Shown: positions 1 to 52,399 of the stretch, piece after piece
Layout of the letters: each line of letters begins with the position of its first letter
Numbering within the stretch: position 1 is the stretch's first letter
DNA from: Candidatus Nanoarchaeia archaeon
GTDB lineage: Archaea > Nanobdellota > Nanobdellia > SCGC-AAA011-G17 > GW2011-AR17
Assembly: GCA_028706745.1 (NCBI GenBank)
Contig: JAQTVM010000011.1
Span: forward strand, 1 to 52,399
DNA: 52,399 nucleotides
Direction: 5' to 3'
The notes under the pieces: generated by a model
The model's database searches: none
The model's input: only the letters and a program-made list of their open reading frames with translations
Told to the model about the DNA's origin: nothing
Program-made: the position numbers and the translations under genes

Positions 1-156
1 ATACCTGTTCCTCTCCAGCTCATAGATTAAGCCTTCTTTTTTCAGGCGGTGCATTATAATTCTTGCATATTCTTCCGCCCCTGTTATGTTCTTCAGTTCC
101 CTTATCCCAAAGACAGGGTATTTTTCCAGTTCCCTTAAGATTTGCAGTTTTTTCAT
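1..156 (-). CDS. Winged-helix regulator, AbiEi-antitoxin-like N-terminus (partial)
   Basis: The first 52 residues are visible; the gene continues past the left edge. It begins MKKLQILRELEKYPVFGIRE and reads like the N-terminal winged-helix domain found on archaeal AbiEi-type antitoxins, where a short helix-turn-helix precedes a nucleotidyltransferase or antitoxin body. The ATG at 156 is the natural start: an upstream inverted repeat and a TATA-like box sit in the expected places. The rest of the protein cannot be seen, so the toxin-antitoxin assignment is an inference from the domain type. Other windows of this chromosome would show whether a partner gene follows. Confidence 0.55.
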   Translation of the reverse strand, partial: MKKLQILRELEKYPVFGIRELKNITGAEEYARIIMHRLKKEGLIYELERNRY

Positions 157-173
157 TTTCTATGCTACCTTAG

Positions 174-189
174 TTATCATTTTTGATAA
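174..189. promoter_or_regulatory. Inverted repeat, candidate operator of the winged-helix gene
   Basis: TTATCA and TGATAA form a 6-bp inverted repeat around a TTTT spacer. On the minus strand it lies immediately downstream of a TATATAAT element (about 188-197) and upstream of the start at 156. That is a typical place for an autoregulatory operator bound by the winged-helix protein it precedes; binding itself is inferred. Confidence 0.35.
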
Positions 190-348
190 TTATATACTCC
201 TCCAAGTTTAAAAAGCTTTCTATTTTCAAGAAAATGCCCTGCTAAACAAAATCTCCAATTCTGTCCGCGGCTTTAGAGGCATCTCCTGACTGCAATACTA
301 ATAGTTATAAATGCCGGATGGTTCATATATACAAGGAGAAAGAAGTAA

Positions 349-1461
349 ATGGAGCTTTTCAAAAACATAAAAGAGACAGAAAACCAGATTGCAAAAGCCG
401 ATACGCTGCTTAAGCAGGGGCTTCTAAAAGAGAAAATATCGCTCGCATTGAAAATACCCGAGGAAATCTGCGAAATCGCGTCTGCAAGAATGAGGAATGA
501 AAAAACGCAGAAAACAAGCCTTAAGGGGCTTTTCATGAACCTGAACGATTTAAGATTTGCAACAAATGAGACAGCCGCCAAATACAGGGCTAAAAGATTG
601 AAATGCAATACAATCATTGAAATCGGCTCCGGCATAGGATTGCAGAGCATCTGGCTTGCAAAAGAATGCAAAAAGGTAATTGCAATAGAGATTGACAAAA
701 GAAAGCACGAGTATGCAATTCAAAATGCAAAAATGCAGGGAATAAATAACATTGAATTCATTAACGAGGATGCATTGAAGATAAAGAAACTGACAAAAGC
801 AGACATTGTCTTCTGCGAAACAGAGAGGGAAGCGGAGGAAGATGAAAGAAAAATTGAAAAGCTGAAGCCGGATATAAAGAAAATCATTGAAACTTACGGC
901 AAAATAACAAAAGACATCTGCATTGAAGTTCCCCCTCAGATAAAGGATATCAAGCTTGACTGCGAAAAGGAATACCTTTCAGTAAATCACGAGCTTAACC
1001 GCCTGAATCTTTATTTCGGGAAACTGAAGAAATGCGAAGTTTCAGCCGTGATTGCGGAAACAGGGGAAAGATTGGAAAACAAAAGCAAGGAGCAGTTAAA
1101 GGAAAGCAAGCCGCTGAAATACATTCACGAAGCAGACAAGGCTGTTGAAAAAGCAGGATTGAAAGCTGAAATACAGCCAAGGGGAATCCACGCTTTCAAG
1201 GACTTCCTTACAAGCGAAAAGCCTGTAAAAAGCCCTTTCATCAAGAGCTCTTTTGAAATACTGCACAGGGTAATTGGATTTAATGATGCAATAAAGGCAT
1301 TGAAAAAAGAAAACTGCGGAAAAGCTGTTTTAAGGTACAGCATAAGCCCTGACAGGTACTGGAAAGAGAGAAAGAAATACGAGGATGAATTAAAAGGCGA
1401 AGAAACCCTTTACCTGTTTTCCTCAGGCAAAGAGCTTCTTGTCTGCAAAAAGATTTCTTAG
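349..1461 (+). CDS. Class I SAM-dependent methyltransferase with THUMP-like C-terminus
   Basis: A Rossmann-fold methyltransferase of 370 residues. Motif I is IIEIGSGIGLQ at about residues 89-99, followed by the acidic end of strand 2 (IAIEID) that binds the SAM ribose, and NEDALKI for the adenine pocket. There is no NPPY motif; the equivalent site is IVFCETE. The N-terminal 80 residues are helical and the C-terminal half resembles the THUMP-like domain that follows this methyltransferase type in bacteria and archaea, so an RNA substrate is likely but not shown. A TATA-like box lies at about 304-311 and a Shine-Dalgarno AAGGAG at 333-338. Confidence 0.7.
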   Translation: MELFKNIKETENQIAKADTLLKQGLLKEKISLALKIPEEICEIASARMRNEKTQKTSLKGLFMNLNDLRFATNETAAKYRAKRLKCNTIIEIGSGIGLQSIWLAKECKKVIAIEIDKRKHEYAIQNAKMQGINNIEFINEDALKIKKLTKADIVFCETEREAEEDERKIEKLKPDIKKIIETYGKITKDICIEVPPQIKDIKLDCEKEYLSVNHELNRLNLYFGKLKKCEVSAVIAETGERLENKSKEQLKESKPLKYIHEADKAVEKAGLKAEIQPRGIHAFKDFLTSEKPVKSPFIKSSFEILHRVIGFNDAIKALKKENCGKAVLRYSISPDRYWKERKKYEDELKGEETLYLFSSGKELLVCKKIS

Positions 1462-1480
1462 CGGCAGAGAGTGCCTTACT

Positions 1481-1735
1481 TTAGCGGTGCATCATGGGCA
1501 TGCATATGCCGTAGACTTTCCACTTCATGTATTTTGCAATTCCAATAAACAGCAAACCAAGGATGTATGCAAACAATCCGTAAGTAAAACCCAAGGATAC
1601 CTGCAATAGTATTCCCTGCAGAATTGATGCAAACCCCAATGCGCCAAAAAACACAGCTCCCAGGAAATAAAGCCCTCTTGCTCCCCTCTCCCTGAAAGAA
1701 CAGCACTCTTCTTTTTTCGCTTCTATCTTTTTCAT
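1481..1735 (-). CDS. Small two-helix membrane protein
   Basis: An 84-residue protein: a charged N-terminus (MKKIEAKKEECCSFRERGAR), two hydrophobic segments (about residues 21-43 and 47-66) and a short tail ending in MMHR. No family is recognised. It follows the glutaredoxin gene by 15 nt on the same strand, so the two are probably co-transcribed. The CC pair near the N-terminus next to a redox gene is suggestive of thiol chemistry, but that is speculation. Confidence 0.55.
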   Translation of the reverse strand: MKKIEAKKEECCSFRERGARGLYFLGAVFFGALGFASILQGILLQVSLGFTYGLFAYILGLLFIGIAKYMKWKVYGICMPMMHR

Positions 1736-1750
1736 TTTTCCACCTCTTTT

Positions 1751-1987
1751 TTACTTTAGATTAAGAGCTTTCTTCAGCTTTTGCTGGTCAAAGCCTATTA
1801 TGCATTCTTTGTCAACCATTATCACGGGCACGCCCATCTGCCCTGAAGCTTCTATCATCTCGGCAGCGGCTTTCCTGTCTTTTGACACGTCAACTGCCTC
1901 AAACTTAACATTGTGCTCTGCCAAAAACTGCTTTGCCATGTCGCAGTAAGGGCACGTCGGTGTTGTGTATACTTTTACTTTTGCCAT
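1751..1987 (-). CDS. Glutaredoxin-family thiol-disulfide oxidoreductase
   Basis: A 78-residue stand-alone glutaredoxin/NrdH-type domain of normal length. The dithiol site CPYC is at residues 12-15, the cis-proline loop is GVPVIMV, and GFD near the C-terminus matches the glutathione/thiol-binding segment of the family. It would reduce protein disulfides in the cytoplasm, using an unknown low-molecular-weight thiol or a thioredoxin-reductase-like partner. It is the first gene of a short minus-strand unit with the small membrane protein downstream. Confidence 0.9.
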   Translation of the reverse strand: MAKVKVYTTPTCPYCDMAKQFLAEHNVKFEAVDVSKDRKAAAEMIEASGQMGVPVIMVDKECIIGFDQQKLKKALNLK

Positions 1988-2059
1988 GCTATTCTCCTCC
2001 CTTAATGCAATATAAGCCGTTTTACTGGTATAAAAACATTATGGCTTTCTTTTTTAAAC

Positions 2060-3253
2060 TTAAATCAATTCTTCTTCTAATATTTTTAATATATCCGGCG
2101 CAACAAAAATTTTATTTCGCTTGTAAGGGGAAAACTCGATTATAACCCCTATTTTTAAGAGATAATCCATGCCCCTCTTAATTTTAGGATAATCTATATC
2201 TCCAAGCTCCGCTTGTAAAAGAGGAATTGAATAATAAGGTCTTTCAAAAAATTTGTCCAATAAATAAAATGAGATTGAAGTCGCGCCTTCTTCAGTTAAA
2301 TTATCCTTATAAGAGTTATATAATCCTATCATTTTTTTTACTTTTTTAGAAGTGCTGATGGCAACTTCTATTATACCTTCTAAAAAAAACTTTATCCATT
2401 TGGAATAATCTCCGGTTTGCCTTACTTCCATGAGAAGATTATAATAAGCATCTTTATATCTCTTAAAGTATGGGCTGATATACAAAATCGGCTCTTCCAA
2501 AATCTTTGTTTGTATAAGGTAAAGGGGAATTAAAGTCCTTCCCACTCTGCCATTCCCATCTTCGTAAGGATGTATGGTTTCAAAATAATAGTGAATAAGC
2601 CCTGCCTTTATCAGCCTCATATAACCTTCACTTTTATTGATATACTCAAACAGATAGTTCATCAATTCTTCAACTCTTTCTTCAGACGGCGGGACAAAAT
2701 CCGCATCAAGTATATCGTTTGTTGCGCCCCCTGCCTTTATCCAATTTTGCTGTTGCCTATATTGCCCTGTTTTTTTCTGAAATCCCCTGGTGCCCTCCAA
2801 TAAAGTGTGGTGCATTTCATTTAATAATTCCTTATTAATACTTTTTCCATTTTTTAATTCTGAAATAGCATAGTCGATTGCCCTGACAAAATTGACAACC
2901 TCTTTAACATTTGGATTGGTAAATTCCGGTTTTTTGCTTCCCGCCTCACTCAGAAAAACATCTGTCAGCGAAACAAATGTCCCCTCAATTTCAGAACTGC
3001 TGACTGCTTCTTTCCTTAAGTATGGATCTATAAACAATTTCAAATTGCCTATATTTTTGGTCAAACCCTGCAGCTCCCCTATTGCCCTATTCGCCTCATT
3101 GGATTTTTCCATTAATATTAAATCATTACAAAATTCATTCATCTCAGGCAGGGGATTAGGAAAAAAATATTCAAATTCAACAAATTCCCTGCCAAATGTT
3201 GCGCTTCTCCTTACCAATTGCCCGGCTTTTTCATTAAAATTTGGTAATTTCAT
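2060..3253 (-). CDS. Fic-domain protein, putative AMP-transferase with inhibitory helix
   Basis: The 397-residue protein carries the full Fic motif HPYEDGNGRVGR at residues 228-239, whose histidine is the catalytic base in AMP transfer to hydroxyl side chains. Upstream, SSEIEG at residues 86-91 fits the inhibitory-helix motif (S/T)xxxE(G/N), placing it with Fic proteins whose N-terminal helix blocks ATP. The last 70 residues look like a winged helix (KIKRGMDYLLKIG), suggesting DNA binding or autoregulation. The gene is more AT-rich than its neighbours and stands alone, consistent with horizontal transfer. The protein target is unknown. Confidence 0.9.
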   Translation of the reverse strand: MKLPNFNEKAGQLVRRSATFGREFVEFEYFFPNPLPEMNEFCNDLILMEKSNEANRAIGELQGLTKNIGNLKLFIDPYLRKEAVSSSEIEGTFVSLTDVFLSEAGSKKPEFTNPNVKEVVNFVRAIDYAISELKNGKSINKELLNEMHHTLLEGTRGFQKKTGQYRQQQNWIKAGGATNDILDADFVPPSEERVEELMNYLFEYINKSEGYMRLIKAGLIHYYFETIHPYEDGNGRVGRTLIPLYLIQTKILEEPILYISPYFKRYKDAYYNLLMEVRQTGDYSKWIKFFLEGIIEVAISTSKKVKKMIGLYNSYKDNLTEEGATSISFYLLDKFFERPYYSIPLLQAELGDIDYPKIKRGMDYLLKIGVIIEFSPYKRNKIFVAPDILKILEEELI

Positions 3254-3425
3254 AGCTATTTTGAGGGATTATTAGTATTTATATTTTTCGGTTATTTAGT
3301 TATTAAGGCTAAGCATATTATCACATTATGCCAAAAGAGTTAATTAAAGATTAAGCTAAACACAAAAACGTTAAAGGATTTAGCACTTATTAACGAAAAA
3401 TGCATAAAATGTTAATAAGATATGA

Positions 3426-4199
3426 TTATGGCTTTCTTTTACTGAAATAAACAAGCATAGGGATGCCAATTAACAGCATTGCAATGCAAAGCAGCTGCCC
3501 CATGCTTAAAACCCCGAAAAACAATCCTATTTGCGCATCCGGCTCTCTTAAAAATTCAATGAAAAACCTCAAAAAGCCGTACATTACCAAAAACAACGAA
3601 AACATCACTCCTTTTTTTAATTTCATATTCCTTATTGAATAAAGCGCTGAAAACATAAACAGGTTCTTCAACGCTTCATACAACTGCGAAGGATGCCTGA
3701 AGCCGTCAACTGAAGGAAATTTAACAGCCCATGAAACAGAGGTTATCCTGCCGTAAAGCTCTCCGTTGATGAAATTCCCTATCCTGCCAAGGAACAGGCA
3801 GAATGCAACAGGAATCACCATTATGTCTGCAAGCTCCCAAAAGCTTATTTTATGCTTTCCTGCAAACCATATTCCCATCACTATTGCGCCGACAAGCCCG
3901 CCGTGGAATGAAAGCCCGCCCTGCCATACAGCCAGCATTTGCAGGGGATTATCAATAAAATAGCCGAGGTTGTAGAATAATATGTAAAATATTCTTGAAA
4001 AAACAACAATGGCAAGAAGAGTATAAGCGACAAAGTCAAGTATCTCCTCTTTTTTTATTCCCAGCTTTCTCTCTCTAAAAATCCTTTTCAGCATGAAATA
4101 AGCGAATATTGCGCCTATGATGTATGCAAGCGAATAGTATCTTATTTCCAAAGGGCCGATTGAAGCCAAAACAGGATTAATTGTGCTGTAAAATGCCAT
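3426..4199 (-). CDS. lgt: Prolipoprotein diacylglyceryl transferase
   Basis: A 257-residue polytopic membrane protein with the signature of bacterial Lgt: SFHGGLVG, GRIGNFINGELYGR, HPSQLYEA and RFFIEFLREPD, in the right order. Lgt transfers diacylglycerol from a phospholipid to the lipobox cysteine of secreted prolipoproteins. All expected conserved stretches are present and the length is normal. Its start overlaps the end of the Lit-type gene by 23 nt, so translation is probably coupled. Archaea usually lack a recognisable Lgt, and archaeal lipids are ether-linked, so its lipid donor is an open question. No clear lipobox occurs in the secreted proteins of this window. Confidence 0.93.
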   Translation of the reverse strand: MAFYSTINPVLASIGPLEIRYYSLAYIIGAIFAYFMLKRIFRERKLGIKKEEILDFVAYTLLAIVVFSRIFYILFYNLGYFIDNPLQMLAVWQGGLSFHGGLVGAIVMGIWFAGKHKISFWELADIMVIPVAFCLFLGRIGNFINGELYGRITSVSWAVKFPSVDGFRHPSQLYEALKNLFMFSALYSIRNMKLKKGVMFSLFLVMYGFLRFFIEFLREPDAQIGLFFGVLSMGQLLCIAMLLIGIPMLVYFSKRKP

Positions 4200-4842
4200 A
4201 AAGCTTCTTCTCCATGTATTTTACAAGCAAACCGGCTGCAAGCATGCCAAAAGACAAGACTGCCGAGGTTAAAAATATTCTCCTTGCAATAAGCCTGAAG
4301 AATGACTCGGGCAGAAGTACAATTATCCTGTCTGTTTCAGGATTCATCAGCCACAAGGAGTTTGAAAAAAATATAGTATGGAATTTCTCAAAAACCCACT
4401 GGAAATTAATTGAAAGCAGAACGAGGACAAGCACAAAAGAGAGTGATGCAATGCCTCCTGCAATAAGGCAGTGAGCCATAAGCGAAATGTCTCTCTTGAA
4501 AAAAGCATAAGCAATAATTCCAAAGCAGAACAGCATTGAAATCATAAGCAAAACAGCGCTTAATGAGAAAAGAGTTTTCACGTCCTTCATGTGCGCTGTT
4601 TCCTTTTCATTGAAAAAAGCAGGATTTAATTCACTGCCTTCCTTAATGTAGCCAAGCAGATTGCCCGCCCTTGCATCCGCGTCAGGAAGGGAAGCGTAAA
4701 TATCTTTTGCCCTGAAAAAAGAAGCATAAAAACCTTCGTCAAAAGCAGATATCCTGACAGCTGAAAGCAGGTACATCAATACTGCGAAGAATGCAAACAA
4801 GGCAATAATAATCCTCTTCTTGTTTCTTGCTTTCATTCGCAC
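4177..4842 (-). CDS. DUF1461 membrane protein, Lit-type lipoprotein transacylase family
   Basis: 221 residues with four membrane segments and a large extracytoplasmic loop (about residues 31-92). FDEGFYASFF, H84 in ETAHMKDVK, and H155 in FHTIFFSNSLWLMNP followed by TDRIIVLLPESFF match the DUF1461/TIGR01906 family. That family includes Lit, the bacterial enzyme that moves an acyl chain from the glyceryl group of a lipoprotein to its N-terminal cysteine. The link to Lit is from memory of the family and should be confirmed by profile search. Its position between fen1 and lgt, overlapping both, supports a lipoprotein-modification role. Confidence 0.72.
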   Translation of the reverse strand: MRMKARNKKRIIIALFAFFAVLMYLLSAVRISAFDEGFYASFFRAKDIYASLPDADARAGNLLGYIKEGSELNPAFFNEKETAHMKDVKTLFSLSAVLLMISMLFCFGIIAYAFFKRDISLMAHCLIAGGIASLSFVLVLVLLSINFQWVFEKFHTIFFSNSLWLMNPETDRIIVLLPESFFRLIARRIFLTSAVLSFGMLAAGLLVKYMEKKLYGILQHN

Positions 4843-5720
4843 CTCTGAATTGCATTTTCAACCCTTTCCCTGCTAAACTGCCTCTGCATTACAAGAAAAT
4901 CAAACAGCCCTTCCCTGTCCGGCTTTTTCCATTTCAGCGAATAATTCCTGTTAACAGGCATTTTGCTTATGTGATTGAACACATCTTCCCATCCATATTC
5001 GTCTTTCCAGCCAAGCTCTTCAAACATCTTTCCAAAGTCATTGCCGTGCTTCTGCACAAGCTTTAATGCCTTTTTCTGCCCTATGCCGTAAATCCCCTTG
5101 TTGTAATCAGTGCCCACAAGCATTGCAAGCGCAATAAGCTGCTTTTGATTTATTGAGAGCTCTTTTAACAAATGATTCAACTCCAAAGCCTGCATTCCGA
5201 TTATTACCTTTTTTCCTGCGGATGTTTTTCTTGACTTTGACATTGTAATATTTGTAATTAGTCTTGGCGCATTGTAAAGAAGGCAGTCATAATCCTGCGA
5301 GGCAACAGCCCACGCATCGCCCTGCCTGCAAATATAAGCCGCCTGAGCTTCTCCGTCAGCCATTGCCTGCACAACAGGCAGCCCCATAAGCGACAAAAGC
5401 TGTTTTGCATCCTCTGCCATTTCATCTGTTATTGTCTCAGATGTTCTCGGCATTGCAGGCTCTTCAGGCTTTTCATTCGGCAGAAGAAAAGGCCCGTCAA
5501 ATACAAAGCACGGCTTTGCGCCCATCTCAAGAAGCCTTGCAGTCCTGTAAAACAATCCGGACAGGTGGGTTGTCACATTCCCTTTATTGTCATTAAGCAT
5601 AGGCATTGTTCTCATGAACTGGTGCAATTGAATGTAAGTGTCGACTGCGATTATTCTGCCTTTCAGCTCCTCTTTTTTCAGGTTGCGGAAATTCACAATG
5701 CCTGCTATGTTCACGCCCAT
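4833..5720 (-). CDS. fen: Flap endonuclease FEN-1, short form
   Basis: A structure-specific 5' flap nuclease for Okazaki-fragment and repair processing. The XPG-N and XPG-I signatures are present: IIAVDTYIQLHQF (metal ligand D27), FVFDG (D75), ADGEAQAAYI, ASQDYDCLLY and VGTDYNKG. At 295 residues it is about 40 shorter than usual archaeal FEN-1. The stretch between FVFDG and MAEDAK is about 24 residues instead of roughly 46, so the basic helical arch is largely missing, and no C-terminal PCNA-binding QxxLxxFF is seen. It is the first gene of an overlapping run with the Lit-type gene and lgt. Confidence 0.9.
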   Translation of the reverse strand: MGVNIAGIVNFRNLKKEELKGRIIAVDTYIQLHQFMRTMPMLNDNKGNVTTHLSGLFYRTARLLEMGAKPCFVFDGPFLLPNEKPEEPAMPRTSETITDEMAEDAKQLLSLMGLPVVQAMADGEAQAAYICRQGDAWAVASQDYDCLLYNAPRLITNITMSKSRKTSAGKKVIIGMQALELNHLLKELSINQKQLIALAMLVGTDYNKGIYGIGQKKALKLVQKHGNDFGKMFEELGWKDEYGWEDVFNHISKMPVNRNYSLKWKKPDREGLFDFLVMQRQFSRERVENAIQRCE

Positions 5721-5764
5721 AAGCTCATGATGGGAAATGCCCTATTTATTCTTATTGGTTGCGT

Positions 5765-6247
5765 TCATATTTTTAATTCAAAACCCGCTTTTATTGCCGC
5801 AATATTCTCTTTAATGAATTTTTGCGGAAGAATTCCGGATATCATCTTTTCATCCATTCCAATGCCAAGAAGCTTGATTAAATACCCGAGCGCCACCATG
5901 TTAAGCATTGTCTTGTTTGAGAACATTTTTTCCGCTGTTTCCCTGAAAGGGGCTTTTATATCTCCTTCTTTAATATTAAGCGATGAATCCGCAATTGTTT
6001 TTTTTGCATTGAACTCGTATTTTGAATTGTCAAGCACAACAAGAAAATCCGCTGAATCAATAAGCGGGTTGATTATTTTTTCCTTTGAGAATGTTAAATA
6101 TCCCTGTATTCCGCCCCCCCTCATTGCGGCATCATAGTCATAGAATGCAGAAACATTAAACCCCTTGAGCATAAGGTACTCTGCCAATACATTTCCCATG
6201 AATTTTATTCCCTGCCCTCCTGTGCCTGTTATTATGAGCTTAGCCAT
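5765..6247 (-). CDS. korC: 2-oxoacid:ferredoxin oxidoreductase, gamma subunit
   Basis: A 160-residue gamma subunit starting with the diagnostic TGTGGQGIKFMGNVLAEYL, then a YDYDAAMRGGG segment and the FLVVLDNSKYEF region, all typical of KorC/PorC/VorC subunits. In the complex it helps bind CoA and the thiamine diphosphate cofactor at the subunit interface. It overlaps the beta gene by 8 nt and closes the three-gene run. Substrate choice (2-oxoglutarate, pyruvate or branched-chain acids) cannot be fixed from this subunit. Confidence 0.9.
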   Translation of the reverse strand: MAKLIITGTGGQGIKFMGNVLAEYLMLKGFNVSAFYDYDAAMRGGGIQGYLTFSKEKIINPLIDSADFLVVLDNSKYEFNAKKTIADSSLNIKEGDIKAPFRETAEKMFSNKTMLNMVALGYLIKLLGIGMDEKMISGILPQKFIKENIAAIKAGFELKI

Positions 6248-6965
6248 TTTTCACCATTCCCAGCTCATCTTCACGCAAAACCCTGTTTTCTTCAGTTAGC
6301 TTATAGCTTTTCTTGAGCCATTCAAGCAGCTCCTGCCCTGTCTTGAAAGCGGGATTCTTTGAGCGCGTAATGCACCTTGTCCTTATTTCAACAAAGCTAA
6401 AACCTTTCCATTTAACTGCATCCTTAATGCGCTCTTTCATGTGAAGGATATGGGCTGGTGTTGTTCTTGCATAAAAATAATTCTTGTTCAATGTGCATAA
6501 TCCCTGAAGGTTTATCGGCTCAATGTCGCTTCCTTTCGGGGAAGTCATTGTTACAGAGCCAATGGAAGTTGTTGGGGCAAGCTGTCCGCCGGTTAGCCCG
6601 TATATCTCATTGTTGACGCAGATTACGGTTATGTCAATGTTCCTTCTTGACGAATGAATCAAATGGTTTCCGCCTATGCCTGACAAATCCCCGTCTCCGC
6701 TTACTACAATAACATTAAGCTCCGGGTTTGCCCTCTTAATTCCCTCTGCAACAGGAATTGCCCTGCCGTGGGTTGTATGGACTGAATCAAGGTTCATATA
6801 CCCTGCAAACCTGCCTGTGCATCCAATGCCTGAAACAACAACAGTATTTTCTTTTGACAAGCCAAGCTCTGCAAGAACATTTGCAAACTGCCCGAGCACA
6901 ATTCCCAAAGAGCAGCCCTGGCACCAGATAGCGGGCATTCTCTCATTCTTTATCAGGTCATTCAT
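6240..6965 (-). CDS. korB: 2-oxoacid:ferredoxin oxidoreductase, beta subunit (ThDP-binding)
   Basis: 241 residues carrying the thiamine-diphosphate/Mg motif GDGDLSGIGGNHLIH and the following CVNNEIYGLTGGQ. The N-terminal WCQGCSLG and the IGCTGR segment supply cysteines of the kind that ligate the proximal [4Fe-4S] cluster. It performs the decarboxylation and passes electrons to ferredoxin. Length and motif order are normal for KorB. Its start overlaps the end of the alpha gene by 8 nt. Best match in style is the 2-oxoglutarate synthase group, but this is not certain. Confidence 0.92.
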   Translation of the reverse strand: MNDLIKNERMPAIWCQGCSLGIVLGQFANVLAELGLSKENTVVVSGIGCTGRFAGYMNLDSVHTTHGRAIPVAEGIKRANPELNVIVVSGDGDLSGIGGNHLIHSSRRNIDITVICVNNEIYGLTGGQLAPTTSIGSVTMTSPKGSDIEPINLQGLCTLNKNYFYARTTPAHILHMKERIKDAVKWKGFSFVEIRTRCITRSKNPAFKTGQELLEWLKKSYKLTEENRVLREDELGMVKNG

Positions 6966-7968
6966 TGCGCAGCTCCTTTCTTATTTCGTCAGCAGACACT
7001 GTTCCGCCCAAGACAGGTATCTTTCTTACTTCCCTCTTAAGGAAAGATTCAATAAGTGTTGCATACTGCCCGTCATTCATTTCAATCACTGTTATTTTCT
7101 TGTATTTTTTTGCTATTTCCCTTAGCTCATCAAGAATAGGAAAAACCCTTATCGGCCTGAACAAGGCATATTCATTGCTCATTTCTGAAACAGCCCTTGA
7201 CAAGATGCCGTAGCTTATTATCAAAGTGTCAGAATTTTTGTTTTCAATGTATTCATAAAAATTGTACCTGCCTGCAGCAGACATTACTTCATCCTTGTAT
7301 GATTTGTACCACTGCCTGTAATAAAGGGAGTCTTTTGTTTTGGGGATTCCGTCCTTTGAAAGCAGCCCTGTAAAATGCCTGTTTCCGCTGCCAAGCGGCT
7401 TTATTTTTCTTTCCTTTAATTGAACTTTAATTGCATCAAGGTCAACTGACTCAGCCAGGTGGCTTAAGATAGCGTCAGAAAGAAGAAACACAGGGCACCT
7501 TGCATCCTCTGCCGCATTAAACGCCTCAATTGTGTATTTATAGCATTCCTCGGCAGAATTAGGGTAAAATGCAATTGAAACAAAATCCCCGTGAGAGCCG
7601 TGGTATGCCTGAAGCATGTCAGCCTGCGCAGCAAGCGTCGGCATGCCTGTGCTTGGACCCACTCTCTGCGAATTTACAATTACAACAGGAACCCGCATCA
7701 TATGCGCAAGCCCAATCCCCTCCTGCATTAAGCTGAAACCGGGACCGGATGTTGCTGTCATTGATTTTTTTCCTGCCAATGAAGCGCCTATAATCATGCT
7801 GACTGAAGCAATCTCATCCTCTGCATTTACAAAGGCAATATCTGACTTTGAAAGCTCGTGCATTATTTCAGAAGCAGGGGTAATAGGGTAGCCTGCATAA
7901 AATCCAAGCCCTGCCTTTAAGGCGCCTTTCACAATCGCTTCATTTCCCTCTGCAATAGTTTTTGCCAC
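6958..7968 (-). CDS. korA: 2-oxoacid:ferredoxin oxidoreductase, alpha subunit
   Basis: 336 residues, beginning with GNEAIVKGALKAGLGFYAGY and PITPASEIMHELS, the domain that binds the pyrimidine side of the thiamine cofactor; TSGPGFSLMQEGIG and PVFLLSDA are further family stretches. The C-terminal transketolase-like domain ends in KKITVIEMNDGQ. No small ferredoxin (delta) subunit gene is next to korABC here, so electrons must pass directly to a separate ferredoxin. A TATA box 22-32 nt upstream of the ATG implies a leaderless transcript for this operon. Confidence 0.92.
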   Translation of the reverse strand: MAKTIAEGNEAIVKGALKAGLGFYAGYPITPASEIMHELSKSDIAFVNAEDEIASVSMIIGASLAGKKSMTATSGPGFSLMQEGIGLAHMMRVPVVIVNSQRVGPSTGMPTLAAQADMLQAYHGSHGDFVSIAFYPNSAEECYKYTIEAFNAAEDARCPVFLLSDAILSHLAESVDLDAIKVQLKERKIKPLGSGNRHFTGLLSKDGIPKTKDSLYYRQWYKSYKDEVMSAAGRYNFYEYIENKNSDTLIISYGILSRAVSEMSNEYALFRPIRVFPILDELREIAKKYKKITVIEMNDGQYATLIESFLKREVRKIPVLGGTVSADEIRKELRNE

Positions 7969-7990
7969 TGCATTTCTGATAAATCAGGTG

Positions 7991-8000
7991 TATTTAAATA
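7991..8000 (-). promoter_or_regulatory. TATA box of the korABC operon
   Basis: TATTTAAATA centred about 27 nt upstream of the korA ATG on the minus strand. The spacing puts transcription start at or next to the start codon, as in many archaeal leaderless mRNAs. Confidence 0.6.
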
Positions 8001-8095
8001 TTGTTAAGCAAAAAAGCAAATGCTTTGCCCCATAACCTTTCCCGAAATCATGCTTTTCGAAAAACCGGTCTCTTGCAGAACAAAGTATAATAATA

Positions 8096-8104
8096 CTTAT
8101 AAAG
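8096..8104 (+). promoter_or_regulatory. TATA box of the TIM-barrel/methyltransferase unit
   Basis: CTTATAAAG centred 26 nt upstream of the ATG at 8126. It is divergent from the korA promoter in the same 157-nt gap. No Shine-Dalgarno sequence precedes the ATG, which fits a leaderless mRNA. Confidence 0.6.
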
Positions 8105-8125
8105 AGAACAGCTTAAGATTAAATC

Positions 8126-8896
8126 ATGAAAGTGGGAATAAAGACATATGCTGACGAAAGGGGATACAATTATATTCCAAAGATAATTGACTATGTTGAT
8201 TTTATCGAGATACTTCCTCTTCCTGACAACGGCATTTACAAGAATTATGCCGACTTTGACACGGAGATAAGGATTCACGCGCCGCATCAGGGACAGGGGG
8301 CAAACCCTGCTGACAAGAATGCAGTAAAAAGGACAATGCAGTGCATGAAAGTTGCCATTGAAGCCGCTGACTTATTTGATTCAAAAACAATTGTCGTGCA
8401 TCCGGGCGTTTATGAGGGGGTCGGCTCTGCAATGAGGGCTATTGATTTCCTGAAACAGTTCAATGACAAAAGATTTATTATTGAAAATCTGCCTGCTGAA
8501 TGCTCAAGGCAGAGGGAACTTGGCTCTACAGCAGAAGAGATTGAGCCTTTCCTGAAATCTCTTGACTGCGGAATGTGCCTTGACTTCGGGCACGCGTCAA
8601 TTACAGAACGCACAAGCACAAAAGACTACAAGCAGATAATAACCGACTTTCTTAAGTTTAACCCGAAATATTTTCACATAATGGGCGGCTCAATAAAAGA
8701 AAACATTGACCACAAGAACCTGTTTTACGGGGACTTTAACATAGAATTCTTCAAGCAGTGCATTCCAAACGATGCATATGTCTGCCTTGAAACCCCGCAC
8801 GACGCCGAGATGCAGAAAAAAGAGATAGAATACATAAAAAAAGGAAAATCAAAAAGAAATGCATTATCTGTTCTTAATTTCTGGAGAAAACCCTGA
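8126..8896 (+). CDS. Xylose-isomerase-like TIM-barrel protein (AP endonuclease 2 superfamily)
   Basis: A 256-residue single-domain TIM barrel. Likely metal ligands appear in the usual positions: HAPH, VVHPG, IIENL, CLDFGHA, YFHIMG, DHKN and a C-terminal LETPH. The superfamily holds endonuclease IV and sugar isomerases/epimerases. The sequence is short and lacks recognisable endonuclease IV DNA-binding loops, so a sugar-phosphate isomerase or phosphoesterase role is equally possible. Its end overlaps the next gene by 38 nt, so it shares a transcript with a tRNA methyltransferase. Confidence 0.75.
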   Translation: MKVGIKTYADERGYNYIPKIIDYVDFIEILPLPDNGIYKNYADFDTEIRIHAPHQGQGANPADKNAVKRTMQCMKVAIEAADLFDSKTIVVHPGVYEGVGSAMRAIDFLKQFNDKRFIIENLPAECSRQRELGSTAEEIEPFLKSLDCGMCLDFGHASITERTSTKDYKQIITDFLKFNPKYFHIMGGSIKENIDHKNLFYGDFNIEFFKQCIPNDAYVCLETPHDAEMQKKEIEYIKKGKSKRNALSVLNFWRKP

Positions 8897-9809
8897 ACTT
8901 GCAAAGGCGGAGATTGAGCTTTTTGCAGGCGCGGACATAAAGGGGCATTCAGGCAGTTCTGTTGTTGCAGAATGCGGAAAATTTGAAAAGCAAAGGCTTG
9001 CCTGCACAAAATACCTGTGCAAGTTCCTGTTTTCCTGCGAGACAAACGAGCTTAATGCAAAAGTGCAGTCATTTGGCTGGCAGAAGCATTACAGGGATAA
9101 CTTTTACGTGCATGTGCATCACACTGAACAGGCAAAAGAAAAAGAGCTTGCTGAAATAATATGGAAAAAGCTGAAAAACCCAAAAGTGGAATTCAAAAAT
9201 CCTAAAACAGAGATTGATTTTGTTTTTGAAAACAAGAAAGTGTTCTGCGGCATACGCCTTGACAAAAACAAAGAGAAGTTTGAGGCAAGGAAAGCGCACA
9301 AGCGCCCTGCATTTTCGCCAATATCCCTTCATCCAAAGCTTGCAAGAGCGCTGATAAACATGACAGGCGTGAAAAAAGGCGGAACAATCCTTGACCCGTT
9401 CTGCGGCACTGCGGGAATACTTATTGAGGCAGGGCTTATGGGAATAAGATGCATCGGCTCTGACATTGCAGAAGAAATGCTTGATAAGGCAAAGATAAAC
9501 CTTAATGCATATGGAGTGAAAGGCTGTAAGCTGATAAAAGCAGATGCAAGAAAGATAAAAATAAAATGCAGCGCAATTGCCACAGACCCGCCTTACGGCA
9601 AGGCAAGCTCTTTGCACAAGCAAAGCATAAAAAAGCTTTATTCAGAATTTCTCTCAAATGCATACAGGATATTAGACAAGAAATCAAGACTGGCTGTTAT
9701 ATTCCCCAACAGGCTTTCTGTCAAGTCAAAGTTCAAAGTATTAAGAAGAATTGACATTCCGATACATAAGTCATTGACAAGAACCATTAATGTTTTGGAA
9801 AAGAATTAA
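8859..9809 (+). CDS. THUMP-domain tRNA (guanine-N2) methyltransferase, Trm-G10 type
   Basis: 316 residues: an N-terminal THUMP-containing region (about 1-150), an RPAF-type linker (RPAFSPISLHP), then a SAM-binding core with motif I DPFCGTAGILIEAG (about 177-190), SDIAEEML, and the N-methylation catalytic motif DPPYGKAS at about 243-250. This layout matches archaeal Trm-G10/Trm11 enzymes that methylate G10 of tRNA. The C-terminus FPNRLS is also typical. Substrate position is inferred from family. Confidence 0.87.
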   Translation: MHYLFLISGENPELAKAEIELFAGADIKGHSGSSVVAECGKFEKQRLACTKYLCKFLFSCETNELNAKVQSFGWQKHYRDNFYVHVHHTEQAKEKELAEIIWKKLKNPKVEFKNPKTEIDFVFENKKVFCGIRLDKNKEKFEARKAHKRPAFSPISLHPKLARALINMTGVKKGGTILDPFCGTAGILIEAGLMGIRCIGSDIAEEMLDKAKINLNAYGVKGCKLIKADARKIKIKCSAIATDPPYGKASSLHKQSIKKLYSEFLSNAYRILDKKSRLAVIFPNRLSVKSKFKVLRRIDIPIHKSLTRTINVLEKN

Positions 9810-9810
9810 G

Positions 9811-10350
9811 TTAAAGTTCTGCAAGCAGTTTTTCCATTTCAAAAACAAACGACTTTGCCCTCTTAAGCGATGTTTCGGCTTTGGCATGCTTTGCCTGCTC
9901 AGTCATCCTATACTGAATCCTGTTTCTCTTTGCCCTTTCCAAATCAAAAGATTCTATAAACTCATCCGCCCTTAATCCCACTATTTCAAGCGCCTCTTCT
10001 TTTGCAGATTCGTATTCTGCCAGCAAAGATTCTTTCAGCTTGCTGCGGATATATACTATAAGCGCATCAGCAGTTACCTTGTGCGCAATTTTTTCTCCAA
10101 CCTTATATCCGAAAGAGTAAAGAACCGCGTTAGCCATATAATACATCGCATAATAAGAGCATACAATAGCCCATAAATCGGAATGATTATTTTTAAACAG
10201 CAAATCCGCCACTTTAATGCTTTCTTCGCAATTATTAATCAATATCCTGCGCACTGCCTCGTCAGGATTCTTTAATTTATTAAGCAGCCCTTGCCCGAGA
10301 TATCCTGGAATGTTTGCCTGCGCTTCTTTTATTCTCTCTTTAGACAACAT
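9811..10350 (-). CDS. HEPN-domain protein of a MNT/HEPN pair
   Basis: 179 residues with the archaeal HEPN pattern: a helix with SYYAMYYMANAVLYSFGYK, and a later RNRIQY (in ERAKRNRIQYRMTEQ). In classical HEPN toxins the catalytic motif is Rx4-6H; here tyrosine sits where the histidine would be. The second HEPN protein of this window has the same RNxxxY. The gene starts 11 nt inside the upstream nucleotidyltransferase gene, so the two are coupled as a toxin-antitoxin-like pair. RNase activity is inferred only from family. Confidence 0.75.
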   Translation of the reverse strand: MLSKERIKEAQANIPGYLGQGLLNKLKNPDEAVRRILINNCEESIKVADLLFKNNHSDLWAIVCSYYAMYYMANAVLYSFGYKVGEKIAHKVTADALIVYIRSKLKESLLAEYESAKEEALEIVGLRADEFIESFDLERAKRNRIQYRMTEQAKHAKAETSLKRAKSFVFEMEKLLAEL

Positions 10351-10909
10351 TTTCCATCAGCCTGTAATAATCTTCTATGCCCACCAATAATATATTCCTT
10401 TTTATAGCTTCCGATACCACTGTAAATTCCCGGCTTTTTGCCATTTCCAGAAATTCGGAGGTTTTAACTGCAGTAAGGTGAATATTAAGCGGAAGCAAAG
10501 ATATTGCCTGTTCCACTGCTTTCGTTTCTTCTGCTATAACAAGGATGTCGATATCCGAATGCCTGCCTGCTTCTTTTTTTGCAAATGAGCCGAAAAGCAA
10601 AGCTATGAATGGCGCATTTATTCTATTTAGTTTTGAATACAAAACCTTGAAATTGGGGTTTTTCATAAGCTGCTCCCTGCGCATGAATTCGGCAGTAAAT
10701 ACATGCGGGCTAAGCTTGCCGCTAAATGAACATAAGGTAGTATTACCCAATTTCTCCAAAGCCACAGAACCTTCTTTTTTGAGCTTTGATATCACATTGT
10801 AAGCTGATTTATAATTAATGCCCCTGACTATTGAAATCCTTCTTATGCTGAATTTATTCCCCTTGTTATCTATCAAAAAAGCCAATATTTGTATCAGTTC
10901 ATTAGTCAT
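10340..10909 (-). CDS. Winged-helix plus minimal nucleotidyltransferase (MNT) protein
   Basis: 189 residues in two parts. Residues 1-65 form a winged helix (ISIVRGINYKSAYNVISKLK), and about 95-130 is a minimal nucleotidyltransferase with LFGSFAKKE followed by the metal-binding SDIDILV. In the HepT/MntA system the MNT protein inactivates its HEPN partner by adding AMP. Fusion to a DNA-binding domain would also let it regulate its own promoter, where an 11-bp direct repeat is present. Confidence 0.8.
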   Translation of the reverse strand: MTNELIQILAFLIDNKGNKFSIRRISIVRGINYKSAYNVISKLKKEGSVALEKLGNTTLCSFSGKLSPHVFTAEFMRREQLMKNPNFKVLYSKLNRINAPFIALLFGSFAKKEAGRHSDIDILVIAEETKAVEQAISLLPLNIHLTAVKTSEFLEMAKSREFTVVSEAIKRNILLVGIEDYYRLMENVV

Positions 10910-10941
10910 TTTTAACCATAGTATTATGGCTTTTAACCATA
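10910..10941 (-). promoter_or_regulatory. Direct-repeat operator and TATA region of the MNT/HEPN pair
   Basis: The 11-mer TTTTAACCATA occurs perfectly at 10910-10920 and 10931-10941, a 21-bp period equal to two helical turns. A TATA-like element overlaps and follows the second copy (about 10940-10950). The copy nearest the gene abuts its ATG. This is what a cooperative autoregulator site would look like; the winged-helix MNT protein is the obvious candidate ligand. Confidence 0.5.
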
Positions 10942-10989
10942 TATTTAAACTTTTCGCATGTCTCTTTATTTATAAAAATAGAATATCTG

Positions 10990-12180
10990 TCAAATAAAAC
11001 CTATAACCCACGATAAACCCGATATAATAAACGCAAGAAGCTTGATAATCCACGGCACCAAATTTATGAATATAAGCAATAAACAAATTCCGCTGAAAAT
11101 GCTCCACGCCCTCTTTGCCTTTTTCTCGTCCTTGAATATCCAGAGCATTGCAACAAGGAACATCCTGCCTCCGTCAACAGCGCCAAGCGGAAGAAGATTG
11201 AAAAGCGCAATTCCTATGCTTATCATGAACAGCCATGCAAACAGCATATTAACCCATTTTATTGCAGGCAGAAACGGGCTTGCCCACTCGCGCTTAAGCT
11301 TTGCCTGAAACTCAAATGAATTTATCCCTATAATGCCCCTTGATGAATTGTTCGGGTCCTCCACTGCCTTTACTTTTGCATATCCCTGCGAAGTCATCAT
11401 CTCAATGCTCTGCCCCGGATAAAAAGATGAAGCAGCCATTATGGACTCAACGCTGTCAAGGGAAATGCCGTTGATTGATGAAATCACCACAGGCGCTTTT
11501 ATGCCTGCCTGCAAAAGAGGATACCCTTCTGTAAGGTTTGTAACGCTGATGCCCGCAACTCCGTAAAGCGATGAATACGCAGGAACAATAAGGAATATGA
11601 GGAGGCATAAGAATAAAATCCCGGTAAGTATGTTTGAGAAAGGGCCTGCCGCAAACACAGTCAGCTGCTTATACCTGCTTTTTCTTTTCATCTGCTTCTC
11701 GTCAGGCTCGACAAAAGCCATAAGCAGGGGGCCAAGGAAAGCAAAACCTGAGCTTTTTATCTTAATCTTGTGCAGTCTTGCAAGAATTCCGTGGGAAAAT
11801 TCGTGTATTGTGGCAACTATCAGTATTGATACAACCCAGTGCCAGAATGACAAAGTCGGAACTCCGGGTATTTTCACTCCGGGAAGCACGGGGGCAAGGG
11901 GAGCTATTCCTGAAGGAGTTATCAGGAATTCAATTGTCTCTTTTATCAGGTAAAAGAAAATAAATCCCATTCCCGCAAAGCCGATTACAACACCAAGGAA
12001 TCCCAAAACTTTCACAAGCCGAGGAAATTTCCTTGGAAAAGAATCCATCAGCTTTAACCCAAGCTTTGTCCTGTACATAAAAAGAATTTTTCCCTGTATT
12101 GTAAACTTGTCCTTGTGCGACAAATAAAACAGGTAAAGCAGCCCGTAAAATAAAATCAAGGAAAGCAGGTCGTAATTCAT
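10990..12180 (-). CDS. Membrane zinc metalloprotease, site-2 protease family (M50)
   Basis: A polytopic protein with the zinc motif HEFSH (in TIHEFSHGILARLHKI), a PDZ-like insert (about YPLLQAGIKAPVVISSING) and the second metal site NLLPLGAVDGGRM. It cuts substrates within membrane helices, often regulatory factors. The ATG at 12180 is preferred over 12198 because AAGGGG lies 5 nt upstream of it. It follows the diadenylate-cyclase-like gene closely and is probably co-transcribed with it. Confidence 0.88.
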   Translation of the reverse strand: MNYDLLSLILFYGLLYLFYLSHKDKFTIQGKILFMYRTKLGLKLMDSFPRKFPRLVKVLGFLGVVIGFAGMGFIFFYLIKETIEFLITPSGIAPLAPVLPGVKIPGVPTLSFWHWVVSILIVATIHEFSHGILARLHKIKIKSSGFAFLGPLLMAFVEPDEKQMKRKSRYKQLTVFAAGPFSNILTGILFLCLLIFLIVPAYSSLYGVAGISVTNLTEGYPLLQAGIKAPVVISSINGISLDSVESIMAASSFYPGQSIEMMTSQGYAKVKAVEDPNNSSRGIIGINSFEFQAKLKREWASPFLPAIKWVNMLFAWLFMISIGIALFNLLPLGAVDGGRMFLVAMLWIFKDEKKAKRAWSIFSGICLLLIFINLVPWIIKLLAFIISGLSWVIGFI

Positions 12181-12202
12181 AAAAGCCCCTTCTGGCATTT
12201 CA

Positions 12203-12832
12203 TTACTTGCCCTTCCAATTCTTCCTTATTATTCCGGTTGCTGTCTTGATTGCAAGATAAGTCCCGCCTGCAATCATTATGGGGGCAACAGCGGCTCCCC
12301 CTAAAATTGCGGCTGAAATTCCTGCCGCTGTAAAAAGAGCAGTGTCTCCCTCGCTCAGAAAAGATATTATCTTGTTTTCCATTGACTTTGGATTTTCCTC
12401 TGAATCCATTTCAAGTATTATCTTGCCTTCCTTGAAAACCTTAATCCAGTTTATTTCCTCGCTGACAAGCACTGCAATCGTGTCAGGGACATAAGAGGTT
12501 ATTCCTGCAGCCGCAGCGTGCTTTGTTCCGTAGCCGGGAACAGGAATTGATTTTTTAATCTTGACGCCGTAAGCAAGCAAATCCCCTTCATTTGAGATTA
12601 ATACAGCGCCGTCAAGCACCGCAAGCTTTTCCAGAACCTTGTCCATGCCTGCCTCTTTCACATTTACCTTGTTCAGAACCTGCGGAAAAAGAGGATCATA
12701 AAGGTGCTTGAACTTGCCTGAAGGGCCTATGACAAACAATGCGCCTTCCTTGCTTCTTGCAATTCTTTTTGCAATAGGCAGCAAAATCTCATAAACCTTG
12801 TCCTTAGTCAGCTTTCTGGAGAATATGCTCAT
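12203..12832 (-). CDS. DisA_N/diadenylate-cyclase-like domain protein with hydrophobic tail
   Basis: 209 residues. Residues about 30-150 follow the DAC domain: GALFVIG, then LDGAVLIS (the DGA motif), GTKHAAAAGIT where bacterial enzymes have GTRHRAA, and IAVLVSEEINWIKV. Such domains make c-di-AMP from two ATP. The RHR motif is KHA here, so activity is uncertain. Residues 160-200 are glycine- and alanine-rich and hydrophobic, probably a membrane hairpin. It is the first gene of a unit with the site-2 protease, whose start lies within about 25 nt of this stop. An alternative is a non-catalytic DAC-fold protein. Confidence 0.7.
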   Translation of the reverse strand: MSIFSRKLTKDKVYEILLPIAKRIARSKEGALFVIGPSGKFKHLYDPLFPQVLNKVNVKEAGMDKVLEKLAVLDGAVLISNEGDLLAYGVKIKKSIPVPGYGTKHAAAAGITSYVPDTIAVLVSEEINWIKVFKEGKIILEMDSEENPKSMENKIISFLSEGDTALFTAAGISAAILGGAAVAPIMIAGGTYLAIKTATGIIRKNWKGK

Positions 12833-12854
12833 AGGATTATATAGGCAAGTATAA

Positions 12855-12864
12855 CTTTTAAAGG
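12855..12864 (-). promoter_or_regulatory. TATA box of the DAC-like/site-2 protease unit
   Basis: The sequence CTTTTAAAGG (palindromic core TTTAAA) is centred about 28 nt upstream of the ATG at 12832 on the minus strand, in the 41-nt gap after metF. It suggests a leaderless transcript separate from glyA-metH-metF. Confidence 0.5.
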
Positions 12865-12873
12865 TTTCTATGC

Positions 12874-13752
12874 TTATTTTGACTTTTCAATAAGCTCCAA
12901 GGCAAGGGAAGTGTCGTTAAGGGCAAACAAATGCGCGCCGGCTGCTTTGTATTTTCTCAGTTTTCTGATAAAATCAGAGAAATATGCAATCCCAAACTCC
13001 CTTCCTTTTTCCTCAAGCCCTTTTTTCAGATTTTCACCAATCTTTACCTTGAAAAATGACTCAGCATCAAGCGCCTGCTTCAAAGACACGAGAGGGCGTA
13101 TTCCCGCTATTACCGGAACAACAATCCCCGCCTTCCCAATGCTTTCAACATAAGCCTTATATTCCTCAAAAGAAAATACCATCTGCGTGATTACCGCCTC
13201 TGCGCCGTTTTGAATCTTGAGTTTCATATGCATTATTTCATCTTCAACAGGGTCTTCAGGATGCCCTGCCGCAATAATGCAAAAATCTGTCTTATTTCCC
13301 GCCCTGAATTCCCCCTCATTATTGTTTCTTGGCAGATATTTGCCATTATTCATCTCATTTATCTGCTTCATGAGAAGATAAGCATATTTGTAATCCCCGC
13401 TCCATTGCTCTGAAGAGCCTGCAGGCGGGTCTCCCCTTAATGCGAGTATGTTGCTTATTCCAAAATAATTAATGTCAGCCAGGTCATTCTCAATCTCCTG
13501 CCTTGTCCTTTCCCTGCAGACAAAATGCGCAATGCAAGGAACTCCAAGCTCTTTTTGCGCAAAATAAGCAATAGGCAGGGAGCCTCCTCTCAGGCTTCCG
13601 CCCGCCCCCTTTGTAACGCTTAAAAAATCAATCTTTCCCTTCAAGGCAGAAATCTCTTTCATGAATTTTTCAAAATCAGAGCCGTTTCTTGGCGGAACAA
13701 TCTCAACGGAAAAGCAGAATCCTTTTTCCAGCAGTTCTGTTATCTTTTTCAT
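12874..13752 (-). CDS. metF: Methylenetetrahydrofolate reductase
   Basis: A 292-residue TIM-barrel flavoprotein that reduces 5,10-methylene-THF to 5-methyl-THF. Signature stretches are FSVEIVPPRNGSDFEKF, FLSVTKGAGGS, IAHFVCRERTRQEIEND, NILALRGDPP and GAEAVITQMVFS. Length is normal for the MetF domain. The start codon overlaps the metH stop (ATGA), so translation is coupled to its downstream consumer: the 5-methyl-THF it makes is the methyl donor for MetH. MetF and MetH are uncommon in archaea, so bacterial ancestry is likely. Confidence 0.93.
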   Translation of the reverse strand: MKKITELLEKGFCFSVEIVPPRNGSDFEKFMKEISALKGKIDFLSVTKGAGGSLRGGSLPIAYFAQKELGVPCIAHFVCRERTRQEIENDLADINYFGISNILALRGDPPAGSSEQWSGDYKYAYLLMKQINEMNNGKYLPRNNNEGEFRAGNKTDFCIIAAGHPEDPVEDEIMHMKLKIQNGAEAVITQMVFSFEEYKAYVESIGKAGIVVPVIAGIRPLVSLKQALDAESFFKVKIGENLKKGLEEKGREFGIAYFSDFIRKLRKYKAAGAHLFALNDTSLALELIEKSK

Positions 13753-16085
13753 TTTTCACCAAGCAGGTGCTGCACTTCTGCAACAGCTGATATTGCATCG
13801 CCTGCATAATGCGCGCCTATGCTTTTTGCATATTCGCTTGTTATAACAGCGCCGCCCGCAAGCACAGGCACGCTTATATTCTCTTTTTTCAGCAGCTTAA
13901 TAACCTTATCAATTTCAAGGGCTGTTGTTGTCATCAAGGCAGAAAGGCAGAGCAGTTTCGCTCCTTGCTTTTTAACAGCCTCAATTATTTTCTCGGCAGG
14001 CACATTCGCGCCAATGTCAATCACATCATAACCCCTGCTTTCAAGCATTGAGATTACAATGTTCTTGCCTATGTCGTGGATGTCATTCTCAACAGTCGCA
14101 ATCAGCACATTCCCCCTGCTCTTTTCAGGCTTTCCGGACTTTGCAAACTCAGGCTTAAGCTCTGAAAACGCTGTTTTCATTGCATTTGCGCAGGAAATGA
14201 TTTGGGGCAGGAACATTTTCTTTTCATGAAACCTTTTCCCTACTTCCGTAATTGCATCAACAAGAACAAGGTTTATTTCTGCGGCGGAAATCTCAGAAAG
14301 CGCCTGCCTTGCAAACAGCCCTGCTTTTTCCTTATCGCCGTTAATAATCGAATTGAATATCCTGTCTTTTAGCCCCATTGAATCATAATCAGCTTTAACT
14401 GCCCCAGATAAGTGTTTTAGTTTTGCTGAATCTTTTTTTTCGTTGATAATTGCATCAGCCGGGTTCATTATTGCAATATCAAGCCCCTGCCTTGAAGCTT
14501 TTGAAAAAAACTCATTGTTTAACAAAGCCCTGTCCGGCATTCCGTGAGAAATATTTGATATTCCGAGAACAGTGCCGTATCCTTCTGCTTTTATTTCCCT
14601 AATTGCAGACAGGACAATATCCTCATTTTCGGGATTTGTTGCCTTTGCCATCACAAGGCAGTCAACGAATATGTTTTCTTTCTTAATGCCGTATTTCCCG
14701 GCTTCTTTTGCTATTTTTTCTGCTGTTTCAATTCTTTTTTCTTTTGTTTCAGGAATCCCTTTTTCATCAAGGCACAATGCAATTATTGCCGCTCCGTATT
14801 TTTTGGCAAGAGGAAGGACTGCATTGAGGCTTTTTTCAGAGCCGCTGACAGAATTTATCAGAGGCTTGCCTGCATATTCCTTTAATGCTGACTCCATTGC
14901 TTCTGCGCTTGAAGTGTCTATAATCAGGGGAATATCAACAGCCTGCTGGACTTCTGAAACAATTTTCTTTAACGCTTTTTTTTCATCAGCGCCTGCAACG
15001 CCTGCATTGACATCAAGCAGCAAGGCGCCTTCTCCTGCCTGCATTCTTGCCTGCTCAATGGCATAAAATCCTTTCCCGCCAATAATCTCCTGCCTGAATG
15101 CCTTTCTTCCAGCAGGATTAATGCGCTCGCCTGCAATGATTGTGCTTTTGCCTAAATCAATAGTATTATACCTTGAGCAAAGCGCTGATTTTATTTCCAT
15201 ATTTCTTTTTGCCGGCTTTGCATTCTTTAATTTTTCAGCAATTGCCTTAATATGCAGGGGAGTTGTGCCGCAGCACCCCCCAATCATATTCACTCCAATC
15301 TTGCGCAGCTTGACGGCATATTCTGCAAACTCAGCCGGAGTTTCCGGATAAACAGCTTTTTCTTTCTCAATAAAAGGCATTCCGGCATTCGGCTTTATCA
15401 TTATCGGCTTTGAACAAAATCTTGCAAGCTCTTTTGCCGCCCCATAAAGCCCTTCCAGCCCTTCTGAACAGTTTGCGCCAATTGCGTCAATATCCAGCGA
15501 TTCCGCAATGCAGGCAAAAGTTTTCACATCAGTGCCTGCCGCAGTCCTGCCCTGCTGGAATGACATTGAGACAATAATCGGAAGAGAGCAGGCGTCCCTT
15601 ACCGCAATTACGGCTGCCTTAAGCATTTTCACATCAGACATTGTTTCTATTGCAATAATATCGCATTCTGAAAGCGCCCTTGCCTGCTCAAGATATGTTT
15701 CATACGCATCATCAAATGACACTTTTCCAAGAGGTGAAATATAATCGTCAATAGGGCCCATGTCGCCTGCAACCATGATTTCTTTTCCTGATTCCACTGC
15801 AGATTCCCTTGCAATTCTTGCGCCTGCCTTGTTTGCTTCAGAAACATCATATTTTATTGCTTTTTTTTGAAATGCAATCCTGTTTGCCCCGAATGTGTTT
15901 GTGAATATTACGCCTGCTCCTGCTTTTATGTAATCATCATGCACTGATTTTACAAGCAAGGGGTTTGTTATATTAAGAATTTCTGTATTGCAGCATTGGC
16001 ATTTGCCCATAAGCATTGTGCCCATTGCCCCGTCCGCCACAAGCACTTTTTTTCCAAGCAGTTCTGAAAATTCTTTCCTGTCCAT
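13749..16085 (-). CDS. metH: Cobalamin-dependent methionine synthase lacking the reactivation domain
   Basis: 778 residues in the MetH order: homocysteine/zinc domain (about 1-300, with GANCSEG and GGCCGT supplying the three zinc cysteines), pterin-binding barrel (STIIAGERINPAGR to about 560), cobalamin cap, and B12 domain with DIHDIGKNIV, whose histidine ligates cobalt. The C-terminal SAM-binding activation domain of E. coli MetH is absent; the protein ends just after the B12 domain (EVQHLLGEK). The start at 16085 is chosen over 16118 because GGAGAGG lies 8 nt upstream. A separate reactivation protein would be needed. Confidence 0.93.
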   Translation of the reverse strand: MDRKEFSELLGKKVLVADGAMGTMLMGKCQCCNTEILNITNPLLVKSVHDDYIKAGAGVIFTNTFGANRIAFQKKAIKYDVSEANKAGARIARESAVESGKEIMVAGDMGPIDDYISPLGKVSFDDAYETYLEQARALSECDIIAIETMSDVKMLKAAVIAVRDACSLPIIVSMSFQQGRTAAGTDVKTFACIAESLDIDAIGANCSEGLEGLYGAAKELARFCSKPIMIKPNAGMPFIEKEKAVYPETPAEFAEYAVKLRKIGVNMIGGCCGTTPLHIKAIAEKLKNAKPAKRNMEIKSALCSRYNTIDLGKSTIIAGERINPAGRKAFRQEIIGGKGFYAIEQARMQAGEGALLLDVNAGVAGADEKKALKKIVSEVQQAVDIPLIIDTSSAEAMESALKEYAGKPLINSVSGSEKSLNAVLPLAKKYGAAIIALCLDEKGIPETKEKRIETAEKIAKEAGKYGIKKENIFVDCLVMAKATNPENEDIVLSAIREIKAEGYGTVLGISNISHGMPDRALLNNEFFSKASRQGLDIAIMNPADAIINEKKDSAKLKHLSGAVKADYDSMGLKDRIFNSIINGDKEKAGLFARQALSEISAAEINLVLVDAITEVGKRFHEKKMFLPQIISCANAMKTAFSELKPEFAKSGKPEKSRGNVLIATVENDIHDIGKNIVISMLESRGYDVIDIGANVPAEKIIEAVKKQGAKLLCLSALMTTTALEIDKVIKLLKKENISVPVLAGGAVITSEYAKSIGAHYAGDAISAVAEVQHLLGEK

Positions 16086-16121
16086 AATCTTGCCTCTCCA
16101 ATGAGCATCAATTCTCAAAAA

Positions 16122-17351
16122 TCAGTAAGGAAGCGGAAACCCCTTGAGCATTTCCTTCACATCGGACTTGATTTTTGCAAGCGCTGCCTCATCCCTATGA
16201 TTTTTCAGCGCCTTTTCAATGAATCCTGCAATCTCCTTCATCTCTTTTTTCTTCATTCCCCTTGTTGTTATTGCAGGAGTGCCCATTCTGATTCCGCTGG
16301 GGTCAAACGGGCTTCTCTTGTCAAACGGAATAACATTCTTGTTGCAGATGATTTCAGCCTTTTCAAGCGCAAGCTGGGCTTCCTTTCCAGTCAATCCGCT
16401 TTTTGTAACGTCCATCAGAATCAGATGATTGTCAGTGCCGTTTGTTACCAGCTTGAATCCAGCTGACATTAATTCATCAGCAAGAGCTTTTGCATTCTTT
16501 ACAATCTGCCTTGCATAAACTGCAAAATCCGGCGCCATTGCCTCCTTGAAGCATACAGCTTTTGCAGCGATTATGTGGTTATGGGGCCCGCCCTGCATTC
16601 CGGGAAAAACTGCCTTGTCAATCTTCTGTCCGAACTTCTCTTTGCACATTATTATTGCGCTTCTCGGCCCCCTTAATGTCTTGTGTGTTGTTGTTGTGAC
16701 AACATCAGTATAAGGAAAAGGCGAAGGATGGGCTTTTCCAACAACAAGTCCTGCAATATGCGCTATGTCAGCCATGCTTATTGCGCCGACTTCCTCTGCA
16801 ATTTCTGAAAATGCCTTGAAATCAATTGTCCTTGGATAAGCAGATGCGCCTGACAAAATCAGCTTTGGCTTTTCCTTAAGAGCAATCTTTCGTATTGCGT
16901 CATAGTCAAGCATTTCTGTTTTTTCGTCAACGCCGTAATGAGTGAATGCATAATTTTTTCCTGAGAAATTTACAGAATGCCCATGAGTAAGATGCCCGCC
17001 GTGGTTTAAGTCCATTGCAAGTATCTTGTCCTTGTGCTCAAGCAATGCAAAATAAACCTCGAAATTTGCAGGGCTGCCTGAGTAAGGCTGGACATTCGCG
17101 TGCTCTGCGCCAAAAAGCTTTTTTGCCCTCTCGATTGCAAGCTGTTCAACCTTATCAATGAACTCGTTTCCTGCATAATACCTTTTTCCCGGATAGCCTT
17201 CAGAATACTTGTTCGTGAGCACAGAACCCATTGCCTCAATCACGGCAGGGCTTGTGAAATTCTCAGAAGGGATAAGCTCGAGGCTTTCGTTCTGCCTCTT
17301 TGTTTCAAGCCGGATAAGCTCTGCAATCTCAATGTCATCCTCTTTAAGCAT
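16122..17351 (-). CDS. glyA: Serine hydroxymethyltransferase
   Basis: 409 residues, the normal length. It converts serine plus THF to glycine and 5,10-methylene-THF with PLP. Visible signatures are [37 protein letters not shown] and the PLP lysine in [13 protein letters not shown]. It is the first gene of a glyA-metH-metF unit: its product is the substrate of MetF, whose product feeds MetH. Upstream, a TATA-like element lies about 28 nt from the ATG. Confidence 0.96.
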
Positions 17352-17400
17352 GATAATTGCGATTGATTTGATGCTTATAATAGTTGCGGATATATGAGAA

Positions 17401-17487
17401 GATAATACAATCTAAGAGCCAATAACTAAGAACTAATAACTGCCAACTACTTATTAAAAACTACCGGCTGCTAACTGCCAATTAAGA
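17401..17487. repeat. Low-complexity intergenic repeat block A
   Basis: Between glyA and the SPFH gene lies a run of short degenerate units (CTAAG, AATAAC, CTGCCAACTAC, CTAACTGCC). It shares the 11-mer AACTACCGGCT (17459-17469) with block B on the other side of the SPFH gene, in the same orientation. No gene fits here. Confidence 0.4.
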
Positions 17488-17489
17488 AT

Positions 17490-18551
17490 TTACTTCTCGC
17501 CTATCTGTCCGTCAACATTGCCGTCAGCTGAATCGCCTGCAACAACCTTCTTGTTTGATTCTTCAACCTCGCGATTGTCCTCTTCTTCCTGGACCATCTC
17601 ATTCTCTTCCTTTGCATTTGTGCCTATCTCTTCAATCTTTCTCTTTATCTCTGATTTCCCTATTGCTGACTCTTTAAGCACTTCATCGCCAATCATGTTC
17701 AATGCCTTGTTGAATGTGCTGCCTGAAATCATTCCTTTTGCAAGATTGTTTCCTCCTGCCGCCCCTGACTTGACAACATCCATGAACTCTGCAGGAATCA
17801 TCATCTTGGATGACTTCATGTTTTCCAATGCCTTTACATACAGGTATGCAAGCGTCCTGTCATCAAAGCTTTCAGTTCCCTTTCCAAGGGCAGCGGTAAG
17901 CACTCTTCTTGCCTCTGCAACAAACTTCTTTGCTTCCAATGACTCAGCTGCAACCTTCTTTCCCCTCAAAGCATCAAGCACCTGCCTCGGAGGCTCCATT
18001 CTCTCCATCTCAAAATTGTTTATTGTTAGCCCCCAGTTCTGTATTGAAGGCTGTATCTGCTCAATCATCAGCGCTGCAATGTCCTCTATGTTAATCAAAA
18101 GCTGGGTGAATGAAAACTCTCCTGCAATGTCCCTTACCCTTGCTGTAATCATGTCAGTCAATGCGCTCTTGTAATTTTGCACGCCTAATGCCGCGTTTAC
18201 CGCGTTGCTTATGTAATAGAACACAACTCCGTGCATCTTTATCTCAAGCCCTTCCCTTGATATTATCGGAACATCAATCTGCTCCTGCTGTTCCCTTAAG
18301 TCCAGAACATATCCTACTTTTTCAAATACAGGGATTACAATTGCCCAGCCGGAAGGCGAAACCCTGTGAAACTTGCCGAACCTATATATAATGGCAGCTT
18401 CAAAAGGGTCAAACTTCCTTATGAAGAACTTGTAAAACAAGAATGCAAATATGCCTGCTGCCGTGAAAAGCGCCACAGGCAGCAGCAAATTAAGGAAATA
18501 CAATACAAGTATGAGAGCTGCAAATATCAGCAATATTATTAATGGCCACAT
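17490..18551 (-). CDS. SPFH/band-7 membrane protein
   Basis: 353 residues: two closely spaced N-terminal hydrophobic segments (residues 1-42), then the SPFH domain (about 48-230) with YRFGKFHRVSPSGWAIVIP, VPIISREGLEIKMHGVVFYY and TDMITARVRDIAGEFSF. The heptad-like stretch and the acidic, low-complexity tail (EENEMVQEEEDNREVEE) follow. Such proteins form ring- or cage-like membrane scaffolds, often with a membrane protease of the NfeD type, but no such partner is adjacent here. It is flanked by two repeat blocks. Confidence 0.88.
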   Translation of the reverse strand: MWPLIILLIFAALILVLYFLNLLLPVALFTAAGIFAFLFYKFFIRKFDPFEAAIIYRFGKFHRVSPSGWAIVIPVFEKVGYVLDLREQQEQIDVPIISREGLEIKMHGVVFYYISNAVNAALGVQNYKSALTDMITARVRDIAGEFSFTQLLINIEDIAALMIEQIQPSIQNWGLTINNFEMERMEPPRQVLDALRGKKVAAESLEAKKFVAEARRVLTAALGKGTESFDDRTLAYLYVKALENMKSSKMMIPAEFMDVVKSGAAGGNNLAKGMISGSTFNKALNMIGDEVLKESAIGKSEIKRKIEEIGTNAKEENEMVQEEEDNREVEESNKKVVAGDSADGNVDGQIGEK

Positions 18552-18589
18552 ATGCTAGAAAGATAATTATATGGTTTATATAGCTTTTG

Positions 18590-18670
18590 GCTAGTAAGTG
18601 GCAAGCGGCGGGTGGCAGCAGTAACTACCGGCTACTTGCTACAGGCTGCTTACTAAGGACTCCGGCTAAA
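18590..18670. repeat. Low-complexity intergenic repeat block B
   Basis: A GC-richer relative of block A, with AACTACCGGCT at 18623-18633 followed by CTTGCTACAGGCTGCTTACTAAGG. Together the blocks bracket the SPFH gene. They may be remnants of one dispersed repeat; nothing coding is visible. Confidence 0.4.
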
Positions 18671-18711
18671 AATACAAAACCTTTAAATACCCCCCGCCTA
18701 TCACGAGCCAT

Positions 18712-19659
18712 ATGGCGCACTGGAGAGACGAGGTAAAACCTGAAATCAAGAAAGAATTTGAGAGATTGGTAACCAAGTCAGCCCAGCATAAGGAAACTTA
18801 TGAAAAAGCAAAACAGGGCGCAATTGCCCAGCTTTGGACTGCAAATGCAATCCAGGAAAAAGAGCTTGACGAATTAAGGGCAAAAATCGCCCTTCTTGAC
18901 AGCAGAATAAGCACGATTCCGTCATTAAAGAGCGCAAATATTGATTCCATGGCATTAAAGCAGGTTCTAATGAGGCTTGAATTCCTTGAGAAAAAGCTCG
19001 AGAATGCATCATTGCAGAACGAGAAAACGCAGATACTCTGCAAACACCCGGACATCAAGAGGGAAAAGGGATACCTGTATTTCATCAGCAAGGAAGGAAA
19101 GCTCGCAAGAGTGCCAATGGCAAGAGGAAAAGAAAGCAAGATTCACAGGCAGGAAATACTGCACGACTGCAAGATACACACAGAGCCGGGCTGGCTTTAT
19201 TATGTTGACAGGAACATGAATTCCGCAAGAACAAAGATGGAGAGAAAAATGCCCGGGGCTGTTGTAAAGATTCCGAAGAAATACGCAAAAGACCTGAGAA
19301 AGGCAATGGGCGAGATAAGAAAGATTGAGAAGATGAAGAAGAAGATAACTGATATTGAAGAAAGATTAAAAGGAAAGCTTCCTTTGTTTGAAAAGGCAAT
19401 AAAGGTTCTTGCTGCAAAAGGAAAGATGGCTGAGCAGGCTGTGATGAAGACAAAGTTTCTTGAAAAAGCGCTTGCAGAGATTTCAGGCAAGAGGAAAAAA
19501 GAAGGAATCAAGATAGACGCAAACAAGGCAATGAGGGAAGTCATTTCAAGAAAGGTTGCAGGCGTGAAGAGAAAGGCAAAGAAAGAGATTGCAGACAAGG
19601 TGAAAGAGGCAGTTGACGAGACAACGCACGAGCTTCATCAGGCATTGAATAAGATATAG
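18712..19659 (+). CDS. Coiled-coil protein of unknown function
   Basis: 315 residues, no family recognised. Residues about 10-110 and 195-315 are highly charged helices with coiled-coil character (KIEKMKKKITDIEERLKGKL). Between them is a small beta-rich segment with two similar strands-and-turns, GYLYFISKEGKLARVPMARG and GWLYYVDRNMNSARTKM, which look like an internal duplication. CTTTAAATA at 18681-18689 lies about 27 nt upstream of the ATG, so the mRNA is probably leaderless. The basic C-terminus hints at nucleic-acid or ribosome contact, but that is a guess. Confidence 0.75.
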   Translation: MAHWRDEVKPEIKKEFERLVTKSAQHKETYEKAKQGAIAQLWTANAIQEKELDELRAKIALLDSRISTIPSLKSANIDSMALKQVLMRLEFLEKKLENASLQNEKTQILCKHPDIKREKGYLYFISKEGKLARVPMARGKESKIHRQEILHDCKIHTEPGWLYYVDRNMNSARTKMERKMPGAVVKIPKKYAKDLRKAMGEIRKIEKMKKKITDIEERLKGKLPLFEKAIKVLAAKGKMAEQAVMKTKFLEKALAEISGKRKKEGIKIDANKAMREVISRKVAGVKRKAKKEIADKVKEAVDETTHELHQALNKI

Positions 19660-19667
19660 GCGTAAAG

Positions 19668-19676
19668 CTTATAAAC
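19668..19676 (+). promoter_or_regulatory. TATA box of the predicted small RNA
   Basis: CTTATAAAC centred about 26 nt before 19698, exactly where the closing stem of the downstream RNA begins. The same 9-mer is used again at 19849-19857 for the next operon. Confidence 0.6.
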
Positions 19677-19694
19677 AAAAAGGATTATTCTTTT

Positions 19695-19790
19695 ATTGTT
19701 ACCATCGCTAGGGCGTTCACGGGGTACCCAATCCCTGAGGGCAAACTAGGGAACGACCGCCTTGCGCGGGACCTTGGTAACGATTTTTTA
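19695..19790 (+). ncRNA. Predicted independently transcribed structured small RNA
   Basis: A GC-rich island of about 90 nt between two genes. The ends close into a 10-bp stem, 19695-19704 (ATTGTTACCA) with 19775-19784 (TGGTAACGAT, one G-U pair), directly followed by a T tract (19784-19789) as in archaeal termination. Inside, CGTTC (19714-19718) pairs with GAACG (19751-19755), CCGC/GCGG forms a small hairpin at 19757-19769, and GGG/CCC runs could form a hairpin or pseudoknot. A TATA box lies at the right distance. It is not a tRNA: there is no T-loop. It shows no C/D boxes or ACA tail. Identity unknown. Confidence 0.6.
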
Positions 19791-19848
19791 GGCTCCAAAA
19801 ATGCTTTTCCAACAAAAGCGAAAATCTTGCGGTTTTTTGACAGCAAAT

Positions 19849-19857
19849 CTTATAAAC
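19849..19857 (+). promoter_or_regulatory. TATA box of the restriction-modification operon
   Basis: CTTATAAAC, predicting transcription start near 19880, about 23 nt before the first gene. The first gene then has a Shine-Dalgarno GGTGAG 6 nt upstream of its ATG. Confidence 0.55.
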
Positions 19858-19902
19858 AAGCGATAATTAGCTTTCTTTTATGGCAAAGAGTGGTGAGTTA
19901 CA

Positions 19903-20067
19903 ATGGGATGTGAGTGTGCTAAAATATGCAAGAATAATCCAGACAAGAAGTTCAGTGAGCTAATAGAAATGGGGCTTATATGCAAAACTTGCGCAAGCAA
20001 TTACAAGGAATTTACCGCAATGCTGGATGAGGAAGAAAAGATAGGGGTGAAATCTAATGAGATGTGA
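19903..20067 (+). CDS. Tiny cysteine-motif protein, copy 1
   Basis: 54 residues starting MGCECAKICKNNPDKKF. Cysteines are arranged CxC, then C, then CxxC (ICKTCASNY), a pattern able to hold a zinc ion. It is a close paralogue of the next gene, which overlaps its end by 11 nt in another frame. GGTGAG precedes the ATG. No family is recognised. It is the first gene of a run ending with a type IIG restriction enzyme, so a regulatory or accessory role there is possible. Confidence 0.7.
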   Translation: MGCECAKICKNNPDKKFSELIEMGLICKTCASNYKEFTAMLDEEEKIGVKSNEM

Positions 20068-20200
20068 CTGCCCCCAAGTCTGCAGGGACCATCCTGACAA
20101 GACATTTGAGGAGCTTATAGAAATGGGATTGATTTGTGATGTGTGCGCTAATAGTTATAGGGAGTTTTCTAAGATAATGGAAGGGGAAGAGGAGACTTAA
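20057..20200 (+). CDS. Tiny cysteine-motif protein, copy 2
   Basis: 47 residues, MRCDCPQVCRDHPDKTFEEL and then IEMGLICDVCANSYREF, plainly a duplicate of the preceding gene: the CxCxxxC, HPDK/NPDK, ELIEMGLIC and CxxC segments align without gaps. The Shine-Dalgarno GGGGTGA is inside the upstream gene. The two proteins could form a heterodimer or a tandem zinc module. Too short for automatic gene calls, but paralogy and overlapping translation signals make it real. Confidence 0.7.
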   Translation: MRCDCPQVCRDHPDKTFEELIEMGLICDVCANSYREFSKIMEGEEET

Positions 20201-20201
20201 A

Positions 20202-20447
20202 ATGAATTTCGCAAAAATAGAAGTGTACATGCGCCCTACCTGCAAGGACAGCAAGGAAGCAATCTCTTTCTTGGAGAACGAGAAAATAGCCCATAAAGTG
20301 ATAGACATAACTACCTCTGAAGGATATTTGCTTACCAAAGATATGGAATTATCTGTATTGCCGACTATTCTTTTAAAAGACGAGCAGGACAATGTTGTAG
20401 ACAGCGTATTTTGTGTTGAAGGGCTAAAGAGGGCTTTGGGGAGATAA
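20202..20447 (+). CDS. Glutaredoxin-like protein with CxxS site
   Basis: 81 residues with a thioredoxin/glutaredoxin fold: strand IEVYMRP, the site TCKDS (CxxS, so monothiol), a helix, KVIDITTS, and the cis-proline loop VLPTILL. The start follows the previous stop by 1 nt and has GAGGAGA upstream. It is the third gene of the operon leading into the restriction enzyme. A redox role among zinc-binding neighbours could mean metal or thiol sensing; this is inference. Confidence 0.7.
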   Translation: MNFAKIEVYMRPTCKDSKEAISFLENEKIAHKVIDITTSEGYLLTKDMELSVLPTILLKDEQDNVVDSVFCVEGLKRALGR

Positions 20448-20449
20448 GA

Positions 20450-23284
20450 TTGGTTAAAGACATAAAAGAGGAAGCTAAAAAAAATATTTCTGAACTTGTT
20501 GGCAGATTTAAGAAGTTTGAAAGCCAATTTATGGACAGCAGGGAATTTGAAGCGCAAATAAAGCTGATAAATGAGTTATTTGAGGCGCTTGGATGGGATG
20601 TAAGGGGAAAAAAGGATTTTGATGAGGTAAGAAATGAGGTTAAAATAAAGGAGGGAAGAGCGGACTATTCTTTTAAGATAAATGGCGTTACAAAGTTTGT
20701 TCTTGAAGCCAAAAAACCATCTGTAAATATTGATGATAAGAGAACATGGTTCCAAGCCGTAACTTATGGATATAATAAGGGGCTGGCATTTGCAGGGCTT
20801 ACTAATTTTAAAAGATTAATTGTATTTAATGTTGAAAGCGATGAAAAAGATTTGGAAAAAGTCAAAGTTCTCGATTTAACATGTGATGAATTTATTACCG
20901 AATTTGCAAAATTATGGTGGCTTTCAAAAGAAGGGATAGCTAATGGAATTTTAGAAAAAGAAGCCGAACAGCGCGGGGCAAAAAGAAAGCGCCTGCCTGT
21001 GGATGAGCAGTTGTTTAAGGATTTAGTATATTGGAGGAATAAGCTTTACAAAAACATAAAGAAAAATAACCCACGGCTGCCGGAGCAAGAGATTGACGAG
21101 AATATACAAGTTTTGCTTAACAGGCTTATTTTCATTAGGTTCTGTGAGGACAAAGGCTACAGCGAGAAAGTGCTGCTTGAGAATCTGCATTTATGGGAAC
21201 AGGACAAGAAAACAAGCTTGTGGAATTCGCTTAGAGGAATATTTGATCAATTTGATGACGATTATAACAGCGGCTTATTTGAAAAGAGAACCTGCGATAC
21301 GTTTAATATTGATGACAAAGAGTTAAAAGAAATAATCTACGACTTGTATAATGCACAGGAACATTCAATTGCCTATAAGTTTGATGCCTTATCTGCCGAC
21401 ATATTAGGCAGTGTATATGAGCAGTTTTTGGGAAGCATAGCTTATAGGAAAGAGCAGGGTATATACTATACCCCTGCCTATATTGTAGATTATATTATTA
21501 GAAATACTTTATGTGAGATATTAAATAAGAAGCCCATTAATTTAGATAAAATAAGAGTCTTGGATCCTGCTTGCGGTTCTGGCAGTTTTTTGATAAAGGC
21601 ATTAGATTATTTCATAGGATATCAAAATAAAAGAGGAGACATTTCACAAGCAACACTAAGTACAGATAATAGTGAAGTTATGTATTCAAGAAAAGCCAAT
21701 ATCTTAAAAAAGAATATTTTTGGTGTCGACCTCGATCGTAAAGCTGTAGAGATAGCACAGCTTAGTCTTTTTCTCAAAATAGCAGAAAATAGAAAAACTT
21801 TGCCCAATATCCATGAGAATATCCAATTAGGCAATTCTCTTATAGATAACAAAAGCATTGATGAAAATGCATTCGAATGGGACAAACAATTTAAGTCTGT
21901 TATTGGAGAAGGTGGTTTTAATGCAATTATTGGAAATCCGCCTTATATTGCTTGGTCTAAGATAAATAGACAGGAAAGAAGATTCTTTGACAAAGGAACT
22001 TACTTAAATATAAATTATAAATGCAGACCTAACCATGAAGATGCACAACCAAATTATTACCTCTTCTTTATAGTAAGGGGCAACAAGGAATTAAGCTCGG
22101 AAGGTAAATTATCATTCATAATTCCACAAGAATGGTTATACAATGACTATGCGTTAGATTTTAGAAATTATTTGCTCAACCAATTTGGGAATATAAAGGT
22201 AGTCCAGTTTAATTCTAATTTTAAGGTATTCAAACATTTTAGTGAAACAGTAGGCACTAATTCATTGATAATTATTTTATCGAAGAAAGGTAACCAGGAA
22301 TTAGATTATGGGTATATAGGAGATATGGATGAAAGTATAGTAAAACAAAAATTAGCAACAAACTCGTTCGATATAAAATTAACAAAAAAATATAAAGAAA
22401 TGTATAACACTAGATGGAAATTCAATAACATAAGGATTGAAAATATAAGAAATAAGATTTCAGGTCTTAAACAAATTAGTTTGTTACAGGATAAATCTTA
22501 TTTTGAAGTCAAGGGCGGATTTCAACCACCTGTAGAGCAATCTAAAAATTTTGAGATGAGTTTAAGCGAGTATAAACAGCTCAATCCTAAAGAAAAAGGC
22601 ATTGTTTTCAATTTAGTATTTGATGCTAAATCAATAAAAAAATATTCGCCTATTCAAAAAGGCAAATTTTGGATAATAGCGAATGATATAGGCACAGAAA
22701 ACGAATTAAAGAAAGAATATCCATCCATTTTTAAAATTCTCTCAGATAAACTAATAAAACATAATAAAGAATGGTGGCATTTCCCAAATATCAGAAATTT
22801 TGAAATAATAAAAAGTTGTAATCTTAAAATTTTATCCCCTCGAACTGGTAAAGGACCTTCATTTACATTGGATGAGTATAAATCTGTGTTTAAAGGCACA
22901 AATACGATGATTATATCAAAAGAGCTAAATGCAAAATATATACTAGGCATACTTAATAGCCGTCTTTCAGATTTTTGGTATTCTACTTCAGGAAATGAGT
23001 ATCATGGCGGTAAAACTAAAAAGTATGAGCCTGATAAAGTAAAAAGAGACACAATCCCTATAAAAATTGTTTCAGAAACAGAACAACAACCATTTATCAA
23101 ACTGGTAGAAAGAGAATTATCTCTTAATAAACAGCTTGGTGCAATTGAAGGCAATAGTATAGACACAAAGAAAAAGCTAAAAGAAGAAATCGAAAAGATA
23201 GAAGCAGAAATAGACGAACTCGTCTACAAACTCTACGGAATAACTGATTCTGAAAAGAAGATTATAGAAGAAAGCCTGAAATGA
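20450..23284 (+). CDS. Type IIG restriction-modification enzyme (Eco57I-like)
   Basis: 944 residues, TTG start 2 nt after the previous stop with GGGGAG upstream. Residues 1-120 hold a PD-(D/E)xK nuclease (GRADYSFK then FVLEAKKP). A helical connector follows, then an adenine methyltransferase core: motif I LDPACGSGSFL at about 371-381 and motif IV GNPPYIAW at about 494-501. The C-terminal 250 residues form the target-recognition domain, and the end is a coiled coil (EEIEKIEAEIDELVYKLYG). One polypeptide thus cuts and methylates DNA. The gene is AT-rich relative to its surroundings, which points to transfer. Confidence 0.92.
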   Translation: MVKDIKEEAKKNISELVGRFKKFESQFMDSREFEAQIKLINELFEALGWDVRGKKDFDEVRNEVKIKEGRADYSFKINGVTKFVLEAKKPSVNIDDKRTWFQAVTYGYNKGLAFAGLTNFKRLIVFNVESDEKDLEKVKVLDLTCDEFITEFAKLWWLSKEGIANGILEKEAEQRGAKRKRLPVDEQLFKDLVYWRNKLYKNIKKNNPRLPEQEIDENIQVLLNRLIFIRFCEDKGYSEKVLLENLHLWEQDKKTSLWNSLRGIFDQFDDDYNSGLFEKRTCDTFNIDDKELKEIIYDLYNAQEHSIAYKFDALSADILGSVYEQFLGSIAYRKEQGIYYTPAYIVDYIIRNTLCEILNKKPINLDKIRVLDPACGSGSFLIKALDYFIGYQNKRGDISQATLSTDNSEVMYSRKANILKKNIFGVDLDRKAVEIAQLSLFLKIAENRKTLPNIHENIQLGNSLIDNKSIDENAFEWDKQFKSVIGEGGFNAIIGNPPYIAWSKINRQERRFFDKGTYLNINYKCRPNHEDAQPNYYLFFIVRGNKELSSEGKLSFIIPQEWLYNDYALDFRNYLLNQFGNIKVVQFNSNFKVFKHFSETVGTNSLIIILSKKGNQELDYGYIGDMDESIVKQKLATNSFDIKLTKKYKEMYNTRWKFNNIRIENIRNKISGLKQISLLQDKSYFEVKGGFQPPVEQSKNFEMSLSEYKQLNPKEKGIVFNLVFDAKSIKKYSPIQKGKFWIIANDIGTENELKKEYPSIFKILSDKLIKHNKEWWHFPNIRNFEIIKSCNLKILSPRTGKGPSFTLDEYKSVFKGTNTMIISKELNAKYILGILNSRLSDFWYSTSGNEYHGGKTKKYEPDKVKRDTIPIKIVSETEQQPFIKLVERELSLNKQLGAIEGNSIDTKKKLKEEIEKIEAEIDELVYKLYGITDSEKKIIEESLK

Positions 23285-24171
23285 ATAGAGTAATAGCCAG
23301 TTTAAAGCGTGAATTAGCAATAAGCAGATTAAAGAAGGATTTCTATGAGCTATTCAAAGGTATATTTACATGGGACTTGGCAATATTTGCCATATTCCCC
23401 ATTATTATTACAATTCTGGCATTATTCCCTGATTTTAGCGCAAATCTTAGGCTAAATATTCATGAATGGAGATGGTGGCAATTGCTAACCTCCTCTTTTG
23501 TCCATATTGATTTTGAACATTTTATAAAGAATATTTTATGGTTTCTAACATTATTCTTCTGCCAAATAATAATTATTTCAAGACTAAATATAAAAAGAGA
23601 TTATCTAATTTTATTTTTGCCAACAGTATTCTTATTCCCAATAATTAGTTCTATAATCCAGATTCTTGTTTATCCCATTAAGGTGCCATTATTACAAGAT
23701 ACGATGGGATCTTCGGGAATTATTTCCGCTTTTTGGGGAATAGGATATTTCCTAGTGCTATTTGCTTTATCTAAAAAAGAAAGAGTTATCAATAAATATT
23801 CTTACTATCTGGCAATAGGATATATTTGCCTCTCAATTCTAGTTATATATCGTTCCAAAGCTATTACAATAATTATCGGATTATTATTTATCCTATTTTA
23901 TTTATATAAGTATCTTGCAAATATTAAAATAATCACTAGAGTTTTAGGAGAGGAGACCCATACTAATTCAGCCTATTCATTCATACTTATATTTTTATTC
24001 CTCCTCTTTTTTGCTGCGCCTTATGTTTTATTTCCAATAAAAGTTAGTGATAACAGAGGAACGGTAGATTTAGTTGTACATTATATGGGCATCATATGGG
24101 GATTAAGTATTAGCTATTTATACCTGAATTGGAAATATAAAAAGAGATACCTTATTGCAAAACATATCTAA
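23281..24171 (+). CDS. Rhomboid-family intramembrane protease
   Basis: 296 residues with about eight hydrophobic segments. Rhomboid landmarks are WRWWQLLTSSFVHIDFEHF (the loop-1/helix-2 region), the catalytic serine in MGSSGIISAFWG (serine at about residue 144) and a histidine in VVHYMGIIWG (about 266). Its ATG overlaps the end of the restriction enzyme by 4 nt (ATGA), so translation is coupled. A membrane protease coupled to a restriction enzyme is unusual; it could process a membrane factor in the same defence context or be an unrelated passenger. Confidence 0.75.
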   Translation: MNRVIASLKRELAISRLKKDFYELFKGIFTWDLAIFAIFPIIITILALFPDFSANLRLNIHEWRWWQLLTSSFVHIDFEHFIKNILWFLTLFFCQIIIISRLNIKRDYLILFLPTVFLFPIISSIIQILVYPIKVPLLQDTMGSSGIISAFWGIGYFLVLFALSKKERVINKYSYYLAIGYICLSILVIYRSKAITIIIGLLFILFYLYKYLANIKIITRVLGEETHTNSAYSFILIFLFLLFFAAPYVLFPIKVSDNRGTVDLVVHYMGIIWGLSISYLYLNWKYKKRYLIAKHI

Positions 24172-24258
24172 ACTGCCTTAAACCAATATATTCTAGTATT
24201 TCCAGCCGCCTTTTTGGCTTAAGCCCGACAAAGCAAATCCCCTGAAATTCGCCGTAAG

Positions 24259-24268
24259 GCTTATAAAC
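24259..24268 (+). promoter_or_regulatory. TATA box of the aIF5A operon
   Basis: GCTTATAAAC centred about 27 nt upstream of the ATG at 24291. This fixes the start at 24291: an alternative TTG at 24273 would lie upstream of the transcription start. Confidence 0.65.
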
Positions 24269-24290
24269 CCCCTTGATTTACTTTCGTGCA

Positions 24291-24686
24291 ATGGAAGGCA
24301 ACACAGTACAGGCATCTGCGACAGAACTCAGGCCCGGAAAGTATTTCGTATTTGAGGGAGCTGCATATGTCGTAAAAAGCGTGGACATATCAAAGACAGG
24401 CAAGCACGGGCACGCGAAGTGCAGGATTGAAGCTGTGGGAATAAAAGACGGCAAAAAAATCATCACAGTAATGCCCGGACATGACAACGTGCAAATACCA
24501 ATCGTGGAAAAGAAGTCAGCGCAGGTTCTTTCAGTGCACGAAGATGTTGCAAACCTGATGGATTCAGAGAGCTTTGAGACATTTGACATAAAGATTCCTG
24601 AAGACCTGCAGGGAAAAGTTGCGGAAGGCAACACAGTAATGTACTGGATTGTGATGGGCGACAAGATGCTTGTCCAGAATAAGTGA
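24291..24686 (+). CDS. Translation factor aIF5A
   Basis: 131 residues with the archaeal/eukaryal IF5A fold: an SH3-like N-domain and an OB-like C-domain. The hypusine loop is ISKTGKHGHAK, whose lysine after TG becomes deoxyhypusine or hypusine and rescues ribosomes stalled on proline runs. TELRPGKYF and VAEGNTVMYW are also family stretches. A TATA box fits a leaderless mRNA from 24291. Ribosomal protein eL40 and an FKBP isomerase follow in the same direction with very short gaps. Confidence 0.95.
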   Translation: MEGNTVQASATELRPGKYFVFEGAAYVVKSVDISKTGKHGHAKCRIEAVGIKDGKKIITVMPGHDNVQIPIVEKKSAQVLSVHEDVANLMDSESFETFDIKIPEDLQGKVAEGNTVMYWIVMGDKMLVQNK

Positions 24687-24701
24687 ATGGAGAGATAACA
24701 C

Positions 24702-24866
24702 ATGGGAAAATTCGACGAGTCAATAGGAAGATTGTTCAACAGGGTATTTGTATGCAGGAACTGCAAGACAAAGATGAGAACTGACAAGCTCAGGATAATG
24801 AAGGGCGAAGTCAAGTGCAAGAAGTGCGGCTCAGATAACCTGAGGCCTATAAAGAAATCTAAGTGA
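24702..24866 (+). CDS. rpl40e: Ribosomal protein eL40
   Basis: 54 residues, a one-zinc-ribbon large-subunit protein. Cysteines VCRNC and CKKCG form the zinc site, and SDNLRPIKKSK matches the conserved eL40 ending GLRPK. The start has AGAGAT upstream within the 15-nt gap after aIF5A. The length is normal for archaeal eL40. Confidence 0.88.
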   Translation: MGKFDESIGRLFNRVFVCRNCKTKMRTDKLRIMKGEVKCKKCGSDNLRPIKKSK

Positions 24867-24871
24867 TTTTA

Positions 24872-25702
24872 ATGCTGAAGAAAGGCGATTTTGCGGAGAT
24901 TGTATTTACAGGACGGATTAAGGAAAGTGGAAAAGCCTTTGACACCAATGATAAGGAATCTGCAAAGAAAGAAGGATTGTTTTCTGAAAATTCAAGATAC
25001 GACCCCATTGCAGTATGCATAGGAGAGGGGGATGTTGTAAAAGGGCTGGACGAGGCTCTTGAAGGAAAGGAAGCAGGAAAGGAATTCAAGGTTGAAGTTC
25101 CTGCCGAAAAAGCCTTCGGGAAAAAAGATGCAAAGATGTACAAGCTTGTTCCCGCTTCTGTTTTCAAAGGCGAGATGCAGCCTGTTCCCGGCATGCCTGT
25201 TAATTTCAACAACGGAATGAACGGCACTGTGAAAACAGTCAGCGGCGGAAGAATTCTTGTTGACTTCAACCATCCTCTTGCAGGACAGGACCTGATTTAT
25301 GACTGCAAAATTATAAAGCACATCACAGATGACGCTGAAAAGCTGAAGGGGTTCCTTAAGTATTATCTCGGAGCAGAGCCTTCAGTTGAAGTGAAGGAAG
25401 GAAAAGCAGTCATAACAGCAAAGCCTGAAGTTCCTGAGCCAATACAGAAAGCGCTTATTGACAAGGCAAAGAGCAGGATACCGGGCTTGAAAGAGATTGT
25501 TTTCTTTAAGCTTCCCGAGCAAAGCGAAGGGAAGCTTGGAGCGCCAGCGACAAAGGAAGTTAAGAAGGAAGAATCAAAGAAAGAAGAAAAGCCCGCTGTA
25601 AAAGAAGAGGCAAAAACTCCTGCCGCTCCGAAGAAAGCAGCTGCAAAGTCTTCCGAGCGAAGCGAAGGAAGAATTGGAACGCAAGTGACAAATAAAGCAT
25701 AA
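24872..25702 (+). CDS. FKBP-type peptidyl-prolyl isomerase, long archaeal form
   Basis: 276 residues. An FKBP domain (about 1-150) carries an IF domain insertion like SlyD: KGDFAEIVFTGRI, IGEGDVVKGLDEALEGKEAG, EKAFGKKDA, and FNHPLAGQDLIYDC. A further domain (to about 212) precedes a lysine/glutamate/alanine-rich tail. The tail contains two copies of a short palindromic insert reading as SEGKLG and SERSEGRIG. ATG 24872 is chosen; a GTG at 24863 overlapping the eL40 stop is possible. Role: folding catalyst, probably ribosome- or membrane-associated. Confidence 0.88.
   Translation: MLKKGDFAEIVFTGRIKESGKAFDTNDKESAKKEGLFSENSRYDPIAVCIGEGDVVKGLDEALEGKEAGKEFKVEVPAEKAFGKKDAKMYKLVPASVFKGEMQPVPGMPVNFNNGMNGTVKTVSGGRILVDFNHPLAGQDLIYDCKIIKHITDDAEKLKGFLKYYLGAEPSVEVKEGKAVITAKPEVPEPIQKALIDKAKSRIPGLKEIVFFKLPEQSEGKLGAPATKEVKKEESKKEEKPAVKEEAKTPAAPKKAAAKSSERSEGRIGTQVTNKA
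25508..25537. repeat. Palindromic in-gene repeat, copy 1
   Basis: AAGCTTCCC and GGGAAGCTT form a perfect 9-bp inverted repeat around a 12-nt loop GAGCAAAGCGAA, inside the FKBP gene and in frame. The same loop and stem core recur at 25649-25672. Confidence 0.7.
25649..25672. repeat. Palindromic in-gene repeat, copy 2
   Basis: TCTTCC and GGAAGA flank the loop GAGCGAAGCGAA, one base different from copy 1. Downstream sequence is also similar (TTGGAACGCAAGTGACAAA against TTGGAGCGCCAGCGACAAA), so the repeat unit is about 45 nt. Confidence 0.7.
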
Positions 25703-25781
25703 TTCTGTTTTGGAAGCATAGATTTAAATATCCCCAGAATATTCCCCACATAGAAATAATTATCAAAAAAAGGGTGAGTTC

Positions 25782-26894
25782 ATGGACAGGCTAATCAGCG
25801 AAGCAGCATCAAAAGTCGGGCCGAAAGGCACAGCAAGCAGAAAAAGAAATGCAATGGATGAAGAGCTTGAAAAGCTTCTCTCCCAACAAAAATCAAAGAT
25901 AAAATTAATAGGCATTGGCGGCGGCGGAAACAATTCCATAAGCAGGATGTCAGAAGTCGGCGTTGAAGGCTGCGAGACAGTAGCGATAAACACTGATGCG
26001 CAGGACCTGCTTTACACAAACGCTGACATAAAAATTCTTATCGGAAAAGAAACAACAAAAGGGCTTGGAGCAGGAAGCGTCCCTCAAGTAGGGGAGCAGG
26101 CTGCAAGGGAAACAGAAGCTGAAATCAAGGAAGCGCTGAAAGGCTGCGACATGGTTTTCATAACCTGCGGGCTTGGAGGCGGAACAGGAACAGGAGCCGC
26201 CCCTGTAGTTGCAGAGATGGCAAAAAAGCAGGGCGCATTGACAATAGCGGTTGTCACAATACCGTTTGAAATGGAAGGCGCGAGAAGGTATGAGAATGCA
26301 ATGTGGGGGCTTGAAAGGCTTGACAGCAATGTTGACACACTGATTGTGATACCAAATGACAAGCTTCTGGAATTGGCTCCTGACTTGCCGATGTACACTG
26401 CATTCAAGGTTGCGGATGAAATACTCACTAATTCAGTAAAGGGCATTGCAGAGCTGGTAACAAAAACAGGATTGGTTAATCTTGACTTTGCCGACATAAA
26501 GACAGTCATGCGCGACGGAGGCGTTGCCATGATAGGCATCGGGGAAAGCGACGGCAAGTCAAGGGCGGTTGATGCAGTGGAGAAGGCAATAAACAATCCA
26601 TTGCTTGACGTGGACATAAGCGGGGCAAACGGGGCTCTTGTGAATGTTGCAGGCGGGCCTGACATGACGCTGGACGAGGCAAGAAAAGTGGTTGAAACAG
26701 TGTCATCACGGCTGTCCGACGACGCAAGAGTGATATGGGGAGCGCAGATTTCAGAGGACCTGCAGGGAACGATAAGGGCAATGCTTATCGTGACAGGTGT
26801 CAATTCGCCGCAGATATTCGGAAAGGACAACAAGATTCACGGCTCAACAAGGAAAGAAATCCAGGACGAGCTTGGGATTGAGTTTGTTGACTGA
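25782..26894 (+). CDS. ftsZ: Cell-division GTPase FtsZ
   Basis: 370 residues. GTP-binding signature GLGGGTGTGAAP at about 129-140, NTDAQDL, and the catalytic T7 loop VNLDFADIKTVM. The N-terminus is a basic, disordered extension of about 38 residues before KIKLIGIGGGGNN; the C-terminus ends HGSTRKEIQDELGIEFVD, typical of archaeal FtsZ. A TATA-like GATTTAAATA lies at 25721-25730 and AAAGGGTGAG just upstream of the ATG. It polymerises into the division ring. Confidence 0.96.
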   Translation: MDRLISEAASKVGPKGTASRKRNAMDEELEKLLSQQKSKIKLIGIGGGGNNSISRMSEVGVEGCETVAINTDAQDLLYTNADIKILIGKETTKGLGAGSVPQVGEQAARETEAEIKEALKGCDMVFITCGLGGGTGTGAAPVVAEMAKKQGALTIAVVTIPFEMEGARRYENAMWGLERLDSNVDTLIVIPNDKLLELAPDLPMYTAFKVADEILTNSVKGIAELVTKTGLVNLDFADIKTVMRDGGVAMIGIGESDGKSRAVDAVEKAINNPLLDVDISGANGALVNVAGGPDMTLDEARKVVETVSSRLSDDARVIWGAQISEDLQGTIRAMLIVTGVNSPQIFGKDNKIHGSTRKEIQDELGIEFVD

Positions 26895-26928
26895 ATCGAA
26901 AGATTTTTATAGTGGTGTATCTTTTTAT

Positions 26929-26940
26929 GTACAAGTGTAC
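26929..26940. promoter_or_regulatory. Palindrome at the start of the second MNT/HEPN unit
   Basis: GTACAAGTGTAC: a GTACA/TGTAC inverted repeat with a 2-nt centre, lying where transcription should begin (a TTTTTATAG TATA-like box is about 25 nt upstream) and 6 nt before the ATG. A plausible autoregulatory site for the winged-helix domain. Confidence 0.4.
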
Positions 26941-26945
26941 TAAAA

Positions 26946-27491
26946 ATGATACAGCGAAACAAGCTAAATATAATGGGATTATTCTTTGAAGAGCCAGCAA
27001 GAAATTTTTATCTTAGGGAAATTAGCCGCCTTACAGGCATAGCTGTAATGAGCGCAAGAAAATATCTTATTGAACTTGAGAAAGAAGGGTTGCTCCTTAA
27101 AGATAAAAGCACCCTTTACCCCAGCTACAAGGCAAAAGACACGAGCACGCTGTTCCGCGCTTACAAGCAGCATGCAATGATTCTTTTTATACATCAGTCG
27201 GGGCTCATTGACTATCTTGAAAAAGCCACATTGCCAAGATGCATAATCCTTTTTGGAAGCGTCAGAAAAGGCGAATATACAAAAAAGAGCGACATAGACA
27301 TTTTCATACAAGCGCCTAAACAGGAATTAGGGTTGGCTAAATTTGAGAGAATATTAAAGCATAAGATAAGCATTTTATTTGAGCCGGATTTAACAAAGCT
27401 GAACGAAGAATTATTAAATAACCTAATCAACGGAATCGTGCTATACGGAAATTTAAGGATAAGGGGGCAAAAATGGCAGGAAAAGAAATAA
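26946..27491 (+). CDS. Winged-helix plus minimal nucleotidyltransferase protein, second pair
   Basis: 181 residues. A winged helix (LREISRLTGIAVMSARKYLIELEKEG is the recognition region, residues about 19-44) is followed by a MNT domain with LFGSVRKGE and KKSDIDIFIQ (about 101-122). Same architecture as the protein at 10340-10909 but clearly diverged. It overlaps its HEPN partner by 19 nt. Probable antitoxin that both adenylylates the partner and regulates the promoter; inferred from HepT/MntA. Confidence 0.8.
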   Translation: MIQRNKLNIMGLFFEEPARNFYLREISRLTGIAVMSARKYLIELEKEGLLLKDKSTLYPSYKAKDTSTLFRAYKQHAMILFIHQSGLIDYLEKATLPRCIILFGSVRKGEYTKKSDIDIFIQAPKQELGLAKFERILKHKISILFEPDLTKLNEELLNNLINGIVLYGNLRIRGQKWQEKK

Positions 27492-27919
27492 TGTCGTGGG
27501 ACATATGCATAAAAGAGCATATTGATAAGATTGAGCCTGATAAAGATAAGGCGCAATCATTGCTTAAAATGGCTATGCTGAGATATGAATTCTGGAATAA
27601 CATTAAATTTGACAAGAAGTATACATCAATTGCTGTTGACGGGTATTATGAAGTGATAAAAGAACAGCTTACCGCACTGCTCTATACAGCAGGATACAAG
27701 TCCGATAACCATGAGTGCCTCATCTCTTTTCTTAAAAAGAATTATTCGCACTTATCTTATGAGATAGGCATTATCCACCAGCTTAAAGGGATAAGAAACG
27801 ATATTGATTACAGGGGATTCTTTGTAAATGCCGAATATCTTGAAAGGAATAAGCTGGAATTAAAGCATATAATTGAAGTTCTTAAGGAAGAAATAGAAAG
27901 AAAACTTAAAGAGGAATAA
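27473..27919 (+). CDS. HEPN-domain protein, second MNT/HEPN pair
   Basis: 148 residues with helices SIAVDGYYEVIKEQLTALLY and HQLKGIRNDIDYRGFFV. The RNDIDY segment gives the same RNxxxY signature as the first HEPN protein, in place of Rx4-6H. It is coupled to the MNT gene and is followed 3 nt later by a small membrane protein. Probably the toxin-like half of the pair. Confidence 0.75.
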   Translation: MAGKEIMSWDICIKEHIDKIEPDKDKAQSLLKMAMLRYEFWNNIKFDKKYTSIAVDGYYEVIKEQLTALLYTAGYKSDNHECLISFLKKNYSHLSYEIGIIHQLKGIRNDIDYRGFFVNAEYLERNKLELKHIIEVLKEEIERKLKEE

Positions 27920-27922
27920 GAT

Positions 27923-28189
27923 ATGTTAATTAAAATATTAGGCATTTTAGATATCCTGTCAGCTGCAACTCTGCTTTTGCTTAGATGGGACATGGGGCAC
28001 ATACTGGGAATTATATTGGGGCTTTACCTGCTTGTGAAATCAATGTACTTCCTCACAGACGTTTCAAGCATCGTGGACATAGGCGCAGGAATATTTCTCA
28101 TATTGGCTGCCTTGGGGTTTTACCACGTGATAACTTACATATTCATATTATGGCTTCTGCAGAAGGGATTATCTAGCTTGTTCGCGTGA
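27923..28189 (+). CDS. Small three-helix membrane protein
   Basis: 88 residues, nearly all hydrophobic: segments at about 3-20, 26-45 and 50-85, no charged domain. No family is recognised. It follows the HEPN gene by 3 nt and may be a third member of that unit or a chance neighbour. Confidence 0.6.
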   Translation: MLIKILGILDILSAATLLLLRWDMGHILGIILGLYLLVKSMYFLTDVSSIVDIGAGIFLILAALGFYHVITYIFILWLLQKGLSSLFA

Positions 28190-28249
28190 ATATTAAGGCT
28201 ATAAATGGTTATGAATAAATATTTATATTACATATAGCAATAATAGTGT

Positions 28250-28906
28250 ATGGGCAAAGGAATTTTGTTTTTGTCTGGCGGAGGTTCTGAGAAAGATTCA
28301 TATACTTTAGATAAGGAATTTGCAAAACTGCTGAAAAAGAGATTGTTGTATATCCCCATTGCACTAAATGAAGTCAAGCACCCTTACAAAGAATGCCTAA
28401 AATGGCTAAAAGGAGTCTTTAGGCAATTTAATTTTGAATCAATTGAAATGTGGACTGATTTATCAGGACATAGTAGGCAGGATATGATAAAATTTGACGG
28501 TGTTTATATCGGAGGGGGTAATACATTTAAGTTATTAAAGCAGCTAAAAGAAACAAAATTTGATAAATTATTAATTGAATATTATAAAAGCGGAGGCAAT
28601 ATTTATGGCGGTTCTGCCGGAGCGATAATCCTGGGCAAGAATATAATAACAGCATCAAAAGATGATAAAAATGAAGTAAAGCTAAAAGAAACTAAAGGCC
28701 TCAAATTAGTTAATGAGTTTAGTATCTGTTGCCATTATAAGCCAGAAGAAGACAGTATAATCTCAAAATTAGCAAATACCTCTGCGCTGAAAATTATAGC
28801 CTTGCCTGAAGATGCTGGCATAATTGTAAAAGAGAATAATATTCTTTGTATGGGAAATGGAAAATCCTTTATATTTTATAAAAATAAAAAGAAAGCAATG
28901 AAATAA
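28250..28906 (+). CDS. Peptidase S51 (dipeptidase E/cyanophycinase-like) family protein
   Basis: 218 residues with a flavodoxin-like/class I glutamine-amidotransferase fold. GVYIGGGNTFKLLKQL and the nucleophile elbow YGGSAGAIILGK (serine at about residue 122) are diagnostic. ICCHY and LPEDAGIIV fill the remaining family positions. Such enzymes release N-terminal aspartate or hydrolyse unusual peptides. The substrate here is unknown. The gene begins an AT-rich stretch and runs convergent to the synthetase-like gene, with a 1-nt gap. Confidence 0.85.
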   Translation: MGKGILFLSGGGSEKDSYTLDKEFAKLLKKRLLYIPIALNEVKHPYKECLKWLKGVFRQFNFESIEMWTDLSGHSRQDMIKFDGVYIGGGNTFKLLKQLKETKFDKLLIEYYKSGGNIYGGSAGAIILGKNIITASKDDKNEVKLKETKGLKLVNEFSICCHYKPEEDSIISKLANTSALKIIALPEDAGIIVKENNILCMGNGKSFIFYKNKKKAMK

Positions 28907-28907
28907 T

Positions 28908-30065
28908 CTATTTGTTGCGCTGATAAGCAGATTTTACTTGATCTAATGTAGCAAGACGCTTCTGCCTAAGTTCATCAATAAATTTATTCGTATCATATAG
29001 CAATATAGAGGAAAGATTTTTAAATGATTTTACAATCCCTAAACGCCTAAGAATTTCCATATTTCTTTTTTTATTAAGTTCTGATTCTAAAAAATGCATT
29101 GATGCATGAAAATCCCGTTTTGGGTTTAAAAATTTAGCCCAAAAATTAAAATAATGCTTAGCTAAAGTCTTACTATCAAAATTGTTCTCTACAGATAGGG
29201 GCTCTAAATATTTTTTGAATTGCCCATATTGGTTGACATGTGATTCAGTCATGCCGGAAGCAGCCAATAATGTTGCAGTCCTAACAGAGTCCATTATTGC
29301 ATATTGATTTTCAAAAGAAAAAGGTTTAGGTCCTATTATATCTGAAAAGTTAGGGGTTTTTGCTGCCGCCCATAACACTCTTTCCAGACCAAATCCTAAG
29401 TCGCTAATCTGTATATCCGGCTTGTCTTTAAAGAATATTAAACCCGCATCCCCTAATTCAAGACCCCCATAATAAAATTTTAAAACCACGCCGTCTGTAT
29501 TTGCCCAAAAACCTGACTTTCTGCTATAATTCTTATTTAGTTTAAGAGAAAAGTCCCCCATATACAGCCCCATACTTGACAGAAAATTCATCCAACAGTC
29601 TATAGCAGAAATATGTTCTTCGAGGCTTGCCCCGCATTGCACAGTACAAATATTGACAAAAGAAGACACATTGCCTTCTCCAACACTTTCCCTAAATTTT
29701 GTCCTAATCACAGGTTGAGATATAAAATATTTTTGAGTATCAATGCCTTTCTTACCATGGAAATAATCACAAAAGAACTGTATTCCTGCAACAACAAATA
29801 GGGTGTCTCCCTTGTAATTATTTATTACTGAATCCCTGTGTCCTTCTATAAAGCCAGCATCAGAAAAGAACCTATTCATCTTATAGACAAATTGATCCAA
29901 TGTAACAACACCTTTCTTTTTGCTATAGTCTAAAAAATCAAGCCCTGAAGAAGAATTAAAAGCCCTCTGCTTTGAATACCCTATGTCGCCAGACCCCAAT
30001 GCTGTCTTATTCCAATCATGCCCTGATAAATATTTATCAATAGTGCCTATAATTTGGGATTTCAT
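28908..30065 (-). CDS. Stand-alone alanyl-tRNA-synthetase catalytic-domain paralogue
   Basis: 385 residues matching the class II core of archaeal AlaRS. FISQPVIRTKFRESVGE corresponds to the ISQPCIR-DNVG motif 2 region, keeping arginine R121. LELGDAGLIFFKDK matches the LEVATLVF stretch, and DLGFGLERVLWAAAKTP (about 222-238) is motif 3 with R229. The editing and C-Ala domains are missing (full enzymes are near 900 residues). RH of the usual GRHLTSFEM is NV here. It likely still makes an aminoacyl-adenylate, but the acceptor is unknown. It overlaps the AdoMet synthetase gene by 4 nt (ATGA). Confidence 0.72.
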   Translation of the reverse strand: MKSQIIGTIDKYLSGHDWNKTALGSGDIGYSKQRAFNSSSGLDFLDYSKKKGVVTLDQFVYKMNRFFSDAGFIEGHRDSVINNYKGDTLFVVAGIQFFCDYFHGKKGIDTQKYFISQPVIRTKFRESVGEGNVSSFVNICTVQCGASLEEHISAIDCWMNFLSSMGLYMGDFSLKLNKNYSRKSGFWANTDGVVLKFYYGGLELGDAGLIFFKDKPDIQISDLGFGLERVLWAAAKTPNFSDIIGPKPFSFENQYAIMDSVRTATLLAASGMTESHVNQYGQFKKYLEPLSVENNFDSKTLAKHYFNFWAKFLNPKRDFHASMHFLESELNKKRNMEILRRLGIVKSFKNLSSILLYDTNKFIDELRQKRLATLDQVKSAYQRNK

Positions 30066-31297
30066 TTTTTAAGATAATTCCTCCCTTTTAGAATAGAATC
30101 TGTAATATCTGTTATATTTTGTATGCCCTCTTCCACTATATTTCTCACTACAGCCTCATCAACAGGCCCATCTATTGAAACAAGAGCTTTCCACGGATTT
30201 TTTAACAGCCTTCCGCTTTGGCTAACAAGATATACTTCAACGTACTTGTTAGTTATTTTGTATATTTTATCCGCAATTTCTTGTGCAAGAAGATTATATA
30301 ATTTTCCTGCATGATAAACTGGATTTTTTGCAGCCAGCCCTTCAATACTATATGGCCTATTAGATGAGATTAACCCATTTAGTCTATTACCTCTGCCAAC
30401 AACACCTTCATCCCCGCTTTCTATTGAGGAGCCTATAGCTGTAATATATAACTCCTTAAGCTCCAAGTCATCTCTTGTGTTTAAATTAATAGAAAGATTT
30501 AATCCATGCAATAATGAATCCAATAGTTTACTTATATCTCCCCTTATTTTAGCCAAATTAGAAGTGTATTCTTCCAGGCTATGCACATAATTCGCAATTT
30601 GAGGTACGCATAAAGTAATATCAACATCATTTCCTAATCTTGCAGCCATAATCTTGATATCACTTCCCAGCCAAGGTTTATCTGCCTTATATTCCCGACA
30701 ATTAAGAAATTGCTCTAATTTCAGGACAGCAGATTCTACTTTGCTTAATGGAGCGTATCCAACCCCTATTGCAGTATCATTTGCTCCTAAATGCTGAAGT
30801 TCTCTCAAATCATTTGCATCTCTTGGCTCAAACCAGAACCTTCTTGTGCCTTTTGCAGATTCATTTTCATAGGTTTTGCCCGGACTGCTTTGCGTACTAA
30901 CCATATTTATAATATCAATATCTTTTTCCGGATTTAATCCGTCAAATTTTTCCTTAAAAAATTTCCTTATTACGGGATAAAGCAAATCATTTATATTTAA
31001 GTCCACATTGCCAAACCGCAATGAAGCTCTGCCATTCAATATGACTCTAATTGGCTTTGTTATATTTCCTTTTCCAAGCATTACATGGGATGCTCCGCCC
31101 AATAAGCTAAGTTTATCAAAATTATGATGGAGTACAACCCCACATTTTTCTTTTGTGTACCTAGAATAATAGATAGATAATTCTTCAGCCAGCTCATCTG
31201 CCAATGTATCTGGATGCCCGCTCCCTTTTCGCTCTACAAACTCAAAATTATCTATTCCTACCTGCCTATTTACTATGGATATAATCTGGATGCCCAT
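30062..31297 (-). CDS. S-adenosylmethionine synthetase, archaeal family, divergent
   Basis: 411 residues. Archaeal MAT signatures are FVERKGSGHPDTLADELAEE, VLHHNFDKLSLLGG, REPRDANDL-like FEPRDANDLRELQHLGAND, and SGDEGVVGRGNRLNGLISSNR followed by GKLYNLLAQEIA. It makes SAM from methionine and ATP. Several positions differ from the usual archaeal sequence, and the gene is AT-rich. The overlap with the AlaRS-like gene suggests a dedicated SAM or SAM-analogue supply for a pathway, rather than the housekeeping copy; whether another metK exists is not visible here. Confidence 0.88.
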   Translation of the reverse strand: MGIQIISIVNRQVGIDNFEFVERKGSGHPDTLADELAEELSIYYSRYTKEKCGVVLHHNFDKLSLLGGASHVMLGKGNITKPIRVILNGRASLRFGNVDLNINDLLYPVIRKFFKEKFDGLNPEKDIDIINMVSTQSSPGKTYENESAKGTRRFWFEPRDANDLRELQHLGANDTAIGVGYAPLSKVESAVLKLEQFLNCREYKADKPWLGSDIKIMAARLGNDVDITLCVPQIANYVHSLEEYTSNLAKIRGDISKLLDSLLHGLNLSINLNTRDDLELKELYITAIGSSIESGDEGVVGRGNRLNGLISSNRPYSIEGLAAKNPVYHAGKLYNLLAQEIADKIYKITNKYVEVYLVSQSGRLLKNPWKALVSIDGPVDEAVVRNIVEEGIQNITDITDSILKGRNYLKK

Positions 31298-31450
31298 AGC
31301 AAAACTAGATATATTCTCCCTTTAAATACTTTTCCATCTTAAAGTAGTAACATACTAATATTGGAATTTATCATAATAAACTTACGTTTAAATATCGAAA
31401 TCTTATTAAGCAGACAAATCATTATAATTCCATAACAAGAGGTGGTTTTA

Positions 31451-31867
31451 ATGCACAGTGACCTTATAATGCCGGAAGAAGAAAAAGCGCTTTTCAATCA
31501 GCTGGTTGAATACTACAAAAAACTGTATCCCGGAATAGGATTCAAAAAAGTTGAAATTCTTTTGAAGCCGGAAGAGATTGCAGGCATTATATATACATAT
31601 CCCGGAGAAGAGACAGAAGCGACATTCAGGGAGGAAGTGCAGATAATTGCTGATTCATTAAAAAACGGGTATGACACTCCTGTAATAATCCTGAGAAAGC
31701 TGAAAGACAGGAAAGACATTCTTCTTGACGGGCATCGCAGATTGAAGGTTGCCTTTGACAAGAAGATTGGGTGGAAAGCTTTAGCCATGGTGCCTGACAG
31801 GGAAGTCCAGTTTGGCATAGAGAAGATGGGGAAGGGGAAGATAGCGGATATATTCAAAAAGACCTAA
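31451..31867 (+). CDS. ParB/sulfiredoxin-like domain protein
   Basis: 138 residues. The C-terminal half has the ParB/Srx-fold signature: DTPVIILRKLKDRKDILLDG and GHRRLKVAFDKKIGWKALA. The N-terminal half is helical. Start at ATG 31451 with GAGGTGG upstream is preferred over GTG 31442. Members of this fold include nucleases, kinases and partition proteins; this one is too short for a full ParB. A copy of its 3' end recurs 2.66 kb downstream, see the repeat entries. Confidence 0.65.
   Translation: MHSDLIMPEEEKALFNQLVEYYKKLYPGIGFKKVEILLKPEEIAGIIYTYPGEETEATFREEVQIIADSLKNGYDTPVIILRKLKDRKDILLDGHRRLKVAFDKKIGWKALAMVPDREVQFGIEKMGKGKIADIFKKT
31755..31830 (+). repeat. Direct repeat, left copy (in the ParB-like gene)
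   Basis: 76 nt starting TTGACAAGAAGATTGGGTGG, identical except at two positions to 34417-34492. It covers codons for DKKIGWKALAMVPDREVQFG. Left boundary of a possible 2.6-kb insertion. Confidence 0.85.
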
Positions 31868-31877
31868 GCCTTTTTGG

Positions 31878-31905
31878 ATATCCGAAAGCAGTAGCTTTCG
31901 AATAT
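31878..31905. terminator. Hairpin between convergent genes
   Basis: CGAAAGC-AGTA-GCTTTCG is a perfect 7-bp stem (31883-31900), extended by ATAT/ATAT with one mismatch and followed by ATTTTTG. It lies between the ParB-like gene and the 2H gene, which converge. Probable bidirectional terminator. Confidence 0.5.
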
Positions 31906-31929
31906 TTTTGGAAAGCATAATAAGAAAGC

Positions 31930-32418
31930 TTAAATATCATAAGTAATCTTTCTGATTTTTATTTCTGTTGGGAAATTAATCTTGTGATTCAGACGAAAAT
32001 TTGGCTTTAAGTAAGCCAAGGTAAGATGAGGCTTAAAATTTTTATGCTGGACATTAATTTCGTAGGGGAACTTTTTGAAAGTATCATGCACTTTTTTAAG
32101 TTCCTTATTTTTATCTAACACTTTTAAGCATAATAATTTGTATTGATTCTTATATCCAGATATAAAAAAAACCTTTCCAAGCTCAAGATTGTTCAATTTA
32201 ATTTTCCTGATATTCTCATTCAATTTATTTTTATTTATCTCTTTATCAATAAGCCCATAAAATAAAGTCAGATGCATCTTTGATGAAACATCACCCTTAA
32301 TATAGTCGATAACATCCGAATAGAAAAAATCCTCTTCTTTGCAAATATTTTTAATAGCTTTCTTAATAGGCAAAACATCCTTCTTTTGCAATTCTGCCAT
32401 GATATATCCATATTCCAT
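31930..32418 (-). CDS. 2H phosphoesterase (LigT/2'-5' RNA ligase-like)
   Basis: 162 residues carrying the two HxT motifs of the 2H superfamily: MHLTLFYG at about 68-75 and PHLTLAYL at about 130-137. These proteins hydrolyse 2',3'-cyclic phosphate or 2'-5' bonds in RNA and nucleotides. The fold and length fit LigT/CPDase. It ends a three-gene run after the tandem nucleotidyltransferase protein. A role in RNA-end or cyclic-nucleotide chemistry is likely. Confidence 0.82.
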   Translation of the reverse strand: MEYGYIMAELQKKDVLPIKKAIKNICKEEDFFYSDVIDYIKGDVSSKMHLTLFYGLIDKEINKNKLNENIRKIKLNNLELGKVFFISGYKNQYKLLCLKVLDKNKELKKVHDTFKKFPYEINVQHKNFKPHLTLAYLKPNFRLNHKINFPTEIKIRKITYDI

Positions 32419-32419
32419 T

Positions 32420-32569
32420 TTATGACCTCAATAATATTTGGGGATAATCCTGCCTATCTATTTTATCAAATAAAAGCATCGACCCCTTTATATATGTTTT
32501 AATCTTGTTTTTATATTTTGGGTATTTAGATTCAAGTATCTTCTTCAAAACAACATCATTGGTTTCCAT
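32420..32569 (-). CDS. 49-residue protein between nucleotidyltransferase and 2H genes
   Basis: A minus-strand reading frame METNDVVLKKILESKYPKYK onward to PQILLRS, filling the gap between its neighbours: it starts 28 nt after the upstream stop, and its stop is 1 nt before the 2H start. Highly basic, one predicted helix plus a hydrophobic turn (SMLLFDKI). No Shine-Dalgarno is obvious. Tight packing is the main support. No family is recognised. Confidence 0.45.
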   Translation of the reverse strand: METNDVVLKKILESKYPKYKNKIKTYIKGSMLLFDKIDRQDYPQILLRS

Positions 32570-32596
32570 TTTAAATCCAGCAATAGAGCATAAAGC

Positions 32597-34306
32597 CTAT
32601 ATTTTAGGGTTATCGGCATCTATAGTAAACCAAATATTATAATTGCTTTTCCTTATATCCTCAAAGATTTCTATCCATTCATCTCCACTATTAGCCGCAG
32701 CCGCATAAACCCGTTCTCCGTCTATTAAACAGCAAGTTCCTATTATTCCCCTCCTGCGTTCAAATACTATTGAGCTTATTCCCTTTAGAGATGCCTTTGA
32801 TTCATCAAAAAGACAGCCATAAGACTCTCTTAATAAATGTTTAATCTGCAATTTATCATTATCAGAAATGTCAGTAATTAACATGGAAGTATATTTGGAA
32901 TTAGTCGTTTTGAGTTTTTTATATTTTAAAGCATAATCTCTTAAAAATTCCTTCCCTCCATCTATAGACTCAAAAAAAGCGTAGGTTTGTTCTGAGTTTA
33001 AGTTATTGCAGATTGTATCTATTTTATAGTCCAATCCGGGCCGCTCTTTGATTAACCTGATAATAGCGGGGATGCTTGAAGCTATAACTTCTCGAGTCTC
33101 CGCAGGAATGGCAATCTCAGGAAGTCTCGATATTTGTTTCAAAGCGCTTATAACTACTAAGGGAGATTCTCTTGCTCTGTCAGAATTACAGAATTTAAGT
33201 TCCCTGCGCTTAATTTCATCTATTATACTGGGATTTTCAAGTTTATGGGATTGTAAATTATAGACACAACAATTAAAATTTACATCCCCTTTGCCAATCA
33301 TTGCATTTATATCTGATTCTTGCATTTCGCTTATGTCTATATCTACATTTCCATAATAAATGCTAATTGCCTTAGCCCTCTCATTAACATAATATTCAAA
33401 ATTTTCCAAATCTAATTTTTCAGTTTTATGGTACCCTTTTCTTTCAAGTATCCCAATCATATTCTCAAGAGATAATTTGGTCTTAAAATCAAAATCTTTT
33501 GCAGGTTTATCTAATATTATATCCCTTATAAAACCACCCACCAGATAAATCACGGGATTACCAAGCAACGCCCTTATGTTATCAATTGGTGCTTTTTTAT
33601 CTATTTGTTTTTCAATGCTTAAAAGTTCCTGAAGATTTTCTCGGTCATCAGAAGGATAAATTAAATATTTATCAATGCCACAAATATGCAAATCCCTCAA
33701 TATATTAAGACGGGAATCATAATCTAAAGCTAAAATTTTCCACATTTCACTGATATATTCTGCATCTTTTAGAAGATACGCTTTATTTATTGAAGAATCC
33801 AAAGTTGATTGTTCAATATCAAACTTTAATTCACCAGCAAACCTAAATACCCTTAATATTCTACTCGGGTCTAAACTTAATTTTTTATCTGGCTCATTAA
33901 TTTTGATTATTCGGTCCTCCAGATCTTGTAAAGACCCCAAATAATCATAAAAATTGCCATAATTGTCCAAACACATGCAGGATAATGTAATATCCGAATT
34001 ATTAATTGTATGCTCAACATTAGTAGAAGCTGTAAAATCATATATCTGCGAACCAATTTTCAATTTTATTGTTGACACCTCATCCCATCTTCCAATAACC
34101 AATTGAGGAAAATCATTTTGAATTTGATTAAGGTCAAAATTTCCTAAAAAATCATAGTCTGAAATAGTAATATTCCTTCCCAGAATAAAATCCCTTATTT
34201 TTCCGCCTCTTAGATATATCGGTGCTGCCTTTGTTTTTGTAATTCGTTTGGCTATTTCAAAATGTAATTCCATTTCTTTGTTTAATCTTTCAAAATCTAT
34301 TTTCAT
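32597..34306 (-). CDS. Protein with two tandem poly(A)-polymerase/CCA-type nucleotidyltransferase heads
   Basis: 569 residues. Head 1 (about 25-160) has IYLRGGKIRDFILGRN and the metal pair ISDYDFLG; LSLDPSRILRVFRFAGEL is the RNA-binding/ERhxRxxx segment of the family. Head 2 (about 250-380) repeats the pattern: VIYLVGGFIRDIILDK and AKDFDFKTKL. The last 90 residues (SIVFERRRGIIGTCCLIDG to IWFTIDADNPK) resemble a GNAT fold of the N-acetylglutamate-synthase type, less certainly. Known CCA-adding enzymes have one head. A TATA-like ATATTTAAATATC lies upstream (about 34328-34340). Confidence 0.75.
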   Translation of the reverse strand: MKIDFERLNKEMELHFEIAKRITKTKAAPIYLRGGKIRDFILGRNITISDYDFLGNFDLNQIQNDFPQLVIGRWDEVSTIKLKIGSQIYDFTASTNVEHTINNSDITLSCMCLDNYGNFYDYLGSLQDLEDRIIKINEPDKKLSLDPSRILRVFRFAGELKFDIEQSTLDSSINKAYLLKDAEYISEMWKILALDYDSRLNILRDLHICGIDKYLIYPSDDRENLQELLSIEKQIDKKAPIDNIRALLGNPVIYLVGGFIRDIILDKPAKDFDFKTKLSLENMIGILERKGYHKTEKLDLENFEYYVNERAKAISIYYGNVDIDISEMQESDINAMIGKGDVNFNCCVYNLQSHKLENPSIIDEIKRRELKFCNSDRARESPLVVISALKQISRLPEIAIPAETREVIASSIPAIIRLIKERPGLDYKIDTICNNLNSEQTYAFFESIDGGKEFLRDYALKYKKLKTTNSKYTSMLITDISDNDKLQIKHLLRESYGCLFDESKASLKGISSIVFERRRGIIGTCCLIDGERVYAAAANSGDEWIEIFEDIRKSNYNIWFTIDADNPKI

Positions 34307-34416
34307 TTCTATACCCCTAAAACCTGATATTTAAATATTTTAATCCTTTATAAACTTTATTATTTTAGCTACTTAATAATAGTTATTATTTTAGTTAAGA
34401 CTGCGCTAGCATCCAC

Positions 34417-34492
34417 TTGACAAGAAGATTGGGTGGAAAGCTTTAGCCATGGTTCCTGACAGGGAAGTCCAGTTTGGCATTGAGAAGATGGG
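34417..34492 (+). repeat. Direct repeat, right copy
   Basis: Matches 31755-31830 at 74 of 76 positions, same orientation. Similarity begins abruptly at TTGACAAG, after the unrelated GCTAGCATCCAC. Confidence 0.85.
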
Positions 34493-34529
34493 AAAAGGCA
34501 GGATTAAGGACGTTTTTGGCAGGAAATGA
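34417..34529 (+). pseudogene. Displaced 3' end of a ParB-like gene
   Basis: Reads in frame DKKIGWKALAMVPDREVQFG, then IEKMGKGRIKDVFGRK and stop TGA at 34527-34529. It parallels the end of the protein at 31451-31867 (IEKMGKGKIADIFKKT) but with a different last 10 residues. There is an in-frame TAG at 34407-34409 and no start codon, so only a fragment remains. It looks like the original tail of the target gene, replaced by a copy brought in by an insertion, or a broken tandem paralogue. Confidence 0.75.
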
Positions 34530-34599
34530 GTTTAGTACATTAAACCCTTGTTTTCCATAATATAGAAAAGTTTATATATTACCTACTATGCATTAGCTT

Positions 34600-35235
34600 A
34601 TGGGTAAAATGAGATTAATAGGAACAGCAAGAAAACTGGAGGGAATGAATACTATAGAGGGGATAAGCCGCGCAATGGGTATAAACCAGAAAAAAGCAAT
34701 AGAGTTAATGCACAGGATGAGAAAAAAAGGGTTTGTGAAAACAAAAGGAGGGGGAAAACAAAAAAGGTTCTATTATATCTCGCCAGAAAGATTATCTACG
34801 GGGACAAGCCTCTATGAGATTATTAATAAATATGCGCCTTCAGGCGCAAAAGTGCAGCCTATTCATGAATATATAGTGCATGGGCGCAGAGTAACTGAAG
34901 AAGAAGCGCTCATATTTGCAATAGAGTCAGAGAGCATCCGCGCGATTATTGCATCGCTGTCCCTGTTTAAGCATATAACCCAATGGACCCTGCTCAGCAA
35001 GCTTGCTGATAAACCGCTTAAAAGAAAGATTTGCGCCTTATATGGTGTTGCAAAAACTATTTTAAAAGTAAGAAAAATGCCTGAGAGGTTTAAAAAAAGT
35101 GCCGTACCCTGCAAAAAAGACAAATACACTTACATTGCCCGGAAAATAGGCTCGAAGGATTTCAAACAAATAGAAAAAGCATGGAAAGTTTATATTCCGC
35201 TAAATAAAGCGGATTTGGAGGAGTATAAGATATGA
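34600..35235 (+). CDS. Winged-helix protein, partner of a nucleotidyltransferase
   Basis: 211 residues. N-terminal winged helix (TIEGISRAMGINQKKAIELM then RMRKKGFVKTKGGGKQKRF) and a C-terminal helical body of unknown fold (VTEEEALIFAIESESIRAII). It overlaps the next gene by 4 nt (ATGA). The layout matches archaeal antitoxin-plus-nucleotidyltransferase pairs of the AbiEi/AbiEii kind. A TATA-like TTTATATATT lies about 25 nt upstream. Confidence 0.65.
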   Translation: MGKMRLIGTARKLEGMNTIEGISRAMGINQKKAIELMHRMRKKGFVKTKGGGKQKRFYYISPERLSTGTSLYEIINKYAPSGAKVQPIHEYIVHGRRVTEEEALIFAIESESIRAIIASLSLFKHITQWTLLSKLADKPLKRKICALYGVAKTILKVRKMPERFKKSAVPCKKDKYTYIARKIGSKDFKQIEKAWKVYIPLNKADLEEYKI

Positions 35236-35906
35236 TAAATTCAAAACAACAGGAAGGGCTGTTTGCCAATGCAGCTTCAAAGCTAAAAAATAAAATAACC
35301 TGCTATGCGGCAGGCGGAACAGCCATGCTTTTTTACGGGCTAAAGGAAACAACAAAAGATATAGACCTTATTTTTACTGCGGAAAAAGACAGGCAGCAAT
35401 TCATAGATGCCATTCAAGAATTAGGCTACAAAAGCATGAACCCGATAAAAATATACGGCAAAAAGGAAAATAGGCCGATGATGCTCACAAGAGGGGATGA
35501 AAGGTTTGACCTCTTTTTAATAAAAGTCATCTCCTTTTCATTATCAAAAACAATGCAGGAAAGATGCGAACAAACGCACGAATATGGGAGCAAGCTTGTG
35601 CTGAAAATAATGAACCCGCATGATATCCTGCTTATGAAATGCGCAACTGACAGGATAAAAGACAGGGAAGATGCAAGAAGCATTATCGAAAACATAAAGA
35701 TAAATTGGAAAAGTATAATCGACGAGGCGAACAGCCAAGTAATCCACGGGCATGAGAAAAAGGCAGTTTTTGAACTTGGCTGCTTTTTGGACGAGATTAA
35801 GACAGAATTGAATGTTAATGTCCCGCAATGGGTTATTGAAGAGTTGTATTCCCTGCTGGAAGAGGAAACAAAAAAGCAGGTTAAAAATCCCAACAAGAAA
35901 GCTTAA
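35232..35906 (+). CDS. DUF6036/AbiEii-like nucleotidyltransferase
   Basis: 224 residues. YAAGGTAMLFYGLKETTKDID is the nucleotidyltransferase core, with GG and the DxD pair (KDIDLIF) at about residues 25-46; RFDLFLIKV and NPHDILLMKCATDR complete the family pattern. Toxins of this class add nucleotides to tRNA or other acceptors. Coupled to the preceding winged-helix gene, so the two probably form a type IV-like toxin-antitoxin pair. Confidence 0.75.
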   Translation: MINSKQQEGLFANAASKLKNKITCYAAGGTAMLFYGLKETTKDIDLIFTAEKDRQQFIDAIQELGYKSMNPIKIYGKKENRPMMLTRGDERFDLFLIKVISFSLSKTMQERCEQTHEYGSKLVLKIMNPHDILLMKCATDRIKDREDARSIIENIKINWKSIIDEANSQVIHGHEKKAVFELGCFLDEIKTELNVNVPQWVIEELYSLLEEETKKQVKNPNKKA

Positions 35907-35936
35907 ATATTGATAGAGCATCAATAATATCATTAA

Positions 35937-35984
35937 AAGGAGGTATCGAAACAGCGTTTCGGACCACCTTCGAAAAAAGGAGGT
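35937..35984 (+). promoter_or_regulatory. Leader with two Shine-Dalgarno copies and a competing hairpin
   Basis: AAGGAGGT occurs at 35937-35944 and again at 35977-35984 just before the ATG at 35990. Between them are a perfect hairpin (CGAAAC-AGC-GTTTCG, 35947-35961) and ACCACCTT (35963-35970). ACCACCTT can pair with the first copy, extending the hairpin, or with the second (CACCT/AGGTG), hiding the true ribosome site. The TATA box is about 35901-35910. Confidence 0.5.
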
Positions 35985-35989
35985 GCCTT

Positions 35990-36883
35990 ATGGCAAGAAA
36001 GAAGTCAAAGTCATTCGGAAAGCATATTTATGCTTTAATTGCTATCGTCGTTTTGTTGGTGGCGGCAGGGGTTGCAAGCTACGCAACAACTTATACACCA
36101 GGAATGGCGGCGCATGCAAAATTGTATAGTGATGAGATTTGGGGAAAAAGCGGGAATGAGATTATAGTTAAAGATAATCTAAAGCTTGATGGGATGGCTG
36201 CAGCAGGACCAGCATTACTGGATGTAACTGCATCCGAAGTAGCGGGAGCAAGAAATGCCATTAAAGCTTATATTGACTCTACTTACACTGCAATAGAAGG
36301 CTCAAGCAGAAGAGGAATAGGCGTAAAAGGGATAGTTGAATCCTTAGGGGCAGGCGTTGAAGGCACTAATACAGGCGCATCAACAACAGGAAAGCTCGGC
36401 ACTACGAATGCAGGCGTTGAAGGAACAGTAGACAGTGCAACTGGTTTTGGAGTTTATGGAACACAAGCAGCTGGTGGATATGCAATCAAAGGTTTAAATA
36501 CTGACTCAGGCAATTATGGGGAAATCGGTGGCGTTACCACTGGCGTGAAAGGATATGGTTCGAGTTATGGTGTTCAAGGAAGCACAGGACTTAGCGGAAT
36601 GGCTGGTGTTGATGGCTTCACTTCAAATCCAGCAGGATATGCAGGAAAGTTCTCAGGTGGTAAGGGCTTGTATGCAAGCAAGATAGAGTTTGGGAGCGCT
36701 GCTTTTGGCAATACAAATGGATACTTGGTTTTAGGTGCACTTAATCCGGTATCATGTAAATCAGCATGTGAAACACATGGTGGCCCTACATTTACATGCA
36801 GATTTGCGTACCTTGTAGATGGAGTTCCAGCAGGTTGCACTGATACAAGTACACTCAAACCAAGGCACTGCTGGTGCAGTTAA
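35990..36883 (+). CDS. Secreted repeat protein with glycine/valine turns
   Basis: 297 residues. A basic start and one hydrophobic segment (HIYALIAIVVLLVAAGVASY) act as signal or anchor. The body has repeated G(V/I)xG turns (GVKGI, GVEGT, GVYGT, GVKGYG, GVQGS, GMAGVDG), a pattern of beta-helix or tail-fibre-like surface proteins, and ends in a cysteine-rich segment (SCKSACETHGGPTFTCRF, then CWCS). AGKFSGGKGLYAS resembles the protein at 40795-41367. Likely surface-exposed. A pyrimidine-rich run after the stop (36890-36930) is a probable terminator. Confidence 0.75.
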   Translation: MARKKSKSFGKHIYALIAIVVLLVAAGVASYATTYTPGMAAHAKLYSDEIWGKSGNEIIVKDNLKLDGMAAAGPALLDVTASEVAGARNAIKAYIDSTYTAIEGSSRRGIGVKGIVESLGAGVEGTNTGASTTGKLGTTNAGVEGTVDSATGFGVYGTQAAGGYAIKGLNTDSGNYGEIGGVTTGVKGYGSSYGVQGSTGLSGMAGVDGFTSNPAGYAGKFSGGKGLYASKIEFGSAAFGNTNGYLVLGALNPVSCKSACETHGGPTFTCRFAYLVDGVPAGCTDTSTLKPRHCWCS

Positions 36884-36963
36884 TTTCATTTTTTCTTTCT
36901 TTTCTTCTTCTTTATTTTTCTTAACAGTAAACTATAAATACTAATCATTCTTCTCTTTAAGCT

Positions 36964-37659
36964 ATGAAAAAGAGGGTGATTTTGGCATTATGCATTGCAA
37001 TCCTGATGTCTGCTTCAGCAATGGCGGCAATGCAGTGCTCTGTTGTTCCTTTTAACAACTGCCCGCAAAAAAGCATAAAAGTGATTGGCATGACAAGCTT
37101 GTCAAATGACGGAAGCCATGCATCAATACCTTCTGACCAGGCAAATGCATTAGTTGCATGCTGCTCAGGAGTTGAAGGGCTTTCTGTTGATTATAGCCGG
37201 GAAGATGCAGATATCTATCTGACAGAAGCAAGGAATGCGCACGTCAGCAGGGTGGAAGGAGAAAACGGAATTAAAATAAAGGGGGTTTCATGCGGATATT
37301 TCAATGACTGCAACGAAAATGCCTGCGTGTTTTCAATATCATCTGACAGGGATGCGCATATTTCAGACTGCGAAAAGTATGCTTTCAGCAGAAAGCTCTG
37401 CTGCACAGAAGGAAAGCTTGCAGGCGAAGAATTGCCAATACTCACAGAAGAGAGGAATGTGCCGGAAGAACAAACAACCAATCCTGTAACGGAAAATAAT
37501 ACATTTAAAGAAGAAAATAAATTAAAGGCAAGCATTTTGCAAAAACAGCAGTCAAACAAGGAATTGAGGCGCGTCTCGCTTCCAGCCCATATAAAAGTTT
37601 TCTTAAAGAATTTCCTCAGGGGAGGAATGGTGGGCTCATTCTTAAAAGTGCCTCAGTAA
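36964..37659 (+). CDS. Secreted cysteine-rich protein, family A
   Basis: 231 residues with a signal peptide (MKKRVILALCIAILMSASAM) probably cut before MQC. It is paralogous to the N-terminal part of the protein at 39231-40700: both have MQCS near the start, a DGSHA motif, VACCSGVEGL or VCCGGVAGL, a CxxxxC...CVFSIS stretch and CC at the end. The cysteine pairs suggest disulfides outside the cell. No lipobox is present. The C-terminal 60 residues are charged, then basic. Confidence 0.7.
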   Translation: MKKRVILALCIAILMSASAMAAMQCSVVPFNNCPQKSIKVIGMTSLSNDGSHASIPSDQANALVACCSGVEGLSVDYSREDADIYLTEARNAHVSRVEGENGIKIKGVSCGYFNDCNENACVFSISSDRDAHISDCEKYAFSRKLCCTEGKLAGEELPILTEERNVPEEQTTNPVTENNTFKEENKLKASILQKQQSNKELRRVSLPAHIKVFLKNFLRGGMVGSFLKVPQ

Positions 37660-37708
37660 AGTATATATACGCTTTTATTCATTATTTTAGGTATTAAGAG
37701 GAGATAAA

Positions 37709-38407
37709 ATGAGGATAATATTCGCAGCAATTGCTTTTTGTGTTTTTCTTTTACCGGCATACGCCCAGTATGGAACGCTCGCAGGAATAGACTCTGAAAG
37801 CCCCGTATACATGGGTTACAATGATTGCATTGACTCGTGCAAGAACTGTGAAGACAACTGCAAATTCAATGCATACAGGATGGCTGCTGAAATAGAAAGC
37901 AATGAAAAGCTGTGCAATTATCTGCCAGAAGACATGAAAGAAATGTGCACTGACAGGGTTTATTCTGCAAAAGCAACAGCTGCAAAAGACAATGCCTTGT
38001 GCGAAAAAGTAACAATGGAAGAGGAAAAAAAGATGTGCCTGCTTAATGTGCAAATTGAAAAGGCAATAAGCAAGAGGGATGAAACAGAATGCAGTTCAGC
38101 TCCGGAAGGGCTTGAAACAGCGTGCATATATTCTTACAGCATGAGGCTGGCGCTTGAAAGCAGGGATGCTGCAAGCTGCGACATGATAAGCGACACATTA
38201 ATGAGGATTAACTGCATTGCAGCTGTACAGGGCACTGCCATTGAACCGTATAATCAAGAATACAACACCAAGCAGATTAGAGTATCTTCGAAACTGCCAT
38301 TCATTTTCCTGCTTGCGGCAATAATAATTGCCGTAGCGCTTTTTTCCGGAAGAAAGCAAAAAATAATAAACAAAAAAGCAAATCATGCAAAAAATAAGAG
38401 GGCATGA
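37709..38407 (+). CDS. Cysteine-rich surface protein with C-terminal anchor, family B
   Basis: 232 residues: signal peptide ending in LPAYAQYG, a helical domain with regularly spaced cysteines (CIDSCKNCEDNCKFNAYRMA, then repeated C-x-M-C blocks) and a C-terminal membrane segment (PFIFLLAAIIIAVALF) followed by lysines. It is a paralogue of the next gene, sharing the AQYGTLAGI start and order of cysteines. Its stop overlaps the next start (ATGA). Confidence 0.75.
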   Translation: MRIIFAAIAFCVFLLPAYAQYGTLAGIDSESPVYMGYNDCIDSCKNCEDNCKFNAYRMAAEIESNEKLCNYLPEDMKEMCTDRVYSAKATAAKDNALCEKVTMEEEKKMCLLNVQIEKAISKRDETECSSAPEGLETACIYSYSMRLALESRDAASCDMISDTLMRINCIAAVQGTAIEPYNQEYNTKQIRVSSKLPFIFLLAAIIIAVALFSGRKQKIINKKANHAKNKRA

Positions 38408-39234
38408 TAACAATGGCAAATAAGCTTAATATTTTAATTCTCGCGGCAATAATCCTGCTGTGCATTCCCGCTTATGCGCAATACGAAACCCTTGCGGGAA
38501 TTTCCACAGACAGCCCTGAATACAATCAGTACAAATCGTGCGTTGACTCCTGCGGGCAGTGCGAGCAAAACTGCAAGGCAAACACTTACAGGATGGCTGC
38601 TGAAATGCAGGGCAATGAAGAAATGTGCAAACAGCTTCCTGAAGCAGAACAGCAGATGTGCCTTAACAGGGCATATTCAATGAAGGCAGTTTCCTCAAAA
38701 AACAGCGCTGAGTGCCAAAAAATAAGCGAAGAAGGGGAGAAAAACTCCTGCATTCTCAATGTGCAGACAGAGAAAGCGATTGCTTCTGAAAGCGAGGCGG
38801 AATGCAATTCAGCGCCGGAAACAATGGTTGAAATATGCAGGCAGTCCTTTTACCAGAGAATGGCAATGCAAAAAGCAGACGAGACATATTGCAATAAGAT
38901 AACAGATGAAATGTTAAGAAGAATGTGCGCAGAAAATGTTGCAATGCAGAAAGGCGCAGCCGCGCCTATAACTGAAACCCGAACTGAAGAAACAGGCTCA
39001 GAATCATCTGGAATAAAAAGCAAAAGCCTTATAATCTATGGAATCATCATTTTAGGTGTAATAATCGCAGCGGTTGCTGCCATTATAGTTATAAAAAAGG
39101 TGACCGGAAAGAAGCCTGCGCAGGCGCCGCCATTAGTGGTGCAGCAGCAGACATCCCCTCCTTTAAATGTTCAGCAACAGCCGCAGCAGGGTATGCAGCA
39201 AAGCGTACCTCAAATACAGGGTGAAAAGAGATGA
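38404..39234 (+). CDS. Cysteine-rich surface protein with membrane anchor, family B paralogue
   Basis: 276 residues. Signal peptide (up to IPAYAQYE), the same cysteine-rich helical domain as the preceding protein (CVDSCGQCEQNCKANTYRMA), a membrane segment (LIIYGIIILGVIIAAVAAIIV) and a glutamine/proline-rich cytoplasmic tail. An ATG at 38413 is an alternative start. It overlaps both neighbours by 4 nt, so the three genes 37709-40700 are one translation unit. Confidence 0.75.
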   Translation: MITMANKLNILILAAIILLCIPAYAQYETLAGISTDSPEYNQYKSCVDSCGQCEQNCKANTYRMAAEMQGNEEMCKQLPEAEQQMCLNRAYSMKAVSSKNSAECQKISEEGEKNSCILNVQTEKAIASESEAECNSAPETMVEICRQSFYQRMAMQKADETYCNKITDEMLRRMCAENVAMQKGAAAPITETRTEETGSESSGIKSKSLIIYGIIILGVIIAAVAAIIVIKKVTGKKPAQAPPLVVQQQTSPPLNVQQQPQQGMQQSVPQIQGEKR

Positions 39235-40700
39235 AAAGAGCAATACTCGCTTGTGTTCTGGCAATAATCTGCCTTAGTTTGCCTTCTTATGCTGGAATGC
39301 AATGCTCAATAGAAGATACAATTACCTGCGAAAATGATCCAAACAGGGAAGTAATATTCACAATTTCTGACTTGGCAGACGGCGGAAGCCACGCAATGTA
39401 TTATCAAGATGAATACGGAAATGAAGCAGAAGGATATTTTCCTAAATCAGTGTGCTGTGGGGGCGTTGCAGGACTTAAAGCATTTGTAGAAACAAGCGCA
39501 CCTTCGCCAACAACTTATGATTTTGAAATCGGCTTTTTTGCAGACGGACATTTTAGCAGAACAGGCACATATACAACATTTAAGAGAGGGCTTTACCTTG
39601 ATGCGCCTACAGACATAGACTGCCAATATTCAACAGAAGAATGCAATACAGCGGGCTATGACACCTGCTTATTTACAATATCAGAAGACAGCCCTGGATA
39701 TTCGCACGTATCAGGATGCGGTGACACAGAATATCCTTTTGATAATGCAAATGATTATAGGTACTGCTGCTCGTCAGGCACTGCAACGTGCAGTATAACA
39801 GATATCTATTGGGGACTTTTAAACGAAGCAGACGAACTAGAAGAAATGTCAGGCAGCGGACCTATTGGAGGAGAACAAGACATCTTTCTTATTGTTGAAA
39901 CAGCCAACTGCTTGCCTGGAACACAAGTGAATTTTGGGATAGACAAAGATCCTGCAGGCACCTTTACTTTCAAAACATACCCCGATATGGACTTGGGAAC
40001 TTTTGAAGGAGAACCATTAGGTGCAGAGTATAGTAATGTAGCAGTGGCATATTGGGAAACACCGGCTATAGATGGAGATTACATTTTCAAAGCAACAGTG
40101 CATAAGGATGAAGTTGTAAGAGAAGATGATTCTCCCATTGTTAATGTAGATGGTGACGTGTGCCAAGCAATAGACCCTACGCCTTATTGCCCTTCGATGA
40201 CAGATGAAGAAAAAGCATTATGCGCATCACAATGCGTGCTTGGCGGAGAATACCCTTGCCCAGATAACGATTGTGATGAAGTTGCTAACTGCATTGACAG
40301 ATTTGAAGGAACAGTTGTCGATCCTGAATTGGTGGACAAATGCACAGGCGTCGTAAGAGGCACAGCGGGCTGCGTGCCTAAAATGGACTGCACAAACCTC
40401 TTATGGAGTGAATGCAAGAACTGCGAAGCAGGGCAGGAATGCAATACAGTGGGCGGCTTTGACGCAGGTACGATGTATATGGAAAGATGCGAAACAGGAG
40501 ATTGCCTATGTAAATGGAATACAGAGGGGGGAGTTACGCCTACTGGTTGCACAGATGCACTTCTTGACCAATCCGACAACCGCTTCAAGGAATGCATCGA
40601 AGACGAGGAATTCCCATTCTTCGACGGGTTTAACGTGATTGCAGTGCTTCTTGTGCTTTCATTATATTACGCCATTATTATTGTAAGAAAGAAGAAGTAA
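39231..40700 (+). CDS. Large cysteine-rich surface protein, family A, membrane-anchored
   Basis: 489 residues: signal peptide ending YAGMQC, a family A domain (about 20-185), an Ig-like or beta-sandwich segment (about 185-310), a cysteine-dense part (CQAIDPTPYCP, CKNCEAGQECNTVGG) and a C-terminal membrane helix (FNVIAVLLVLSLYYAIIIV) ending RKKK. Cell-surface protein, probably stabilised by disulfides; partners are the three genes before it. No enzymatic motif is seen. Confidence 0.75.
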   Translation: MKRAILACVLAIICLSLPSYAGMQCSIEDTITCENDPNREVIFTISDLADGGSHAMYYQDEYGNEAEGYFPKSVCCGGVAGLKAFVETSAPSPTTYDFEIGFFADGHFSRTGTYTTFKRGLYLDAPTDIDCQYSTEECNTAGYDTCLFTISEDSPGYSHVSGCGDTEYPFDNANDYRYCCSSGTATCSITDIYWGLLNEADELEEMSGSGPIGGEQDIFLIVETANCLPGTQVNFGIDKDPAGTFTFKTYPDMDLGTFEGEPLGAEYSNVAVAYWETPAIDGDYIFKATVHKDEVVREDDSPIVNVDGDVCQAIDPTPYCPSMTDEEKALCASQCVLGGEYPCPDNDCDEVANCIDRFEGTVVDPELVDKCTGVVRGTAGCVPKMDCTNLLWSECKNCEAGQECNTVGGFDAGTMYMERCETGDCLCKWNTEGGVTPTGCTDALLDQSDNRFKECIEDEEFPFFDGFNVIAVLLVLSLYYAIIIVRKKK

Positions 40701-40794
40701 AACCTATTTGGTTGTTATTCTAAACGCTAGAGTAGTAAAGTTTATAAATGATTAATTTACCCTCAAACCCAAGCTAAATATTAGGAGGCAAAAA

Positions 40795-41367
40795 ATGAAC
40801 AAGAAACTATTGGCTGTAAGCATTCTGTTAGGGCTTATGATGGTGTCTGCTGTTTCAGCAGTCGGCTCTGAGAGAATAAGAATACAACCCAAGACACTGC
40901 CGACATTGGAAATATCGGTTATAGACAAGGAAAGCATCCTGCCAAGAGTGCATATACCTCAGCCGCCAAGAATACCTACCAAAGATGATACAGGATTCTA
41001 TTCTTACGGCGAAAGGGGAGCCGGAATCTGGGGAGATTCTGTAGACTATATAGGTGTTTTAGCAAGCTCAGATGATGATACCGGCTTGGCTGCAACAACT
41101 AATAAAGGCTATTGGGCAGTATGGGCTTATAACAGAAAAGCTGAAACAACCGGCTGGCTTGGCGCATACAGGACAGGAGTACTGGGACTTGTAAAAGACG
41201 CCTCGTTTTTTGCAGGTGAATTCCTTGGCGGAAAGGGAGTATATTCTGAAAACGGGTACTCAACAAGAAAAGACGGCAGGGAAGTAAATGGCGTTTCAGG
41301 CTCATTCCGCACAACTGATGGAAAGAGAATAACAATAGTAAACGGCATCGTAACAAATATTGCCTAA
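40795..41367 (+). CDS. Secreted glycine-turn protein, relative of the 35990 protein
   Basis: 190 residues, signal peptide (LLAVSILLGLMMVSAVSA). The body contains GAGIWGDSV, GYWAVWAYN, GWLGAYRTGVLGL and AGEFLGGKGVYSENG; the last parallels AGKFSGGKGLYAS in the protein at 35990. Start has AGGAGG 8 nt upstream and a TTTATAAATG TATA-like box at about 40740. Probably secreted or surface-attached; function unknown. Confidence 0.72.
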   Translation: MNKKLLAVSILLGLMMVSAVSAVGSERIRIQPKTLPTLEISVIDKESILPRVHIPQPPRIPTKDDTGFYSYGERGAGIWGDSVDYIGVLASSDDDTGLAATTNKGYWAVWAYNRKAETTGWLGAYRTGVLGLVKDASFFAGEFLGGKGVYSENGYSTRKDGREVNGVSGSFRTTDGKRITIVNGIVTNIA

Positions 41368-41384
41368 TTTATTTTTTTCTTTTT
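41368..41384. terminator. T-rich terminator between convergent genes
   Basis: The gap between the 40795 gene and the minus-strand operon is mostly TTTATTTTTTTCTTTTTTT. It would serve as a U-tract terminator for the plus-strand gene. Confidence 0.5.
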
Positions 41385-42200
41385 TTAATTATTCTTCTCA
41401 TACAATCTTATTACAGCTTCCAAGGCAGCTGCGTGCGCCCTGCGGGAAGGCGTATTGTCTGCCTTTTTAGAAGAAGGCGCAACAAGAGTGATGCATTCGA
41501 CCTTGTTCTCCAGGCAAGCCAAAGACAGGATGTTCCTTGCCTTCACCTCAACAAAATCATCAGACACGGAAGCAGGCAGAAGCATTCCCTCACGAGCCAA
41601 AACATACCTGTCTCCGACAACGCCGTCCGTATGCATTGACTGAAGAGGCGTATGCTGCTTTGCAGCGGACAATATTGTTCCTGCAATGTCCTTTGTCTCC
41701 TCTTTCATGCGCAAGAAAGATTTCTCGCCGCTAACAACATTATACACAGAAGGAACAACAAAATAGCCGTCGCAGTAAGGCCAATTTTCGCGCGCAATTG
41801 AAGTTGCCTGCAATACAATATTATATTTCTCATTTCTTACAAATGAAAGCAAATCCCTAACATCAGTGGGAATGTCTTTTGAAGGCTTTCCGTGCAATAA
41901 ATAAGACGGGCTCTCAAAACCAGTTGATGAAATAATCTCGCACTTGCCGGGATGCCCTGAAGTGTCAATCACAGGAACAAGCGCAATCTTTGTGTAAAAC
42001 GGCTTATATTCGCCTGAAAATTTCCTTGCAATATCCAAAAGCGATTCAGCGCAAAAACCCCTGTCCCCGAATTCAGAGCCTAAAATAAGTATGCTCCTCT
42101 CGGCAGAAAATAACGGATTTATAGTAAGAACAGGCAGTCTGCCAATTTCTGAATACATTCCTGAAAACTCGCTTTTAATGCTTTTCATCCATGATTTCAT
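41385..42200 (-). CDS. Degenerate M14-like (zinc carboxypeptidase/aspartoacylase fold) protein
   Basis: 271 residues. SILILGSEFGDRGFCAESLL aligns in style with the ILIHGNEHGDE-type zinc motif of M14 enzymes, and IALVPVIDTSGHPGK with their VPxxNPDG stretch, but the zinc histidine is not conserved. SMHTDGVVG could hold the third metal ligand. Assignment is weak. It closes the PrkA/DUF444/SpoVR operon, 11 nt after a PrkA-type gene. If active, the metal site must be rearranged; a binding role is the alternative. Confidence 0.4.
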   Translation of the reverse strand: MKSWMKSIKSEFSGMYSEIGRLPVLTINPLFSAERSILILGSEFGDRGFCAESLLDIARKFSGEYKPFYTKIALVPVIDTSGHPGKCEIISSTGFESPSYLLHGKPSKDIPTDVRDLLSFVRNEKYNIVLQATSIARENWPYCDGYFVVPSVYNVVSGEKSFLRMKEETKDIAGTILSAAKQHTPLQSMHTDGVVGDRYVLAREGMLLPASVSDDFVEVKARNILSLACLENKVECITLVAPSSKKADNTPSRRAHAAALEAVIRLYEKNN

Positions 42201-42211
42201 CTTAAACCCTC

Positions 42212-44488
42212 CTATGCTTTTACCTTAAAACCAAGATATTCCTCTTCAAGCGCCTCGCAAACAATGTTTTTTGCGCAGGAATTGCAGTAGCCGTATCTTG
42301 AAACAAGCTCCCAAAACATTGAGGCAATTGTATCCTTAACCTCATACGACAAGTCGTCAAACTGCCTTGTGCCGAATGACTTCACAGCAAGGTAAAGCTT
42401 GTCGTTAGGCAATAAAAGTTTCTGCCTTTTCTCATCAAAAAGTCCGTCTTCAAGCCTTGAGAAAAGATTGTCATATACAAATTCCATTCCCACAATCATG
42501 CTGCCGCCTTTTTCATTAACCGCTTTTGCTATTTCGCCCACTTTTTTTCCAATGAAAAGCCGCGCTTCTTCACCGGGGCGCATTCCTGACTTCTTTTCAA
42601 TAAACTCCATGAACTCAATGTCAGGCAGGGTTCTCCCCTGCTTTGTGATGAATATTTCAACATTATCCAAATACCTGTCTATTAATTCTTTTCTTTTTTC
42701 AGGAGTAATCCCTATAAACGCCCTTTTTATCTCAGAAGCGACAATGTGCTGGTATTCCGCCTCAACCATCTCAATCATGTTCTCAAACCGGCCATACCCT
42801 TTGTCCTCTCCCTCAATACTCGCAAGCTCGCGCGGCTTCTGTGAAATGAGGTCTGTCAGGGCGTGCTTAATCCTGTGAAAGCTTAGGCAGGATGACACCC
42901 ATCCCTCTTTCTTTTCCTCTGCCTCTTTCCTGCTTATTATGTCTGCAACAACATTCTGCATTGTCCTCGGGGAAATGCCTTCCATCCCCTCGTCAGTGCG
43001 CTCATTCCTTATTGTTCTCTGCACTTTTGAATCAACAAGCATCAGCTTTTCCTCAGGGCTGAGCCTTTTGTGAATAATTCCGTCGTAAAGTTTTGCCTTT
43101 ACAAGCGGCGACATGCTTGTTATTACAGCCCTGGCAGTGTCATCAAACAGCTTGGCGTAGTTCTTCGGCATAGGTTTTTTAAGCCTTGTCATTACATTCC
43201 ACATTGCCATCATATCAACAACATGAGGCATTATGTGCTTTCCGCTTCCTTCATTTTCCTCTGTATAGCCGCACTCGTCAAACTGCCTGCGGTAAATCTT
43301 TGCCTCCTGAGAAGGCTGCAAAATATATCCCACCTCAACAACCCTTGTCCTGTCCATAAGCCCCTTGTTTGTGGAATCTTTCAGCATCCTTTCATAATCT
43401 TCAAGGTTGGTGGTTCCCAAAATCATTACATCAACAAAACCCTGCACGCCGTTGAAATCAATTATGAATTCCTGCACAGCGCTCAAAAGATACTGCAGGT
43501 AAGCCCCGTTTCTCTTGAATATGTCTGAGTAATGTATAATGCCCCTGTTTGCATCAACCCATTTTCCTGAAAATTTGTGCAGTTCTATTCCTTTCAATAA
43601 ATCACCGACATTGTGGTATGACTCTGTCTCCATTGTAATGACAGGCGAATCTCCGTCTGTATTCTTGACAGGCTGTATTGTGGCGCACCCTAGATTGCAG
43701 GTTTCTGAAAATCCAAGCCTTTCAACCTGAATGTGCTGAAATACCTTGTCCAAATCCCCGCTATACTCTTCAAGAAGCCTGTTGTAAATTGTCTGGCAGT
43801 TAAAGCAAAGTTCGCTCTTGAGTATTTTTGCGGGAATCTTGACTTTCTTTCCGCTTTTATTTATTATTTCCTCAAGTATCTGCTTTCTCTGCATTCTCGG
43901 ATAAAGAAGAAGAGGGCTGTCATTCATCTGGCAGGGTATGTTTGCAAGCGCCTCAGAGCGCTTTAAGTGGGCATAGCAGGTGTCATCTTTATGCTCTTTG
44001 GAATTAAAACCTACTTTTTTTCTTCCCTTTGTTATCGGAAAAACCCAGTTGAAAGTGTATACTCCTCCTTCAGGGGTTTTTGAATATTCCTCTGCCCCTT
44101 TTATCAAAATCCTTACAATGCTTGTCTTTGCAGTCGCAACAGGGCCCTTGAGCAGAAAAATTCTCTCGCTTCCCCCTCCTCTCGCGATTGTCTCCATGTT
44201 TGAGACAAGCTGCATAAGCATCCTGTCCTGCCCGTAAACACCTTCCCCGACTCCAAGCTTGTCCTCAAAAAGCCTGTAATGTTTTATCTTCTCGCCGCAG
44301 TCATTAATCTCGTCAAAGCCGAAAAAATGAACCATGTCAGAAACGAACTGCACGCTGGTTCTCATATACTTTCCAGGGTCTTCCTTCATCATCACAAGAA
44401 ACTCGTCAAGGGAGCCTTTCCATCCGACGCCTGCTGAAAATCCGTCGCGGATGCGGGCGTGCACTTTTTGGGTTATATCCTTTACCAT
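42212..44488 (-). CDS. PrkA-type AAA+ serine protein kinase, copy 1
   Basis: 758 residues. Walker A is GPVATAKTS at about 114-122. The sensor region reads VMILGTTNLEDYERMLKD, and the arginine-finger region TNKGLMDRTRVVEVGYIL. A zinc-like CFNCQTIYNRLL lies in the middle, and the end has YCNSCAKN, as in PrkA. PrkA (YeaG) works with a DUF444 and a SpoVR protein in stress and sporulation settings. It overlaps the SpoVR gene by 7 nt. Compared with copy 2 it is longer in the central region. Confidence 0.85.
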   Translation of the reverse strand: MVKDITQKVHARIRDGFSAGVGWKGSLDEFLVMMKEDPGKYMRTSVQFVSDMVHFFGFDEINDCGEKIKHYRLFEDKLGVGEGVYGQDRMLMQLVSNMETIARGGGSERIFLLKGPVATAKTSIVRILIKGAEEYSKTPEGGVYTFNWVFPITKGRKKVGFNSKEHKDDTCYAHLKRSEALANIPCQMNDSPLLLYPRMQRKQILEEIINKSGKKVKIPAKILKSELCFNCQTIYNRLLEEYSGDLDKVFQHIQVERLGFSETCNLGCATIQPVKNTDGDSPVITMETESYHNVGDLLKGIELHKFSGKWVDANRGIIHYSDIFKRNGAYLQYLLSAVQEFIIDFNGVQGFVDVMILGTTNLEDYERMLKDSTNKGLMDRTRVVEVGYILQPSQEAKIYRRQFDECGYTEENEGSGKHIMPHVVDMMAMWNVMTRLKKPMPKNYAKLFDDTARAVITSMSPLVKAKLYDGIIHKRLSPEEKLMLVDSKVQRTIRNERTDEGMEGISPRTMQNVVADIISRKEAEEKKEGWVSSCLSFHRIKHALTDLISQKPRELASIEGEDKGYGRFENMIEMVEAEYQHIVASEIKRAFIGITPEKRKELIDRYLDNVEIFITKQGRTLPDIEFMEFIEKKSGMRPGEEARLFIGKKVGEIAKAVNEKGGSMIVGMEFVYDNLFSRLEDGLFDEKRQKLLLPNDKLYLAVKSFGTRQFDDLSYEVKDTIASMFWELVSRYGYCNSCAKNIVCEALEEEYLGFKVKA

Positions 44489-46011
44489 TTTGTTATCTGC
44501 ACCTGCCCCTGATCATACGAAGCGATAATCGGCTGCCCATCTGCAATTGTTGCTATGTGCACAGGCCTGCCCCAAACGCTGTAAATCCTTGCAAGAGTCC
44601 TGTTCCTGTAAGCATTGTCAAGCTCCTGCCCGTAATACACGTGCCGCAAAAGAAGCTCCTTGGAATTTTCAAAGTTTCCGTCAAAAACCTCTATCACAGG
44701 CTGTCCGCCGTTGATAAGCTGCCCTATAAACCAGTTTCTGACTTCCTGCGGGTCCCTGCTTGATATCTTGTACCAGCTGTCATCATGGTCAAGCTTTGAA
44801 GTGAAGAATTTCATTTTTTGTATGAACTCGTCTGTCATGAAGTCCTGTATGAACTGAACATCATTATATGCTTCCCTTACCGCAAACATTTTCTTGAATC
44901 CGTTCCCTTCTTTTGTGTCCCAATCCATTTTCTTAAGCGCGTCTTTTTCTTCCTCATACTCTTTTCCGTATCTTCCCTTGTCCCATCTTTCCTTTATGTC
45001 ATGGTAAAGCAAAAATCCTAGTTTGTAGGGATTCATTCCTCCGCCGCCTATCACTCCTGCCATTGTCTTTGCATAGTCAATAAGCCCGTTCGGCTCTGCA
45101 AGCCCCATCTCAGTCATCATGTAATCATGCCAGAATGTTGCCCAGCCCTCATTCATTATTTTTGTCTGCCTTTGCGGAAGAAAATAATAAGACTCTTCCC
45201 TGATTATTGAAAGAATGTCTTTTTTCCACTGGGACATTCCGTCGGTATTGTCAATAAGAAATTTCAGCACATCCCTCTCCGGGTTTTTTGGGAACCTGTC
45301 TTCAAGCCCTGCTTTTTCCTCTTCCGGTTCACTTCTTCTTCCGCTAACAAGCGCTTCAATATCAACAAAATCACGCATGTATTCAGGAAGCCCGAACGGC
45401 AGCTTTTCAGAACTGCTTTTGCCTTTTTCTTGCTTGCAGCCCTTGCAGCCTGACCCGCACTTGCAATTTTTTTCCTTTTTCTTTTCTTCCTGCTTTTGCT
45501 TCTGTATGTAGGGCGTGTCCTCAATCAAATATTCAATAGAAAGGCAGTTGTCAATGAACTGCTCAACTTCCTCAAAACCAATCTCGTCAATGTATTTCTC
45601 AATCAGGCGGCGGTGGTTTTCCATTGTGTAAACCATGCTCCTGTCAGTGTGCCTGAAGCAGGCATTGTTCTTGAAAAAGTCAACATGCGCAAAAACGTGC
45701 GCCATTACCATCCTTTGCTGGGTAATGCTATTGTAATGCAATAAGTAAGCCACAGCCGGGTCATTGTTTATGACAAGCTCGTAAAGCCTTGAAAAACCGT
45801 AGCCTGTTTCCTTCCTTGTCCTCTCGTATTCCATGCCAAAACGCCAGTGGCTGTACCTTGTCGGAAATCCTGTGTTTGCGCAAACCTCATTCATTGTATC
45901 CAAATCAACAACATAAAATCCTGTAGGATAAAAATCAAGCCCGCACCCTTTTGCAGCCTCTTCAATCTCATCTTTCATTTTTGCCATGTTAGGCGGAAGG
46001 TGCCAGTACAT
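44482..46011 (-). CDS. SpoVR family protein
   Basis: 509 residues. SpoVR/YcgB signatures are NEGWATFWHDYMMTEM, RFGMEYERTRKETGYG, GGGMNPYKLGFLLYHDIKERW and EVFDGNFENSKELLLRHVYYGQELD. A cysteine-rich insert (CKCGSGCKGCKQEKGKSS, about 192-209) is unusual and may bind metal. The start follows the DUF444 stop by 1 nt. Function in the PrkA/DUF444 set is not known at the biochemical level. Confidence 0.93.
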   Translation of the reverse strand: MYWHLPPNMAKMKDEIEEAAKGCGLDFYPTGFYVVDLDTMNEVCANTGFPTRYSHWRFGMEYERTRKETGYGFSRLYELVINNDPAVAYLLHYNSITQQRMVMAHVFAHVDFFKNNACFRHTDRSMVYTMENHRRLIEKYIDEIGFEEVEQFIDNCLSIEYLIEDTPYIQKQKQEEKKKEKNCKCGSGCKGCKQEKGKSSSEKLPFGLPEYMRDFVDIEALVSGRRSEPEEEKAGLEDRFPKNPERDVLKFLIDNTDGMSQWKKDILSIIREESYYFLPQRQTKIMNEGWATFWHDYMMTEMGLAEPNGLIDYAKTMAGVIGGGGMNPYKLGFLLYHDIKERWDKGRYGKEYEEEKDALKKMDWDTKEGNGFKKMFAVREAYNDVQFIQDFMTDEFIQKMKFFTSKLDHDDSWYKISSRDPQEVRNWFIGQLINGGQPVIEVFDGNFENSKELLLRHVYYGQELDNAYRNRTLARIYSVWGRPVHIATIADGQPIIASYDQGQVQITKW

Positions 46012-46012
46012 T

Positions 46013-47161
46013 TTATTTCCCTGTCCCGAGGAATGTCTTTATTGCAGGCAGGATGTCCTCTTCATCCTGCAGCCTTGATGTGAGAAGCTTGTCCTTGTAT
46101 TTTGATTCGTTGATAAATTTCTCAAGCTCTCCAAGATATGAGCCCATCACTTCCTCTGATTTCGTGCCATACCTTGAAGAATAAAACCACGGAATGTCAA
46201 TCTGGGCATAGCATAGCAGGTTAAGGGCATCCATCAACCCGCCCTTGAGCACAGTGAATTCATCCTCATTGTTTCCCCAGTTGTCTCCGTCTGAAAACTG
46301 GAAAAGGTATATGTTCCAGTCAGAAGGGTCATAGCTTCTCTTGATTATTTTTTGCGCTTCTATGTAGCCTGAAACAATCTTTGTCCCGCCTGAAGTTGTT
46401 GTCTTGTAGAATGTTTCCTCGTCAACCTCGGCAGCAACTGAGTCGTGTATTATGTACCTTGTCTCAAGCCCCTTGTAATGGGAGCGCAGCCATACATCTG
46501 ACCAGAATGCGATTTTTCTTGCAATGCTCTTGTGCCTGTCTGACATGCTGCCTGAAACATCCATCAAATACATAACAACCGCGCTGCTTTCCGGAATGTC
46601 CTTTGTTTTCCATGAGCGGTATCGCATGTCATCTTTCTCAATTGATATTGACGGGTCTTCAGGGTTGTATTCTCCAGAAGCTATCTGCCTTTTCAATGCC
46701 TCGCAGAAAGTTCTTTTTAATCTCAGCAAAGAACGCGGACCTTTTCTTCTAAGCCCGGAATAATGGTCAAACTGCTGGTAGATTGTCCTTTTACCCCTCG
46801 GCTCAATCCTCGGCAGCTTGAGCTCCTCCCCAAGAATCAACGCAAGCTCTTCAACAGTGAGTTCAAGCATGTGCTCCCCTGCTTCTTCTCCTGCCTTTTG
46901 CCCTTCTCCTTCTTCACCCTGGTCAGCCGGGCGCACCTTGTCTCCAATATCTCCCTCTCCCTGTCCAACCCCCCCGTCATCCTCATTGTTTCCGTACTTG
47001 AACCTCGGCAGGTTTATGTGCGGAACAGGAATTACAACCTTGTCCTTGCCTCTTCTGCCAATAAGATCGTCTTTTGCAATAAGGTCTTTCAAATCTTTTC
47101 TTATATTGCCGCGGACAATCTTGTTAAATCGTTCTGCGTCCTTTGGTATATTTGAAACCAT
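46013..47161 (-). CDS. DUF444 (YeaH/YhbH) family protein with VWA-like domain
   Basis: 382 residues. The metal-ion-dependent adhesion site DVSGSMSDRHKSIARKI is in the von Willebrand A-like half, and the N-terminal VRGNIRKDLKDLIAK and acidic EDDGGVGQGEGDIGD stretch are typical of YeaH. CAGGAGAA is positioned for the ATG at 47161. It sits between the two kinase-type genes and SpoVR and is the conserved partner of both. Confidence 0.93.
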   Translation of the reverse strand: MVSNIPKDAERFNKIVRGNIRKDLKDLIAKDDLIGRRGKDKVVIPVPHINLPRFKYGNNEDDGGVGQGEGDIGDKVRPADQGEEGEGQKAGEEAGEHMLELTVEELALILGEELKLPRIEPRGKRTIYQQFDHYSGLRRKGPRSLLRLKRTFCEALKRQIASGEYNPEDPSISIEKDDMRYRSWKTKDIPESSAVVMYLMDVSGSMSDRHKSIARKIAFWSDVWLRSHYKGLETRYIIHDSVAAEVDEETFYKTTTSGGTKIVSGYIEAQKIIKRSYDPSDWNIYLFQFSDGDNWGNNEDEFTVLKGGLMDALNLLCYAQIDIPWFYSSRYGTKSEEVMGSYLGELEKFINESKYKDKLLTSRLQDEEDILPAIKTFLGTGK

Positions 47162-47188
47162 GTTCTCCTGTTTTACTAAAAGAAAGGA

Positions 47189-49273
47189 TTACTCCTTTCC
47201 TGGTTCCTTGCCAAATATAGACTGCGCGTTTGCTGTTGCTGTCTTGATGCAGTGCGGGCAATAGCCAATCTTAATCAGGTTTTCATGGAATTTTGTTTTC
47301 TTTTCCTCTGAAAGCTTGTCAAAATTCCCTGAAGCATACTGGATAAAGCTTATCTTATCCCTGTTGTCGTCAAACAGCTTGTCTTCAAGCGCCTTTCTCA
47401 GCTGGTCATTTGACTTATAGGTAAACGGCTCCTGCCTTCTCGCGTATCCTGCAGAAGAGATAATCATTGTCGAACGCCATTTTTCCCTTGCAGAGTCAAG
47501 AATGCCTATTTTTTCCTCTATTGAGCGCATGAACGGCTCGTCAGGCTCTATTTCCCTTCCAATCCCCGACCTTATTTTTCTGCCGTTGACAGATGCCTCA
47601 ACATTGTCATAGTATTTCTTGAACATTGAGTCAAGAGCTTCCTCGTCTCCGCAGATTGCCTTGCCCATGTCTTCCTTGATAAGGGTTTCAAGCGCGTTTG
47701 TCGCCAAGCCAAGCAGTGCTCCTCCAAATTCCTTTGCATCTTCCGGCTTGTACAAAGCGCTTGTTGCAAGCCATTTCTTTGCAGCGTTCAAAACCATATA
47801 AGGGTCAACGCAGTTTTCATCGTGGCTGCATGAAGCCGCTGTCACAATGTTCTGTATGAACCTCGGGGAAACTCCTCTCAGGCCTTCTGAAACTGCCGCT
47901 TTCATCATGTCTTTTACTTTTGAAGGCTCAAAGTCCTTTACAGTCCTCCCGTCGTAGAGAAATGCCTTCTGCAGCAGTGTAAGCTGCATGTTCTGCGGCT
48001 GCTCAAGCCTTGTAAGGATTGCCCATATTGCCGCAACTTCAAGTGTGTGCGGCGCAATGTGCTTTCCGATTGACTCTGCGCTGAACAGCTTTTCATAAAC
48101 CTTTATCTCTTCCTTCAGCCTTACATTGTAAGGTATGTCAATCCTTATTGTCCTGTCCCTGAGCGCAGCCATGAACTCATTTGACTTCAGCTTGTTAAAC
48201 TCTGCCTCGTTCGTATGCCCGATTAAGACAGTGTCAATGTCAGTCTGCGCAAACTTCTTGGGCTTGATTGTCTTTTCCTGCGTTGCTCCCAGCAAATCAT
48301 ACAAAAACGCAACATCAAGTTTCAGAACTTCTATGAATTCAATCATTCCCCTGTTTGCAACACAAAATTCTCCGTCAAAATTAAAAGCCCTGGGGTCTGA
48401 ATCAGAGCCGTACTCTGCAATTTTCTTGTAGTTGATGTCTCCTGTAAGTTCAGTTGAATCCTGATTCTTCTCATCCTTTGGCTGGAATGTCGCTATTCCC
48501 TTCCTGTCTTTTTCCGAGATAAGCAGCCTGTAAACCTCAACGTGGTTTTCCATTGCCTTTCTCCAGTCTCCCTTGTATTCTTTCATAAGGTGTTCAAGGT
48601 TAAAGCTGCATTTCGGGCAGAGCTGTCCCTTGTTCTTTATCCTGTATTTCATCGGAGAGTCTGCATTTCTCACATTATTGTCATTTATTGTCTGCAATAT
48701 TTTATGCATGTCCTCCGGCAAAACAAGCTTGAGAGGGTCTTCCCTCATTTCGCAATGCATGTCGTGCAGTTTTTCGCCGCCGTAATTTTTTCCTTCCATG
48801 TTTATCCACCTGAATGAATACAAAGGCTCAAGCTTTGAATACTGCTCAAGTCCTCTTTTCATCAGTGTTGCTATTGTGCTTTTTGCGCTTCCGACAGGCC
48901 CGTGGAGGAGGAGGAGCCTTTTCTCTGCGCTAAGCTCTCTTGCTGCGCCCTTGATTGTGTTTACAAGGGCTGCAAGCGGCTTTTCAAGCCCGAATATTGC
49001 ATTCTCAGTGGGATGCCCTGTCTCAGGGTCAAACGGAGTGAAAAACTTGTATCTCCTGTAATCATCGTATGCGCCTGAAACATCCTCAAATCCTGCTGAT
49101 AGAATCATGTCATAAAGCCTCTGGTAAGATGTCCTTGCGGGCCTTGCGTCTGTAAGCAGCTTCTGGAGATAATCCCAAAGCTTCATTTCCTCATGCAGTC
49201 TGTTGAACACGTCTGCTGAGCTTGCGCCCAAATTGTCAAATAGAACTAAACCAGAGTCTTTTTCTTCTCCCAT
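47189..49273 (-). CDS. PrkA-type AAA+ serine protein kinase, copy 2
   Basis: 694 residues. Walker A GPVGSAKSTIATLMKRG, the stretch RGMIEFIEVLKLDVAFLYDL and sensor IDTVLIGHTNEAEF are as in PrkA; CPKCSFNLEHLMKEY and C-terminal YCPHCIKT are candidate zinc sites. An upstream in-frame ATG at 49369 is rejected: it lies inside the TATA region (TTTATATAT, about 49350-49360). ATG 49273 has AGGAGGG 7 nt upstream. First gene of the five-gene operon. Confidence 0.88.
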   Translation of the reverse strand: MGEEKDSGLVLFDNLGASSADVFNRLHEEMKLWDYLQKLLTDARPARTSYQRLYDMILSAGFEDVSGAYDDYRRYKFFTPFDPETGHPTENAIFGLEKPLAALVNTIKGAARELSAEKRLLLLHGPVGSAKSTIATLMKRGLEQYSKLEPLYSFRWINMEGKNYGGEKLHDMHCEMREDPLKLVLPEDMHKILQTINDNNVRNADSPMKYRIKNKGQLCPKCSFNLEHLMKEYKGDWRKAMENHVEVYRLLISEKDRKGIATFQPKDEKNQDSTELTGDINYKKIAEYGSDSDPRAFNFDGEFCVANRGMIEFIEVLKLDVAFLYDLLGATQEKTIKPKKFAQTDIDTVLIGHTNEAEFNKLKSNEFMAALRDRTIRIDIPYNVRLKEEIKVYEKLFSAESIGKHIAPHTLEVAAIWAILTRLEQPQNMQLTLLQKAFLYDGRTVKDFEPSKVKDMMKAAVSEGLRGVSPRFIQNIVTAASCSHDENCVDPYMVLNAAKKWLATSALYKPEDAKEFGGALLGLATNALETLIKEDMGKAICGDEEALDSMFKKYYDNVEASVNGRKIRSGIGREIEPDEPFMRSIEEKIGILDSAREKWRSTMIISSAGYARRQEPFTYKSNDQLRKALEDKLFDDNRDKISFIQYASGNFDKLSEEKKTKFHENLIKIGYCPHCIKTATANAQSIFGKEPGKE

Positions 49274-49281
49274 ATAATGTC

Positions 49282-49325
49282 CCTCCTTTTTTAAAAAAGA
49301 GAGCAGTTGCTGTCGCCCTCTTTTT
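49282..49325 (-). promoter_or_regulatory. Leader hairpins near the Shine-Dalgarno of the PrkA operon
   Basis: Plus-strand CCTCCTTTTTT (49282-49292) is followed by AAAAAAGAG (49293-49301), and CTCTTTTT recurs at 49318-49325. In the mRNA the middle segment can pair either with the upstream AAAAAGAG or with the ribosome site AAAAAAGGAGG. A switch is possible but unproven. Confidence 0.3.
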
Positions 49326-49452
49326 CTGTGTTTATTGATGTTAGCGGCATATATAAACCTTTTTAACAAAAAAATAAAAATGATAACAAAGAAGTAGTAA
49401 ATAGTTATATGATAAAATATGACAAAGGAAAATCAAGCATGATTACCCCAAA

Positions 49453-49462
49453 ACTTAAATAT
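49453..49462 (+). promoter_or_regulatory. TATA box of aIF5B
   Basis: ACTTAAATAT about 34 nt upstream of the aIF5B ATG at 49492, which has AGAGGAA 5 nt upstream, so a short leader is likely. Confidence 0.5.
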
Positions 49463-49491
49463 GAATTGGAAGCTAGTAAAATAGAGGAAAA

Positions 49492-51201
49492 ATGATACGC
49501 CAGCCTATATGCGCCTTCATGGGGCACGTGGACCACGGAAAGACAACAGTGCTTGACACAATCAGGCACACTGCTGTTGCAAAATCAGAGGCAGGAGCAA
49601 TCACGCAGATGATTAGCTCAAGCTCTATTTCAATAGACACAATCAAAAGGATTTGCGGCGGATTAATCAAGGACCCTTCAAAAATTACAATTCCCGGCTT
49701 GCTTCTCATCGATACTCCCGGGCATGCTGCATTCACCAACCTGAGAAAAAGAGGAGGCAACCTTGCAGACATTGCAGTTCTCGTAATTGACATCAATGAA
49801 GGCATAATGCCGCAGACAACTGAATGCATTGAAATTCTCAAGCAGTACAAGACACCATTCGTGATTGCATTGAACAAGCTTGACTTATTGCAGGGATGGA
49901 GAGAAAGGCAGGGAATGGTTTTGAATGTTATTGAAGAGCAGAGCGATTCAGTCAAGCAATCCATTGAAGCAAAGATGTATGACATTGTCGGAAAGATTTA
50001 TGAGATGGGAATAAATGCAGACAGGTTTGACAGGGTTTCTGACTATTCAAAGCAGTTCGCGATAATCCCCTGCGCTGCTGTCAAGGGGATGGGGATTCCT
50101 GAACTGCTGATGGTTCTTATCGGGCTTGCGCAAAAATATATGGAAGGAAATCTGCAGACAGGCAGCGGGCCCGGAAAGGCAACAGTTCTTGAAGTGAAAG
50201 AGGAAAAGGGAGTCGGCACTGTTCTTGATGCGGTTTTGTATGACGGCGTTATTAAGACAGGGGACACAATTGTCATTGGGAATGTTGACGAGCCGATAAT
50301 CACAAAAGTAAAAACAATTCTTGTTCCCGATAAAGGAAAATTAAAATCAGTGAAAGAGGCAGAGGCATCAGCCGGAATAAGAATAGCTGCAAACGGAACT
50401 GAAATGACAATTCCCGGAGTTCCTGTCGAGGTTGCGGGGGCAAATATTGAAGAGACAAAGGCGAAAGTCCAGGCAGAAGTGAATGAAGTTATGCTTTCCA
50501 CTGAAACAGAAGGTATTGTGATAAAGGCGGATTCGCTTGGCTCTCTGGAAGCTCTTGCGCGCTTATTGAATGAAAAAGGAATAAAGGTGAAGAAAGCGTC
50601 TGTCGGAAAAGTGACAAAGAAAGACATAGCAGACGCAATTTCAGAGCAGAATTACGCGCACAGGGCAATTCTCTGCTTTAACAGCCCTGCTGATGAAACA
50701 ACAGATGTGAAAATAATCAGGAGCGACATTATTTATCATATTATTGAGCAGTATGAGAAATGGGTTGAGGAAGAAAAAAGAAAACAACAGCAGAAAGCAT
50801 TGGATGCGCTGACAATGCCGGGAAAGATGCAGATTCTTCGCGAATGCATATTCAGGCAGAATAACCCCTGCGTTGTAGGCGTGCTTGTGCAGGGCGGAGT
50901 CGTGAAAGCGGATGTTGATTTGATAAAAGTCGATGGCACGCCTGCAGGAACAATAAAATCAATACAGATTGAAAGGGAAACAGTTGAAAAGGCAGAGAAG
51001 GGAAAGGAAGTTGCAATTTCTTTGCCCGGAATAACTGCGGGCAGGCAGATTGACGAGGATGACATTCTTTATGTTGACATTCCTGAAAGCGATTTCAAGG
51101 AACTGAAGAAGTACAAGAACCTGCTGAAAGAAGAAGACATAAAACTTCTTAAGGAATTGGCTGAAATCAAGAGAAAAACAAATCCCTTGTGGGGGGTATA
51201 A
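49492..51201 (+). CDS. infB: Translation initiation factor aIF5B (IF-2 family)
   Basis: 569 residues, a GTPase that promotes subunit joining. G1 is GHVDHGKTTVLD, G3 DTPGHAAFTNLRKRGG and G4 NKLD. Domains II, III and the C-terminal IV follow: VEVAGANIEETKAK, LGSLEALARLLNEKGIKV and GGVVKADVDLIKVDG. There is no bacterial N-terminal extension, the archaeal form. The length is normal. Confidence 0.96.
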   Translation: MIRQPICAFMGHVDHGKTTVLDTIRHTAVAKSEAGAITQMISSSSISIDTIKRICGGLIKDPSKITIPGLLLIDTPGHAAFTNLRKRGGNLADIAVLVIDINEGIMPQTTECIEILKQYKTPFVIALNKLDLLQGWRERQGMVLNVIEEQSDSVKQSIEAKMYDIVGKIYEMGINADRFDRVSDYSKQFAIIPCAAVKGMGIPELLMVLIGLAQKYMEGNLQTGSGPGKATVLEVKEEKGVGTVLDAVLYDGVIKTGDTIVIGNVDEPIITKVKTILVPDKGKLKSVKEAEASAGIRIAANGTEMTIPGVPVEVAGANIEETKAKVQAEVNEVMLSTETEGIVIKADSLGSLEALARLLNEKGIKVKKASVGKVTKKDIADAISEQNYAHRAILCFNSPADETTDVKIIRSDIIYHIIEQYEKWVEEEKRKQQQKALDALTMPGKMQILRECIFRQNNPCVVGVLVQGGVVKADVDLIKVDGTPAGTIKSIQIERETVEKAEKGKEVAISLPGITAGRQIDEDDILYVDIPESDFKELKKYKNLLKEEDIKLLKELAEIKRKTNPLWGV

Positions 51202-51215
51202 TAAAAATAAAATTC

Positions 51216-51857
51216 TTAAAAATTAAACGGAAAATTAACTCCGAAAGCAAGCGAAGTGTACCAGCCTGAATCATCTTCATTGAACAAGGCCCCTGCCTCA
51301 AGCTCAAGCTGCCCCCATTCCTTGAATATCAGCCTTCCGCCTGCGTGCACATTGCCGTAAGCAGCAAAGTCAAGGTTAAGCCATGGGTCGTATGTGCCGA
51401 CAAAGCTTATCCCTGCGCCTGCAAAGAATCCTCCGCCAACCTCTGAGTTAAGCACATTGCCTGAAAGCCCTATTGTTTGCTGCGCTACAAAGCCGTCATA
51501 TATCCCGCCCGTGATTATTGCTGTAAAAGAATCTGAAACATCAATGCCAAAGAACATATTGTCAGAATCGTCTTCTGCATCTCCAAGCTCTGCAGAAAAA
51601 GCTCCGATGTGAAGGTTTAATTTTCCGCCAACGCCGTATCCAATCTGCTGGTGGTTAAGCTCAATGCCGTTTATTCCGCCGTATAAGGTTGCAGAAGGAG
51701 TCAATGAAAATAATTCAGGCTGCCCGTCATCAGTATAAGTGTGCGGATTTTCAAGCCTGCTTTCAATTCTTGATTCCCTGATGTCATTGTCTGCATTTGC
51801 AGTTTGCGCTGCCAAAGAAACCGATGCTGCTGCCAATAATGCTGTAAGTGTTTTCAT
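51216..51857 (-). CDS. Secreted beta-strand protein resembling an outer-membrane barrel
   Basis: 213 residues. A signal peptide (MKTLTALLAAASVSLAAQTA) is followed by a body of alternating amphipathic strands (GYGVGGKLNLHIGAFSAELG, GGGFFAGAGISFV, GGRLIFKEWGQLELEAGALF) and ends SLAFGVNFPFNF, with a terminal phenylalanine. In bacteria that combination marks an outer-membrane beta-barrel. The gene is on a contig with clear archaeal genes, so either the cell has an outer membrane-like layer or the strands serve another surface purpose. A TATA-like box lies about 50 nt upstream. Confidence 0.6.
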   Translation of the reverse strand: MKTLTALLAAASVSLAAQTANADNDIRESRIESRLENPHTYTDDGQPELFSLTPSATLYGGINGIELNHQQIGYGVGGKLNLHIGAFSAELGDAEDDSDNMFFGIDVSDSFTAIITGGIYDGFVAQQTIGLSGNVLNSEVGGGFFAGAGISFVGTYDPWLNLDFAAYGNVHAGGRLIFKEWGQLELEAGALFNEDDSGWYTSLAFGVNFPFNF

Positions 51858-52013
51858 CTTAATACCCCCAGTGAAGCTTTCGCCTCAATAGGCGTTATTT
51901 TCCCCGCCTTTATAAGCCTTTCGTTAGTTGCCACGAAAAAAGGAGAACAAAGCAAATATCGGATAAGCCCGAAAATAACCTATACCGATACTGCCGTAAA
52001 AACCATCAAAAGT

Positions 52014-52022
52014 GTTATAAGC
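52014..52022 (+). promoter_or_regulatory. TATA box of the tRNA-Arg gene
   Basis: GTTATAAGC centred about 29 nt upstream of the mature 5' end at 52047, leaving a short 5' leader for RNase P. Confidence 0.45.
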
Positions 52023-52046
52023 AAAGAGAACACCCAAAAAAGCATT

Positions 52047-52142
52047 GGGCCCATAGCATAGCCCGGATAGTGCGGTCGGCTTCATGAGCGCAAAACTCAG
52101 GCCAGGGACCGATTGACCCAGGTTCAAATCCTGGTGGGCTCA
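52047..52142 (+). tRNA. tRNA-Arg(UCG) with a 22-nt bulge-helix-bulge intron
   Basis: Acceptor GGGCCCA (52047-52053) pairs with TGGGCTC (52135-52141), discriminator A. The D-arm GCAT/GTGC has GG in the loop; the T-arm is CCAGG-TTCAAAT-CCTGG. Anticodon stem GTCGG (52075-52079) pairs with CCGAT (52109-52113). The region between folds as a splicing motif: GGTC/GACC, a 3-nt bulge AGG, GGCT/GGCC, a 3-nt bulge TCA, then TGAG/CTCA. Cutting in both bulges removes 52084-52105 and leaves the loop CTTCGGA, anticodon TCG. The intron is between positions 35 and 36, not the usual 37/38. CCA is not encoded. Confidence 0.9.
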
Positions 52143-52260
52143 TAGTCGTCATACTGCCTGAAAACTGCCTTGAAACACCAAATTACGGCTGCCTTTTTCA
52201 GGGTTTTCCCCTCGTTGTTTCACAAATACAAAACACATTCTCACTGCGTTCGAAGCCTTT

Positions 52261-52340
52261 CTAACTTGAAGTTAGTGTATAGTATAGTGACATATGTCAC
52301 CACCCTTTAAATTCAGCGGTTTCTGCTGAATTTTGGTGGT
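52261..52340. promoter_or_regulatory. Cluster of palindromes before the last gene
   Basis: Three inverted repeats in 80 nt: CTAACTTGAAGTTAG (52261-52275), the perfect GTGACATATGTCAC (52287-52300), and a hairpin of ACCACC/GGTGGT around AAATTCAGC/GCTGAATTT (52299-52340). CTTTAAAT within the last one (52305-52312) is a TATA-like box about 33-40 nt before the ATG. Operators, or the end hairpin of a mobile element, are possible. Confidence 0.5.
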
Positions 52341-52344
52341 ATTT

Positions 52345-52399
52345 ATGAAAAAAGAAGACATAAGACGCGAATTTTTTAAGCTAAAAACAAAAGGATTTT
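52345..52399 (+). CDS. Start of an unidentified protein (partial)
   Basis: Eighteen codons, MKKEDIRREFFKLKTKGF, then the window ends. The basic helical start is the kind seen on helix-turn-helix or transposase proteins, but there is too little to decide. The palindromes upstream suggest regulation at its promoter. Confidence 0.4.
   Translation, partial: MKKEDIRREFFKLKTKGF

Follow-up and report, generated by a model that had tools for sequence, protein, structure and literature searches.

The question raised by this locus is why a gene for an archaeal-type methionine adenosyltransferase (MAT) should overlap, in an archaeon, a gene for a short protein resembling the catalytic part of alanyl-tRNA synthetase (AlaRS). 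The window, i.e., the whole stretch of DNA that was analyzed, is a 52,399-nucleotide contig (JAQTVM010000011.1) of a Candidatus Nanoarchaeia archaeon, and a sequence-only reading of it had joined the two genes in one pathway. Its description of the layout was confirmed: both genes lie on the minus strand and overlap by 4 nt, and a peptidase S51 gene lies next door (cf. Table 1), convergent with the AlaRS-like gene and ending 2 nt from its stop. The GC content of the block at 27.9-34.3 kb was 33.5%, as compared with 40.4% for the window, so that its AT-richness is real, and modest. Of the AT-rich accessory biosynthetic or defence island that had been suggested, the AT-rich variable locus and the biosynthesis-like gene set held up, whereas no evidence was found for a defence role.

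Table 1 Genes of the locus and its borders in the window
Feature	Position	Strand	Basis or remark
Archaeal-type methionine adenosyltransferase (MAT), 411 aa	30062..31297	-	PF01941 match; accessory clade
AlaRS-derived protein, 385 aa	28908..30065	-	Family profile vs AlaRS; catalytic domain and shortened tRNA-recognition region
S51 peptidase-like protein (PepE/cyanophycinase family), 218 aa	28250..28906	+	PF03575, 6e-31
ParB/Srx-looking protein, motif ILLDGHRR, flanking gene	31442..31867	+	No Pfam match
FtsZ-like gene, one border of the interval variable in the genus	25782..26894	+	Translation read directly

The FtsZ-like neighbor is the same in genomes G001, G002, and G003, while the interval between it and the ParB-like gene varies within the genus. 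The window and its congener G002 hold the MAT/AlaRS-like/S51 set there, and G003 has instead a HAD protein, two glycosyltransferases, a methyltransferase, and a NUDIX protein; the contig of G001 stops inside the S51 gene, and the interval is seen only to that point. The ParB-like gene was dropped as a pathway member, since G003 and G006, both devoid of the AlaRS-like gene, have it too, and it probably lies outside the set. Its last ~88 bp (31755-31842) are repeated with 93% identity at 34417-34504, 2.66 kb downstream, and the two copies bracket a 2'-5' ligase/LigT-like gene (31930-32418) and the adjoining gene for a 569-aa protein (32597-34306, minus strand) in which PolyA_pol head domains were matched twice. 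Pairs of this gene end also occur in the congener G001, where they bracket other cargo (a HEPN/MNT-looking pair; AAA_14-DUF4143), as if the 3' end of the gene were a recurrent site of DNA insertion. Elsewhere in the window, nucleotidyltransferase/HEPN-looking, toxin-antitoxin-like pairs were seen at 26946-27919 (+), with an MntA-type match, and at 9811-10909 (-), and an operon of bacterial stress/sporulation type (PrkA, SpoVR, DUF444, and a second PrkA) spans 42212-49369 (-) of this archaeal genome.

Are the two overlapping genes simply the housekeeping enzymes? The MAT matched Pfam AdoMet_Synthase (PF01941) at 4e-101, carries the catalytic motifs GHPD, HHNxDK, ANDT, GRGNR, and KNP, and keeps 58 of the 69 columns that are invariant in housekeeping-type archaeal MATs. 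It is the only PF01941 gene of its genome, in which one bacterial-type MetK is encoded elsewhere; a second metK, about which the sequence-only reading had asked, is therefore present. Apart from the AlaRS-like protein, the genome encodes a single AlaRS, a 593-aa protein of the bacterial type, and a separate AlaX-like editing protein (234 aa). Both housekeeping enzymes, AlaRS and MetK, are of the bacterial type; the accessory genes are therefore not redundant and are not the enzymes serving translation and methylation, and the archaeal type of both speaks for a distinct role and against their having arisen by simple duplication. Genes for MTHFR, a MetH-like protein with homocysteine methyltransferase, pterin, and B12 domains, and SHMT stand in a row (12874-17351, minus strand) at a distance of about 13 kb from the MAT gene and make up a methionine-regeneration operon.

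When some 470 distinct genomes from the phylum were searched, short AlaRS-like proteins were found in five of them, namely the window genome, G002, G036, G249 (a Ca. Woesearchaeota MAG, JAFGGS010000002.1), and G328; the first two are one lineage, which makes four lineages. The other matches that were inspected were either true AlaRSs, complete or nearly so, or AlaRS frames that seemed to be split or cut by a contig end. The order in G002 (MAT / AlaRS-like / convergent S51) is like that in the window. G328 has a tight, mostly overlapping run of inositol-phosphate synthase (possibly N-terminally incomplete), radical SAM-SPASM protein, MAT, AlaRS-like protein, S51, and histidine phosphatase, and in G249 the MAT and AlaRS-like genes are followed by those for a histidine phosphatase and a radical SAM protein, and then by S51 on the opposite strand. 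The overlapping genes of G036 encode a glycosyltransferase-like protein (a very weak match), a radical SAM protein, the AlaRS-like protein, a dNK-like kinase, S51, and a P-loop protein; no MAT is among them, and a PF01941 search of the whole G036 genome gave no match. The MAT gene thus directly adjoins the AlaRS-like gene in three lineages (window/G002, G249, and G328), so that the pair recurs in DPANN genomes and its adjacency is not peculiar to one contig, while S51 is found at every AlaRS-like locus (four of four lineages) and radical-SAM genes lie near in three of the four. The accessory gene set is real and recurrent in the phylum. We found no description of it in the open-access literature, and no relatives of the AlaRS-like protein were found in plasmids, phages, or viral contigs; a search of genome contigs with the G249 member alone as the query matched only G249 itself. 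As to the proposed common pathway, the accessory set stood, while the MAT proved not to be obligatory, as G036 indicates.

In a phylogenetic tree, the window MAT grouped with MATs from bacterial plasmids, and this accessory group was split from the phylum's other archaeal MATs and two plasmid MATs with 100/97 support, the placement inside it being unsure owing to a few long branches. Four genomes of the phylum sample, belonging to three lineages, have a MAT of the accessory clade, and each of them carries the AlaRS-like gene; with independent placement, the chance of all three MAT-clade lineages falling among the four AlaRS-like ones of about 370 is ~5e-7 (4/C(370,3)), a figure that counts the window genome and G002 once and ignores shared descent between lineages. 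In another sample, genome G090 holds a truncated MAT of this clade without an AlaRS-like gene (L073, 7137-7850, minus strand), which is likely a remnant of the set. The best plasmid matches of the MAT were from a Rickettsiales plasmid (Ca. Megaera pPCS148; 52% identity) and Streptomyces plasmids (43% identity), and the plasmid carriers of the clade comprise Ca. Megaera pPCS148, Streptomyces NBC_01334, NBC_00015, and NBC_00708, and Parageobacillus. The plasmid genes, though of the same clade as the window MAT, lie among those for TIM-barrel sugar isomerases, Gfo/Idh/MocA oxidoreductases, kinases, phosphatases, and NUDIX proteins, without an AlaRS-like gene, and the Parageobacillus one adjoins inositol-phosphate synthase. 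These neighbors suggest that in bacteria this MAT type goes with sugar or cyclitol chemistry. A 378-aa gene upstream of the Megaera MAT was considered as a candidate and rejected, as its product is not AlaRS-like.

The variability of the FtsZ-ParB interval might mean that MAT, AlaRS-like protein, and S51 are unrelated cargo of a genomic hotspot that share no pathway, and S51 and the MAT clade are each indeed found without the AlaRS-like gene. However, the same genes lie together, tightly or with overlaps, in G328 and G249, which differ in family and genomic context, and we regard this explanation as improbable.

What, then, is the AlaRS-like protein? The 385-aa sequence alone gave only AlaRS models as matches, at 1.3e-4 for Pfam tRNA-synt_2c (weak, under the curated cut-off) and 2e-5 for TIGR00344. 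A family profile of four members matched archaeal AlaRS structures in the PDB at 6e-16 and E. coli AlaRS at 1e-5, and hhalign of the family against archaeal AlaRS profiles gave 99.7% (E 3e-27), with positions 14-392 of 397 placed onto AlaRS 49-488. The alignment thus runs over the full length of the family; the editing and C-Ala domains are, as had been noticed earlier, absent, the family proteins ending at 379-397 aa. The archaeal N-terminal CxxC...C...C segment is kept in three of the four lineages and has been lost by the genus of the window. The five proteins formed one clade with 100/100 support, and because its branches are long, common descent is better attested by the gene context that the members share. 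Identity between members is 22-26%, as against 72-79% between the window and G002 proteins, for which dN/dS was ~0.11-0.19 (NG86), compared with 0.09 for MAT, 0.16 for S51, and 0.10 for FtsZ in the same pair. The G002 reading frame is split because of scaffold gaps (runs of N). The AlaRS-like gene is under purifying selection and has conserved homologues; a decayed pseudogene is ruled out by the dN/dS values.

Compared with archaeal AlaRS (PDB 2zze, 2ztg, and 3wqy), the family shares the ancestral fold, the segment order, and motifs 2 and 3, yet it lacks, apart from the terminal domains, an insertion of ~59 residues and the motif-2 His. Arg121 (motif 2), Phe136, Trp187, Asp222, and Arg229 (motif 3) are invariant in all four lineages, in accordance with the earlier assignment of the two arginines to a class II catalytic core. 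In contrast, the (R/K/S)-His pair that precedes the motif-2 Phe in AlaRS has been replaced in every lineage (NV, VS, IS, and SC), the NV seen before being N132-V133 of the window protein, and the Asn of the alanine site is gone as well (D, D, I, and V). In class II enzymes the basic and His residues of motif 2 grip the phosphates of ATP, and an intact AlaRS motif-2 ATP site is thus absent here, although Phe136 is present. The stretch after motif 3 aligns, minus the ~59-residue insertion, with the AlaRS tRNA-recognition region, which gave a weak match when taken alone (39%, P 3e-4). The residues that read G3:U70 (N359 and D450 in Archaeoglobus fulgidus) do not appear to be conserved: the N359 column holds H in the window and N, T, or K elsewhere, and LYD358 of the window stands opposite D450 in one alignment, but not in the profile alignment. 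We infer from the sequence that the pocket for aminoacyl-adenosine has been retained and, at least in part, a shortened region for tRNA recognition; a structure predicted from a two-row alignment had a mean pLDDT of 36.

The sequence-only reading had assumed that the protein activates an amino acid as the adenylate, and the loss of the motif-2 basic/His pair in four of four lineages, together with the partly kept tRNA-recognition region, speaks against this and favors a transferase that uses aminoacyl-tRNA over a ligase that forms an adenylate. We put forward tentatively, and at a little under an even chance, that the AlaRS-like protein is such a transferase in a small accessory biosynthetic pathway. 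The same pattern, i.e., loss of ATP-site residues and retention of the aminoacyl-adenosine pocket and the tRNA region, characterizes AcmF and is the opposite of that of tRNA-independent ligases, and on this ground we prefer the transferase to a ligase, a regulator, or hotspot cargo. AcmF, a 370-aa protein (PMC4257720) with aminoacylation and tRNA-recognition domains only (PMC12945691), takes part in ascamycin biosynthesis in Streptomyces sp. 80H647/JCM9888, where its cluster includes the hydrolase AcmE and the radical-SAM protein AcmH (PMC12945691, PMC4257720), and its Ala-tRNA-dependent alanylation of dealanylascamycin has been shown in vitro (PMC12945691). Like AcmF, the present family is a truncated AlaRS of these two domains (its C-terminal part alone being weakly matched), has lost ATP-binding residues, and appears to lack the Asp and Asn that read G3:U70; S51 and, at the sister loci, radical-SAM genes recall AcmE and AcmH. 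Unlike AcmF, in which the changes are N219Q and D232E, it has D, D, I, or V for the Asn and keeps Asp222 throughout; it matches archaeal AlaRS far better than bacterial AlaRS, and it is found together with MAT and S51 in DPANN archaea, with no sulfamate genes seen. Since the Asp-to-Glu change is absent and the ancestry looks different, of the archaeal type, we do not claim membership of the AcmF family.

Several findings count against the transferase: its tRNA-recognition region is weakly matched, the residues that read G3:U70 seem not to be conserved, the MAT is absent from one of the four lineages, and the retained Asp222 would be compatible with adenylate formation. A rival reading is an ATP-dependent ligase that would join an amino acid, via the aminoacyl-adenylate and without tRNA, to an amino-sugar or cyclitol. 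A precedent is MshC, the mycothiol ligase derived from CysRS, a class I, ATP-dependent enzyme which keeps its activation site and whose pathway includes inositol-phosphate synthase. Such a synthase gene lies beside one sister locus (G328), and phosphatases, kinases, sugar isomerases, and oxidoreductases surround sister and related MAT loci; the protein itself keeps the arginines of motifs 2 and 3, the motif-2 Phe, and the Trp and Asp of the alanine site. Moreover, as proposed for the present protein, the CysRS paralogue aminoacylates a small molecule, acting on glucosamine in mycothiol synthesis (PMC2922099). The AlaRS-like protein is, unlike MshC, of class II and devoid of the motif-2 pair expected to hold the ATP phosphates, and in tRNA-independent ligases it is usually the ATP site that survives and the tRNA region that is lost, the reverse of what was found; a ligase therefore seems to us somewhat unlikely.

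The loss of ATP-site residues and the high divergence of the members would also agree with a non-catalytic regulator or subunit, which might sense uncharged tRNA or bind the MAT, much as HisZ serves HisG, and the 4-nt overlap with the MAT gene hints at coupled expression. However, G036 has the AlaRS-like protein without an archaeal-type MAT, and the pocket residues have stayed invariant although the four lineages are very divergent, as if a ligand or reaction had been retained, which makes such a role improbable.

In the S51 protein, Ser122, Asp139, and His162 are invariant in five of five sequences and may, by analogy with PepE, form the catalytic triad of this peptidase family. It is the only S51 protein encoded in the window genome. 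It counts against its place in the transferase pathway that ~30% of related genomes carry an S51 gene, in most cases with no AlaRS-like gene. In G021 (L096), S51 belongs to a different accessory cluster (histidine phosphatase, nucleotidyltransferase, P-loop kinase), followed by a gene for a 369-aa protein (6738-7847, minus strand) that looks by eye like a reduced class I synthetase and gave no profile or PDB sequence match as such.

Under the transferase reading, the probable function of the set is to aminoacylate a small molecule. The AlaRS-derived protein would no longer activate the amino acid with ATP; the aminoacyl group, most likely alanine, would come from Ala-tRNA charged by the cell's own bacterial-type AlaRS and would be moved, in an AcmF-like manner, to a small-molecule acceptor bound in the old adenylate pocket. 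The MAT may supply the same pathway with SAM, which the radical-SAM enzymes of the sister loci would also use, or with an adenosylated compound, and the S51 protein might trim the aminoacyl group or take it off again, for release or self-protection. As the acceptor, a SAM-derived nucleoside would fit the pocket, and a sugar or cyclitol would fit the neighboring genes. That a MAT-derived (adenosyl) compound is the acceptor, in a DPANN aminoacyl-tRNA-dependent natural-product pathway that arose from archaeal AlaRS independently of AcmF, is an unlikely conjecture. For a tRNA mark, also named as a possible product by the sequence-only reading, no evidence was found.

If the transferase reading is true, a tRNA synthetase core from the archaeal AlaRS line would have been recruited to decorate small molecules in archaea with very small genomes, separately from AcmF, the sole AlaRS-derived transferase that we found described in the open-access literature. 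The compact set of three genes, two of them overlapping, would then be a route to a new aminoacylated metabolite, and the MAT clade common to archaea and bacterial plasmids would offer a handle for mining related pathways.

What the first reader, a model, noticed from the sequence alone, without database searches (positions are those of the whole stretch)
31930..34306. Tandem-head nucleotidyltransferase with a 2H phosphoesterase and a 49-residue protein
Seen: one protein carries two GG-(R/x)D...DxD heads of the poly(A)-polymerase/CCA type (SDYDF and KDFDF), with a possible GNAT-like tail, followed by a tightly packed small frame and an HxT/HxT 2H enzyme. Known CCA-adding enzymes have one head. 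Inference: the pair looks like nucleotide addition and removal on RNA ends or on a nucleotide signal, which would suit an RNA-repair or an antiphage signalling system.
Basis: partly seen in the sequence, partly recalled or inferred. Interest (0 to 1): 0.8.

Follow-up and report, generated by a model that had tools for sequence, protein, structure and literature searches.

The report
Two-headed nucleotidyltransferase cargo, possibly decaying
A small archaeal genome carries an inserted two-gene cassette whose main protein joins two copies of the bacterial tRNA-end-adding enzyme head to a GNAT-like tail, beside an RNA-end phosphoesterase; it probably adds or repairs RNA ends as part of a defence-type gene hot spot, but it is known from one genome only and a stop codon cuts its tail.

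Summary
The two heads and the 2H enzyme are real. Protein 32597-34306(-) has two above-threshold PolyA_pol (class II CCA / poly(A) polymerase) matches, and the second head models as a class II head and neck at pLDDT about 90 (with a CCA-enzyme alignment). The "49-residue protein" is most likely not a protein of its own: it lies in the same frame as the big gene, nine codons after its TAG, and the joined frame completes a GNAT-like domain exactly across the TAG. So there are two genes, the first cut by an in-frame TAG (probably a nonsense mutation; pyrrolysine synthetase is absent). The cassette is an AT-rich insertion (31% GC against 40%), flanked by an 88-bp duplication of the 3' end of a ParB-like gene, and two sister genomes show the empty site. 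In a third, the same 3' end adjoins candidate defence genes. No tandem-head relative was found in roughly 400-500 related genomes (sensitive search), 50,697 phage records or 72,556 plasmids. Best reading: a horizontally acquired RNA-3'-end nucleotide-adding enzyme with a 2H end-healing partner, carried as defence-type cargo and perhaps decaying. Substrate, function and expression are unproven.

The parts
32423..34306 (-). Tandem-head nucleotidyltransferase with GNAT-like tail, 628 codons with one in-frame TAG at codon 570 (569-aa product if TAG stops translation)
   Evidence: Two PF01743 matches; read-through translation; GNAT signal spans the TAG
33587..34306 (-). Head 1 and neck 1 (aa 1-240): GGKIRD, D50/D52, acid D90, motif D LDPSRILR kept; motif B RRD lost (NSD), flexible loop deleted
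   Evidence: Alignment with class II CCA enzymes
32957..33550 (-). Head 2 and neck 2 (aa 253-450): GGFIRD, D271/D273, acid of DID kept; motifs B and D lost (KGD, ESPLVVIS)
   Evidence: AF2 pLDDT about 90 over the head; Foldseek class II CCA enzymes
32423..32941 (-). GNAT-like C-terminal region (aa 456-628), no acetyl-CoA Q/RxxGxG/A motif
   Evidence: hhalign/hmmsearch against 26 GNATs; motif scan; low-confidence model
32597..32599 (-). In-frame TAG, in the helix that follows strand 5 of the GNAT-like domain
   Evidence: PylS absent; TAG ends other genes in the window
32420..32569 (-). The '49-residue protein': most likely the C-terminal end of the same reading frame, not a separate gene
   Evidence: Same frame; 58 open codons P about 0.006; codon usage best in this frame; GNAT match crosses the stop
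31930..32418 (-). 2H phosphoesterase (HLT 49, HLT 131), starting 1 bp after the stop of the frame above
   Evidence: TIGR02258 4.5e-7 below cut-off, PF13563 8e-5 below cut-off, phrog_755 7e-7
31442..31867 (+). ParB-like gene whose 3' end is the insertion site
   Evidence: Intact with the same neighbours in G002 and G003
31755..31842 (+). Left copy of the 88-bp direct repeat (93% identical; 74 of 76 in the core)
34417..34504 (+). Right copy of the direct repeat; runs on to a tail (..DVFGRK, stop at 34529) that matches the empty-site gene of G003
31849..31913 (+). Double-hairpin repeat centred on GGATATCC, which supplies the altered tail and stop of the left copy; about 7 places in the genome

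Best explanation
A foreign two-gene cassette inserted at the 3' end of a ParB-like gene in a DPANN-like archaeon. Gene 1 encodes a fusion of two class II (CCA-adding / poly(A) polymerase type) heads with a GNAT-like tail; gene 2 encodes a 2H phosphoesterase. Proposed working (inferred): the 2H enzyme opens 2',3'-cyclic phosphates on cleaved RNA, probably tRNA, and head 1, which keeps the metal-binding acids and the nucleotide-selecting motif D but lacks the flexible loop needed to switch to ATP, adds C (or a few nucleotides) to the 3' end. Head 2 keeps only the metal-binding acids and probably binds or positions RNA or acts without base choice. The tail has lost the acetyl-CoA motif and is cut by an in-frame TAG, so it is probably inactive here. 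Shown: two heads, 2H, insertion, empty site, TAG in frame. Inferred: RNA-end substrate, division of labour, defence role.
For: Two above-cut-off PolyA_pol matches. Motif table, with the roles of motif D and the flexible loop from PMC7014341. Class II CCA fold for head 2. 2H motifs and TIGR02258 match. The host has its own class I CCA enzyme, so this is not the housekeeping enzyme. GC, direct repeat and empty site. Cargo beside the same 3' end in G001 matches candidate defence families PDC-S27 (4e-57) and PDC-S01 (5e-28). Phage RNA-repair sets join template-independent nucleotidyltransferases with 2H enzymes (PMC7824862).
Against: Motif B (RRD) is lost in both heads and motif D in head 2, so activity is not assured. 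There is no body/tail domain to hold tRNA. No relative exists to show that the two genes belong together. The 2H match is below family cut-offs. No PADLOC family matches. The TAG suggests the gene may be decaying.
Confidence: 0.4

Rival explanations
1. A translation-blocking nucleotidyltransferase toxin: it adds nucleotides to intact tRNA acceptor ends, as MenT toxins do, and the 2H enzyme or another neighbour limits or reverses it.
For: MenT toxins extend tRNA acceptor stems (PMC10435456, abstract); loss of motif B and flexible loop fits relaxed specificity; hot-spot neighbours are toxin/defence types; a DUF6036 (AbiEii-like) nucleotidyltransferase lies next door.
Against: Head type is CCA/PAP, not the MenT/AbiEii type; no antitoxin-like gene inside the cassette; no PADLOC match.
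Confidence: 0.22
2. A decaying or dead gene: a former conflict gene, now truncated in its tail and diverged at several motifs, with no present function.
For: In-frame TAG in a domain whose match continues past it; several lost motifs; single occurrence.
Against: Only one stop in 628 codons; both heads keep their metal-binding acids; the 2H frame is intact with both HxT motifs.
Confidence: 0.22
3. A nucleotide-signal system: the heads make a nucleotide messenger and the 2H enzyme degrades it.
For: 2H enzymes include the anti-CBASS nuclease Acb1 (Pfam Acb1 E 0.0011, below cut-off); CD-NTases appear as weak structural matches (E about 1e-2).
Against: Class II CCA enzymes match far better than CD-NTases (4e-10 against 1e-2); no effector gene; no CBASS model in PADLOC.
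Confidence: 0.08
4. Two separate products by design: a 569-aa enzyme plus a 49-aa peptide that docks on it to finish the GNAT-like fold.
For: The 49-residue frame has its own ATG and is tightly packed.
Against: Same frame, only nine codons after the TAG, with the domain match running straight across; no parallel found.
Confidence: 0.06

Closest known systems
Class II CCA-adding enzymes / bacterial poly(A) polymerases (PF01743)
   Same: Head fold, GGxxRD..DxD motif, third acid, neck; motif D in head 1
   Different: Two heads in one chain, no body/tail domains, no RRD motif B, no flexible loop, GNAT-like tail; found in an archaeon that already has a class I enzyme
Bacterial CC-adding enzymes
   Same: Class II head with the flexible loop deleted (head 1)
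   Different: Single head, full motifs A-E, tRNA-binding body
E. coli multifunctional Cca (head plus HD domain; NF008137)
   Same: Couples nucleotide addition to handling of RNA phosphate ends (recalled for the HD domain, not tested)
   Different: Uses an HD domain in the same chain rather than a separate 2H enzyme; one head
RNA 2',3'-cyclic phosphodiesterase ThpR/LigT, 2H superfamily (TIGR02258)
   Same: Two HxT motifs 82 residues apart, profile match 4.5e-7
   Different: Below the curated cut-off (29.9 against 65.7 bits); paired with a class II nucleotidyltransferase
MenT nucleotidyltransferase toxins
   Same: Nucleotidyltransferase, possible action on tRNA 3' ends
   Different: Different head family, single head, own antitoxin
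Defence genes of DPANN archaea (AbiE and candidate PDC systems; PMC12988326)
   Same: Small cargo genes of these types lie at or beside the same insertion site
   Different: Nucleotidyltransferase-GNAT plus 2H cargo is not in PADLOC

Membership tests
Class II CCA-adding / poly(A) polymerase family | Head with GGxxRD...DxD metal-binding motif | tested here: met
   Both heads
Class II CCA-adding / poly(A) polymerase family | Motif B (RRD) | tested here: not met
   NSD in head 1, KGD in head 2
Class II CCA-adding / poly(A) polymerase family | Nucleotide-selecting motif D (EDxxR) | tested here: inconclusive
   LDPSR in head 1 (D and R kept), ESPLV in head 2 (lost)
Class II CCA-adding / poly(A) polymerase family | Flexible loop between motifs A and B | tested here: not met
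   Shortened in both heads in the alignment
Class II CCA-adding / poly(A) polymerase family | Body and tail domains after the neck, single head | tested here: not met
   Second head starts at aa 253, directly after neck 1
2H phosphoesterase superfamily | Two HxT/S motifs about 80 residues apart | tested here: met
   HLT 49 and HLT 131
ThpR (TIGR02258 equivalog) | Score above the curated cut-off | tested here: not met
   29.9 against 65.7 bits
GNAT acetyltransferase | GNAT fold order including strand 5 and the N..A..LY...GF region | tested here: inconclusive
   Profile match 0.0035, 0 of 200 shuffles; model in the right order but pLDDT 30-68; no Pfam GNAT match
GNAT acetyltransferase | Acetyl-CoA motif Q/RxxGxG/A | tested here: not met
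   No match in aa 456-628
Known antiphage systems (PADLOC 2.0.0) | Match to a system protein | tested here: not met
   No family up to E=1 for the three frames
Pyrrolysine (TAG as sense) code | Pyrrolysyl-tRNA synthetase in the genome | tested here: not met
   Only a 33-bit match against cut-off 178; 12 control genomes ring below the cut-off in the same way
Inserted mobile cargo | Flanking direct repeat, foreign composition, empty site in relatives | tested here: met
   no integrase inside the cassette

The most novel reading that the evidence does not exclude
The cassette represents an undescribed RNA-end conflict system: a two-headed class II nucleotidyltransferase in which one head chooses the base and the other acts as a second catalytic or RNA-gripping site, joined to a GNAT-like domain and a 2H end-healing enzyme, and moved between DPANN archaea as small cargo by way of the 3' end of a ParB-like gene.
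Probability: 0.2. Interest if true: 0.7.

Novelty: new variant of a known kind. Interest (0 to 1): 0.42.

Why it matters
If active, it would be a class II head enzyme with two heads in one chain, in an archaeon that does not need it for tRNA maturation, and would extend the known set of RNA-end enzymes used in microbial conflict. The insertion site is of wider use: the 3' end of one small gene appears to collect candidate defence genes in a genus of small-genome archaea, where defence is poorly known.

Tried and rejected
Pyrrolysine or recoded TAG: rejected (TAG ends four other window genes with short extensions). Separate 49-aa protein: judged unlikely. Tandem-head relatives: none with P0001/P0004 or PF01743 in the order (103 genomes), the phylum sample (371) or the class sample (378), none by peptide patterns in genome contigs or viral contigs (these reach close relatives only), and only single-head partial matches in phages and plasmids. 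L003/L021 (710 aa) looked promising but has a single head of ordinary CCA type. L027 and L028 are short single-head proteins. A single-sequence AF2 model was useless (pLDDT 33.5). Pfam found no GNAT even with the TAG read through. A first GNAT test with only two GNATs was uninformative.

Full report
What is there. The window is contig C6 of a 1.24-Mb genome, 99.85% complete, with an archaeal-type MetK and an archaeal class I CCA-adding enzyme (281.8 bits, above cut-off); from size and gene content I take it to be a DPANN archaeon (inference). On the minus strand, 34306-32597 encodes 569 aa, 32569-32420 is a 49-aa frame and 32418-31930 encodes 162 aa. The large protein has two PolyA_pol matches, 3.1e-17 in total, each above the curated cut-off when scored alone. 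The two halves share little beyond the motif (blastp 0.002 over 33 residues), so the duplication is old or is a fusion of two lines; in PHROGs the best match of the whole protein, with its best stretch in head 1, is a phage tRNA nucleotidyltransferase family (phrog_2244, 2.5e-24), while head 2 matches phrog_1614 (6e-7).

Active sites. Aligned with class II CCA enzymes (residue numbers), head 1 keeps GGKIRD, D50 and D52, an acid at D90 and the nucleotide-selecting motif D (LDPSRILR). It has lost the RRD of motif B and the flexible loop. In class II enzymes motif D templates the incoming base, and the loop switches from CTP to ATP; bacterial CC-adding enzymes lack the loop (PMC7014341). Head 2 keeps GGFIRD, D271 and D273 and the following acid, but has lost motifs B and D. 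The AF2 model of aa 235-628, built with 51 viral CCA enzymes, gives pLDDT about 90 for head 2 and its neck, and Foldseek matches class II CCA enzymes at 4e-10, CD-NTases only at about 1e-2. The alignment used leans the model towards that fold, so this confirms compatibility rather than proving it independently. Head 1 was not modelled with an alignment; its case rests on sequence.

The 49-residue frame. It is in frame with the large gene, nine codons after the TAG. Fifty-eight open codons after the stop have P about 0.006 in a first-order Markov model, and codon usage fits best in this frame (13.0 against at most 7.1 in the other five). Against 26 GNATs of related genomes, the best matching stretch is YNIWFTIDADNPKI-TAG-ALCSIAGFKMETN, across the stop with no gap; 0 of 200 shuffles reach its score (22.9, best shuffle 17.7), and the piece before the TAG alone scores 13.9. 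The low-confidence model puts the TAG in the helix after strand 5, in GNAT order. I therefore read the 49 residues as the end of the same GNAT-like domain. No acetyl-CoA motif is present and Pfam does not call a GNAT, so the domain assignment is tentative. Pyrrolysine is excluded by the lack of PylS, and TAG ends other genes in the window. A nonsense mutation, or an error in the assembly, is the simplest account.

The 2H gene. HLT at 49 and HLT at 131 are the expected pair. TIGR02258 matches at 4.5e-7 and PF13563 at 8e-5, both under their cut-offs, so it is a divergent 2H enzyme. In 371 genomes of the phylum its nearest relatives are 27-38% identical, and none of those genomes is among the PF01743-positive ones of the same sample, so the pairing is so far unique to this genome.

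The insertion. Cassette GC is 30.7% against 40.4% for the window. It lies between a ParB-like gene and an HTH-DUF6036 pair and is bounded by two copies of an 88-bp stretch of the ParB-like gene's 3' end, 93% identical. In sister genomes G002 and G003 the ParB-like gene is followed directly by the relatives of the HTH gene, the DUF6036 gene and the gene at 35990-36883: the empty site. The right copy has the native tail (..DVFGRK, like ..EVFGRK in G003); the left copy's tail is supplied by a double-hairpin repeat, centred on GGATATCC, found at about seven places in the genome. In G001, fragments of the same 3' end adjoin two ATPases matching PDC-S27 and PDC-S01 and a nucleotidyltransferase gene. 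DPANN archaea are reported to be enriched in AbiE and several candidate systems (PMC12988326). No integrase lies in the cassette, so how it moved is unknown.

How widespread. A sensitive search for PF01743 found it in 2 of 103 genomes of the order and 7 of 371 of the phylum sample, and only this genome has two heads in one frame. The protein itself found no full-length relative in 378 genomes of the class. These samples overlap; from the handle numbers I put the total at roughly 400-500 distinct genomes. Phages and plasmids gave only partial single-head matches. Bacterial genomes were searched only by short exact peptides, which reach close relatives, so a bacterial source is not excluded.

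Judgement. The architecture is unusual and the paper searches turned up no description of it, but it rests on one genome, several catalytic motifs are eroded and a stop codon cuts the tail. Best reading: an RNA-3'-end nucleotide-adding enzyme with a 2H partner, carried as defence-type cargo (0.40). Main rivals: a tRNA-extending toxin (0.22) and a decaying gene (0.22).

Noticed in passing
window 31442-34529; G001 contigs C26 (L030), C192 (L031), C145 (L032): The 3' end of a ParB-like gene looks like an insertion hot spot: in G001 several copies of it adjoin candidate defence ATPases (PDC-S27, PDC-S01) and a nucleotidyltransferase gene, and one ATPase ends in the gene's own tail sequence (IEKMARGKAMELFGKK).
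   Followed up: partly
window 31849-31913; G000 C9:23935, C14:14363, C28:3227, C21:87145, C30:17098, C7:42078: A dispersed double-hairpin repeat (TATTC-stem-GGATATCC-stem-GAATA) with variable, self-complementary stems; the reversed control pattern had no match. Two copies lie by ORF6N-like genes and one by a RelE-like gene (names by eye, not tested).
   Followed up: partly
window 34600-35906: HTH (TrmB-like) gene overlapping a DUF6036 / AbiEii-like nucleotidyltransferase, present also in G002 and G003 but not seen next to the G001 cargo.
   Followed up: partly
window 26946-27919: HTH-nucleotidyltransferase gene (Polbeta 9.5e-10) followed by a small gene, arranged like the HEPN/MNT pairs.
   Followed up: no
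window 28908-30065: Gene next to MetK with a weak, partial match to alanyl-tRNA synthetase (tRNA-synt_2c, 1.3e-4, residues 65-123 only); the pair is kept in G002, where the frame looks broken into pieces.
   Followed up: no
window 20450-23284: Eco57I-type restriction-modification methylase (PF07669 1.1e-30) with a TaqI-like specificity domain.
   Followed up: no
window 42212-49369: Two PrkA-type AAA/serine kinase genes close together, one much more diverged than the other.
   Followed up: no
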